From: Sipunculus nudus
Lineage: Eukaryota; Annelida; Sipuncula; Golfingiida; Sipunculidae
Assembly (NCBI GenBank): GCA_026874595.1
Contig: CM049306.1
Location: forward strand, 21,011,019 to 21,075,018
DNA: 64,000 bases
Direction of reading: 5' to 3'
The translations under genes and the position numbers were made by a program. The notes beneath the pieces are model-generated. The model saw only the letters and a list, made by a program, of their open reading frames with translations. It ran no database searches and was not told the DNA's origin. Below, one piece after another: positions 1 to 64,000 of this stretch (its first letter is position 1; each line of letters begins with the position of its first letter).

Positions 1-3000
1 ATGTTGCTTAATTGTGATTTCAACCTACTGACCTCTTCTTGTTTTGTTGCTAGCTGACTCATATAATCTGTGACTTTGTTCCGTTCCTCACGGAGGAGAA
101 CAAGAAGATCGCTAACAGTTTTGTCCAATTTCTCGTGTTTGTGTGGTGCCGTCTCTGGTTCCTTCATGGCAGCTTGGGAATAGCTCTCTTTTGTGATGGC
201 TGGCACTGCCTCTAATTCCTGGGGGTGGACAAAATCGTATCCCTCAACATCTGAACCTGATGAATCTTCCGTTTTGTTGGCTTTTATCTTTGATCTATCA
301 AACAGCGTTACGCTCGATTCCAAACTTGTACTACCTGGACTCTTAGTGAAGAGCTGCGTATTTAAATCGTTATTCAATGCAATTAGCTGGCCTCTCTCCT
401 TCTCTAGACTCTGGTTAACTTTCTCCAGTTTCTTCAGTGCATCCATTTTTTCTGCCATTGTCTGTTTCAATATGGTGTTTTCTTCAGCTATTTTTTCGTA
501 ATCTTGTCTTAGTTTCTGTTTTACATTCTGTAACTGCCCAATGTTTTGTGACATGTCTTCAGTCAACCTGCGTACATACTCAATGTCTGTGTTTGACTGG
601 TTGGTGCTGCTTGCACAGTAAGTGGCCATTTGGTTTACAATCTGCTCATGCTCCTGCAAGGACTCTAGCTCTGCCATCTGGTGGTAGTTTTCCTCACTAA
701 CCCTGGATCCAGTTTTCCCTTCATCCTGCATGTAATATTCAAGAAAAAACACCTTTAGTTGTATAAAAAAATATAATCTGTTACTTTCTGACAACAAGTA
801 ATGTCTTTTTTTTTTTTGTTTCAAAGTGTACCACTAAAATAATTATACGATGCCCTTATTTCTGTAGTGGTAAGAAACAGATAAACAATTAAGTCATCCA
901 AAATGGGGACACACACCCTGCACAGAAGATTTTGCTCATAGACAGTGCACTGAAATGTTAGAGATATATATATCTTTCCTTTAAAAGTTTTTCCCATATC
1001 TTGGAAACAAACCCTGCCCAAAACTCTATACACAAATGTCAATATCCATCACCATGCTGTAAGTTGTGTTACTATCATCTTTCAGGAAAACAGCATATTG
1101 TGTAAGGTCATTGTCCTCTGTGACCTCACAGTTTGTGCTCCACAGACGGCCATATGGTCATGGTTTAAGTATTGATATAAGTACTATTGGTAAATGATGC
1201 TGCCAAAACGTATAAAATGCTCATCCCAAGGTTATATATGCTGAAAATCTTCTCCAATGATATTTTTTTCTAAACGTAAATGAAATTAGTTTCAAAACAA
1301 TTACCAGTACCAAAAAAATTAAGAAAAAACTTTTCCTGACCATAAATGAGATGCTGTTAAACTCATTTTTGACCAATGACATTTCATGTTACATGCCCTA
1401 AATGATTATTATTAAATGCCTGGTGTACTTTCCATTACAAATGTGTTGATACTGGCACACCTGTCAATGTCAGTGTGACTTTTGACTTTGTATCTCAACA
1501 AACAGGTGCACTGATACACCCCTTTTTCCTACAACATCACGCCATTATACTTTTTTACAATATATTTTCAAGCATTCATGGTCCTCCTAAGTTTTCAGAG
1601 AGAAGAGTTCATACTGGTTGAAGGGAAGTAACAGAACCAGTGACTAACCATGCTGCCGGCTGACTGGGTAAGTTGCTTTCTTAGCAAGTCCAGCTGACTG
1701 GTCAGCTCTCGAACTTGCTGGTCAGTGATGGTCTTGTTGTCTAGTAACAGTTTGTTAGTTCTTTGTAACTCTTGTAGCTGTATCCTCAGACCTGATACCT
1801 GTAAAACAGACAAAAATACCTCTGTATCTACAGATTAATTTCATATGAAAGTAAAAACACTTGATTTTAACTTTTACAGAAACAAGAAAAGCAAACTAAT
1901 GGAACTTACATCACCTGCTTGGGATTCTATCAATTTAACAATTGTTGCATTTGAAAAGCAATCATCCAGGCTAATTCTAGGGGCAACCATTGTTATAAAT
2001 TCAATTTCAAATGAAATTGGATAGGGATGTAATTTTTACTCAAAATTACAGAACTGTCTTCAAGTTTAAAGACTGAAAGATCATCAGCTCTTACCAAAAT
2101 GCACGATGTCATTTTATAATGAGCTGAAAATAAGTCCAATCTCCTCAAATTTGTACAAGACCTCTACCAGGAGATGAGAAGTATTATGTTTTAAACTTGG
2201 TTAATTGTTTTGAATGTCAGAAACTCTATGCAAAACATTCAGTTTTGCGTTTGGTAATTTTTTAAGAAAGATTAGGATAACATCCGTAGACTAACCAATT
2301 AAATTTAGAGGTCATCTGAATCACTGTAATGTGTTAGTAATTCAAAGGATATTCTTCCATTGTAACATACAGCAATTATATTACAATAGAACTATTATGA
2401 CTTGCATACATCTGTGCACATATCTGAGGATTATTTTGATGTATTGGCTTTAGAATTTGCATGTGGTTCATCCCTAGATAATAGGGGGCTTTATATGGAT
2501 GTAACCTGGGTTGGGGTTGGTGAACTGTGACAGCTGTGTATTTGTAAACAGCCAAGTTTGATGATGATTGTCCTGGTGGAGGTTTGTGGTCTCTGACTAC
2601 TTCTTTTTTCTTCTCTTTATACTTTACCTGCTGATAAAGGCCAAAAAAATAAAAGGTATGGTTCTCAGGCACCTCCCGTGTCAAGTTCAAACCCCCGCAT
2701 CAAAAATCTTATTTTGATTTTCAATGGAAACTTCCCTACCTCTGCTTCTACAGCCCCAGGCAGGGCTGATCTTGCTGGTCTTACAGCTTGAGCAGTCCTG
2801 AGCTGCAGCTGGAGGTCTCTCATGGACTGTGAGAGAGCAGTGTTCCTCGCTAACAGCTCTGCTTTCTCCTTCCTGAGGCTGGTCACCAGCGTTCGTGCTT
2901 GGTTGAACTTCTGGATGATCTCTTCTCTCTCCTCCTCCATTGATTTCTTCCATTCAGCAACCACCTCACACTGCTCCTTCATCAGGGAGTTGTTCTCCAA

Positions 3001-4455
3001 CATTGTGTCTAGAATTAAAGGGACATAATTAGGGACAATATTATGCCTGTTCCTTCCCAATATAAGTTCAGTTTTGCTTTATGAAACAAAGGTTTCCCAA
3101 TAAACCATCCCAGCACACAGTCTCAGTACCTTCCTCTCAGCTCCTTAATACTGTGTTATGTTTCTACATGTGAGTAAACACTGACCATGTGTGTCTGTTA
3201 ACCATAACAAGGCTGTGTGACTGGAGATCTGATTTACGCAAGATAGATAAATATCAAACAAGTAGTCCAAACATGAATTGAGGAATGTTCCTGTTATGAT
3301 TATGTTGGCACCAGTGATATCACCCAGTCTATTTTTTTAACACTTATACAGGACTGGGCCAGTTTCAGTACATTTTATTTCAAAGAGAAGATGCTATTTT
3401 TCATGTTGTAAACCTGAACATGTAATTTTAGCATTTACATGTTAAATGCAATACAACAAGGAATTTTGCATAAATCTGCATTTTACTGCTGAGCTTTAAA
3501 GTGTCTGATTTTTAAAAGCAAATGCAGTTTTGAACTGCAATCTCAAAATAATAATCAGAGCAATAAAAAAAAGAAGAATCATTTAATAATTGTTCAATAA
3601 GATTTTCTACAGTGACTAGTTTCAGCAGCTACACAGAACAAGTTATTCCTCATAATATACAAAAGAAAATACATGATGGGGTATTATACGAGCTGTAAAG
3701 GGTGTCACCAGAGGACTGTGACTTAGTTATTGTATGGCATATTCAGGTAAGGAGTAAAACCAGATGATTGTTTTGATAAATAACGGTACATTTACATGGG
3801 AGTATCATGTTCAGATATTAGCGTGAGAACTTGGTTAGAAGAGCACCAAGTCGGCATTAAAGGAAGTGGTGATTGGCCAAAAGACCATCAAGACTTGTGA
3901 TGTCAATAAGCATATTTAAGATGTGATTAAGACGAATTTCGTGAGAAGTGCCCGATCAGTGCACCAGTTCATGTAGCCTGACTATATCTGCAGTCCAGGG
4001 GCGGCAGGTCTGCATGCATCAGAGTTTAGACAGCTGAGAGATGATGTCTTTAAAGTATAAGGGTAGATTATAGGTGTCTGAGGAAGGCCACAGTTATTTA
4101 TCTGTAACAGATGTCAGAGCGAGTATCGCATTTTGGTAAATGGTAATCTGGTGAATTTACACCTGTTGTGAGCTCTTCCAGGAACAGACTGAAGACATTA
4201 TTTAAATGCATAACTGTGGAGGAATGTGGTGATTTTACACTTACTCTTAAGATCCTGATTTTCCTGCAGCAAACGATTGACAACTATGCGAGCATCCTCC
4301 GCTGTCAAGTTGCTGAACATGGATGACCCTCGACTGCTGCCCAACTCAAGCCCCTCATTGGCTGCTTGAGTTCCCAGATCCCCCATGTCACCGTATGATT
4401 GTCCAAGCCCCGTTGGAGATCGACTGGATAGGTGTCCTACCCCATTATTCATCAT
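1..4455 (-). CDS. OPTN: Optineurin-like coiled-coil autophagy/NF-kB adaptor, N-terminal part (partial, runs off left edge)
   Basis: Four coding exons join in frame: 4455-4245 (ATG at 4455, ends phase 1, donor GTAAGT), 3008-2740, 1798-1649 and 725-<1, giving about 451 residues before the window edge. Residues about 53-160 are a NEMO/optineurin-type coiled coil (LLQENQDLKN, then LENNSLMKEQ, EEIIQKFNQA). This is the part that binds TBK1 in vertebrate optineurin. Exons 3 and 4 continue as heptad-rich coiled coil. Around residue 373 the motif YDFV follows a Ser/Asp/Glu-rich stretch, like an LC3-interacting region. Some 40 residues later comes TVSDLLVLLREERNKV, which closely resembles human optineurin TVSQLLLCLREGNQKV. 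The order of these blocks matches optineurin rather than NEMO. The expected ubiquitin-binding UBAN and C-terminal zinc finger would lie left of the window. Known role of the family: ubiquitin-binding receptor in selective autophagy and regulator of TBK1/NF-kB signalling. The assignment rests on recognised motifs and was not searched. Confidence 0.82.
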
Positions 4456-5870
4456 TTTGTTATCTCAGTGTAGCTCTGAAACATATTTAAAATTATACTA
4501 AAAAACATGTTAAATATACTATTACTGATCAGTTTCATGTAAGCTGTGAATTTTATACATCTTAGCACTACTAGGATCATTTTTATTAATGGTAGTACTA
4601 TTGGTTTCATTTACTTTAACCATTAGTTTATCACAGATATCTTTCTGACACCTTTATATATTATTTTATTTACAAAGCGGAACATGTCTTATCATTTAAT
4701 GCACGATAGTCACGCAGACCGTGATCTCTACATTATACATGCAATCACATCCTGTTTTTCTGGATTCCCCAATCCCAATATGGAATAATAACCAATGAAT
4801 TTTTTTTAAGGAACTGAAAGCCAGTGAGGCTTTCCTGCACTTTTATTTTTTTTTTAATATCTTTAATCTAAATGGATCGCGTTTTATGTATACTCAGGGC
4901 TGCAATGGAGAGCAGCAACCATGATATACTCTTGTCACTGAATGTATTTACCCTTAACAAACAGTATCTTATCTTATCTTAGCAAGCATTCAAATACAAA
5001 GGAGGGCAAATTCTTATATATCAGACTTCTGTGTCAATTTATCAAAATGAAAATGCTAGCTCAGTCTACCTTTCACAATTGTACAGATATTGTAACAAAT
5101 TGTATGGCCATATCTATCAGTACCCATAAATGGTTATGTATACCTAATGTTAATAAACCAGTTAGGATTGACCATAGAATAAATCCAACACTGTCTTGAT
5201 ATGAGCGTATATCGACAGACAATATGAAGAAAAGAAATCATTTAATGAAGAAGTAAGAGGCAGATACAAATAAGTGACAAACTCGATACAGGCAGTTGGA
5301 CATAAACACGTGTGATGCCTCAGGGAAATGCGTGAGTTATACTTAAGTCGTGCCACCAGTTATAATAATAGCAATAATTGTTGTACTGGAAACAGTATAT
5401 TAATTACTGATTAACACTTTTATAAATAATATTCTAAATTAATAAAATAATACTTGACAAATCATGGTATGATGGATCATGTTGTAATATATGAAGATTA
5501 CCCTTGTATAATCTAAATTCATGAATTTCCACAATATGGATTGACCAATATGTGAGCATATAACATAAACATGTAAAATAGGTCAGTATCCCCCCCCCCC
5601 CCCCCCAACACACATACATACACAACAGAAAGCAACTCACCTTTTAGTTATTGTTAAATTCGCCAAAAACATCAATCTTTGTTTCCAATGGTTATTATTC
5701 TTTACTCATGTATCAAAATTTAGAATTGCCAGCGTATTACTTAGTTCACCAATGAAGGAAGTTATGCGCAGAAAACGGAACAGGGAACGCAGGGATTACC
5801 TCGGGAATTCCCCTTACTGTCAGAGGCACCGTCTTGTCAATCAGATCGTTCGCTAACATTTCGGTAGATG
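4456..5870 (-). other. OPTN: 5' untranslated region of the optineurin-like gene with one intron
   Basis: The first coding exon begins at 4475, after the acceptor tatgtttcag, which leaves a short leader before ATG 4455. A noncoding first exon is inferred upstream. It ends at 5641 with the strong donor AAAAG|GTGAGT and probably starts near 5850; the transcription start is not visible. The intron 5640-4476 is AT-rich and holds a run of 17 C at 5590-5606. I see no other gene in it. Confidence 0.5.
5803..5813. promoter_or_regulatory. Palindromic NF-kB (kB) site GGGAATTCCCC in the optineurin-like promoter
   Basis: GGGAATTCCCC fits the consensus GGGRNWYYCC at every position and is symmetric. It lies about 160 bp upstream of the predicted donor of the noncoding first exon, in the region where the promoter should be. 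Binding by Rel proteins is inferred, not shown. Vertebrate OPTN is known to respond to NF-kB, which makes the position suggestive. Confidence 0.5.
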
Positions 5871-7039
5871 TCGCTACCAGTACGGAAAGGTGTGTTTCAT
5901 TGGACATGAAATTGTTTACAGTTAATTGTCACCGGCAGTGTTTTCAATGTGGGTTCAATGAACGAATGCCAGATATAACACCCTAATATAGAAAAAACTG
6001 CTGATAAATATGAATATCAAAAACAAATATTAAAATACGATATTGGAAGTACCACTAAGTTATACAGTTAGTGAGACAGATCACGGCCTTTGAATTCATG
6101 GAGATGTATGCACAATAACAATCACGGAGCAAAAAAGATCAAAACACATTAATTTATTCTAATTTTATTATTTCATTATTATAATCAAACGGCTACAAAA
6201 ACAGTCACGTTTGTAATAACACATGTTTGTAATTATAGGCCTACATGCGTAGGTACTACGATACATTTATAAATGCAACAGCATTTAAAAAAAAATGAAA
6301 AATATGCTTTCATACATTACCTTTGAATTTATAAATTAACGGTAACTTTAGTATAAACATCACTCGGGATAAGTTATGGGTTTGAACTGTTATAAATTAT
6401 TTTTTAGGTCCTTTATGGACTTAAATGATGGCAATTCATTTAATTTATTTTACATAATAAATAAAACCAGCATTTGAAAATATGATTTAGCTTGCATTGA
6501 ATGTGTATTGGAAATAGGAGAGAACTCATTCTGTTAATGTAAAAATTTATATAGCTTTATTCAATTGTCACTTTGGAAATTAACATAGAAACTTTTTGAT
6601 ATCCATTAATTTTCATCCCACATATTTGAACTATAACAACAATACTATATATAAAGTATTTCCAAACCCAAATGTAGCACATCGGCCACACTATTTCTAA
6701 TTGTTTAAAGTTTATTAGGTATGTATAGCCTGGTGTTATTTTACTTAATACATGTACTTGATAAACCTAAAATAAAGTTAATCGGCGTTTTTATTGATCA
6801 TTTTAAAATTCTATTTACTTTTAAGGATGACTGTGCACATTTTCATATGACCTCGTGTATATACCCGAATACCCTAAACAATAAAACAAGCAGTTATTTA
6901 AATCAGATTAGCAAATATAAAGATTCAATAATCTCTGCTTTAGGTGACAGTCCGATACTGGGTTCGACTGAGGCTGCGATATCAGCTGAGTCAACGGGAC
7001 CAGTAAGCCATTTAACAAAGGCCAGATGTGGGCGATTGG
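5871..7039. other. Divergent intergenic spacer, AT-rich
   Basis: This stretch separates the head-to-head optineurin-like and ASB-like genes. It is strongly AT-rich with short A and T runs. Open frames are short and have no recognisable protein features. Nothing else can be supported. Confidence 0.6.
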
Positions 7040-7140
7040 TTAGAGTACGCTGTCAGTTCATTGGTTAGTGATTGGAGTACGCCCGGCTGGGATTTGAAAC
7101 TACAGTTCGCCTTGGCGTCTGGCGCTATGTCCGGAGTTTG
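7040..7140 (-). repeat. tRNA-derived SINE-like fragment next to the ASB start
   Basis: On the minus strand an A-box-like stretch (ATAGCGCCAGACG, about 7118-7130) is followed by a B-box-like GTTTCAAATCCC (about 7090-7101) and then GCCGGGCG. This resembles the tRNA head of a SINE. The words attggttag and agtacgc occur twice between 7030 and 7085. The match is imperfect and no target-site duplication was found. Confidence 0.35.
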
Positions 7141-7169
7141 AAATTATATATCCCTGTGAAAACAGGAGG

Positions 7170-10100
7170 ATGAGTTCCGTGTCCAGTAAGTACCTGTCTA
7201 TACGAGTCAAAGATTGTGTAGAGTTTGAAATATTTCTGAAAGTTCCCGCCATTCGGGAAATATTGGACGAGTGAGCGATAATACGTGTAACCTATTTAAT
7301 ATCTCGGCAAATTACGTGTTGTGGGACACATTTCTGCTATTTTCGCTCATAAGCGCGTGAAATATTTTCTTAGAAACACAACAGCCAGGAAGTATGACAT
7401 ATAATGCTCCCCTTCCAATAAATATTGGGCTGAATGACTGTAAAATCACGTACAAACGCGGGTCCAAAATTGTAGCTGGATGACCGACTCGCGGGACAAC
7501 TTGGGACTGATCTGACTTAACTCAGTCTACACTGTGTACACAGGGCCACGCAACTGGCCACTGATGTCTGTGGTTTCAGACAGAGCTGACCAGTGGCAGT
7601 TACATAATCTGTCAGGACAATACAAGGGTTACTTTCTTTAAAAGTACATGAACCAATAGGGAATGTAGATAACTCCTCAAAAGTGGAGCTGGTTTCAGAA
7701 ATACATGGTTCATATGCAGCACTTTCTTCCCATATGATGGATATATTATGTAAACATTGCAATTAGCAAAAATACTTAACCTGGCACATGACCTTGTGGT
7801 AAATGTATAATTAAGAGTTTTTTTTTCAAAGGTTATTTTACTGCCTTTAGCGCATTATTTCCACAATTTTATTATTCTTAAAATATACATATTTCCCCTA
7901 TATTACTGAATTTTAATTTAGTTTATTGTTTGCATCAAAGATTGTAAAATAGGCCTTAGAAAAAGATCCCTCTAAAACATAAAATACACTTTTAACCATT
8001 TTATCAGGATGTGCCAGTGGAATTGAAACTTTGTAAACAGTGTCATCAAGTTGACAACAATCCCCACCCTAAAATGTCAGAACTACATATAAACAGCAAT
8101 CTTAAGAAATAAACCCTCTGTCTTCTCTAAATTTATTTTTTTTCACAAGTATACAACTGCGGTAAACATGAAGTTTAGGGTTTTTTTATCCAAGGCTTTC
8201 ATGTAGGCTTGTACTTATATTTCAGTACTCTATATATACTATTTATTCTGTTGTATTTAGGAAAGTTATATTTATAGAAAAAGGGCTATTTATGTAATAA
8301 TATATTTTATAAGAAATAGAGTATCAAATTTGGGTATAAATCAGGTCTTGGCCATTGTTTACACAGTGACATCTATGACATTATAAATAATATGATGGCC
8401 AGTGATTTAATTTTGTGGTGAATAAGACATGTTGGCACACATGCTGAAGTGCAGTTATATTCCTTCAATAATGACAATATGTTACCCTGATTACTACTTG
8501 CATATGTACACTTTGTAAGTTTATAGAGTAATTATGATGTTTACAAAATGGGTGAATGAACGTGGAAAAGGATTCGATAAACAAAAATCCTAAATTCATT
8601 CTTACCAAAACCTATGGTGAGCAAACTCCAATGGCATTGGTAGCCAGATGGAGAACTAAGAGTAAGAATTGGGAAATCAGAAAGCAGTGTCACCAGTTTC
8701 CTCATGCTGCGATGTCATGTGAGGAAATTCCTATTCATATGAAAACATGTGACAAATATGCCCCATAACGACTGAAGAAGTTCTGAATATTTAAAATGAC
8801 TAAATGGCTTAGGCAGAACCTAAAATGATTATCTGAGGCTGTTTAAGGCAAAACGTAGTCAGAGATTGCACACCTGTGGCACACTTTGATGCCACAAATT
8901 TTAAGTTTTAGAAGAATTTCATCTATTGAATCAGGGCTGATTTTTTACACATGGCCAGGTCCTTGGAGGTCTTTTTTTGTTATTAAACTCATTTAAAGGC
9001 CTTTGTGTGAAGTGAATAGTAGTTATTTTTTTGTTAAATTTAGGGCTTGAAATGGGAAAAAAAGATGAACAATTTTTGATAACACTTGATGATCACCTCA
9101 GTTTGCTACATCTCTGGGGTTGTATGTGGTGGCTAGAATTAAAGGTATATTCCAGTAGAGGGTTTTAGGCAGTGCAAATTAGGGACCATGTCATATGAAC
9201 ATGTGATCCTTTTGGTTTGACATTCTGGAGCTCATGTACAGCCTGTTTATTTGATCCTGTAATTTGATGTACTGATTGTTACATTGCGCCAGCTGTCTGA
9301 TTACACTTACATTTGTCACCCCTATGATGAGGGCATCCATAAACCCACCAAACAATATATAAATTTGATGAGTCATCTGAAGCTGTAAATGCTGACACCA
9401 GTAATGCTACTGATATAGCATGCTCCAGTATGTTTTGTAAAGTATGGGTTATGTTCACTGCACAGTGTGCAGTGATATCAGTTTCTCAAGCATTCATTCA
9501 TATATATGCAGGTTTACATCAGTGCAGGGATAGTGTTGGTGTGAAATGGAGGGGCTTTTATTCAGCAATTGTTTTTGTGATTTGGTAATTTTGAATCTTT
9601 AGAATCATGCCTAATATTTTATTAATCCTTTTAAACTATGATAACATTTTACAGTTTCAGGATTTACTGATGTGTGTGACCTATAACATGTTCAGTAAAA
9701 GCTACAACACAGAGATAAAAATATTCCATTTTAAATCAATTTAATTGAATATAATTAATATTTAATTGCATTCACCCCACCTATGATTATCTGGTGTGAA
9801 TGGTATTTGATCCTGTTAACTTCTGTGACTTCTTCCCTGTACATTTACAGAGAAATTTGGTGCAATGACCACCCTGCTGTCATGACCATCCTGAGAAAAT
9901 GACCACATGTTTTGGCCCGGCAGATCTTGATTGGGCTGATTATTGACTATAATTGATGATCAGTTAGGTTGAGGCAAATGATCTTGTTGATCGATCTTGC
10001 AGTTCATGATTGCAATTTGTGCACAAAACTAAGCTGAGGACAAGATGTATGCTTTTATGTACATGTATTTTGCAAGCAAACCTGAGAAAAGTATGTTCCC

Positions 10101-13100
10101 CAAGGAAAACTGAATATGAATTACATACAAATATTTTTTTATTTAAAAAAAGTTGAAAAACTATCAACAGTACAAAGTGAAATATTATTTATTAAAATTC
10201 TCATTTATCGTTCCATTGACCCTATTTTCATGACAATCTGGCGAACCTGGCCACTTTGGTTTCACTGTGTATGATTGGTATTCAGTCATAATGTGAGTAC
10301 TAAAATAAGATTTAAAAAAGGTTTTGTGACAGCCCTATTAATAGTACGGTTCTAAATTTTATAATCTGTTAAAATTGAAACTAATGTTGACCAGTTGGCA
10401 TGATAAAAACAGGAAGTGGTTACTTTTATTGACTTCAGATTAGAATACTCTACCCATTGATAAAACAGGATTATCAAGGAAGACCCTGTGTAATTTATAT
10501 TTGAACCTGTGGGTGATTTTGGGAATAAAATGAGTCATTTATAGAATTGAGCAGTGTGTGATGTAAAGATTATAAAAAGCACTATCGTCAGGTACTGGTT
10601 TGTCAAAACAAATCATTGATGTATTGTCTGTTGTTTTGTTATTTCATAACATATTTTACTTTAGCTGATCAGATGGTTTGTCATAATATTAAGTACTAGA
10701 CAAAAATGCATGTATTAAATGGTATTGTCATAAAGGTGCTGTTGTTTCTAATGTAATTGTGAGAGGCCAGAACTGCTTTTATTTAATGATTGTACCTCCT
10801 GTCAGAGCAAGACAAAAAATGTTGCAGTGATCTGTTCAAATTCATGCATGTGCATAGATATGTGTGATAGGATGTAGCCTCATAAAAAAGGGGTCATGAC
10901 CTTAAGGAGAGTGACCTTGACCTTGAATTTTCTCATTTTGCATGAAAATCACATAAAGGATTAAATATATCAAGGAAAGTCTGAAAGATTATTCAGATTG
11001 ACCAAAGTCTATAGATAGACTAGTGGCACCACTGATAATCCTTTTCTTGTATTTGTGTTGTTTACTACCCTCATTGCCACTTGACAATGGTGTGATAAAT
11101 ATAATTAAACAAATTAATTTGCCAATTTTCTTTCATATTGAGCACATGAATGGATATGGGTCATAGAATGCAGCCTTTATAAATTTGGGTCATAACCTTT
11201 ACTGTGAGAGATGCTTTGACCTTGAATAGTTTTGAATTTGGTGAAAATGCACCAATCATATTTTTCAAATGGATGAATGGGTCTTTCTGAAAATCAGAAT
11301 AAAAGATTTGGGATAGGAAGTCAACCTTGAAAACTGGTGATTTGCAGAAATGTAAGATTTTAATGAACCCTGTAACTTTTTAAATGATGCATATGTTTCC
11401 CTCAAACTTAATACAAGAATTGTTTCAACCAAGTTCTTGGAAATGTTTGAAAACCTGTGACCTTAACCTTGGTCTTTAGGGTCATATATGCAGAAGTAAA
11501 GGATTTTTGTGATTGCCATTGAAGTTTTGCACGTTTCCCCTCATATTTTAAAAACAAATTGTTTCATTTTATATTTTTATGCAGATATCAATGCTTTTAT
11601 AGTTTCTCCACATTCTTAGTCAGTTTTGGTTGTAAGTTCTTTAATCACCTTTATCATTATCTGTGTAACAACACAATGACGGAGTGGGATTCTCCTGTTC
11701 CGCACATTCTTCTTCTTGGTCTCCTTACCTGTGGTCCCAGATGAAAAACAAACAGTCCCATTCCCTTGCACTTGGCCATATCCTTGACTGGATGGTTGCT
11801 AGTTGATAATTGACTAAATCCTTGATAGTTGTACCTCACAAGCTTAGAAGGGACATAATGTGAAATATCATCAGTCAGAGATGTGTTTAATGGCATCTGA
11901 TTAGCTGATTGTTGTAGAATCAATGATAAAATTTATATCATAATAGGTATTGTATCATAAGATAATGTATCTTCACAGCTTTACTGACAAAAAAACATTC
12001 CTTTTGAGAATATATTTACTTTCTGTATCATGAGCACTGGGGGCATGATGATACTAATGTAATACATGTGTTTGTGTATTACAGGGAAACAGCCAGAAGA
12101 GAAGTTGCTGGCTGCTGTCTACAATGGTGACACGCAGAGTGTGGCCAGTCTGCTGAATGAGACTGATTCCCATCACCCCATATTCCTGGGTGGTCAGCTG
12201 CTGTGTGCAGCATGCAGTATTCCTCAAAGTAAGTGTACTCAAAACACAGTCTCATGAGTTGTGTGCAGCATGTATGAACCCTAAAGGTGCAACCTACACA
12301 GGATCCATAGGATCCAATAGACCAGACACACAACTGATTGCAACCCATAGAATTCCCTTTGTTAAAGATACAGACACAGCCTTATGCAGCCCATAGGATT
12401 GTTAAGAGTGTAACTAACACACAGACACAACTGTGTGCAACATAGACACACAGCTGTTTGCATCACATAGGATCCCCAAGAGGACAACATATAGACATGA
12501 CTGTCTGCAGCCCATAGGATTTTTCTGAGTGTAAGATAAGGACACACAAAGACAGCTGTGTATAGCCCATAGGATCCCTCAGAGTGGAACATACAGACAC
12601 GGCTGTGTGCAGCCCATCGGATCCCCCAGAGTGTAACACAAAGACACAGCTGTGTACAGCACATAGGATCCTCGCGATTGCAACATGGACACACAGCTGT
12701 GTGCAGCACATTATATCCCTCAGAGTGCCATATAGACACAGCTGTGTGCAGCACATTGTATCCCTCAGAGTGCCACATAGACACACAGCTGTGTGCAGCA
12801 CATTATATCCCCCAGAGTGCAACATAGACACACAGCTGTGTGCAGCATCAAGGCTCACCAAGAGTGCAACATAGAAACACAGCTGTGTGCAGCACTTGGG
12901 ATCCCTCAGAGTGCCACCTAGATGTCCAGGTGTGTCAAGCACATAGGATCCTCCAGATTGTAACATAGATGCACAGCTGTGTGCAGCACCAAGGATCCCC
13001 CAGAGTGCAACATAGGCACAGCTTTGTGCAGCACATAATATCCCCCAGAGTGCCACATAGACACACAGCTGTGTGCAGTACCAAGGACCCACCCAGAGTG

Positions 13101-16100
13101 CGACATAGACGCACAGCTGTGTGCAGCACTTGGAATTTCTCAGAGTGCCACATAGATGCACAGTTGTGTGCAGCACCAATGATCCCCCAGAGTGCAACAT
13201 AGACACAGCTGTGTGCAGCACATTATATCCCCCAGTGTGCCACATAGACACGTAACTGTGTGCAGCACATAATATCCACAGATTGCCACAGAAAGTCATA
13301 GACACACAGCTGTGTGCAGCACCAAGGATCCCCAATAGTGCTACATAGACACCAAGCTTTATGCAGCACCAACAATCCCCAAGAGTGCAACATAGATGCA
13401 CAGCTGTGTGTAGAACCTCAGATCCTCTAGATTACAACATAGACACACAGCTGTTTGCATCCCTTAGGATCCCTCAGAGTGCAACGTAGATGCACAGCCA
13501 TGTGCAGCACATAGGATCCCTCAGAGTGCAACATGCAGATACAGCTGTGTGCAGCTCATAAAAAATATGAAATATGATATAATATGATAGAATCCCCCAG
13601 TGTAATTTTCATACACAGCAATGTTTGCATGGCCAGGATCCCTCCAAGTGTAACATTAAGACCGCCATATGCAGCCCAAAGGACCCCTCAGAGTGTAGCA
13701 ACGAGCATAGATTATGTATTGACGATCTCCTTCCTCTCATAACCGCTATTATAAACAGCTCTGGAGACTGGATGTGTGCCAAAAGACTTTAAGACTGCCA
13801 GGATAAAACCACTCCTGAAGAAACCAGGACTTGATCCAGACATTCTTAAGCACTACAGGCCAGTGTCCAACCTCCCGTTGTTTTCTAAGATTCTGGAGAA
13901 GGTTGTTGATGAACGTCTGGGGCACCATCTGCAAATAAATACTCTCTACGAGTCCTCACAGTCTGCGTACAAGAAGTCTCATTCAATAGAAAGAGCCTTT
14001 CTTAAGGTACAAAATGACTTTTTCAAAACTCTTGATGCTGGTTCTGTGACTGCACTGGTAATGCTGGATCTTTCCGCCAGATTCAATTCAATAGACCATC
14101 AGACACTTCTGGATTGCTTTGAAAGTCATTTTGGTATTCAGGGAAAGGAGCTAGCATGGGTATCATCCTACTTGAATAATCGGTGCCAGACTGCGTCAAT
14201 ACATGGCAAGTTGTTTAAAAATGTTTTACTACAGTATGGAGTACCGCAGGGGTCGGTCCTAGGTCCCAAGATGTATGTGATGTACACAAAACCACTCAGT
14301 GATATTATTCGTCAACATGGATTAGGTCATCACTTCTATGCCGACGACACTCACGTGTACCTGTTTTTTAAGCCTGCAGACACCATGTCTCAAGAATACG
14401 CTATAAGTAGGATATAGCTGTGCTTAGTAGACATTCAGTTATGGAGAACAAGACGTAAGCTTAAGCTGAACAGAAAGACAGAGGTTATGATCTTTGCATC
14501 AAAACAACCAGGGTAAACTGGAGAACTTTTCTATCAAAGTGGGTGGTTCCGTTGTTGCAGCTACATCACACGTAAAGGATCTTGGAGTGATGTATGACTT
14601 GGCAATGGCCACGGAAAGACATGTTAATAACATCTGCCCTTCAGCGTTCACTGAACTTCGTAATATTAGTCGCATCAGACGGTACCAGACAAATGATGCT
14701 ACTAGATCTTTAGTTAATGGACTAGTAACATCGTGATATGCTCAGTATTCTCCAACCCAAAACTCTCTCATTCTAGTCTCTCCTGGTGTTAGAACTGCTA
14801 CTTACGGCAATAGATGTTTTAGTTGGAGTGCATCTAGTCTGTGGAAAAAACTACCATTCCATGTCAGAGACTCCAGTTTAGTTGACACTTTTAAATAGTG
14901 TTGGGACGATATGGGTTTTTGATATCATAATAATTATTCAAATTTTATCGCGTTATACTGTGATATCGCGATATTTTTAATTATGTATAATGGCATTAAT
15001 AAGCCATTAATAATGATATTTATAACAACTGCCTTTAAAGTCTTGACTTTATACAAGGGGTTAAGTATTAATATCATTTATACCTATTGGCCAGTACCAC
15101 AGAATGACTCATTAAGTGATGTAAGTTGCATGAAGGTCCTGCAGGTGTGCAAGCTTGAGGCACGGGAAGTCCTGCCCCCATCGTCGAGTCACGCTAGTCA
15201 GAACTTTCCATCAGTTTTCTATAGCTACATAAAAGCCGGAGAATCCCAGCAAATTTTCAGAGAGCGTGTCATACCAGTCATGGCTAAATATACCATCCCA
15301 ATTGTATATGGCAAAATATGCAACCCGTATGGAATGTTCGATTCAGTGGTGACACTTTTATGTTGACATTTTCGTTCCATGCAATAAAAGCATAAACATG
15401 TGTATTTATTGCTCTTTCATTATAATGTTATTTTCTCCTGGAATTCTCAAGCTTTTGTCCACTCTGATTCATCCTGCTACTTTCGGACATTTCCGACTAA
15501 TCCCGAAGTCTGTAAGCACACGGTTCCACCAACACGCGTGTATTCAAATACATGTGGTTTATAAAAATAAATGTGATTCTTTGAAATAAATTTATTTTGA
15601 ACTTCAAGGGCTTGCTTGTGAACCAAAATCCTGAACAAACATTGATATTGTGATATCGCGATAATAGGAAAGTTGACAGTGATAACCGTAGCTGTCAGAT
15701 ATCGTTATAATACCGTATACCGGTAACCGTCCCAACCCTACTTTTAAACACTCTCTTAAGACACACTTATTTTTAACATACTACAATGAGTCTTAATTCT
15801 AGTGGGTTTTCCCCTATCTTTTTTAGTATATGTTCTAGGTAGATTTCTTTTACGATTTCTTTTATGTAAAGTGCTTTTGAACATACTTAATGTATGAAAA
15901 GAGCGCTATATAAATGTGGTATATAATAATAGACAGACAGCTGCATGCTGTCCACACATACAAACATGGCTGTTTAACATTCAGACACAGGTGTGTGTAA
16001 TGAATTTCTTAAGAACTATATCTCAAGTGGTACAGGAATACATATATACCTGTTCTAGTTTTACAGCTCTAGTTTCCATAATTAGTCACAGAAAGCGAGT

Positions 16101-19100
16101 TACATATTCAGTTTGAGTGATAGTATTTGAGTTTTTGCCTTTAAATAAATACAGCTTAATTGATTGATCATTCATTCATTGTAAGATATTCAAAATATCT
16201 CTCCAGGCTGTTATTATTGAATATTAATATGAACTTTGACCTCATTACTTAGGTAATTCCAAGATAGTACAACAACTGTTGGAATTCAGCTGTGAGGATG
16301 GTGACGCAGAGGCCCAGGTCTACAAGGACCTGGCTCTCTATGTTGCAGCTTCAAGGGTAAGGGGTCATGCATATTCATGAGTCATGCATAGGTATTAATC
16401 CCCATATATGGCACCTCTGCTTTTGTGCTGGTATGTACTCTAGTGCAGCACCCTCAGACTATATCCAAACACCTTTGACCAAATCTATCAACAATCTTTT
16501 CTGCCAAACCTGCTGGTTTATGTAGTAAGCCATTTTTTATTCAGATGATAAAAAGGATTTTTTATTCAGATGATGAAAAGGATTTTTTATTATATTATGT
16601 AAATGTTAAAATGTTAAGGTATTTGTGCAGTATATATGAAGAGCTCATTCAAATTTGGTACTTCCAAAATATTGGAACCCTGATAACCAGTGATTGGTTA
16701 CTGACCTAAGAGAGAGGTTATGCAAGATCCAGTCCATCTAAGATAGACCATCAGACTCCACAAACTCCAAAATTATCACTTCATCAGGCGTCATATTATT
16801 TTCTGAAAACTGTTCAGTGAACGGTCACAAAAGGTTGGAATAAGTCTGTGGGTGCCGCAGCTGTTGTGTAGTATGATGTAGTATCAGCGTTTTTCCGCAT
16901 GCCTTGCTTAAACAGCCTTGTCTCGTGCCTTCCATAGGCAATGCTGCCATAGTACGCCTTCTCTTGGACCGAGGGTGTGATCCCAATGAGACTGATTCAA
17001 GCATGTATCGCAACACTGCTCTGCATCTTGCGGCTTCCAAGGTTAGTTGTTAAATTCTCAGTTTCTGTGGCACCATGTTTAAAGCTGGGGTTACAGTACC
17101 CTTGTTAGCAAACCAACAGGAGTGGTACGATATATCAGTATATCTATCTGATGATGAGGTCCAGTGTGATTACTGGTTGATATTATAAGAAATGATATAA
17201 TTATGAGTGGCTCTGTTAAGGATTGATATAAAAAATAAGATTTAACAGGAATATAAATTAAAATCAGTGTTAATATACAGTTTTCCTTAACTGGCACAAC
17301 ATACTAAAGTTTTTCATATGAAACAGAAAAACGGAGAGGCAATCAAGAATTTTTAAAGCAAACCCAGTGCAGTTTAACATCTGGATTTTTTTACTGCTCT
17401 GAAATGCACTAATATAGTCATGGATTACCTGAAATAGAAAGAATGTAACAAATAAATACAGCTTTAATCAAGCAAATTAATAAATTAAATAATACTTACC
17501 AGCCAAGCTTTTTGATGAAAAAGCATTGCAGTTAACGTAGTCTGTAGATTTAACTGGTCAGTTTACTTCTTCCAGAGAGTGCAGTTTCTTAATTCCGATA
17601 ATTTTGATAATCATTCATGAACCTGAGTCCATCATTGATACTGGTATATATATGTTTCTTCAAATATCCATCCATAATTTTATTGATAATATTTAACCAA
17701 TGTAGATAATAATTATTTAGTATTTCTCCTAAAAGCCAGCACATTTTGAGGGGCAAATCTGTAATTTGAGAACTTTCCTCAATTATATGTAATAACTTTT
17801 TTCAATTTAAGTAACATTTATTCAATAAAAAATGCCACTTGAAACTAGGATTAAACAGAAATTCAGGTACAGAGTTGCACCTTTTTTGGCAAGTGATAGC
17901 TTACTTGTATAATCCGGGAAAAAATCCAGATAAGAATTGGATGAAGTCATGACTAAGAAACAGAGTTTTTGTTTCTTTGGAATTGGATGGAAATTAATCA
18001 GTAATTAAATTTGTGTGTTTTTTTTTAAATGTTCAGTTCTAATTTAGTAACAGGCATGGGAATCAAGTAGCCATGTTATGATGATAATGAACCCTACTGC
18101 TGACATGGTGCCACATGACACATGCTTTCCACTTATTTATACTCTTTGGTATCTGGTTGCTGAAAACGTACATAATAAATTTCCTTTTAGTTTGTCTGAT
18201 CGGATTGGAAGAATTTTCCCCTGTGTTTGTCATGTGGAATACTAACCAGTTTTGAATGTAAAAGAATAATCTTAAAAAATTGTCCATCTGAATAGCAAAA
18301 TATCACAATTTTTGCAAAATTGCAAAAGTTTTGGTCTAGCTCTTAAACTATGATCACACCAGTCTGTGTTGCCTCAGGTTGGCACAGCAAAAGTTGAAAG
18401 GTAGCGATTGTACAGGGTTGGATGCATTTGCAACAGTAAGAAAAAGGATTAAATTTATTTGCCTGTCTTTATTTTTCTTTGGACCCTTCCTGTAAATGGT
18501 CAGTATGGGACAGAGAACAAGTCTGTGTCTTCTGTGTGCTTTCTTCCTTCTTTTATTGAGTGTCTGTTGAGTTCTGTGTTTTCTTTCTGCCACCAGCTAT
18601 AGCTGTTTTAATGTGCCTGTCATCTTCTTACTAAACATAGTAATACTGCTTGCATGGGTGGTTTTAACATTGCTGATGACTGTGCCTTACTTTAAATGTA
18701 TTAACATAGTGAAACATTAAAGCACTGCTTTCCAGTTATTGCTTATAAAGACTCAATAAGCATAGTAATTTCATAGATCAAAAATGGGTATAAAATAAAC
18801 TATTCTTTTTCCTTATTGTGGCAGTCTGAATATTTTATGTTTAATTTTTTTCTTAAAATTAAAATTGTTATGCTGTGCAAATTTTCAATAACCTGGATGC
18901 AAAGTTACATATATAGGTTATTCATTTGATAGATATGAATAAAAGTTTTATGATTGTTATAAAGACGGTGTACCAGTAATGTCAGATATTAGGCATTGTT
19001 GGTAGCATGTATTGGTAATTTAGAAATCTTTGCCAGAATCTTGTTGAAAGTAAGACCAGTTATTGACTGACATGAACCTGACTGTTACATGATGAACATA

Positions 19101-22100
19101 TCAAATGGAAGAAAATTTGAGTATTTTCATATGGTTTTCTTATATATGACCTTAAACTACCATGATGTAGATTGTTAAATCTTGAGGTGACACGAAATAT
19201 GCTTGTAGACATTTAGTCTATATTTCTATCCTGCTATGAATGTATCATCAGGATTCTAAATTTGTTTGAAAAGATCATGCCAATAGGACATAAAGATTGC
19301 AGGTATCACAGGCCCACCAGGATACTTGCAGGCCAATCATCCTCTGTATTTGTGCATTTAAGGATAGAAATCTGTCATCTGTTTTTGTACTCTGAAGAAA
19401 TTGCTGAAAACTGGAACTTTAAGGGCAATGACTGATACTTGTCAAAACAAAACGTAATTTCATTCAGTCCAAGACAACAATTTCACTATCAAGAACACTT
19501 TATTAATACAAAAAGTAATTTCATTCAGTCCAAGACAACAGTAATGAATATCTCTATCCATCACATTTTTTCAAAACTAGAGTAATTTCATTCAGTCCAA
19601 GACAACAATATCACTATCCAGAACACTTTATTAATACAAAAAGTAATTTCATTCAGTCTAAGACAATAGTAATGAATATCTCTATCCAACACATTTTATC
19701 AATACAAAAAGTAATTTAATTCAGTCCAAGACAACAATTTCACTATCCAGAACACTATAATTACAAAAAGAAATTCATTCAGTCGAAGACAACAGTAATG
19801 AATATCTCTATCCATCACATTTTTCAAAACTAGAGTAATTTCATTCAGTCCAAGACAACAATATCACTATCCATCACATTTTATCAATACAAAAAGTAAT
19901 TTAATTCAGTCCAAGACAACAATTTCACTATCCAGAAGACTATTAATACAAAAAGAAATTCATTCAGTCAATGACAACAGTAATGAATATCTCTATCCAT
20001 CACATTTTTCAAAACTTAGAGTAATTTCATTCAGTCCAAGACAACAATATCACTATTCAGAAAACTTTATCAATACAAAAAAAAATTTCGTTCAGTTTAA
20101 GACAACAGTAATGAATATCTCTATCCATCACATTTTATCAATACAAAAAGTAATTTAATTCAGTCCAAGACAACAATTTCACTATCCAGAACACTATTAA
20201 TACAAAAAGTTATTTCATTCAGTCCAAGACAACAATTTCACTAACCAGAACAATTTATTAATACAAAAAGTAATTTCATTCAGTCCAAGACAACAGTAAT
20301 GAATATCTCTATCCATTACATTTTATCAAAACAAAAAGTAATTTCATTCAGTCCAAGACAACAATATCACTAGCCAAAACATTTTCTCATACTTCGTAAC
20401 CACACAGGATAAATGTGCCATAATCTGGTGACTGCTTATGGGTCTAGCTTTCCAAATTTTTACTTTTGAATATGGAAAAAAAGTCGCATAAATAACAAGT
20501 ATTGCTATGTTAGGAGACAATATGACCCAAAACTGTCATGTTGTGTGTTTGTAAGCCTTGAGGTGCTGTACTATATCTGTTGATCCAGAATGGATTATGG
20601 TATGATTGTGTTTTAAGCAGGGGTATTATTTTACTTCAGGGCGATCCAGACATAGTCCAGGTCTTGTTAGATCGTGGTGCAGACATTCTCGGAACAAACA
20701 GATTTGGTGTGACCCCATTGCATTCAGCTTGCCGTCATGGTAACACAGGTAACTAAATGTGCATCGTGACATCCAAGCCTTCTGCTGAACCACCACTCTG
20801 ACTATTTACAGTCAATATAATCTCCACATTGGGTAATGGGTACCCTGTTCATATATACTGCTTACAGGTAAAAATAACCATTTCCTGGCAAAACAAGCAG
20901 GGAACCAACCTCAGTGTTATAAATTGCTTTTGTTGTTGGTCACTTAATCACAGTGGAACATGCTGTCAGGTCACATTTCATTACATGGACATGTTCAAAA
21001 TACAATTAAATGAAATTAGGAGTTTTTTCCAACTTCAGAAAATCCGAGGGTTTGTCCACCAAAATATTTTAAAAATTTGCTTAAAAAATTAGATTTAATA
21101 TCCACACATCTGTTGCAAAGATGAAGAAATAATGATTTCTGACTCATACCTGCAGGAGTTGTTGAAGTTTTAGTCAAGCGCGGAGCACCAGTTGACTACA
21201 AAGACAGTGGATCCAGCTCGCCACTCTACCACGCTGTCACACACGGCCATACAGACATTGTCAAAATATTGATAAAAGGTGAGGCATTTTTCAGGGAATT
21301 TGTCTGGTCTGTCAGGCATTTATAAATACTGTCATTAGCTTCATATTCGCCAGGTTAAGATGTCACTATTTTCACTTTGTAGCAAACCTGTGAGCTTATG
21401 CTGTGGAGTAGCGTCGTCCATCTGTCATACACAGTCATCTGTACCTTCATGCCACTCACCTTTCAGTTTTTGTAGAATAGATTAATGCCCATTTTTCAGG
21501 AGTGATTTGCAGTATTGGCCTGAAATTGTGCATATTTATAGAGCTTGGGCTCCTCCATCTTGTACTTAAGACTGGTGGCACCATCTGCAATCCTTTTCCT
21601 GTAGCATCCATCCGTACATGTATTTTGGGTGAAATTTCTCATATCTGAGGAGTGGGTCAAGGGATTGTTATGTAAATTTGGCATGTTCATCTATCTTGGA
21701 AAGTTTTCTGGTAAAGCAGACAGCTGGCGCCACTTACTGTTCCGTTTTTGTAGGTAAATTAATGCCCGTTTCTCAGGAGTTATTTGCAGTATTGGCCTGA
21801 AATTGTGCATATCGATAGATCTTGGACTCCTCCCTCTTGTACTCAAGACTTATGGCGCCATCTACAATCATTTTCCTGTGGCGTCTTTTTGTACATGTGC
21901 TTCGGGTAAAATTGCTAATATCTCAGGAGTGGGTCAAGGTTTTGGTCTGAAATTTGGCACGTTTATCCATCTTGGAAAGTTTTCTCATAAACCAGACAGG
22001 TGGCACCACTCCCCTTGCAGTTTTGTAGAATAAATTAATGCCCGTTTTTCAGGAATGATTTGCAGTATCAGCCTGAAATTGTGCATATCCATAGCGCTTG

Positions 22101-24576
22101 GACTCCTCCATCTTGTACTTAAGACTGGTGGCGCCATCTGCAATCATTTTCCAGTGGCATCCATCTGTTCATGTGTTTTGGGTAAAATTTCTCATATCTC
22201 AGGAGTGGGTCAAGGTATTGTTCTGAAATTTGGCATGGTCATACATTTTGGAAAGTTGTCATGTTAACCAGATAGGTTGCGCCACTTAGCTTCTGGCTTT
22301 CATAGAAAAAAATAATGCCCTTTTCTTAGGAGTGATTTGCATTATTTGCCTGAAATTGTGCATATCCATAGCTCTTTGACTTAATCTTTGTACTCAAGAC
22401 TGATGGTGCCATCTACAATTGATTTCCCATGGCGTCTATTCATACATGTGCTTTGGAGGAAAATTGCTCATATCTCAGGAGTGGGTCAAGGTATTGGTCT
22501 GAAAATTTGGCATGTTCATCCATCTTGGAAAGTTTTCTTGTAAACCAGGAAGGTGGCCCCACCTACCTTTCTGTTTATGTTGAATAAATTAATGCCCTTT
22601 TATCAGGAGTGATTTGCATTATTGGCCTCAGGTGGTGCAACTTACAATCATGATTACATGGCAGACACCCATCTCACCTTATTTCCCCCTTACCACTCAA
22701 TCCATGCCTCACTCCACATGTACTAATCTGATTTTCGCGGATACATGTAGTCGCTTTCGACAAACTGTATCAAGTTGTTTTATGCATCTCTGCACATAAC
22801 TGAAGAGTTGTTTGAGGTCTGATATGTCCATACATCTTTAATGGCTTTCTTGTTCACAATACTGGTGGTGTCACTTATATTCATTTTTGTGTTTTGTGCG
22901 CCTATGCGTGTATTTCAGCAGTGACGTTTGTGTAATTTTTGCATGGATTCCGGTTCAAAATGTTCAGTGCTTGCATTGTACATATACATGTCACACGTGC
23001 TTGAAAGGAACGGTCCAGCATGGAAGCATTATACCTGATATATATCCCATTGCACAGGTTCGCATTAGGCCTGTAAGCCTTGTTCATTGTGTCATGAGGG
23101 TTCTGATCTTGTGATCTCACCAAACAATAACCTACCCAGATTCTGAACATAATTATATGAACTTATTAATATGAAATAATGGTACAGAATCTTGTAACAA
23201 ATGGAAGGGGACTAACGTGAACATCAGATGAGTAGAAAGTATTGTTCAGTATTGGCATATAATTTGAAAGATTTGATATAATTTGTTATAGCAATCTTTC
23301 ATTAACGGGTTAAATATAAGGTCTGTTATTATTTACAATATCGATCATTTGCCTTTTAACATGTCTTTGACAATAGGCCTCTGATTCACGAAGGTTTTAT
23401 TTTCACAGTTAATTTCCCTTTTGTGAATATGTTGTATAGGAAACCCTCAAGAACAAAAAGGGAAGTTCAGTATATGTTCCCTTTAAAAAGATACATACAT
23501 GGAACAGGTTGTTTGTATTATTGAAAATTTAAGATATTTAATAAGTTGTTGATGATTGCCAACAATGTTTAATATGCAATATTTAGTCTGTAGAAAATTC
23601 TCTCTGACCCTTTAACTTATACATAATTATGTAAGATATTATTAGATTCATTTAGTAACATTTTGTGCTTGTTTTTGCCTGCATCGTTGTGATCTTATTA
23701 TTAATAACATTTGTAAACCTTGATTTCGAAAATGCTTGAAAAGCCCTTGAAATTTGCAAAGGGAAAGATGTATGAACCCTGTTCTGTGCTTGTTGACCTT
23801 TTTACCAAGTCCTTGTTCTTCTGCTATGTGCGGCCAGACCAGTTCAGCCTTGTTCTCCTGACCACCATTTTGATGGTCTTTAGGTATCTGCATTTTTACC
23901 TGCAGTCCTATTTTGTTCTTCTATCTTTCAGTGACACACTGACATTTTCCCTGTTTTCTGATTTCAGCTGGTTGTGATTTGGACATTTTATCTGCAGGCC
24001 TGTATTTGTTCTTTAATCTTTCTTTGACACACTACTTATTTCTGATTGCATGAATTATTTAAACACATCATGCTACTGATGTTTTCCTGTTTTCTGATTA
24101 CAGCCGGTTGTGATTTGGACACTGTTAACGACGAGAAGCTCAGCTGTTTGGACCAGTCTCTGGTCTATAACCACAGAGATATCACAGCCTTTCTACTTAA
24201 AGGTGGCTGTCAGATAGAGAAAGCCAAAGGACACATTTATTATTCAGGACATTACTGTAACACTGTGCTGTACTCGCTCATACAAGCCCGGGATATGGAG
24301 AATATCCGACTACTGATTGAGTGTGGGCATAAAGTCACAAAGCAAGGACTACAGCAAATGTTAAAAAATCCCAACTCCATTCAGGAGAGCCAGGACATAC
24401 TGGGACTTCTACGACACGCGTCCAATGTGCCACGCACACTTAAAAGTTTATGTCGTATCACAGTGCGACGGGTGCTCATTAACAATCGGCGGGCCAACGG
24501 GGGCAGTCTGGACAGACAAATAGAGAGGTTGGGCATACCTCTAAAACTGCGCAGCTTTATGTCTATGAGAACATAA
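7170..24576 (+). CDS. Ankyrin-repeat and SOCS-box (ASB-type) E3 ubiquitin-ligase substrate adaptor
   Basis: Predicted exons: 7170-7185 (ATG, five codons, phase 1, donor GTAAGT), 12085-12228, 16253-16356 and/or 16938-17041, 20640-20748, 21156-21278, and 24104-24576 (stop TAA). Using either 104-nt exon gives an open frame of 322 residues. Five or so ankyrin repeats are visible, with hallmarks such as [23 protein letters not shown] and [15 protein letters not shown]. The last exon adds a diverged repeat and a C-terminal SOCS box: [16 protein letters not shown] is the BC box that contacts Elongin C, and IPLKLRSFM is the Cul5-box end. ASB proteins are known to bring substrates to Elongin BC-Cullin 5-Rbx2 ligases; the substrate here is unknown. 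The 16-nt first exon is the weakest part. It fits by phase, a good donor and its position after a short upstream ORF (7127-7141). Which ASB orthologue this is cannot be decided by eye. Confidence 0.8.
9847..10268. mobile_element. Old MITE of the CAGTGAAA-end family
   Basis: The left end begins CAGAGAAATTTGG followed by repeated 'atgacca' words. The right end, reverse-complemented, begins CAGTGAAACCAAAGTGGCC. The element at 44222-44411 has the same design. Both ends are diverged and no clear target-site duplication is seen. It has no coding capacity, so it is non-autonomous. Confidence 0.4.
10860..11560. repeat. Degenerate dispersed repeats with 'gaccttgacctt' words
   Basis: Two to three decayed copies of a roughly 280-bp unit are spaced along this stretch. 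They share phrases such as 'gggtcata(a/t)', 'gaccttgaccttgaat' and 'gaaaactggtga'. The same phrases recur at 49070-49420, so this is a dispersed family. Boundaries are approximate. Confidence 0.4.
12240..13700. repeat. Minisatellite, about 47-bp unit, in intron 2 of the ASB-like gene
   Basis: About 30 imperfect tandem copies of a unit of about 47 bp are present. Typical words are GGATCCCTCAGAGTGCAAC, ATAGACACACAGCTGTGTG and CAGCACATA. The array begins directly after exon 12085-12228. Its unit aligns with the last bases of that exon plus its splice donor, suggesting it arose by amplifying that junction. The right part is interrupted by a LINE at about 13700-15930, and remnants of the unit reappear at 15935-15995. 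Long open frames within the array are by-products of the repeat. Confidence 0.9.
13700..15930 (+). mobile_element. 5'-truncated, frameshifted CR1/Jockey-group LINE, split by a hAT element
   Basis: The region 13716-14417 encodes a reverse transcriptase core with small frameshifts: [40 protein letters not shown] and the catalytic box YADDT (about 14337-14351; second aspartate at the DD position intact). A further fragment at 14494-14736 and the C-terminal part (to 14895, resuming at 15741) complete the ORF end. The 3' tail has the typical 'aagtgcttttgaa...gcgctatataaat' motif, ending near 15915 with a short ATA repeat. In-frame stops and shifts make it inactive. It sits inside the minisatellite and was later split by the element at 14896-15740. 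Confidence 0.8.
14896..15740. mobile_element. Non-autonomous hAT-type DNA transposon nested in the LINE
   Basis: An 845-bp element is flanked by a perfect 8-bp target-site duplication CTTTTAAA (14888-14895 and 15741-15748). Its ends are inverted repeats, TAGTGTTGGGACG at the left and TAGGGTTGGGACG for the reverse complement of the right. An 8-bp duplication and TAG-type ends are hallmarks of hAT elements. No transposase is recognisable; the open frame at 14983-15366 shows no known domain. Removing the element restores the LINE reading around [12 protein letters not shown]. Confidence 0.85.
16527..16592. repeat. Short tandem duplication in the ASB intron
   Basis: Two near-identical copies of about 27 bp (TTTTTTATTCAGATGATRAA then AAGGA) stand side by side between the two 104-nt ankyrin exons. 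No function is evident. Confidence 0.6.
17042..19447 (+). other. ASB intron segment without recognisable features
   Basis: AT-rich intron DNA between the exon ending at 17041 and the tandem array starting near 19448. Open frames (for example 18063-18287 and 18354-18593, minus) show no domain or splice context. I see nothing else here. Confidence 0.5.
19448..20385. repeat. Tandem array of alternating 61- and 67-bp units
   Basis: About 15 copies share the core GTAATTTCATTCAGTCCAAG then ACAACA. They fall into two subtypes. One continues 'atttcactatccagaacact', the other 'gtaatgaatatctctatccat'. The subtypes alternate for part of the array, giving a higher-order unit of about 128 bp. The array lies in the intron before the exon at 20640. 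Confidence 0.85.
21450..22640. repeat. Tandem array, about 276-bp unit, in the last intron region of the ASB-like gene
   Basis: Units begin near 21481, 21757, 22033, 22312 and 22588 at the phrase 'attaatgcccnttttcagg'. Each contains 'gcctgaaattgtgcatat', 'aggagtgggtcaaggtat' and 'catcttggaaagttttct'. Spacing is 275-279 bp. A decayed copy may persist to about 22930. Open frames at 21803-22033 and 22055-22267 are two copies of one repeat segment, not a gene. Confidence 0.85.
22930..23895 (+). other. End of the last ASB intron, no gene seen
   Basis: AT-rich intron DNA between the 276-bp array and the duplicated acceptor region. Open frames such as 22887-23114 (plus) and 23648-23893 (minus) lack recognisable features. 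Confidence 0.5.
23899..24110 (+). repeat. Tandem duplication containing a second copy of the final-exon splice acceptor
   Basis: Two related blocks, about 23899-23990 and 23991-24125, each run from 'ctgcag(t/g)cct' through 'ttctnatctttc(a/t)', then 'tttttcc(c)tgttttctgatt' and an acceptor. After the acceptor both have '(t/c)ggttgtgatttggaca'. The downstream copy (acceptor 24101-24103) opens the true last exon. The upstream copy (acceptor 23965-23967) can be read in frame for 28 residues and then stops at 24051-24053. Confidence 0.7.
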
Positions 24577-27500
24577 CAGCCACTGTGCTAATATCCACCA
24601 GTGTGTTATGTGTATCTGATGCATTTATGAACCACAGTCATTGCCTTTGTGCTTCGCAGGAAAGATAGTCGCGTCCTGAGGATACTCCAAACGGATTACA
24701 GAAAAGTGAGGTGACATTCGATATTACGCTTCACTTAAGACATAATACCCTCTGTCCGCACCAGGGGGCACTTGGCATAGATTATGACTGCCTGCCTTCA
24801 TGAATATTCATGAGGGATGGTACACAGAGGGCAGCTTTGTATAGTAGATTTTCAGGATGTATAGTTTGTAGACATTGCAGGATATTTCATGAATGATATT
24901 TGCTAACACAAACCCAAAATTACAACAAAAATACATTGCTGCACCAAGTTACATCAAAATATATATCACAGACAGATATGAAATATTCTCATGAACATCT
25001 AGCCATTTGTTTGAAAAGAAAGTATTTTTTAAGCTGGCATGAAAATCAAATCACCAGGGTTTAAAAAGTTCATAGTTGAATTTAACAGGGTCAGGTTTTT
25101 AAAATGGGTACATTTAGCTTGTTTTTTTTTTTGGTTATGAGGTTAATATAGTTAGACCACCGCAATATTGGTCGCATTCCCAACAAAAGCCCCTCTGTGG
25201 TTTTAGGTAGTTAACAATTTTACCACCAAGGGGTCTGTTACAAAAGCCTGACTTAAGTCATGTTGAGGACACAAGTCCAGAGGTATATTTCTGTCTTCAT
25301 GGTAACCATTCTGACATCACAATGGCAACCCCAGCCTGAAGTCCAAACATTTTTTTTTGCTACAGACCCCAGGGTAAGGCAAATCATCATCATTCATGTG
25401 CTGCAACATTTATACCACTCCTGATTGTTTAGAACTAAACTTGCCGTTCACATGATGTGGTTCATTACCACAATCCTTGCTTTAATTCATGCTCTGCTTA
25501 GTATAAAATAATGTGCAAATCCTAAATATTCCTGGGATAAGGTCAGTATTTTTAGCATCTCAGTATATACTTTTCATATATCATATTATGAGAAAGTATT
25601 AAAGTTACCATATCTTGCCTGTCCAGTATGTGATGTTTGAGGCAATAGATATCCTTAGTTGTCACCAGTGGATATATTTGCTCCATATATCCTCTGATGT
25701 CATCAGTTTAGGTATTTGGTCCTTAACCATTGTTACCTAGTGCTGTTGAAAACACTGTTCTTTATTCCCTTAGGATCCCTGTTGAATTTTGAAGTATCAA
25801 AAGTTTAAAATAGATGGTTTCATAATAGTTTCAAAGTAATTTTGTGTCAATTTTGTATCATCTGGGTTAAACAGTGACACACGCAAGAAATAAAAAATAA
25901 ATACCTCCTAGACATGTTCTGTATGTCGGGTAAATTTGGGGTCGTTGCAAACAGATGGCCGTGGGTGATGGATTGATGAAAATTTTCTGAACAGCGCCTT
26001 CAGTTATCAAAGTCATGTACAAGACCGCGCTAAGAACGTTCGTATCGAATGTTTTAATTTAAATATTGCCATTTGGGAGCCAGCGTAAAGTCAAGCAATC
26101 AGTTCCAAAGTTCGAGAGGTATGTTGAAATTACCTTAGAACTGAAAAATGGGGAGGCCACAGGCATGCTGAACAACCGCTATGCGTACATATTTATATTA
26201 GTTCCTCTTCCATCTGGCAGAGGTCAGTACCGGTCAGAGACTGCGCAGTGGCCCAGGACAAATGACAAAGGTTCCCCACTCGGGGGCGCGACTAGTTCAT
26301 TGCAACTATTTAATGTTGGTAATACCATTAGTTTTATTATTTTCCCGTGTAATATTCGATGATATCAGGGATCACCAAACTACAGAAAAATAAACCGCGT
26401 CCCCGCCAATTCATTATACAAGCAAGAAGACACATTCGTTAGGAAGAAGTTTCTTGTGCGACATGTGCTACAACTGGACAGTTTGGCTTAACATCCATGC
26501 GAGTGTTCATGAGTAAAATCGCTTTTAAGATTTTATACAAAACACGTCCCTCTGTCCAGTTGCATATCTGGAGAAAATCCTCATAGGAGCGATTTTCTTG
26601 TCGGGCAAATTTTCTCAGTCTGCATAAACTTAGGGATTTCTGACAAAATAACGTCAGTCTAGAGCCTTTCTTTTTTGGAGTGAAATAATCACATTTTAGC
26701 CACAGAAACACGCACGAGTAATGAATAGCATAAGATGATAATAAAGTTACAATTGCTGTTGATGTTTAACATATCAGTAATTATCATAGAATATTGTTTG
26801 TTACCTTAACAGTTTGCTATCAGATGGAGGGGCTGGAGCCTAGTACCTCATTTAGGTAATTTCAGTATGAAGCCAGGTGCCATGGTAACGTTATTGCATC
26901 ATAATGGTTACCATGGTCGTCATGATTAATCATACGTGTAGGACTGGTTAAAATTTGATTAAAACAGATCAGTCTTTATTTGGATACAACTTATTTGGAA
27001 TAATCCGTGGTTTATCCTTACCTAGTCCGGCAATTTGTTAAAGAGTCACGGAGACCTGTTAAGATCCTCGTTTCAGTAGTGATTTCATGAGACGTATCCT
27101 TCAGTAAAGGATTCATAGTGACGTAATATTGTTGATGATGTTGTTGTTAGTCTTGATAGATTTTAACATTGGTTTGTGGTCTGTTCAAATCACTGAAATG
27201 AATATAATAATTATTTTTCTTCTGTACTACCAGGAGTACTTTTCCAGTATCTGTATGTACATGTGTATGGACCATCTTCATCATTGGAGTGATTGGATCA
27301 CGTTCTGTCAAAGTATCTCATCATTAACCCATTGTATAAATGATTTAATTATGTTATGGGTTTACAATGATACATGGTTTTCTAACTAAAATAATACCTT
27401 TTACATCATGTTAGGACTTGGGAGAGAATATATGACGTCGGAAGTACACTCAGAATGAGTATTTAAACTGTCTTAGAAAAAATGCAAACTCGTTGTAGAG

Positions 27501-28290
27501 TCGGTGGTATCCACATAATGCTATCATTGTCTTCTGTTGCAAGCATATTCCCAGTAACTAATTTATTAACTATATATAAATATGCACTGTGTATTACCAA
27601 TGCTTGGAGAAAGGGTTTTTCCACATACTAGGTTGACAGCTCGAATATTATTTATAATGAGAATAATACTTTCACTGATAGTTACCATTAACCTTTTCGT
27701 ATTGGTCCATCCTTTGTCGTAATGGCGGACCTGTTTATTTTCTGGTGAGATCATTTCATATCATGAAATTGAATTAACAGGACTTTCCTACTATACCAGC
27801 GACATCTATCTGTGCATCGACAAACTAAGTTATATCTCATAAGATTAAAGTGAAAAAAAAACTCTTTTTCTTTAATGATGTGGCTCCCGTCGTCATCTCC
27901 GGTTTGAATTTGATGTCACTTGGCAGCCCCCACGATGAGAACATTAGTTTACACCCACGCAGACGACCATAAGTCATGGCCTTGGAAAAGCGCGTTAATA
28001 CCTTTTTGCCATTGGAAGTTTCGGCGTTAGGGTTTCTGTTCAGAGGTCACCACCGCCAGTTATAATTTACAATGATACATTAATACCAAGTAACGATCTG
28101 TGCAGAACTCACTGTTTAATAGTTCTGTACTAGCCAACCAAAACTCGAGTTTTTGGATTTACTGGCATGCCGAAAATATTGTCGAAGGTCAGAGTTGTTC
28201 CTGCTGTCTTTACAAAGTGGTCGCGTTTCATTTCTCCTTGTCCATTTCATTCAACAAGACGGATGAAATGGATTAGTGGGAAGAATTTAA
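24577..28290. other. Intergenic DNA 3' of the ASB-like gene
   Basis: Downstream flank, probably including the ASB 3' UTR. Possible AATAAA signals lie at 25889-25894 and 25897-25902, but the cleavage site is not determinable. A CTCF-like motif is at 24758-24771 and an inverted repeat of an RFX-like half site at 26880-26916. The open frames at 26066-26362 (plus) and 26439-26711 (minus) match nothing I recognise. Confidence 0.4.
24758..24771 (+). promoter_or_regulatory. CTCF-like motif
   Basis: GCACCAGGGGGCAC matches CCRSYAGRKGGCRS except for the first base. It lies about 180 bp past the ASB stop codon. Occupancy is inferred only. Confidence 0.35.
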
Positions 28291-28299
28291 TGAGATAGT

Positions 28300-28572
28300 G
28301 CCTTAAGCTAAGATTCCAAGTTCACGGAATGCGGACCCAGCATGCGGACTGCAAATAAAAGGCGATATTGTCCAAATAAATAGGTGAGATTCCATATTTG
28401 CGGAACCGGCATGCGGAATGCGTAACCGGCAAAACGAATCGCCGCATGTGGCGATGTTTGCCGGTCCCCCATGTTATCCCGGAGCGACACGTAGAACTTG
28501 TGCATGTTGCCGTGCCGGTACATACGAAATCTCTCATCACGCATTCCGTGCATATGGAATCATGGCTTGAGA
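28300..28572. mobile_element. Candidate MITE with imperfect terminal inverted repeats
   Basis: The left end (CTTAAGCTAAGATTCCAAG then TTCACGGAATGCG) and the reverse complement of the right end (CTCAAGCCATGATTCCATA then TGCACGGAATGCG) pair over about 30 bp. An internal copy of 'gattccata...gcggaatgcg' starts near 28389. No exact target-site duplication could be fixed. The element is GC-richer than its flanks. Open frames on both strands (28308-28553 minus, 28398-28721 plus) are probably shadows of the repeat. Confidence 0.5.
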
Positions 28573-30868
28573 AGTGTAACGTAACCAGAACAGGGGAGCG
28601 GGGAACGATCTTTTTATGTTATAGCAGTTTTGTGAAAAGGCTATATTCTGTTCTATATGACAAGGCACCATTAGGCTACCACGTTATAAAAGATACTGTA
28701 TATCTAAAATGGGTAGTTTAGACTCGGTTGCGGTAAATCTGAAAGTTCAAAGCTGAATCGCTTTTCCAGATAATCTTAGTAGTATCACAATGGTGAAATC
28801 CTTAGGGGTCAATCACCTGTATGTCTTAAGCTTCTCAGAGATGAGGTCAGAAATGGTTCCATCCTCAGAACCGATCCAAAGCATCCATTCTTTAATTAAT
28901 TGTTACTGTCATGTCCACAGAATATTAGTGATGTTGTAATATGGGAGTTTGACTCGGACCGGCCAGTAGCTTCATTTGATTCCATGCTGTGTCATAAATT
29001 CTTGTACGATATGGTCTGGAGACTTCTGCTGCCGAATACAAATATCCAAGATCTGTTAATTAAATATGCTGGAGTATATCCCCCAGCAGTGGTGAATGTG
29101 CGTTAACGTATATGTTAAGAGGTCTGCGTGTTGTAGCTGTATTTTGTTATCATTGCCATTGCCTGTGTGTAATTAACGAGTCAAACATGTAGCTGCTCTC
29201 TCTCTCTCTCTCGTTTGTCCTCTGATGAGCAGCGGTTTCAGGGATTTTCAGTGCAGCTATGTTTACAGACACATAGCTAGCTAACATTTCCGCCGTGCCC
29301 GGGATATTTCCACCATGTGGAACGGTATATATTTTACAAAATTGTGGTCTGATATTCACAAATCTTCGTAAGGTTAGGGCATGGCAGTTTTTTTTTTTTT
29401 TTTTTTGGGGGGGGGGGGGGGGGGTTGGGGGGACACATTAGGTCCAAAATGAGACTTGATGACGCCACGTCATGGCGCACGTGATGTCTTAAAGGCTGCT
29501 AGGTATGAAATGGTTCGATAAGCGTTTCAGCGCTAACTTATGCCATATATGGATTCATGCTAGCTTAATTCTCGTTATTCCTATCCCACGCGTAGTGCTG
29601 ATCGGCCAGTGCTTTAATTTGTCGATAATAAAATCAAAGAACTCATACTGGTAAAACTGTTTTCTTTAATTGTTCTGCTTTGCAGCAACAAAACAAAAGT
29701 CCATTAGATATGTATATATTTATACTAAAATATGACTAATCATAAACGTAACTGAGGCCCGAAAGAAATCCGGTAATTTTGTACTGCATATTACGCATGC
29801 GCAGCTTTCGCCTCCGGGCCTTGTGGATATTTAGTTAACCAAGGCGTAAGGACATTCGACTGCTTGGCTTTTTATTCCAAGCCGCCTCAAAGGGGGTCAC
29901 GTGTAATTAAAGCCGGCGGCTTACTATTTTATGAAACTGTTATCGACAACCTGGTCATCAGTAACAGCATATATGTTATCAAATGCCCAGCAGATAAATA
30001 GGGTCTTCATCATAATCAGGGGGGTCACATATGGTTCTTGCCAGATGGTTTCCGTAGAAAATCCCGTGCGGGAATATACTGCTGGGTGCCAGACAGGCAC
30101 AGAATTTATTTGTATATACGATAGCTTGATGATCTGTCCGGAATAGAATTTTATTTCATGTCTTCGTCCATCTACTTGGTGTACACTTTCCATATTTTTT
30201 TTTTGCATGGATGTACAGTTCTGAAATGTTAATGAGAGCATGTGTAGGTATCAGAGGAAACAATCACCGCTCTTTTTAAAAATAAAATGTATTACTAGAC
30301 TTGTTTTTACTTCATTTTATCGATGTGCGGTGTTATAAGGCAACTGTGATAATGACGACATCCGAAAACAAAGGCCATTGAAAGAACGGTAAAAGCTTTC
30401 ATGTGGTGTGTTTATCAGTGTATGTGTGAGCCCCGTTATGATATGAAGGTGCATTGCTCTGATCTGTCTAAAATTATATCTTCCTGATAAAACAAGGTAT
30501 CAATCAATAATTCTCACACGAAAGTTCTGACCATGATATGTGCACAGGGACGGATTTGACATTAAGAGCTTCTTAAAAAATCATCTTTTATAGAGCAATT
30601 CTTGTCCCCCTTTCACTCTCCTGCATCCAATTTGTCCTGAAAATGTTGAGCATGTTGGATCTTTGATCGCTACCACTGCCATCTGCCGGAGATTACATGA
30701 ACTTAAATTTGCCACATTTATCAATCGCCTCTGAGAAAATCTGCAGTGTTTGCTTCATATGAAAAGCAGAGATTGCTGAGATTCCATACTTTGTCACATA
30801 TTGCCTTGAGTTGAATTATTTTTGTAAGACGCCTGCGTCTCACTTGTCTAGTTACCATAGTGAAGATA
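28573..30868. other. Intergenic DNA with simple repeats and an NRF1-like site
   Basis: Contains a (CT) run near 29199-29213, a junction of 19 T and 18 G at 29388-29424, an NRF1-like palindrome ACGCATGCGCAG near 29793-29804 and a CTCF-like motif at 30676-30689. Open frames such as 28900-29106 (plus) and 29924-30241 (minus) show no recognisable domain. No gene is supported. Confidence 0.4.
30676..30689 (-). promoter_or_regulatory. CTCF-like motif
   Basis: The minus strand reads CCGGCAGATGGCAG, a full match to CCRSYAGRKGGCRS. It lies about 180 bp downstream of the putative last exon of the nearer Cys-rich gene. Occupancy is inferred only. Confidence 0.35.
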
Positions 30869-33759
30869 TCAGTGGAGGGTTAACGGAGAAATCCATACAA
30901 CCAGATTATATCTGAAATGGAAAAAAAATCAATTTTTAAATTAAAAAAGTATTTGGTAAAAAATTAACGTCTAATTATCTCTCATTGACTTAAATTTATG
31001 CAACAGAAACAGACAATAAAGTATAAATTTACATGGATTTGAGTATTCAAAAGGAAAGGAAAAACTTTTCCAAACAGTATGTGTTTCAAATTAAATATCA
31101 ATGTTTATCTTCTGAATTTCTGCGGCCAAGTTTCCTGTGAAAAGATAATTTTGAAAACTTCCCTTAAAAGTTATGCACTGAATACTTTGTGTGCAAATAT
31201 CTCGAACAGTGTATATATATATCAATATATATTTTTATGTATATATATGTGTGAGTGTGTGTGTGTGTTTACTTCCAGGTATTCTACCGGTATTTCTTTG
31301 ATATGAGATCCCACATATCACAGGTTTAATAATGTTTCATAGCAACTTACGCAATGAGCAACCACGAAGGGACTAAAGCGCCACCTGCCGACCGTAGTTG
31401 TTGACAGTCCAATTGAGTCATGTTTTGGGTACTTTCAGGTATCCTCTCCCAGTAGTCGACGCAACAGTAAGTGTTGGTCACGTGACCGCAGCAATACCCT
31501 CCTGTCCCACAGTCCTCCCCGGGTCTCCAAAACCCACCAGTGTCACAGTAATCAGGGCAGCGTTCCCCGGACACTGGAATGGTGATTGCAACAGGAGAGG
31601 TTACCTTGGATTTCTTGCACTACACGTTAAGGTTCATTCTAACGATATCCATTCAGACATAAATCAGTAACCACCAGTGGTAAGAATAGGTTGTAAAATC
31701 AGAACAGATGATTAAAAGAAGAAAATCAACCGAAGATCGATTATTAATCGATTATTTTATGCACCTATATATCCCTGAAATTTGCTGTATAGTATTATAC
31801 TTAATCTATTGACTGATCAAATTCAGCCTGACTTGTACATCAGCTGACAGTTCGAGGTTACGGCCAGGTTGTCGAGGTTACGGTCAGGTTGTCGAGGTTA
31901 CGGTCAGGTTGTTGACGCTTTTTCGCTGCACAAGGTTAATGCTGTCCACTACCCGGGTTCCGTCTTTTTGTCCCTTCTTTAACCCTGACAGAATTAGAAT
32001 ATATTTTTTTCCGGATATAATATGACTATTTTTCATGTGCATACATAATCGTTTGTGATCAATTATTGAAAAAATGGAATCGATTTAATCACTTATGAAA
32101 GATAACGACCAGTCATCGATATATTCGATCAATTTGAACACCTAACCTCTCATACCTGACACGTCACATATGTTTTTAAACTCTGGATACGTATTACCTT
32201 CATATTATCTCAGGCCAATTGGAAGCAGAGGTCAAAGGCTCATTATATTTTATTGAACAACCACGCGTTATCAACTTTAATATAAAATATAAGTAGGTTG
32301 CACAAAACTCCAGTCAGTCAGTTCAAGAAAATGATGTTCCCTGTTAGAAAAGTAATCAAGGTCTATTTCAACGCTGACATGGCGACAGCTCGACACATCC
32401 AGGCTGGCGCAGCTCGTCGATTTTTTCCCGGCGCTCCATGAAAATGAACACAAGATAAATCCAGCGAGTTGATGCAGCAACGCCCTCAGTAACCGGTTCG
32501 TGGGACGGGCTTGCCATCTGGCGTCGTATCGCGTAAGCGTTTGAAAAGTTAGGCGACCAATTTAGTCAATAATGTTATTACATTTGTTTATTGACCAGTC
32601 GTACGTGAAAATTTGGGAGACTGTTTAAAAACGATATGCTCTACTTTGCTGAAATGTATGAAACTTTGATCTTAAATTTCTTCTTTATTCTTTTTACCTC
32701 CGATCAGGCATAAGTTCTTTAAGTTCATTGTTTAAATAACCACTTTCTTTATATCTTTAATCAATAAATGTATACTTGTTGTATGTTTTCAGTCATCTGC
32801 CCATGCAATAATACTTGCCAGTTTTGACCCCCAAAAAATAAAAGGAACCTATGAGTGAAACCAATAGAAGTCCAAATGAAGCCACGTGTGTCACAGGAAT
32901 CTATGAAAGAAACCGTGCAGAGACATCCAAATGAAGCCATATGTGGCACAGAAGTATGTGAAAGAAGCTGTGCAGAATAGAAATCCATAAATGAAATCCA
33001 AAAATCCACAGCGAAGTCCTAATGAAGCCACATGTGTCACAGAAATCTAGGAAAGAAACCGTGCAGAGAAGTCCAATGAAGCCATATGTGTCACAGAAAC
33101 CTATGAAAGAACCATTGCAGAGAAGTCCAGATGAAGCCAAATGTGTCACAGGGCGCTATTAACCACAAAGAAGAGAAACTCCAAACGAAGCCATCTGTGG
33201 CACAGCAGAAGATGTAAACAAAGTAATGTGGGTTTGCAAAACAGAGGTGTATCTTATACACGATATACTTTTGCAATGGTTATTATAGTATATAAAATTC
33301 CCCGTATCCAGATACGTTGTTTTACATGACATTAAAGGAGAAATAAATTAATATGTTACAGGACAAATGAAGCAGGAAAACGCAGAAGAGCTGCCTATTT
33401 ATAAAGCTCAAGTTGTTTTTTTGTATTCCGGATTTTATACCTACCTTGGGTGACCAATGACCATGCATACATTCTTGTGGCTCAAGAACACATTAATTTA
33501 GGTTTAATAAATAATTATAGATGTTTAAGCATTACGTTCTTGAAACACAAGGAATGTTCTCAAACATTAGATAGTTCAATAGGTCATATGTAAATTCCGC
33601 TATAACCGGCCCTTTCATTGATATCAACTGCTAGTTAGGTTCAAGATCTTTTCATATTCGTCCATTGTACTTTTCTTAAACTTCAAACAGTCTCACCTAC
33701 TCACCATTTGCAATAACCAAGGCGACCCATAACAGGCAAGCAATCCCAAAAGAACCCAT
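30869..33759 (-). CDS. Small secreted/membrane Cys-rich protein, STMC6 (Shisa/CYYR/WBP1)-like, paralogue B
   Basis: Exon 1, 33759-33705, encodes a signal peptide (MGSFGIACLLWVALVIAN) and ends phase 1 at a GTGAGT donor. Exon 2, 31573-31351, encodes a Cys-rich module: CPDYC, GEDCGTGGYCCG, TYCCVDYW, then an N-glycosylation site NMT and an eighth cysteine in LDCQQL. It ends phase 2 at GTAAGT. A tentative last exon, 30911-30869, adds a short hydrophobic tail (YNLVVWISPLTLH) and a stop. The CxxxC, C, CC, CC layout resembles the extracellular part of Shisa, CYYR1 and WBP1/VOPP1 proteins, which have one membrane span after it. No PY-rich cytoplasmic tail is seen. Function is unknown. It is a tandem paralogue of the gene at 35284-37957, with the same exon phases. 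Intron 1 holds a tandem array (32850-33210). Exons 1 and 2 are well supported, the last exon weakly. Confidence 0.6.
31205..31272. repeat. Dinucleotide repeat tract (TA then GT)
   Basis: Interrupted TA repeats pass into a GT tract, in the intron between exon 2 and the putative exon 3 of paralogue B. Confidence 0.8.
31852..31911. repeat. Three tandem copies of a 20-bp unit
   Basis: TCGAGGTTACGGTCAGGTTG is repeated three times head to tail with two or three substitutions. It lies in intron 1 of paralogue B. Confidence 0.9.
32850..33210. repeat. Tandem array, about 57-bp unit, in intron 1 of paralogue B
   Basis: About six copies of a unit built from 'agtccaaatgaagcca', 'atgtgtcacagaaatctat' and 'gaaagaaaccgtgcagaga'. 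Periodic open frames on the minus strand (32761-33009, 32901-33149, 33091-33276) derive from it and are not genes. Confidence 0.85.
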
Positions 33760-33886
33760 AACACCTCTGGAGTCTTTTCGTTAACTTGTAAACAAGGTCC
33801 CAACCTCCATTAATACAAGTAACAAGTCTCGTTAATGTGATCGAGTCTTATCTGTTGTTCACAGTGACGGCGCCACAGGAACACAG

Positions 33887-33898
33887 TGCGCATGCGCG
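33887..33898. promoter_or_regulatory. NRF1-like palindrome upstream of paralogue B
   Basis: TGCGCATGCGCG matches the NRF1 consensus YGCGCAYGCGCR. It is 128 bp upstream of the predicted signal-peptide ATG at 33759. Binding is inferred. Confidence 0.5.
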
Positions 33899-33899
33899 G

Positions 33900-35283
33900 A
33901 CGAAGGTCAAGTGAGGCTTGATAATGATAACACACATACACAAGGTAACGGTAGTAAAGGCACCATTATAACATTTTGTGTGACTGGCAGCTATATGGCG
34001 TATTTTCCGGGATATCTGTGTTTCATCCTTGTGAAAGAGATGGTCTATTCTCGATATTCTTAACCACTGGTATCTTTATTTCCCGCGAAATATATTTAAA
34101 ATAAACGTTAATTAAGTCGGAACGGTTTGCACTAGCAACATCGCCAAAGGAAATTCTTCTACTGAAAATAACATCTAGCGAATACACACTTTTACAAAGA
34201 TAACCGGCAGTGTTTCTAAAATAACGAGGGGAATCTTTTCTGTAAAATTTTCTGCAAATTGTTTGCATCGTTAACAAACTGAATTAAAAATGAAATGTTC
34301 TGTGGTTTTGCCCTGATAGGGACAGTCACACCAAAACCCTCTGAGATTTAGCCTAAGATGTCATTAACTTATAAATGTGTTAATGAAACGGCTGAGCATC
34401 TGTTTTGTCGCGGAAACCTTGTCCTGTCGTGAACTATTGTGAAATGGCTTTGTTATTGCACATAAAGAATAATTCCCATGGGCATACGTCCAAAGCAGGG
34501 GAATTACAGGATATGAGAATACGGGGGCAGAGGGAGAGTGGGAGATGGGATATTTCCTTCTCACATAGTGAAGAAATATTTAAAAAAAAATATTTTTGGA
34601 TGTATAAAATGTATCATGATGCAAAATCCGGCTCTGTCTTTTTCTGAATGAAGCGCTTATTGTTCTGTTTCCAAGGTTTTCGGGTCGGAGGGGGAGGGGC
34701 ATGTGCATTGCACTAATGATATACAGTCTCCTAACTTCACAGTCCTAAGAACTAATTAGTGCTAATTATTAAAAGGTTATTAGGAATAATTACCTCTTAC
34801 TGTTATTTGCAAAAATATATATCTTCTGATTGAATTCATGCCTGAAGGATTAAACGAAAACCGTGCCATAGTTTTACTACCACAATGAAATACAACACAG
34901 AGGTTGTTAAATTACTGAATATAACTTTTAATCACTGTTTCAAACAATATGTGAATGTACACGGAACCGTCCAGCAGCTCTTTAAGCGGGTTATCACAGT
35001 TCGTTTTGGCACGCGAGGTAACCTACACTATATAAATCTGCACACTGATATAATGAAGAGAAATAAAAGTAAATAAATAAACTTTTCTTATATTACAGAT
35101 CTTTTTAAGTATAAATTAAAAATGAAATTCATCCTTGTTCTTCTCTGTCACCATGACAATCACGTTCCGCTCCTGATATATGAATATATATGGTAATGAC
35201 CACGAATGAAATCCATTCTCGTTTCTCGTTTCATGCCACCAATATGTACCGTCACCTGGTGTCTGATTAAAGAACTGGCCATC
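33900..35283. other. Spacer between the two Cys-rich paralogues
   Basis: AT-rich DNA without a recognisable gene. Open frames at 34023-34277 (minus), 34364-34564 (minus) and 34405-34647 (plus) have no domain or splice context. Confidence 0.5.
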
Positions 35284-37557
35284 TCAAAGAAAACTGGATC
35301 TCGCTGCAAGGGCAATCGAAGAGGTAAGTGTGAACCTGCAAAGATGAACAGATAGAGTAACAAATTGTGATGAATTGAGTTTCTGCATACATATATAAAA
35401 ATATATTGCAAGAACCATGGACAGACTTAGAGTTGAGTAGAGAGGTCGGGTAACTTGTTTTTTTTTGTATCAGACGGTGGCATTTTGAGACCCTGTATTG
35501 ATAAACCATAAATTTTGTAGGGGGGAGGGGGCTATGGTGGTAGTAGTGGTTATGATTATAATTGTGCTTTTTCCACCTTTCTGGTCCGAAAAAATAACCT
35601 ATAAAATACCATGCAGAGAATGCATAAAAATTAAACACTTTTTTGTGTCATTAGGAGGTTTTGCTAAGTTTTTATGGTGATAAAAATTTATTTGTATTTT
35701 TATCGTTGTTTAGTATATATTAAAAAAGTGTTTTGTTGTTTTTGGTGTATAATGGTATAGATCTTATGATATAAACTTATGTTTTATAAAATATGGAAGG
35801 CTTTGCCGATGACTTTAATGTATGCCCGTCGTAACAATGTCAAGACCAAAGAAAAAAGATTGCCGGTAGAGTAAGTGAGCAAAGAAAGGGTTATGATTAA
35901 ATTTGAATGTTAAAACTAATCCTTAAATCGTTATATTGTCCTTGAAACATTAATTACAAGGCTGTTTATATGATTAGGAAAAAAATGAGACCTGTCTCAA
36001 ATGTGACTGTGAAAGTGGGGGAAATAAGGATAATATAACGTTGCAATTTGCCATAAAGGCAACCCCGTAATAACGTTGCATCGATTCGCTGCCCCTAATT
36101 TCTGTGGCACTTTTTCGTATTGGTAAATGAACACTTAGTCCTCGGCATTAGTGCTAATTGGAGTCCTTTCCTCGATCCCTTCTAATATTTCATAAAAAAA
36201 TGTGTTATATTTGGCCTTGTTTATTTGCACCAGTTCCAAATGGAAGCATGTTTCTATTGCCTCCTAGGAAATTCTGTGTTTACATCGACCATTTAATCAA
36301 AACAAATTGCCATCTCGCTCCGTAACTTTGGTCACAGATTCCGTAGAACAATTTATTATTATTATCTTTCTTTTTGTGTTTTGACAGAGATGGTTACGAT
36401 GGCTGTGTGAGGGTTCTGCTAGTAGTTATAGCTATGGCAGTTATGATAGTGAGAGTGACAGGAGATATGGCGGCATGGGTCACGAAATTATGATGGCGGC
36501 AGCAGAGGTAATGCCTTTAGAAGAGATACAGGGGAAACTAACGTAAAAATCACAGAAGTCCTGAGTATGACGACCGTGTGTGGATATTAGATAATTATGA
36601 GAAATCGACAATAATCAGATGTTGTGTACGATGATATTGTAATCGTCACCGTAATAGTTATCATAACAACAGTATCATTTCAATGTTTACTTAGCAAATT
36701 CAGTGTTGTTTTAATGTTATTAATATTAATAGTTAATAAACTCTTTTTAATGACCTTAAATATCTTAATAATCATGATTTTGATGATGACGACGATGGCG
36801 ATGGTAACATCAAGAAACATGATTGTGAAGAGGATTAACGGAATGTAAATAACTTAAAAGGCATTTTTGTGTCAATTCCGAAAAAAATATGTTGAAGTCT
36901 TCATTAAATTACGAATGAGATAGGCAAGTCGCTTAGTTCGGAATGCTGAAGAAATATCTGAAAACACGTATGGGCTATAAATAACAGCACTTGTAGTCAA
37001 ACCTATCGATAAAGAATAATTTTGGTAAGCAATTACAGAGTCATAATAAAAATATCAGGTTTACTCGTGCTTACCAGAGAAGATTGGCTGACATGTAGAT
37101 CACGTGACCAGTGTTCAGGCCTGCCAGGTATTTTTCTCTAACCTGAGAGCATTCCTCCACAGTCAGGTTACCCGGGAGATCGTACAGGTGTTCAAAGTAA
37201 TCTGTACAACAAGTCCGGTCAGTGGGAGACCCGCAGCAGTATCCCATGTCCCCGCAGTCCTCCACCTCTATGAAGTGGCCGGTCTGATTACAGTAGCTCG
37301 GACAGTGCTCACTCAGTGTTCCTATAAACACAAGCTATAGTCTTTAGAATCTTAACAAAGTGATCCCATACTCTAAGATATGATAATCATGGGCTCATGA
37401 CATTGGATCTGTGACATGTAGTTCATATGTCACTAACGTTTATGTATGTTTTTCTCTTCATGCTAATCTAACTAACATGTTACAATGACACCACTTCTGT
37501 TACTGCTGCTGTTGCTTCTACTACTACTACAATAACTACTACTGCCTCTACTACAAC

Positions 37558-37613
<56 letters not shown>

Positions 37614-37957
37614 CGAAGAAGAAGAAGAAGAAGCAGAAGAGTAGGCAGAAAAAGATCATTAATATTAATTAATAATAATAATAATAGAATTTCACTCCAG
37701 TTTATTTGTGATACTGAATAATATTTACTTTTTATAACTTACTCTAGTTAGTTTTTATATTAGAGGCTTGCACAGAATGCCTGAATTTTGGAAATGAGGT
37801 CTGCTTTAATTGATTGAACTTTTTTTTTTTATTTTCCATAACTCCATAAACAAATGGTGTAAAAGTCCGTGCTTGTGCGATGTAAAATCAACTCACCTGT
37901 AAATGAGAGTAAGAATACCAATAGTAAGAGTAATACTGGAACTAAATATCCCTTCAT
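35284..37957 (-). CDS. Small secreted/membrane Cys-rich protein, STMC6 (Shisa/CYYR/WBP1)-like, paralogue A
   Basis: Exon 1, 37957-37897, encodes a strong signal peptide (MKGYLVPVLLLLLVFLLSF) and ends phase 1 at GTGAGT. Exon 2, 37321-37075, encodes the Cys-rich module: CPSYC, VEDCGDMGYCCG, RTCCTDYF, then N-glycosylation site NLT and an eighth cysteine in VEECSQ. It ends phase 2 at GTAAGC within a hydrophobic stretch (HVIYMSANLL). A tentative last exon, 35335-35284, continues the hydrophobic run (FTLTSSIALAARSSFL) to a stop, which would give a C-terminal membrane span or GPI-anchor-like signal. Every cysteine, the CTDY/CVDY motif and the glycosylation site match paralogue B. Known relatives are single-span membrane proteins that modulate receptors or trafficking; the role here is unknown. 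Exons 1 and 2 are well supported, exon 3 is not. Confidence 0.62.
36388..36600 (+). pseudogene. Decayed fragment encoding a Gly/Tyr/Arg-rich (hnRNP-like) segment
   Basis: Read with two single-base frame corrections, 36389-36600 gives a Gly/Tyr/Ser/Arg-rich string: DGYDGC, then SYSYGSYDSESDRRYGG, then YDGGSRGNAFRRDTGE, then HRSPEYDDR. This low-complexity style is typical of C-terminal regions of hnRNP or related RNA-binding proteins. Shifts near 36407 and 36487 argue against a working exon. It starts right after a 'ttttgacag' that could be an old acceptor. It lies in intron 2 of paralogue A on the opposite strand. The parent gene is not identifiable here. Confidence 0.35.
37500..37680. repeat. 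Compound trinucleotide repeat
   Basis: Degenerate (CTA)/(CTG) triplets pass into a long (AAT) run at about 37557-37611, then (GAA) at 37613-37640, then more (AAT). The tract lies in intron 1 of paralogue A. Confidence 0.9.
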
Positions 37958-38116
37958 ATTGATTTTGTGTTCAAAGATCAAGCCTTGAACACGACTCACA
38001 TTCAAGCTTAGATTTTCATGCGCCCAGCTTATCAGGAAACAATATATGGTCTATCAAATCCCCTTGCGTGATTTAATCATGGAGCAACCGGATGTTAAAT
38101 AATTCCTATGGGTACA

Positions 38117-38128
38117 ACGCATGCGCAG
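38117..38128. promoter_or_regulatory. NRF1-like palindrome upstream of paralogue A
   Basis: The reverse complement, CTGCGCATGCGT, matches the NRF1 consensus YGCGCAYGCGCR at nearly every core base. It lies 160 bp upstream of the signal-peptide ATG at 37957, a position like that of the site upstream of paralogue B. Confidence 0.45.
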
Positions 38129-39299
38129 GTATGGGAGCGCTCGTTCTTGTGAAATTTTGCTCAGTGAAGCTTACCCGCTTTATTTGTTCGCCTGGTGTAT
38201 TGTGTTTATTCAGTAGGAGAAAATGGAACCCCTTGCGGAATAATAAAGCAAACACAGGTCAACAGGAGTTGCCATGTTTGGTTGAGGAGAGTAAACATGG
38301 CTCCAGTTAAGCTGAGCTGTGCCCTGTGTAGGGTCTACATTGGCAAGACATGTTTGCCATTAGATATACTGAGGGAAAGACCTGCACGCATATCGACAAG
38401 CAAAGTCAAAACAGGGGAAAAATTGCCGATTGGCGGATCACTTGTTTCGAAATTCTTGTTTATGTAAAATTGGCGTATATCTGGGCATGCGGGTACTCTA
38501 AAGTCTGTTCCACGTAGGGGTGCCCATTGGAACTTTGTAATATTTTCATAAAGTGCACCTCCAAACAATGAGATGCAATGGAAAAATAAGGCAAAGGCAT
38601 AACAAAATTGAATTGAAACAAACCTTGCAAACTATTTTGGGAATGCAATTAAATCAAGATCTCATATAGTAACTCTGAAACGGTCTTATTCTCAACTCTT
38701 TTCGTATCGAAGATCGTCAAAGTCGTTGGTTATATGCTCAAATAACTACATTTAAAAGCTGCTGGTTGGTCATTTTGTGTCAAAGATATATTCTAAAATG
38801 TAAAACTATCAAAGTTAGGCTTTTTTTAAAACCTTGTAAAAGTCTATTGGCGACTTTTTTTCTCACATTAGGCCTTCATCAACTTTTTTTTTTAAATTGT
38901 GGCATTATAATGAGAGTTTGTGAATAAGAGAGAATATTCGATTAATTTCAATAATTGCCTAATCCAATAAAGGAAAAGATTACGGATTTATTCCATGCTT
39001 TGTATTTCAAAGGGCTCACTCGAACTGTTTCAAGACAATTTGCAATGAGCTCTTAATGTGCGAGGGCGGAGGTTTTCTTTTACAATTAGTAACTGTCCAT
39101 TTTTGTAATAAATACCGTATATATTATAAAATGATTTATATTTAAATCTTAATATATTTTAAATGGATTGTACAAGTAGTTATAATTGTCATTATTTTAA
39201 ATATCAAGGGTTTTAGTCTATATCATTTGGTGTTATCTTTTAATAATCTGTGCTATTTTATGTAATGCGCCTAGGGTATGTTGCGCAACATAAATAACC
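38129..39299. other. Intergenic DNA, nothing recognised
   Basis: Flank of paralogue A. Overlapping open frames at 38092-38310, 38195-38467 (plus) and 38335-38568 (minus) show no known domain. Confidence 0.4.
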
Positions 39300-39304
39300 T
39301 TATG

Positions 39305-39510
39305 CATATAATAAGTAATACTAGGTGGTGGCGTTTTGGTGTCTCTAAAGGTGAAGGAATCCAGAGAACCAGGAGAAACCAACGTCCTTGGTGGGGCCAC
39401 CACAACCCACTTTCATAGCCCGACGGGAATCGAAACCGTGGGTCGCAGCAAGAGTGCCGTGTTTCTTCTCCTCTGCCAGACCACCAATACATCGTCCATT
39501 AAAAGATTCA
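39305..39510 (-). repeat. tRNA-derived SINE-like element
   Basis: On the minus strand an A-box-like TGGTCTGGCAGAGG (about 39476-39489) is followed by a B-box-like GGTTTCGATTCCCG (about 39424-39437). Downstream comes 'ggtttctcctggttctctgg', resembling the conserved central block seen in several invertebrate SINEs. Open frames on both strands here are shadows. Ends are approximate and no target-site duplication was identified. Confidence 0.45.
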
Positions 39511-42226
39511 ACCCGGTCCTGTTACTGCTACGAGGAAGTGTCCAATACCGTACATGCAGAAAATTTGCAATTAACTAGTTTGTACATACTATTCTTTCAT
39601 TTTATATAATGAACAGATTGAAAACAATCATAATTATCATAAAACACTGATGTGCATCCCTTGGTTGAACGGCCTCTAAGTTAGCAGATGTCTGATGTAA
39701 AACAAAAAACCTGAATAATTAAAGTTACCAACTTAATATTAATAACAGTCATGCACGGATCTGAGACAACAAAGTAGTGTCAGGGTTTGTAACAGTCAGT
39801 TCACTCAGATGGCGATGTTCTTTTATATATAAACTCCTGGACGCAGACATAGAATAGGTTTACAGTCCTTGCATTCTCGATAATTTGTCCTAAGTTTCGG
39901 CATTTTGTGATCTATTTAGATAACTGAGTGCAGAAAGTTATACCTACACATATATTTATGGGTCAAGAACATTCAGGTAAATATTGGGGATGGAATTTTT
40001 CATGGCAGTGTTTACATCTGAATGCTCCGAACCTGCCTAACGGGAATGCGGACAATTTTATAGATTTGTTAGGCCAAGCAGTAAATTTACTTCACTCTGT
40101 GTTTATAAACTATTATGGAAATTAGGTAAATGAAAATTACTTGTTTGTTTAAGGTTTTACATACGTAAAAAATCAGTATCCGGAATGATACAATTTCGGT
40201 TTTATTCATGAAATCAATAACATGCTACTCTACATATTCTACACGCCTAACACATGCACATAACATGATTCTGGCATCATAAATCCATAGTTAAGTTAAA
40301 ATTGACATTTTTTAAAATAAAATCTTTATTTTTTCACATGTTATACTATAAATGGAACAATGAAAATAAAACAAATAATTTGACATATTTTTAAAACTTT
40401 TACCATCAAATAGTTCATCCTATGTGGTCAGTTTGTCCCATTGAAAGTTCTGTCAAAATATGTTTAACATTGTGTTACATAGCTATTTTAATTTTCAGTC
40501 TAAAATTATAGAACTCAAGGGACATCCATGAAGGTATTATTGGCATACAGGTGCATCGAGGGACCTGAAACAAACAAATCACACCTTGTAAGTTTCAGTG
40601 TCACAGCTGGTTTTAATGATTCAAGTGATTTAAAGTAGACCAAGCCATGTCAATTTCACACCTCATGACCCTTGTGCGATGTCGATATCACGAATAGTTC
40701 TAACTCAGGTTAGGATTCTGCTAGCAAACATGGTTTTACACATTCAGTGACTTCACTTCATCGTAGATACCCACCCAATTAGCTAAAGTCAGTCCACGTT
40801 TTTTCTATATTAACTGATCAAACGCCAGCATGACCTTTTATACTTTATATGTGTCAAAAATGGATAAACCACTTTCATATTTAAATTTTTCGATGTCACA
40901 TTTTGTTTTCTTAACGTATATTATGTACCTAAAAGTAAACAGATGTAGTGGCTTTGGCTAGGGTGTACCATCATCCATATAATAATTTCGCCGTATAATA
41001 ATTTGCTAGCATTTTTTTTCAGGTAAGAGCGGCTATCAATTAAGATCGAAAGCTAAGGGGTTGAATAAAGACATTGAAGCGTCTTCAGCGGACTCTCTGA
41101 GTTACTGGAGTCACTTTTATTGTAAATATTCTCAAATATATCTGGTTTCTGTAAAAATTAATGGAGTTAAACTTTCATAATCTTGTCAATGCCATTCTGA
41201 AGTATTGAGTGATTGTAAATTGATATTATGATCAAATATTTAATTCTGGTGTTCCAATGTAAAGTTAACAAATAAATCATGAACGAAACATAAATATTGT
41301 ATCAGACAATGCCCAAAAAACCAACAGGTTTGAAATGTATTTACTGTAACGCGCCTTATATTCTTGAAAATTATCTGGAAACCTAACAAAATGAGGTGGG
41401 ACTATAGGAACAATTTACTTTGAATATTAGTGCATACAGGTGTGTCGAGGCACCTGAAATTAACAAAAGATTTGAAAGTTTCAGTGTCACAGCTGGTGTT
41501 GACCACCAAGGTCATTCTGTTCAGTGAAATTGATTTCGTCCCCTCATGTGTTCCGTTTAATCAAATATTTCTAGTTAATCGTCAGTTTTTAATGTTCATT
41601 TTCATCACACCCACACACCTAGTCCAAACGTGTATATCCTTTGATGGTCACAGATTAAGGTATCATTATCGTCAAAATCACCTATATCTAAAACCATAAC
41701 TAAACACGTTTTCTTGTTTTCCCTCTATTCTGTGTATTTCTTATTGAAAAATAAATCATCATTTTTTATTGAATCAAATTTCAACTATTCAGTTTTAGGG
41801 TAGATAGAAACATGATAGAGGGGAAAAATTTTTTTTAGATATTTTCATATTATTTTATATTAGTTCACTAAAAAGTGGCTTACTGTTACTGGGTGCTTAA
41901 AATATCGTACCTTTTAAAAACTAAAAATAAACAAAATGTTATAAAATCATTAGGAAATGAATGAAAAATTTTAAAAATATGTATACCGTGAGAAAGATCA
42001 CTGTACCAGGTTAATAATAATGTATACTTTTTGGGGTCTAATATGAATTTAAAACAACTTTTGTTTGATTATAGATTATACGATAATTATAAACTGAAGA
42101 AAAGTTGAGCCAGCTTATTTTATAGCCTTCAAGAAACCAGAGCTAGACAAAACATTAGCTACTATCCCTCATCCTACGCTAATATTGATAAGATTGTTAT
42201 CATCAGTTGGTCACTTGGGGACGGTT

Positions 42227-42240
42227 CCGCCATCTAGCGG
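42227..42240 (-). promoter_or_regulatory. CTCF-like motif
   Basis: The minus strand reads CCGCTAGATGGCGG, a full match to CCRSYAGRKGGCRS. A second motif on the other strand lies 34 bp away, so the pair is divergent. Occupancy is inferred only. Confidence 0.35.
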
Positions 42241-42273
42241 ATGCTCTCATGACCGCTGGCTGCCATGCTGTCT

Positions 42274-42287
42274 CCACCAGAGGTCGC
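42274..42287 (+). promoter_or_regulatory. CTCF-like motif
   Basis: CCACCAGAGGTCGC matches CCRSYAGRKGGCRS except at one base (T in the GGC block). It is paired with the minus-strand motif at 42227-42240. Confidence 0.3.
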
Positions 42288-43587
42288 CCCACTACGCTCT
42301 TTCCTTCTCGATCACACTTAAACAGTTCTTACGAGAATCTGACAGGATTAATACATTGAACTTTACCTAACGATAAATATGCTGACTTGTTCAACTGAAT
42401 TTACTGTATTAATACAGGCAAAGTTCAGTGCACTGGTCACTCTCTTTAGACATGTTCGTAAATGTTCACATTATACTGAATTAAGGTTCAAATATAAAAC
42501 ATTAACTTACAGGGTAAGAATGAATCTTTCTGCCATAATGAAATGTAGTTTTACGATAGCCCACTACAATGTGGCTTGATCCTAACCGGTGTATAAACCA
42601 TCTCATTTTTTTTTTTCATATTTTTTCTCCTATATAATTTCACATGGAAAAGAATGAAAAACTCATAAATACATACACATTTGAAAAGCACTGTACTGTG
42701 TGTACTTTGTAGACTTAGAATAATCTTAACACAGCGTTTTGGGGATTTTGCCAGGGATGCTGCTTTAAAAGCAGTGATTCAAAAGGTAACGATTTGAGAT
42801 AAATCGTTTAAGAAATTATTAGAATAAAGTCACAGGTTGGTTAAACGCATTTTACAAAACCTGCATTTATAACATTATTTTAAAACGCATACACCTAAAT
42901 TATTTCTAGCATTTGCATGTGGATAAATAATTTCAGCGTGCAGTAAAGGCTGGCCAAGTCGATAAACTTCAAGGTCAAGTAAACGTATGCCAAAACTCAT
43001 TACATTATCATATAACAAAATACTTATAAAAGAAATATTAATATAGATATTAAAAATAAACTGAAGCCAATTCCTGGTAGAAAACATTTTTTATTATTTA
43101 TTTTTCCACCAAAAACATTAGGTTGTGTTATTTGTTCAAACACTATTGGCACATCTATGAGAGCTGTCAACTCGGCAGTGAGGCCATCGAAAAATATCAA
43201 GATCTCATCAAAAGCTTGGTATATCTGACAATGTCAGCTCCTAATAGTCAGGACAGAATAAAAAAAAAAAAAACAAGTATTGCAGGATTTAAGTTATCTA
43301 AATTTTGCCTGTGACGTCACACTTTGCACCAGCCATTCACATCAGGGGCCAGCCTCTGTTCTGGATGAAAAGCATACATATAACACCGCCATGTGCTATA
43401 AGGTTTACCTATTTAACACATCTGAGCCAAAGAATTTGTGGTATAATGTAACTTTGTCTCATATATCAAGCAAAAATTTGCGATTCCTGCAATTTACTGG
43501 ACAGGCCGTTAGAATGAGCATCTACAGAAGTTCTGAATGTTTATCCAGACATTTTATTTTTTACATATGTTAGTGCTGAATATAATT

Positions 43588-43736
43588 AGGGGCGGATCAA
43601 GGATTTAGGAAAAGGAGGAGTCCAACCCAGGAAGCCTAATAAACAACTTCCCCGTGTCCGGAAAAGGGGTGGGAGGTCCGGACTGCAAAATTGGTCTGAA
43701 ACCCTTAAAAATGGTTGCAGCTGCTATCCGCTTCTG
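43588..43736. mobile_element. Short MITE with GGGGCGGAT-type ends
   Basis: The left end AGGGGCGGATC and the reverse complement of the right end AGAAGCGGAT are similar. ATAATT flanks both sides (43582-43587 and 43737-43742). The phrase 'ggggcggatcaaggattt' resembles ends widespread in invertebrate repeats. It is non-coding. Confidence 0.4.
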
Positions 43737-43742
43737 ATAATT

Positions 43743-44221
43743 TCTGACGGCTTGGAAGGTCTATACGTGAACTTTAAAAATGGCTTTTATAAACCGTCCC
43801 TCATTATATTTTGCGTCTCTGTGTCTCATTATAGATTAAATTGTCAAGTTGAATACCTTAGAAATCTAACCGTGTGATCTATAGCGAAAATAAAATCGAA
43901 GCATAGTATTCTGACAATTTCCAGCCAAAATACACAAAAGGGCAAACATAGGTACCAATGTCAACACAATAATCAAAAGAAAACAACTCTTTGAGAACAA
44001 TATCGTTCCTGGTATCAGTATATACTTGGACTAAATCAGTTTTCGCGTGAAATTTACAAAACATGCATGGTTCTAAAATTAGCATAAGGTTGTTTGACAA
44101 CTCGCCAGCCTTTCCGCTTACTATCCTGATCTGAATGATGGCTAGACAGAGTACCATTAATCTCAGTTGCAGAAGTCTCTTGTAGAATTCAAATAATGCG
44201 CAATTCTACTATGGAGCAAGT
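43743..44221. other. Intergenic DNA, nothing recognised
   Basis: The only longer open frame, 43879-44157 (minus), has no recognisable domain. Confidence 0.5.
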
Positions 44222-44411
44222 CAGTAAAATCTCGATATTATGACCATCAATTGGACCTCGATAAAAGGGTCGCATTTCGAGGTGGTCGTCCAAGCGATGT
44301 CTTATATTAGGAGCAAAAAAAAAAAAAAAAAAAAAAGAATCGGGACCGTGAATAAGTGATCGTTATTTTGAGGTGGTCGTTAAAGAGAAGTGGTCATTAA
44401 AGGATTTCCCT
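44222..44411. mobile_element. MITE of the CAGTGAAA-end family
   Basis: The left end CAGTAAAATCTCGATATTA then TGACC pairs with the reverse complement of the right end CAGGGAAATCCTTTAA then TGACC. Internal 'gaggtggtcgt' words repeat, and an A22 run interrupts the middle. It shares its design with the older copy at 9847-10268. Confidence 0.5.
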
Positions 44412-44544
44412 GTATATCCATATGACTTTTACTGGAAAGTTTATATTCGGCTATATCGCGGCACGTGTACGTAGCAAGGCTTTGACACGTTAAGCTCTGC
44501 ATATATCTTACACGCCGTACAAAGGCTTTGAAACCGCAACACAA

Positions 44545-44680
44545 TGAATGGACGAATGAAAAAATGAATGAATGAATGAATGAATTAATTAATTAATTTA
44601 TGGATGGATGGATTGATGGACGGATAAATGGATGGACGGACGAATGAATAAATAAATGTAAGAACGAAATAATGAGTGAA
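44545..44680. repeat. Tetranucleotide repeats (GAAT, AATT, GGAT)
   Basis: Degenerate stretches of (GAAT), (TAAT) and (ATGG) repeats follow one another. Confidence 0.85.
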
Positions 44681-45716
44681 CGGACGATGTTTACCTTAAA
44701 AGAATTGTACACCACAGTTTCATTCTTCGATAAGTGTGTGAATTGCTCATAAGACATATATCATAATTTATGTATATGTTTATGTGTGTATGTGTAGGTC
44801 AGTATTATCTGAAGCACTAATGAACAAGAACCCACTACAATTTGGTCCAATTTAAACAGGAATATTTAATACAGAGCGCCCTCTACAGGGAGTGACCCTC
44901 GCGTTTGGCATTGTGTTTTACTTGATACCGTTACACCATTCCACGATCACTGTAATCTTTGATAAAGTTTGTTGGTTTTACAACAAGTATTGTGGTAAAA
45001 TGACAACATTAGATACAAATATAAACTTAAAATAAGTTTACACACACAAGGTGGCCTATAAACCGATCCAGGGCACACAGCAAAATTAGAGGCATTTTAA
45101 AGAACCACAAAAACTGCACTTAGCCTAAAGATCAATGTTGCGTTTCATATTTAGGTCTTTGTGCGTTACATATATACAGCGGCACTCAATTTTGTACATC
45201 TCATATGTAAGTACAGCAGATACATAAAACAACCACAAACCACGAGTTATGTTGGATGAAACAACAAACGGACGTCCCCGATTTACGCCCAGATATTGTT
45301 GGAGTGGGACTGTGCCAGCCCTTTTGTGAACGTTAAAGTGCTAAAAGCGAGTTAATGTGCTGTTGGTGATTTTTTAAATTTTATGCTATGTTCATGCCTC
45401 ACGAGTCACAGTGGTACACACTGTGTGTGAGAATTCTATACACAATGCAAGTGACAGCTGGTACGTGGATTGTAGCCCGCATGCTGTATATTTCAGGTGT
45501 AAAATAACACGATTAGTGCAGAATCCCCGAATCTGGGAAATAAACAGATACTTGTGGAAAATGGGTCTGCACCAAGAAATAATAGTCGTTATATAATGTA
45601 TATATAATGATTTTTCATTGAATTAGCAGTACTTGTTATTTAATGTATTTTATTATTAATTTAAGTATCATATTTTTCTCCATGACATTCATATATGCTC
45701 AGCATTGTGCATGTAG

Positions 45717-45766
<50 letters not shown>

Positions 45767-46938
45767 CTATATAATTATATTCAGAGATCTATAAATGCTA
45801 TGTCAGACACAACCCAAATGATTAAAAGCAAATGATCATGTTTTTGACTTAGTACCCAATTTTCACTCAACTAAGTAATATCATTTTAAATATTTGACTT
45901 CATGCCTGCCGTAACACACGTTTTGATTGAAATAAACAGTAGATATATATGTGACATTGCATTTGTCCGTGTATGGAGGTACCAGTCACGATCGTTTGGA
46001 TTTATGATTTTTGACACGTACTTTATATAAAGATTGGCTGTAGGCGCAGTAGCACTGTTATAAACTACTATACTTTTCGCAGAGCTGATATTTAGGATGA
46101 TCAGTTTCCTGTAGGGCACTGCGCCCAAACAGCATCACAATGATTTATAAACTCAAACACGTCATACTCTATATGTGAGACATGATCATAGCTGTGGGTG
46201 TTTTGACGAATTTCTCGGTTTTATGGGAATGAACCACATTGTTGACTGTGTTTCCGGAGAGTGAAAAAGTTTTCTTTCTCCCAAAATGACAGATAGCACG
46301 TTAATGGTAATGCTCTTCTGGTTCAAAGGTTAGGGTCATCGGTCATGCGGTCATGGGCAGAAGTTCAATGACCGTTGAAGGGCGCTGCCTCCACTGAACA
46401 TGGATTGGTTAACTATTTAGCCACGGATGGATATCAGCCTTGAAAGCCACCATCTGTTGATTTTATATACTTTACATATATATTCTCTGCAATAAAAATG
46501 TGGGCTTATATAAGCCAATAACTGACTATTACTAAATTGAGACGTATATGTATGTGACAAGGCTAAATTCAAACGATTTATGTGTAAAAAAATACCTTTC
46601 TTTAAATAAATGGAGGTATTACTTAAATTAATTGCAACAGCTCTGTTTGATAACCTTTGACCTAAGATATCTGAGCGAAAGGACGGGACATTGATATTTG
46701 TTGGTATGTCCGTCCGTCAGTTGGGCATAGATCTTGTTCGTAATGTCATGAAATCCAGACAAGTCCTGAATGTTCCTCTGTGGAAACCCAGAATATGACC
46801 ACTGCTACCTAATATTTCCGCAAAACGGGGGCGATAACACAGAAGCTTTGACTAACTTTCAGTAAAAATGCATGCAAAAAGGACACATTTCTCTAGAACG
46901 GCCTGAACAATTAGTCATGTTGACATCGAATTTTAACT
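44681..46938. other. Intergenic DNA with a CTCF-like motif and an AT microsatellite
   Basis: The minus strand at 44876-44889 reads CCTGTAGAGGGCGC, one base off CCRSYAGRKGGCRS. A (TA) microsatellite spans 45722-45765. Open frames at 45411-45596 (plus) and 45886-46128 (minus) are unrecognised. Confidence 0.4.
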
Positions 46939-46946
46939 ATTGCATA

Positions 46947-47035
46947 TACAGTGATGTAGGGCTCGAGTCTAGACTTGGACTCGGAATCGAGTGGCCTTAA
47001 CTCGAACTCGGTTGGGAGACTCGGCTACATCACTG
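46947..47035. mobile_element. 89-bp hAT-type MITE
   Basis: Flanked by a perfect 8-bp duplication ATTGCATA (46939-46946 and 47036-47043). The inverted ends are CAGTGATGTAG at the left and the same sequence reverse-complemented (CTACATCACTG) at the right; the interior has 'ctcga' words in both orientations. It is far too short to code. Confidence 0.8.
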
Positions 47036-47043
47036 ATTGCATA

Positions 47044-48560
47044 AGGCTCTCAGCATTTTCTGCACATCCCGAAAGTTTTTTGAATTATGAGTATGACATA
47101 TTACAGCCATTGGTCAATTCTTTTGCAGAGTAATTTGGTACCCGGTAGACATCAAGACAGGTCAAGAAATGACCTCACAGAAAACCCGAAATTATATGTT
47201 TCTATATGGCCTAAATCTTCATTTTACAGAACAAAAAGACGGATTTAAGGTTGTCTTTTGATACAAACAGACAATTTCTCATCCAAGATGAACTGCAATA
47301 TATCTTCTGTGTCACACATATCAGCACAAATGTTTCATTGAATATTAAATATGTGACTGGTATGTTTTGATGCAAATGGCACCACCTAAATTGACCTGCT
47401 TTACGCTTAAATTGTATTTTCCACCTTATTTCCCGTTGCGACTGATTACATATAGCCTTACTATGTCATTCATTCTTTTAAAATGCAACAGCGCATGTAA
47501 AACTAAATAAGTATAAATTGATTTCTTTTATTTGGAAGATGACGGAACTTCATATTTCTCTCATCAAAAGTATGAAGATTTTAAAGTTTTCATTACATCA
47601 TTTAAAGTCTTTTTACAAATATCTCATGCAGGAATGACTGTAACTATGGGCACGACATTTAAGAGGCATTTTTTTTTCATGTGACTGATATGTGAATGCC
47701 AACTGCAAATGTCGCCATCTTTGTAAACCTTATTTCTGAGAGCCAAAATGTGGTCACCACTCGGATTTTAATTATACTGTATATACACGAGGCATGTTGG
47801 TGACATAATATAAAAAGCATGGTCTGAAACACAACATTTACGTTGATGAATCCCGAATCTATATACATGTTGTAACAGATCCAACCGCCAACTTGGCCAC
47901 CCGGCATCCAAAGCTGCAGCTCGGGTTTCCAAGATGCTTCTGCGAAATCCACGAGAATTTCTTATTTATATCCCCCCCCCCCCCCCAAAAAAAAAAAAAA
48001 CTTTGGTCAGAGTATTACCGCATGTCTTTGGGTAATGACAAATTTTCTCCTTATAGTCAACTTTTGCGCGTGTATCAAGATAGTCTTTTCGTCAAGGAGA
48101 AATGTGCCTAGCAGTAACCAGGTCTGGCAAATTATATGATACGCAATATGTAACAACGTATACTTGCACAACTTTGGTACACTCAGTGGTAATTCCTAGA
48201 CTTGACTGAATAGAGAATAGGCTGTAGTATGATGTTGTATTATATATTTTTAAATCACCATATTTTTAGCTGACTACACGAACTAACTGGGTTGATTTTG
48301 TGTCAGGTAAGTGCCATAGTCAAGGACAAAACACATCCGAAAATATAAATTCTTCAAGATGTCAGCTGCTATATAATGAATGAACCTAGTAGGCACACCA
48401 CACATCAAGTGTCCTCTAGTTTACCTCAAAGAATATGTTCAATAATGTTCTTAGCAGCTAGACGCCACGCATATAGTATACAGCAAAATAGAGTATGTTT
48501 TTAGAAAATAACCAGGACGTTTCATCTGTGTTGCATATTATTACTATTGTTTTATTTCTA

Positions 48561-48591
<31 letters not shown>

Positions 48592-49069
48592 TATTTAAAA
48601 AAAACCGATATTTTCTATTTTTCGGGATTAGTTAAAAAAATAACGGTTTAACCTAATCATAGTTTCCTGTTCCGTAAAGCAAGGAAATTAGACATATGAA
48701 ATGATTTAATTTTTTCCCCATATTTTTAGATTGACAAATGACAGCAATTGTGTCAGTTTCTTATCTGTGATATCATATAGTGTCCCGAAACCTCACATGT
48801 TTATGGATCATGACTAGTTTTATCAATTCCCAAGGACTGGTAGCACCACCTGTATTTTATTTATATTTTTCACGCATTTCCCCCTATATTTTTAGACTGC
48901 CAAAATACAGCACGGTCCTGAAATCTGATGTGTTTATTATCCCCCCCCCCCCCCGCCCCCCTGCGGGGATGACAATGTTTTCATTGCCTTCATCTGTCGT
49001 CGTCAGTCTTCGTCAAACCTGCGGAATTTTAGGATTATTATGACCCCCGCAACATTTGCAAATTGTTTC
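47044..49069. other. Intergenic DNA with homopolymers
   Basis: Holds a C15-A14 junction at 47972-48000, an (ATT) repeat at about 48546-48590 and a C-rich run at 48941-48962. Open frames (47677-47952 minus, 47893-48111 plus, 48780-49043 plus) cross these runs and are not supported as genes. Confidence 0.5.
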
Positions 49070-49420
49070 TTTAAATTTGACACACCAGTTGTTTCCGTCA
49101 TGTTCTTGAAAGAGATTGAAAACTGGTGACCTTGACTTTGATCTATGAGAGCAAATCAGCCGAATTAATGTTCATCATCTTTACGATAACTTGTGAATGT
49201 GAACTTATATTATATCTCCAAATTTGATAGACAAAATCTTTCAACCATGTTCTCAGAAGGTTTTGAAAACTGGTGACCTTTGCCTTGATTTTGTTCTTTT
49301 CTTGTACAACCTATATAAACCAGTCATGGTTGGATTCAGTCTGCACAAATGTGTGACCCATTAATAACGGAAAAACCCTGTGTCAGAAGGTCAAAGGTCA
49401 AGATCACATCTGAAGTTAAT
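49070..49420. repeat. Degenerate dispersed repeat, same family as 10860-11560
   Basis: 'gaaaactggtgaccttgac' and 'gaaaactggtgacctttgc' occur about 140 bp apart, followed by 'aaggtcaaaggtcaagatcac'. These phrases also occur in the first ASB intron. Confidence 0.4.
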
Positions 49421-49664
49421 CTCAGTATGGTTTCAGATGATAAAATTCCTTTGTGAATATTCGGCTAAACTTTCATGTTGGTCATCTAAGCGTCATGAAC
49501 AACAATATGCCACTTGTTGTATAATTTTGAAGAGTGATCATAAGACCCTGAGTCGCTTGTTCAGAAAGAGAGGCAACAGCTTTCAGTATGACCCTTAGCA
49601 GACAACTAAATGTAGAAAGTTTCTGTTAAAATCCCCTAGGAACCAAATATTATGTGTGACCTTT

Positions 49665-49666
49665 AT

Positions 49667-49704
<38 letters not shown>

Positions 49705-52700
49705 TATTGTGAAAATAATACATAACATACATACATGCAACATATATAATACATTACATAGATACATGACGTAACAAATTACAAAACAATAACAAATGAA
49801 TCCAGAACGTGTTATACATTATGTAAATGAGATGGAAAAACAAGTTTATAATAACAAAGTATAATATTATTATCATAAAGATTTTACAACTGCCAGGTAG
49901 CAGTTTACTTTTTTGTCCATGTTTGTTGATAGAAAAAAAAGTGATACATACATAAAAATAACAAAATACTGTTATGTCTTTAAGATGCAAACAAGGTTGG
50001 ACCATTTATTATTATGTTGGTTGAGTTTACCTCTTTTGATTGCTATCATTCTTTCTATTAAATATATTTCATTTATGAATTGCAAAAAACCCTTCAAGTC
50101 TGGTTTCTTACTGTAACATCTGCAATTATATATATATTTCTTTACAACAAGAGAAAGCATATTCAGCCAAACATATTTACTATTACCAAGTAGCACATTG
50201 CCATTTGATGGTTTAATGGTCACTCTGTTTGAAGATTTCGCATTTAAGGTTCTCCAAATGTCCGTCCACAGTATCATTGTAAATGGGCATTCGCAAAAAA
50301 TGTGTTCAAGAGTTTCATCTTCTTCTTTACAGAAGGTGCATTTGCTTGTATCAATAATACGTATTTTATGTAGAAAAGGGTTTAATGTAAGTTTTCTATG
50401 TAATATATAATATTGGAACATTCGTAATTTTGATGATATTGTGGTTTTATAAAGTTTGGAGAAACCCTGGTAGACATTGTCTTCCAAGATGTTTAATTCG
50501 TCTGACCATTTTTTTAATGCTTTTTCAGGTTTAACTATATGCTTGTTAACAATACTATTGTATATCTGTTTTGTATTTTCTTTGTTTAGAAATTCTTTTA
50601 AATTAATGTCTAATTCTATTGGTGCTAGCATATCTTTATCATACCCTTGGATAATTAGTTTCCACTTATTTGGTATTGCTTTTAGTAAACTAGCATAACT
50701 GAGAAAATCAATTTTACATCTGTATTTATTACATATTTCTTTATAACTCATGAACTGTAAGTTTGTTTGTTTTAACAGATCTTTAATGTATAAAATTCCA
50801 CTATTATACAGATTTTTATATAGTAACGTTTTGTTTTGTACTTTTATATGAGAGTTAAACCAAATACATTGCGACAAGATATCTTCACATGAATCTGGGT
50901 TATAATAATTATAGTCACACCAATAATTCATAGTTTCCTCCCAGAAAGGTGCATTACAAGTCATTATATCTTTAACATCTTCACATGCTAAGTTACAGTT
51001 GAATGATGCCTCTCTAAGTTTATAAAATCCAAAGACTATTTTTCTCCAAGAATTCTGTGGGTTTTTATTTAGCAATCTTTTAATCCATGTTAATTTTAGT
51101 GCGGCGTTTTTGGAAGAAATATGAAACATACTTAAACCCCCTTTTTCCACAGTTGCAATTAATGTTTGTCTTTTTATTAAATCTGCTCGTTTACCCCATA
51201 TAAATTTATAAAGACGAGTTTCTATTTGTTTCATAAAGGCTCTAGAAGGGGTAGGTAACACTGATAAATGATATATTAATTGTGAAAGTACACAAGTTTT
51301 AAGTAAATTAATTTTGCCGAGCGGTGTCAGTTTTCTACCATTCCAAATGGATAAAATGTTATTTATTTTTTCATTGACAGGTTTGAAATTTGCATGTGAT
51401 ACATTCTCCAAAGAAGGAGAAACATTCACTCCCAACAACGTCACACCGACCTCAGAGTATGTCACACCTAATTTTTTTATAAGATTTTTGTTCAAATGAT
51501 TACCCTTTCTCAACGGCATTAAAACTGTTTTATCTTTATTAATCTTAAGGCCAGAAATTTGTTTGAAATTTTCGAACAACTGTAGTGTTTCCTTTATACT
51601 CTGGTGATCATTTACCAAAACTGTTGTATCGTCTGCATATTGTATTATTTTACTTTCCTTATTATCCACAGTTATACCCTTTATACTTTCTTCTGATCTT
51701 ATTGCAATTGCTAATAATTCTATACTTAGTATAAACAAATATGGTGATAATGGGCACCCTTGTCTTACCCCTCTTGTAACCGAGAAAAAAGGTGAACTGT
51801 GTCCATTATTTATTACACAACTTGAGATATTTTTGTTTACAGTTTTTATCATGGATATAAAGTTAGCATTGAAATTCATTAAATTTAAAATTTTATATAA
51901 GTAATCCCATTCTAAAAAATCAAAAGCTTTTTCAAAGTCTATTGCCATTAACATTGTGTCTAATTCATTATGAACAGCATATCTTATGAAACTTGTAATT
52001 TTACTTATATTTTCCCCTATGTATCTATTTTTCATAAAACCTGTCTGATCTTCGTGAATTAAGTCTGGTAAAACACTTTTGATTCTGTTTGCTATAGTTT
52101 TAGTAATAATTTTATAATCTGTATTTAGAAGTGTTAATGGTCTCCAGTTTTTAACATATAACAAGTCTTTTCCTTTTTTTGGCAACAAACTAATGATCCC
52201 TTGTCTCTGTGTCTGAGAAAATTGACCTACTTCGAAGGAATACTTAATTGCTTTAAGAAAATAGTATTTAACATCATTCCAAAAGAATTTGTAAAATTCA
52301 GCAGTGAGACCATCACTACCTGGGGATTTATTGTTTTTCATCTCCTTTAAGCTGTTTAATAATTCTTCCTCTCCTAATTCATCTGCCCAATCTTTGTTGA
52401 TCTTAGGTATTTTATCAATAAACTTTACAACAAAGGAATTGAAATTTATACTACTAATATTTGTTGAAGTATAGAGTTGCTTGTAGAAATTTTCCATACC
52501 TAACAATATTCCTTTTGGGTCACATACTATTTTACCATTTATAATCAACTTATTTATAATTTTTCTATTATAATTACGTTTCTCTAAATTAAGAAAATAT
52601 TTAGTTGGCTTTTCTCCTTCTTCATACCATCTAATTTTACTTCTTAATATTGCTCCCTTTGTTCTTTCTTCCATCAGTTTTTCTAGTTTACATTTGACAG

Positions 52701-53593
52701 AGTCTAGTTTATTTTTATTTTCATATGAAAAGTCTAAGTTTTGCAGTCCATTTATTTCTTTTTCCAATTCAGCTACTTTACATTTAGTTTTCTTTTTAGA
52801 ATAAGTGCAATAACTAATAGTTGAGCCCTTTATGACAATTTTAATTGTATCCCAGAGTAAACTTGGGTTTGTGCCCTTATTATCTGATACTGTGTTTTTT
52901 ATAGTTTGTTTAATCATTTCTACATAATCTTGATCTTGTAATAATGAACTATTGAATTTCCAATAACCTGGACCTCTAACTTGTTGGTGATCTTTTATAC
53001 ATAAGGTAATACCATTATGATCGGTTCTATATCCTGGCACAATATTTGTAGACTCTATAAAACCTATAAGTCCTAATGATATTAAAAAATAATCTAATCT
53101 ACTAGCTATCCAGGTTGGGTTAGTACGTGCCCATGTGTATTTCTGAGTATATTGGTTACAATGTCTCCAAATGTCAATTATATCTAATTCTTTCATCCAT
53201 TCATTTATTTGTTTACGAGTTTGGTTATAAGGGCAATGATCACTGCCAGTTCTGTCTATGGAGGGATTTAAAACAATGTTCCAATCTCCTCCCATTATAA
53301 TACTTTCATTTCCGATATTTTCAATTCTACGGAATAAATTATCAAAGAAGATCTCCTCTGAATTATTAGGTGCATATAAATTACATAGTGTTAATCTTTT
53401 ATCATTTAGAGTAATATCTAAAATAATAAACCTCCCATTATCATCATTGATTACATTGTGTATATCAAACGATACATGATTTTTTATTAATATAGCCACA
53501 CCTCTCGAATTATTGCTTCCACTGTTAATAAATAAACTATGACCCCACTCAGCTCTCCATCGGTTAAGGTCTTCAGGTAGACTGTGCGTTTCC
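49665..53593 (-). mobile_element. 5'-truncated L1/Tx1-like LINE with intact remaining ORF and poly(A)
   Basis: The element reads on the minus strand from 53593 to a poly(A) tail (T run at 49669-49702). The sequence TGTGACCTTT occurs at both edges (49655-49664 and 53594-53603), a plausible target-site duplication. The 5' end is lost inside the endonuclease domain, just before the QETH motif. About 270 bp of 3' UTR precede the tail. Confidence 0.88.
49972..53593 (-). CDS. LINE ORF2 protein: endonuclease (N-terminally truncated), reverse transcriptase, zinc-knuckle end
   Basis: One unbroken frame of about 1,207 codons has its first methionine at 53499, but coding continues upstream to the truncation. 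Endonuclease (APE-like) motifs appear in order: QETHS at the truncated start, GGDWN, SRLDYFLIS and TDHNGI. Reverse transcriptase motifs follow: KNWRPLTLLNTDYKI, DFEKAFDFLEWDYL, GVRQGCPLSPYLF and the catalytic YADDT. The C-terminal part has CTFCKEEDETLEHIFC, a C-x2-C-x8-H-x4-C arrangement common in such LINE proteins. The family roles are target nicking and target-primed reverse transcription. Loss of the first 40 or so endonuclease residues and of the 5' UTR should make this copy unable to move by itself. The absence of any stop or frameshift suggests a recent insertion. L1/Tx1 clade placement is by eye. Confidence 0.9.
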
Positions 53594-53603
53594 TGTGACC
53601 TTT

Positions 53604-53939
53604 TTCCTTTGGTTGTCTTATATATAATATGGTCTGCAATAATTTGTCAAATTCAACTTAGCAGCATAGCCCATGGTCAATTTTTATATATATAGCTAAA
53701 TTAAAATAAATAACTGAAGAAACTCTAAGAAACATACGTGACGTAATTTTTGATTGCAATATTTGTAAAGAGGGAGGAGTTTGCTTTTTCCAACTTTCAT
53801 ACTTTAATTTGGCATGTATGTATCGTATTCACGGCCATAAAAACACTCACTGTTAGCTAATACTTTTACTTTTGTAGAATATGAATAGTTTTTGTCACTG
53901 TTACTCTTATTTAAACTGTATATCTACTTTGCTCAGTGT

Positions 53940-53982
<43 letters not shown>

Positions 53983-54168
53983 AATCTTATCTGAGCCATC
54001 TCCTCACACCTGATGTACCTGTTGGATAAGCGCATCTCATCTCATTTCATCTTATCTCAAACCAAGATGTCAACAGTCAACAATTCAATTTAAAAGGCTC
54101 CATGATTATCATATGAAGTCAATAAACCAGAATAATGAAAAAATAAATAGCTAAAAGTAGTCAGAGAC

Positions 54169-54223
<55 letters not shown>

Positions 54224-56990
54224 TTAGTGTATATTATGTAAGCGCACGAAATGTATGAATGCAAACTCAGAAAAATGTCATGGTTAACCAACTCGATGGC
54301 TGCTTAACATGCAGGGCAATTCCGCACACCAGAACAATGGCCGCCCGAATATTCCAGTGAAAGTCTCACGCCCTTGTTTACAAAAAACAAAATGACCTAG
54401 CTTACCATATTTTAAGAATCCTTCGAACAAATCCATATTATTGCAAACCAGATTACCTGAAAAATTTCACCAGAATCCGTCTTTAAAACACCAAGTAAAG
54501 TTGATAAACAAACAAGGGACCACTTCTTCTGCTTCCTCGATACGGCTTTTAGGGTTATATCCTTAAAATATAAGTGAAAATTGAACCTCACGGGGTATAT
54601 ATAAGGTTACACAATTAGGGATATATACCTGAATATCATCATAATACCATTCAGTCGGCATATTGCAGTGTTCTGGTCACTTGCTGAGCTATGTGTCGAT
54701 AAAACAGGGTACACCCACTTAACTCCTCAAAGGTATAAATCGGAATACATGAGATTAAATACTCATTGTGTTATTCTAGTAAATTTCACTTGTTATATAT
54801 TATCACTTATTTCTCACATTATCATATGAAATAAAGAATTGAGTTATATATTAAATACTATCGCTGTTACCATATTTGCCTTGAAAATAATGGTTGTCTA
54901 TTATTATTCAATACCTTCCCCCTTTTATTAAACGCATGGTTATAATGTGATAAAATAATACGAGTTGAGACCATAGGAAAGCGTTGCACCTCCTCCGTGT
55001 CGTACATATGGTTATAAGGTTATTTTTTTTTTTTCAGAAAATGTGAGACGACATAAATATTTTTTCATTAAAGGAAATCATAGAAGACGGCATCAAAAGC
55101 ACTAGAAGAATTACAAAGTGACACTTTGATAAAAGATTATGGGAATGTGAGAATAAAGGTACCAGTTGTTGTGGTTTTGGTCGGATAGGAACAGATCTGA
55201 AGGAAATCTATCAACCTACAATGGACCAGTGCCCTCCTCAGTGGCAACCTGTCATATTAGTCTCCGAGATACATGTATATACAGGAAAATTGATTCGCAC
55301 CGCGCATATTTGGTTACACAACCCGAGTTACTGACCGGAAAGTGCGAAACCTGTATGTATGATAGTCCGTAAGTGCACGTTACCTTCTAGTCCGCATACA
55401 GCAACGTTCTGGTCATTTGCCCAGGTATGTGGCGTGGCCCTCGGGACCCTCACGTTGCCCTCCCAAGGGATTTCTAGGTAAAATACGGACGTGAGCATAC
55501 CAGTGTCTATACATTCTAAATACCGGTCTTTATTCTTTCAGAGACGCATCAGGCGGGACGTATTGAATCAAGCATGCATGGATTGCGAAGGGTAATTATA
55601 TGGAGGAATGGTTTCAAGACCACTCGCCCAAACACCTGTTTAATTGAAGTACCGGCAGATGATAAATAAGTGTTCTTATTTTTGTTTGCGAACCCGTATT
55701 TATGAATAATGAGAAGGCTGGGACAAAGTTCACTTTTCATACCAATGAAGCTACTTTAATCTAGATTTCCTTGGAAATCTTTTCTACAGAGAGTTTTTTT
55801 CTTTGAGCAACAGACCTAGAAACTGAAAGATGTCTATATATCCATGGGACTCAGCAGGGGCCAACCAATACAATTATAAGTCCATTCAGATTTTTAGTGT
55901 AGAATTTTCATTGTACTTAGTATTAATTCAAAGTGTTATATTTATCTGCATGAAACAAATATCCCATGGATGTTAAATGTTAAATAAGATATTATATCCG
56001 TACAAAATTCCTCATAAAAAATGTTCATATCACACATACAGCAGCAATATAGCTTTTCCTGGTGGCAATCAGACACTCTTTGTGGTCATCTTATTTATAT
56101 ATAGGTCATTTCCTTGATTGTGATCATATATAGGATCATATATAAAATACTTTGACACACTTTACCGCGTAAAAAAATCCATTGTACTTCATATTTAAAA
56201 AAATCAGATGACATTTAAAAATTCAAAAATTCGGAAATTGAACTTTTCGTGATAATTTCTGTTTAAATTACATCCCCTCTACAGAAAAAAATAATCTAAT
56301 TCCCGTTGTTCATTTTTCATTGTTTAGAGATTTTATATTTTACATTTTTCTTAAGAAGAAATATATATCTATTTGTCAGGGCAAGTCTGGTTCTGCAAAA
56401 GAGCGTGACATTTAATATTTTAGCGTTCATTTTTCCGTGATAAATTTCATTTCGTAACATATGTCAATATTTTCTTACACTTTTTTCACTCTTTCCCCGG
56501 CGGTGTGTTTGTAGCAAACATATTTCAGTCTCAAATTAAGGCATCAGAATGTTAAAACATCCAGCTATATCCAACAAAAATATAAAAACGTAGCCAAGGC
56601 AATGATTTATCATTATCTGTAGCCATAGAAGAAGGAAATCTGAAATCAAGAGTAGGTGTTTATCATACGATATCCTTTTAATCCTCAGACCCTGCATCTG
56701 AATAACAGCAATGATCCTGCAGATACGGAGTGAAATTCAAAAAGCCTGACTCCAAAATCCAATGACGTTTTGCAGTGAGATAGATTTAAGCCTGTCCCTG
56801 TTTAGAACACACTATTTCATTTGGTATTCTTCAATGATTTAAGTCATGCAAATGAACAAAAGTACGCACAATCCCGCATAAATTCCAGGCAAGGCAGGGG
56901 AACTTGGACTTTACATTCAAGCTTGACGGCCATCTCATTTCACGCAAGCGCGCTTGAGTTTTGTTAGTGTTACCGCAGCACAAGCTTGTA
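53604..56990. other. Intergenic AT-rich DNA with two AT microsatellites
   Basis: (TA) runs lie at 53942-53980 and 54172-54221. Open frames at 55166-55372 (plus) and 55549-55740 (minus) show no recognisable domain. No gene is supported. Confidence 0.5.
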
Positions 56991-56999
56991 CGCTGAATA

Positions 57000-57007
57000 T
57001 ATATAAA
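57000..57007 (+). promoter_or_regulatory. TATA box candidate
   Basis: TATATAAA is followed 25-35 bp downstream by a GA-rich, moderately GC-rich stretch unlike the AT-rich surroundings, as expected of a first exon. A transcription start near 57030-57035 is inferred. Confidence 0.45.
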
Positions 57008-57031
57008 CACCAGGCCACAGAGAGAGGCCAG

Positions 57032-57183
57032 AGTGAGAGCGAGTCTAGCAGACGACAGTTTCGGCACACGGCGCGTTTTCGATCCTACGGAGCTCACAGC
57101 GTTTGGTGAAAGATATTTCGTTCAATATTACCCACAACAACAGTATCATGTAGGCGTTAGAGACTCCTGTCACAAGACTCAGA
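57032..57183 (+). other. Probable untranslated first exon of an unidentified plus-strand gene
   Basis: It lies downstream of the TATA candidate and ends at CTCAGA|GTGAGT, a strong donor. There is no ATG-initiated frame of note. A possible second small exon sits at 57435-57489, between the acceptor ttttttattcag and the donor GTAAGG. The rest of the gene is not recognised; the Cys-rich exon at 62007-62099 is one possible continuation. Confidence 0.35.
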
Positions 57184-57676
57184 GTGAGTAAGCTCTTTAT
57201 GTTTTTAATTAATACGGCACATTTGTAATCAGTTGAAAGTTTAACATATGCGGTGAGCTGTCCCGCACGAGTACGCCTGGTTCATTGTACTGTTTGATCA
57301 GTTTGGCCAATACCAGGTCCTTGCGTTATGCTAGACGTGAATAGCCCGATGTATTTTATAAGGTGTTTTCGGTTTCCTCTATACGTAGCCTTATGCTTAC
57401 AAATATGCACACGTGTACTTTCTCTTTTTTATTCAGAACCAGCATGTCCTATGTTAATTTATATATTAAAAGAATACAATGTATTTTTTGGTAAGGAAGT
57501 GGATGATACGGTTCAGGTAATGTTTTTAATTGGGTCTTCTCAATTTACGTTCCCGCAATATTAATTAAACCCCTCACATTTCAATATACAATACCTTAAA
57601 CCCCCCCCCCCCCCTTCCCATTTTCCTGATGAAAAGATCCTGTTTTTCCTTGACTAAAGGTGTATTAGGATATTTA

Positions 57677-57742
57677 CCTAGATCCAGTTGTGGTTCTGTT
57701 GTAACACAGACATTTTACAACAGAGCAACAACTGGGTCTAGA
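57677..57742. repeat. Long hairpin (28-bp arms, 10-bp loop)
   Basis: The arm at 57677-57704 (CCTAGATCCAGTTGTGGTTC then TGTTGTAA) pairs with the arm at 57715-57742 with about three mismatches. Weaker pairing extends several bases outward. It could be a MITE core or a structured RNA element. Confidence 0.7.
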
Positions 57743-57754
57743 TAATTACAAATA

Positions 57755-60700
57755 CTTGTTGTTATATGTATAGTTCTATATAGTTTAATATACAAGTTGA
57801 ATCAATAGTCGCATTTTTATTTATTCTTTGAAGTAAATTATTAAATGATAATAATAAACAGTATTAAACACTTTTGTTAATCATCGCTGACGTCCCGAAA
57901 ACCAGAATCAAATCTGAATTGTCTGTTCGACTTTTTTTTTTCATCAAACGTTTCTCCCTCCTCCACCCCCGCCCCGGCCCATTTCAAAAGGAAATCGATC
58001 CTTGGTTGGAGTGTTAGACTGGTGGAGCTTGCTTATAGATAAATAAATATCGACATTAACAAGTATAGGATCTGATACATGCACCAGTTCCAAAATTTAC
58101 ACATTGTGTTTATTACCATTTGCCTTATACATGTGACCAGAGTATTAGCCATGAAGTTATAACTATAAATGTAAAATAATGTGTCTGTATTTCTCTATGT
58201 TGCCATATATTTGGTAATACTTTTAAAGGAAGTACGCTAGTAATAGCACATGAACACAAACCATGAACAGGTCTGTATATCGACTTAACACCAGCTATAA
58301 GGAATAGTGTAACACCGCTGCACCGTGTTATAGGCACAGCCTAATGTTTATTTTCCGACCCAGAGTTGATATAATCATTGGTTGTGTTATTTTTCAAGTC
58401 TTCGCCATACTGCTGGTATACACATTTAAGCCTCTTCAGCTCAAAATATAACCAGGATATTGTGAACCATACGTATACCTGATGTTGATCAAAGGTAGAC
58501 ATTCATGTAGGTATGGATTGTATCACCTTACATATAATATACATGATATGATCAATATATAGCGGGGTGCAGGCGACAGTTCATCCGATAACGCACACAG
58601 TCATCATGCAGTGAAAGGTGCCAATATATACCTGTGTGTGTCATATATAACAACACATCGTATTCGCGTATACAGTGTACGTCAGTTTTAATGATTCAGC
58701 CAATATCATAGTTTTATATATGTATCTGTCAGGAAAAGTTATTTATTTTTATTGTAACAGCTGCATCGCAGTATAGGTTTTTACAATATGTACCTGCGTA
58801 TTTTGAGATGTAACTGCCAGATATATATTGTAACAATTCATTTGAATGTTGAAAATAAAATTCAAATCGACAAAAGTACTTATGTATAGACAGTGCACAT
58901 TTGTAATATTGATATGTAAGACACAGTAGAACCTCCGAATCATGGATAACGTGTACTGTAACTATTACGGTAAAATATTTAATAATTCATTAAAAATGAA
59001 ATTTTCAATGTTAGTCTGAGTTTTTCAAGTTTAACTGATGCACCAAATATGGATAAGGGGTGTAACCACGCTGCTTGTACCACACGTGTACAAGACCATT
59101 ACAGCTGTGTACAAAACGGAATGTGAAGTAACGAGAGATTTGTTGATTTTGGCCGCATGCAGCGCTTGCCGTGCTGTAGAACTTTACTAATAAGAAGTGG
59201 TGACACACTCAGATCTAAACATAACTCCTTATTTGTGTACGGGTATTGTAAAAGGTTAAGTTCCTGCATTTGATCATAAATATTTGGGTGAGGTGGTTTG
59301 TGACTAGCTAAATTGTTGTGCCGCTTGAACGTCATAATTGTTAACATCTTTCCGACACATTTCACAAATTTTATAAACATTTTATTGATAAAACGTCCCA
59401 TTGTATTATAGGACTGGCTGGGCTTACTCACCAAAGAACTCCAACACAACTTTACAAGCGTCACGGGTTGGTGTAAATCTGGAAACTGACTGCCACATAG
59501 CTTTTTATACAAGTGCATTTACCTTTATTTTTCTGTTTATATGACGATGGAAATGATGGAAATGACAGGCAAAATGGAGTTATTTCGTTAATGTTTCATA
59601 TATTCACTCTACAATGTATAATGTACGTTCTTTCACTGCGGGTTATTGTATATATTTCCGGAGAAAAACAAAGGTGGCTTTTATTTGTTTCTTTTATTTG
59701 TACTTTGATTTACCGTTGTAAAAGGTATGTTGACAATTATTTAAGGACAATTTTTATGTCCAAGAATGAGAAAATTAAGGATCTGTCATACAGAATCCGA
59801 GCTATCCATTTATAGTTTAACGCCTCAGTGGTGAACTTTGAGATTACTAAAGACATTTGTGCTGTAGGTCATTGCGTGCTGGAGGTCTTTAATAAAACCG
59901 TCAGTCAGCGACCTTTAATCTGGTCTGATTACTTCCAGAATAAAATCAGTAACAGGTGTGTCGTGGTACATGCGTTTAACCGCTGAGATCATTACGGTAA
60001 CAGGGCGCCATGCTACCGAAAATGATCCAAATTGCCATCAGTTTGGACATGTTGGGATGCCCTTGGAAAGGAGCCAAACATCCGGAATTGATATGGGCGT
60101 TGGTGGATTGGACAATTTAAGCGAGAGTTTTGTGCTTGCGATCCAGAAAAAACGATGTCAGTTTACATTTCACTAGTATTACTGATAATTTTATAAACCT
60201 TCATATAATTTTTTATAATATTTTATACATAAACAGGTCATGGAGGTTCACATGCACATTTCAAAATTTACGCTCAGTTGAAGAGAATTACGCTCATATA
60301 AACGTAAATTCAAATAGATAATATTATTTAATATTTTACACTGAATAATGTTAGCAATGATACAAATGATAACGGTAATAATGATAATACTCATTGGAAG
60401 AAGAATTATCTAATAAGTTTCCTACATATTATTCGGTTAAAGCAAATTTCAAACTAATAATTATAAATTTTAGCGAAATTATAAACCAAAATGAATAAAC
60501 ATCAGTGCAGTGAATACAACTGATGTCATGTGTGCTGGCAATGCTGGCCATTACGGTGCACCTATCACAGCCCGTCTGTTTTTCACATGGTGGTTAGCTT
60601 TCACCCCGGTGGGAGCCCGACATCACAGGATCACGAATCGTTTACGGCGCTGTATAGGAGCATCGGGTCGTGTACCGGGTCCCGCTGGGGCGGGGTGTGC

Positions 60701-61455
60701 GATCTATAGTGCTGCATGTGTTATGTACAATAGGAACACTGCAGGCATTATCCGTAACATCAGAGGGTATGATACTGATGTACGTCTTGCATATCAATTC
60801 AAGCAATATGTTTGTATTGGTACAAACACACATATAAGATATATAGAGAGAAAATATCATGTGCAAATTCGTGAATAATAACGTTAATTTCTGTTCCAAT
60901 TCTATGTCATCTTGTGTGATCTTAAAACAAGACCCATCGGTTTACTTTAGGTACATTAAGTTATAGTGACGTACACAATATAGGCTACTTCTACAACCAT
61001 GATGCTGTTTGTGATCCCAGTCAAAGGAGAGAACAAAACATTGACACACAGTGAACACTCTATTCAGCATAAGAGTACAGACATGCGCATGATCTTAGAT
61101 GGCACTTTCCTCCTTATTTTCCTTGAATTATATTTTCCTGGTTTCACTTAAGTTATTATATATCCAGTTTTCCTAATATAGGCGAATCTAATGTCAATGT
61201 CATCTTTGGACAGTGGCTGGAGGACTAGACATTGTGTGATCCTACTGAAAGCAAGATAGCTTCTCAGGATCCACTTAAATGATAATGTATACATCACGTT
61301 TGCTACATGTTGCATAGCTCGGCTATAATGAATGGGTTGACCGCTGGTCAACACAAATAGAAACATGTGAAGCATCCCACACATACGTAGACCACGATAC
61401 TTGATGGGGAGGGAATTCAAGTCACTAAAGTATTCCTTGTCACATACTCTTCCGC
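57755..61455. other. Intergenic or intronic AT-rich DNA, nothing recognised
   Basis: Open frames such as 59099-59518 (minus), 59513-59815 (plus) and 60510-60878 (plus) were examined and show no known domain or convincing splice context. The last lies in a locally GC-richer patch (60540-60720). Confidence 0.4.
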
Positions 61456-61463
61456 CTGCTCTC

Positions 61464-61471
61464 TATATAAA
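61464..61471 (+). promoter_or_regulatory. TATA box candidate
   Basis: TATATAAA lies in a pyrimidine-rich context upstream of a region (61540-61690) with several AGGTCA/TGACCT-like half sites. No transcript end can be assigned. Confidence 0.25.
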
Positions 61472-61959
61472 CCGTGAGAACATACTCTTTGGTAAAGGGC
61501 TTACATATGACGTCACGTGGTCTTTAAAGGTTTAACTGAAGTGTCGCGAGAACGAGAGTCAACGAGACATTATTCCACTCTGACCCCTGGCGGAACAGAC
61601 ATTTATCTATGTTTAAGGTCACGCCTGGTGGTCAAATAGCGAGTTCTTTGAACCGCGTGACCTCGCAAGAACTTTGAACTCTTTGTCCCGGAGGGTTTTT
61701 ACATATGTTTACGTTAGTAAGCTTACATGACGTCCGAACAGGTCATAGTTATTAGCTGTTACCCCCGAGAGCGTGGCACTGAATCTATTATCCTTAAACC
61801 ACAATATGTATTAAACAAGGCAGCATTTCATGCTTAATAGGTCTGTATATCCCGGTATACAGGTCTGGATTCAGCTAGCATGATTAGCTTGTTATGGATC
61901 TGTGCTGTTCCCAAGGTACGGTTCAATGATATATGCCAGTGTGCCATTGGTGCAAGACG

Positions 61960-61968
61960 TATATAATA
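61960..61968 (+). promoter_or_regulatory. TATA box candidate just upstream of the 62007-62099 exon
   Basis: TATATAATA lies about 30-40 bp before the next exon-like segment. If used, transcription would start near 61990 and the segment to 62099 would be a first, perhaps noncoding, exon. That competes with the coding interpretation of that exon. Confidence 0.3.
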
Positions 61969-62006
61969 GCCGTCTTGTTAGTAGCTAAGGCTAAAGCCGG
62001 TTGTAG

Positions 62007-62099
62007 TGTGCGACCAGCAGGATTTTCCGTGTGATGAGTATGACTGTATTGACAGACACTGTCCATCGTGTGAACACTTAAAACGTCGGTGTTTAGAAG
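62007..62099 (+). CDS. Possible phase 1-1 exon encoding a BAFF-R/TACI-like Cys-rich TNF-receptor module (partial gene)
   Basis: Between the acceptor ggttgtag and the donor GAAG|GTAAGC, a 93-nt exon starts and ends in phase 1, as extracellular modules usually do. It encodes CDQQDFPCDEYDCIDRHCPS followed by CEHLKRRC. The C-x4-C ... RHC-x2-C pattern resembles the short receptor module of human BAFF-R, CVPAECFDLLVRHCVAC. No signal-peptide exon could be assigned upstream. A possible next exon starts at 63466 with a phase-compatible frame containing NATSPC. The weak acceptor tract and the nearby TATA box allow the alternative that this is a noncoding first exon. Treat as tentative. Confidence 0.3.
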
Positions 62100-62101
62100 G
62101 T

Positions 62102-63860
62102 AAGCACAGCTACAGAATTTATTTGTAAAGGATCGTTTACTAGTGGCTGGTTAGGGTCTGCATCGTGATGTATTAAATTACATCGATTGATCTTTATTAA
62201 ACCATTACCTGTAGCCACTTCGGTCAGTTTTCCCATCGTCGCCTGTTTATCGATTTATGATGTCTGCCCCTATGAAATGTGTGTTACAATTGGCTTTGTC
62301 ACTTATCAGGGTGTTTAAACATTTGTAAAACTGAAAAAAAGAAACCTGTGGGGGTTATATTATATGCTGATACTTTTATTTTCTGAAAATAACATTTTGT
62401 GATTTTAGAAGTCATTTTCTATGTGTATACATGTCCTCGGTTGCCAGTTTCCCGATAAAGCCTAGAGATAAGTGTCCCCTTTTCCAGTCTGGAATAAGCC
62501 AGATAATTAGATAAAAATGGCACAAATTAGGGGAAATTCAGGGAATTTGATTGTCCAACAAGAGAAAGTGGTCATATATTTATATACTAATTTTTCTCTG
62601 TATAATTATATTGACGGTTGGCACTGGTGGCTTTTTACTGTAGAAATTCTGTTCGCAGTGCTTGCGTAAATACAGTTGCTACATACAATATAAAACAGAT
62701 AACAAATATTTTTGTTTCCTTATATTTACTACAAATATGGTTCTTTCCAACGACATTAAACATGTTTTAAACTTGATGTATAATGAAAAAAAGTGCTGGA
62801 ATTTTTAAATTTCATCATGGAAGTTTTCGAAGAAAATTCATAAAATCCTTTGAATCCTACTGTGCATGCACCTAAAGATAATTTACAAATGAAAATTTAT
62901 AGGCAAGATCTACAGAATTGTAAAGTTTGGAAAACCACCGAAATTAAAAAATAGTGTAAATTACATTTTTCTTAATGTATAAATTAAAAGGTTTTACCGG
63001 TATGTACATAACTGGAAAGAAGTTTCAAGGTTGACGCCGCTATTTTAAATGGCGGTCCCTTGATTTAGCATAAGTTTATAAAGCAAAAGAGTGGTATATT
63101 AATTCATCTTCCTTGCAGAAATAATGCTATGAGTATTGCATTTATGATCATAAGATGAATCAAGGATCAGTCATTATTGTAATTATCAACTTCATGATAA
63201 TAAGATATATGGACTTCCGACCGCACAAAGGTGATGTCACAAATACTCCTTCTTGCATAAACAGAACAAAGGGGCCGGTTACGTACACCATAGAAATGAA
63301 CTTGCTAACACATAAGTATAAATTCCTTGATGCATTATAGCCCAATATACGCTACAGCGGTATGAAGCTTTCACGATGGTATCAGTCTATACAGGTACGA
63401 TATTATCAGCGTTGCTGAGTGTGAGTTATCTATGTGTATAAATAAGTATTGCTTCCCTTAATAGGTGTGCCAAATGATTTGAATTACCGACTTACAAAGG
63501 CCGAGACGGGGAAATCATGCCGGGAGGTAGAGAATTTTAATGCTACCTCGCCATGCAAAGTCTCTCTCCCTCGCATTTCACGGAACCTTGCTTCGCAATA
63601 ATACAAATACTTTGTTAAGACTCCCGCAAGTGTTAGTCAGTGTTATATTTGAATACAGAATATCCAAAAAGGACGTTGCTCCTAAATTAAGAGTGCTTTC
63701 CGGAATGATTCATTTGAAAAAAAAAAAATGTATCATTGCTAGCGACAACTTCGATACGGGAGATACAGTTTCTACAACCGTGGCCATTTAAACTTTAAAT
63801 TGTCTTCAGAGAAGTATGCCCTACCTGTACTGAGGTAGGAAACAAAATTTGTGATTGAAT
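62102..63860. other. Right flank, no firm gene
   Basis: AT-rich DNA. An acceptor-like cttaatag at 63458-63465 precedes a 45-codon open stretch that could continue the gene suspected at 62007-62099. The open frame at 63540-63791 is unrecognised. Confidence 0.3.
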
Positions 63861-63863
63861 ACC

Positions 63864-63865
<2 letters not shown>

Positions 63866-63912
<47 letters not shown>
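63866..63912. repeat. (TA) microsatellite
   Basis: Uninterrupted TA dinucleotides, about 23 copies. Confidence 0.95.
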
Positions 63913-63915
<3 letters not shown>

Positions 63916-64000
63916 CTTTTAATAGGCCCCGTTGTCAGTTAATGGATTCCTGCAACAATGTCCTAATCCTTATTTTAATATTTGATATTCAAACAAGTGA

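Follow-up and report, generated by a model that had tools for sequence, protein, structure and literature searches.

A candidate mutually exclusive pair of ankyrin exons in an ASB-like gene of Sipunculus nudus

An ASB-like gene and its surroundings

The window, that is the whole 64,000-nt stretch of Sipunculus nudus DNA that was analysed, carries on its plus strand between 12085 and 24576 an animal gene composed of ankyrin-repeat exons, with a SOCS box in the last of them. Exon A (12085..12228, 144 nt) has an open frame, exits in phase 1 and encodes what is by inspection an ankyrin-like segment. Ranked with an approximate matrix, its acceptor (ttacag/GG) belongs to the top 3.2% of the AG sites in the window and its donor (AAA/gtaagt) to the top 1.1% of the GT sites. 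The open frame includes an in-frame ATG at a distance of about 20 nt on the upstream side, and exon A is a candidate for the first coding exon. Downstream follow two candidate alternative ankyrin exons, E1 (16253..16356) and E2 (16938..17041), separated by a GT-AG intron of 581 nt (16357..16937), and then the ankyrin exons N (20640..20748, 109 nt, phase 0 to 1) and X5 (21156..21278, 123 nt, phase 1 to 1). The last coding exon, X6 (24104..24576), is open in frame and holds the end of the ankyrin array, the C-terminal SOCS box and, at its end, the stop codon.

In the translation that includes E2, the SOCS box of X6 is recognized by Pfam SOCS_box (PF07525) with 32.3 bits against a cut-off of 23.5 (E 1.2e-07). 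Because of this C-terminal SOCS box the gene is, on its domain content, ASB-like (ankyrin repeats plus SOCS box); the order of the two parts is that of the ASB family, of which no particular member can be assigned to it. The SOCS box of ASB proteins recruits Elongin B/C and Cullin 5, and these proteins serve as Cullin-5 substrate receptors. The gene product is thus a probable, putative substrate receptor of a Cullin-5 ubiquitin ligase. The SOCS box was not part of the original prediction, and it gives the gene a probable role as a protein-disposal adaptor.

Compared with PDB, the E2 form retrieved ankyrins and designed ankyrin proteins, and none of the best 60 of 458 matches was named ASB. The last exon alone reached ASB9 chains only with E-values of 0.28-0.57, and an RNF4 chain ranked ahead of them with 0.0065, apparently by chance. 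When close paralogues of the last exon were sought, 21 candidates yielded 8 matches, of which the best apart from the exon itself had an E-value of 3.3e-4 and 29% identity, and a search for its relatives in viral contigs gave 15 pattern matches, none of them confirmed. As to a spliced retrocopy, among the matches listed (188 matches, with 150 of 896 candidates scored) those of at least 81% identity were the gene's own exons.

Several further features lie within the gene. About 53 nt around the last-exon acceptor (24075-24128; polypyrimidine tract, AG and first coding bases) have a second copy 136 nt further upstream, at 23938-23990. From the upstream acceptor copy (exon start 23968) the frame runs for 28 residues to a stop, which would yield a putative protein without a SOCS box; if used, this form would bind substrate without recruiting the ligase. 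A 47-bp minisatellite with about 21 copies (12552-13560) resembles the border between exon A and its intron (region 12200-13560). Aligned locally with the doubled minisatellite unit, 12180-12300 scored 70 against a maximum of 34 in 300 shuffles, and exon A alone scored 32, within the shuffles; the minisatellite may have grown from the exon A-intron border. Other tandem arrays, with periods of about 61 (or 129) and 277 bp, occupy introns of the same gene at 19442-20389 and 21451-22628, and a plus-strand reverse transcriptase fragment (13755-14414) lies in the intron between exon A and E1.

Further features of the window lie on the minus strand. A frame at 2668-3078, in which the N-terminal domain of NEMO is recognized (PF11577, 25.0 bits, cut-off 23.2), may belong to an optineurin/NEMO-like gene, the name being a guess, that points away from the ASB-like gene; the minus-strand frames 3-785 and 4201-4464 gave no Pfam match above cut-off. 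Two Shisa N-terminal domains (PF13908), about 5.5 kb apart, are found at 31350-31619 and 37074-37334 with 36.9 and 29.6 bits (cut-off 22). A frame of 1224 codons at 49975-53646 encodes endonuclease, reverse transcriptase and zf-RVT domains and resembles a LINE-like retrotransposon. Elsewhere in the assembly, several higher-numbered contigs, C61, C62, C83, C89 and C90 among them, carry ankyrin open frames whose scores are identical, for instance at least five 352-residue frames that each match with 72.4 bits; a recent expansion, redundancy among the contigs or DNA of foreign origin could account for them.

Reading frame and splice sites of the two exons

E1 and E2 are both 104 nt long, enter in phase 1, exit in phase 0 and encode 35 residues each, which align without a gap and are identical at 13 of 35 positions. 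Their donors fall at the same position of the alignment. E2 follows the canonical ankyrin consensus, with the motif TALHLAA, and the counterpart in E1, LALYVAA, is a degenerate version of it. The coordinates, lengths, phases, splice dinucleotides and gapless alignment proved to be as originally described, and so did the claim that either exon splices cleanly between its neighbours: translation of A+E1+N and of A+E2+N gave open frames. When both exons are joined by their primary sites (A+E1+E2+N), the frame reads A-M-L-P and then meets a TAG at 16950-16952, within the five codons that had been foreseen. Joining exon A straight to N, with both exons skipped, also shifts the frame and leads to a stop inside exon N. 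Since both or neither means frameshift and stop, exactly one of the two is needed as long as the primary splice sites are used.

A published predictor of mutually exclusive exons (PMC3228551) asks for similar length, the same splice type and frame, and a relative score of at least 15%. E1 and E2 have equal length, GT-AG sites and the same frame, and their relative score is 0.405 with E2 as the query and 0.417 with E1. The same study counts 90 exons that share the predictor features among 16,180 (0.56%) that are not annotated as mutually exclusive (PMC3228551). Repeat proteins are likely to contribute to such exceptions.

Splice sites were scored with approximate matrices of assumed values and ranked relative to the AG and GT sites of the window. 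The E1 donor (AGG/gtaagg) is in the top 0.3% and the E2 donor in the top 1.2% of GT sites; the acceptors of E1 and E2 are in the top 5.2% and the top 0.1% of AG sites. Acceptor scores were 7.62 for E2, 2.07 for E1, 1.63 for a further site at 16916 and 1.19 for exon N. From these acceptor strengths it is plausible that E2 is the default exon and E1 the regulated one.

Within the intron between the two exons there are a weak donor after 16363 and an alternative acceptor that gives the exon start 16916, both of them in frame, and E1 and E2 could be used in tandem through either of them or through a donor at 16300, constitutively or as a cassette, with an additional ankyrin repeat as the result. 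Eleven donors in 16300-16479 were combined with eleven acceptors in 16800-16989, and of these 121 combinations nine link the two exons in a continuous, stop-free frame. Among the eight of the nine that were listed, the best were donor 16300 with the E2 acceptor (summed score 9.1), the E1 donor with acceptor 16916 (7.5) and donor 16363 with the E2 acceptor (5.7). The original prediction had named the donor after 16363, which is present, and had not included the routes through 16300 and 16916; its statement that joining both exons shifts the frame holds for the primary sites and fails for these three routes. Each of them sacrifices a primary site, however, and the primary, frameshifting pair sums to 13.5, although acceptor 16916 by itself is about as strong as that of exon N.

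Protein-level evidence on tandem use is divided. With Pfam Ank, the tandem form made by donor 16363 reached 115.8 bits, the E2 form 109.9 and the E1 form 88.7, and by our own count the repeat junction between E1 and E2 would be just two residues longer than that between E2 and N. With Pfam Ank_2 (cut-off 27.3) the E2 form led with 153.8 bits, followed by the E1 form with 130.6 and the tandem form with 127.7. The profiles thus do not decide among the three forms, and the single-repeat model slightly favours the tandem one. Against tandem use, the form made through 16916 would add residues to a helix turn, that made through 16300 would shorten E1, and the aligned donors are what is expected of two copies of one phase-1-to-0 exon. 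We regard regular tandem inclusion as unlikely.

A G might also be missing from the assembly in the run GGG at 16355-16357, a run which is present as the original prediction had noted. E1 would then be 105 nt long, phase 1 to 1, and the two would be ordinary consecutive ankyrin exons; by our own count, a 105-nt E1 would space the repeats as they are spaced at the E2-N junction. This explanation is very improbable: the E1 and E2 donors align gap-free in the sequence as it stands, and a one-base error at exactly this place would have a low prior probability. The assembly comprises 1.43 Gb in 153 contigs, which suggests that it was built from long reads.

Mutually exclusive use of E1 and E2, as originally proposed, is still the best reading of the frame, the geometry and the sister relation described below. 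We consider it probable, and the existence of in-frame tandem routes is the main reason why our confidence is no higher.

Relationship and constraint of the duplicate

The resemblance of E1 to E2 stands out within the window. Segments of the type AG-104 nt-GT number 196 on the plus strand (33 open) and 200 on the minus strand (42 open), and among such exact 104-nt segments E1 scores 74 against E2, the next best open one scoring -14. A scan in the manner of the published predictor, with E2 as the query, accepted the same frame, a length difference of up to 20 residues and a relative score of 15% or more; it covered 8,630 AG..GT pairs on the plus strand (1,618 open) and gave six matches, namely E2, E1 and two truncations of each. 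On the minus strand there was no match in 7,380 pairs (1,638 open), and no further exon copies were found in the window with this query. In the same kind of scan, 30 order-1 Markov replicates of the gene region yielded no match at all. With X5 as the query, part of exon N was recovered too (0.186), which is not surprising for related repeats.

Since ankyrin repeats are similar to one another in any case, the original prediction had called homology alone weak evidence. Within the gene, five repeats give ten pairs, among which E1 and E2 are the most alike for their composition (z 10.6; the next pairs reach 8.3 and 7.9); against N, X5 and the repeat that runs into X6, E1 reaches only 3.3, 3.9 and 2.1. 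This comparison omitted the ankyrin-like segment of exon A (34 residues) and the irregular later repeats of X6. Outside the gene, E1 was compared with 69 distinct in-register ankyrin segments, taken from 14 of 21 fetched loci (the other seven being this gene), and scored at most 23 (mean 8.2, s.d. 7.5) versus 74 with E2; E2 scored at most 52 with the same segments. The loci had been chosen for likeness to the E2 form or to the last exon, and the 69 segments are not independent of each other. Of 3,000 pairs drawn at random from these segments, 34.7% score 74 or more as well, since many of the segments belong to near-identical arrays. Such a score is thus no rarity among ankyrin repeats in general; what matters is that E1 reaches it with E2 and with none of the other segments compared.

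Register length and assembly-wide searches add to this picture. E1 and E2 have 35 residues, the three other gene repeats compared have 33, and 35 occurs in 2 of the 69 outside segments. Over the 1.43-Gb assembly, E1 as the query (E <= 10) found besides itself only E2, at a weak E of 3.63 (two first-look candidates), and E2 as the query (E <= 1) found only itself (three candidates); a single copy of the E1/E2 exons was found in the assembly. Within the limits of these comparisons, ordinary ankyrin similarity as the whole explanation was rejected on the within-gene z values, the 69-segment scores and the assembly search, and the caveat is largely removed.

The duplicate appears to be old and constrained. 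E1 and E2 share 56 of 104 nucleotides, with 19, 24 and 12 identities of 34 at codon positions 1, 2 and 3 (positions 1 and 2 versus 3, one-sided Fisher p 0.007), and they differ by no indel, contain no stop and keep both splice dinucleotides. By the NG86 method dN is 0.62, dS 1.13 and dN/dS about 0.55; the maximum-likelihood dS of 8.4 is saturated. Taken alone, the NG86 ratio would fit one free and one constrained copy.

E1 could accordingly be a dead or unused copy, or a poison exon that lowers expression when it is included with E2. Such relaxation on one branch would fit the NG86 ratio, E1 has lost ankyrin consensus positions, its form stays below the E2 form in the Pfam scores, and joining it to E2 by the primary sites does produce a stop. 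Neutral decay of an E2-like exon was simulated in 4,000 runs per level, with indels at 8% of substitutions and with assumed indel rates and kappa. With indels, no run of 4,000 remained intact with at least 13/35 identity at 0.57, 0.9 or 1.13 substitutions per site, and 1.2% did so at 0.3; when indels were left out, 2.5% remained intact at 0.57 and 16% at 0.3. Under these assumed rates the simulation, together with the finding that third codon positions diverge most and with the intact frame, length and splice sites, argues against free decay of E1, and a pure poison exon would have no need of a gapless ankyrin frame. A dead or poison E1 is in our view a minor possibility.

A proposed mechanism and comparison with known systems

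Our preferred reading, that E1 and E2 are mutually exclusive exons, can be put as follows. Long ago one ankyrin exon of an ASB-like gene would have been duplicated in tandem and kept as a two-member cluster, and each mRNA would carry one of the two. Transcripts with both or neither would be lost to nonsense-mediated decay or would give a truncated protein. In the joined form the TAG is followed by 89 nt of E2, and exons N (109 nt) and X5 (123 nt) then intervene before the last exon. As a rule, a stop upstream of later exon junctions exposes a message to nonsense-mediated decay; by this rule the joined E1-E2 message would be exposed to it.

By comparison with the ankyrin consensus, the choice of exon would exchange the second helix of one repeat together with the hairpin loop and the first helix of the repeat that follows. 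The swapped part would belong to the presumed substrate-binding ankyrin surface, and local stability might be altered too. The SOCS box, which is expected to recruit Elongin B/C and Cullin 5, would be constant in both forms. The gene could in this way supply a ubiquitin-ligase adaptor in two versions that differ in substrate preference, or else an active and a weakened form; a weakened E1 form is conceivable because E1 lacks much of the ankyrin consensus. The fullest version, in which an ASB-type Cullin-5 receptor is retargeted by exclusive ankyrin splicing, the 104-nt frame enforces the use of exactly one exon and a SOCS-less form arises through 23968, is put forward only tentatively.

Other means of enforcing exclusivity were considered. 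Steric hindrance is unlikely with an intron of 581 nt; a human survey uses a criterion of less than 50 nt between donor and branch point (PMC5740500). Incompatibility of U2 and U12 sites was rejected as well, the sites being GT-AG and U2-like by inspection. As to competing RNA pairing, the best duplexes among the flanking stretches (378, 551 and 601 nt) were matched by 5, 10 and 23 of 30 Markov replicates, and known RNA families gave no match in the window at the gathering threshold. Because the intron has 581 nt and no competing RNA pairing was detected in these stretches, it is likely that exclusivity is enforced by frame and decay.

If expressed, the gene would encode a ubiquitin-ligase substrate receptor whose choice of target may be set by splicing. 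Ankyrin arrays are thought to grow by the addition of repeats, and an exon of 35 codons minus one nucleotide could only be swapped. Duplication of such an exon would push a repeat protein to variation and not to growth.

Mutually exclusive splicing is well known, and E1/E2 would be a new case, in an ASB-like gene; the literature searched, which covered few subscription papers, showed no report of an ASB gene whose ankyrin exon comes in two variants. Clusters of the Dscam type, with docking and selector sequences (PMC6071210), have a presumed origin by tandem duplication in common with the present pair; unlike them, there are two exons here and no intron pairing beyond that of Markov replicates in the regions tested. 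Comparable, too, are the human mutually exclusive clusters whose length is not divisible by three, of which PMC5740500 counts 377 (60% of human clusters). Reads that join the two exons are reported there for only 22% of these clusters (PMC5740500), and for this reason the frame may often be a backstop and not the sole control. These clusters are like E1 and E2 in consisting of adjacent homologous internal exons of equal length and phases that shift the frame when joined by their primary sites. The present candidate pair differs from them in lying in an ankyrin array, where an extra repeat could be tolerable, so that the frame and not the fold would be the barrier to joint inclusion.
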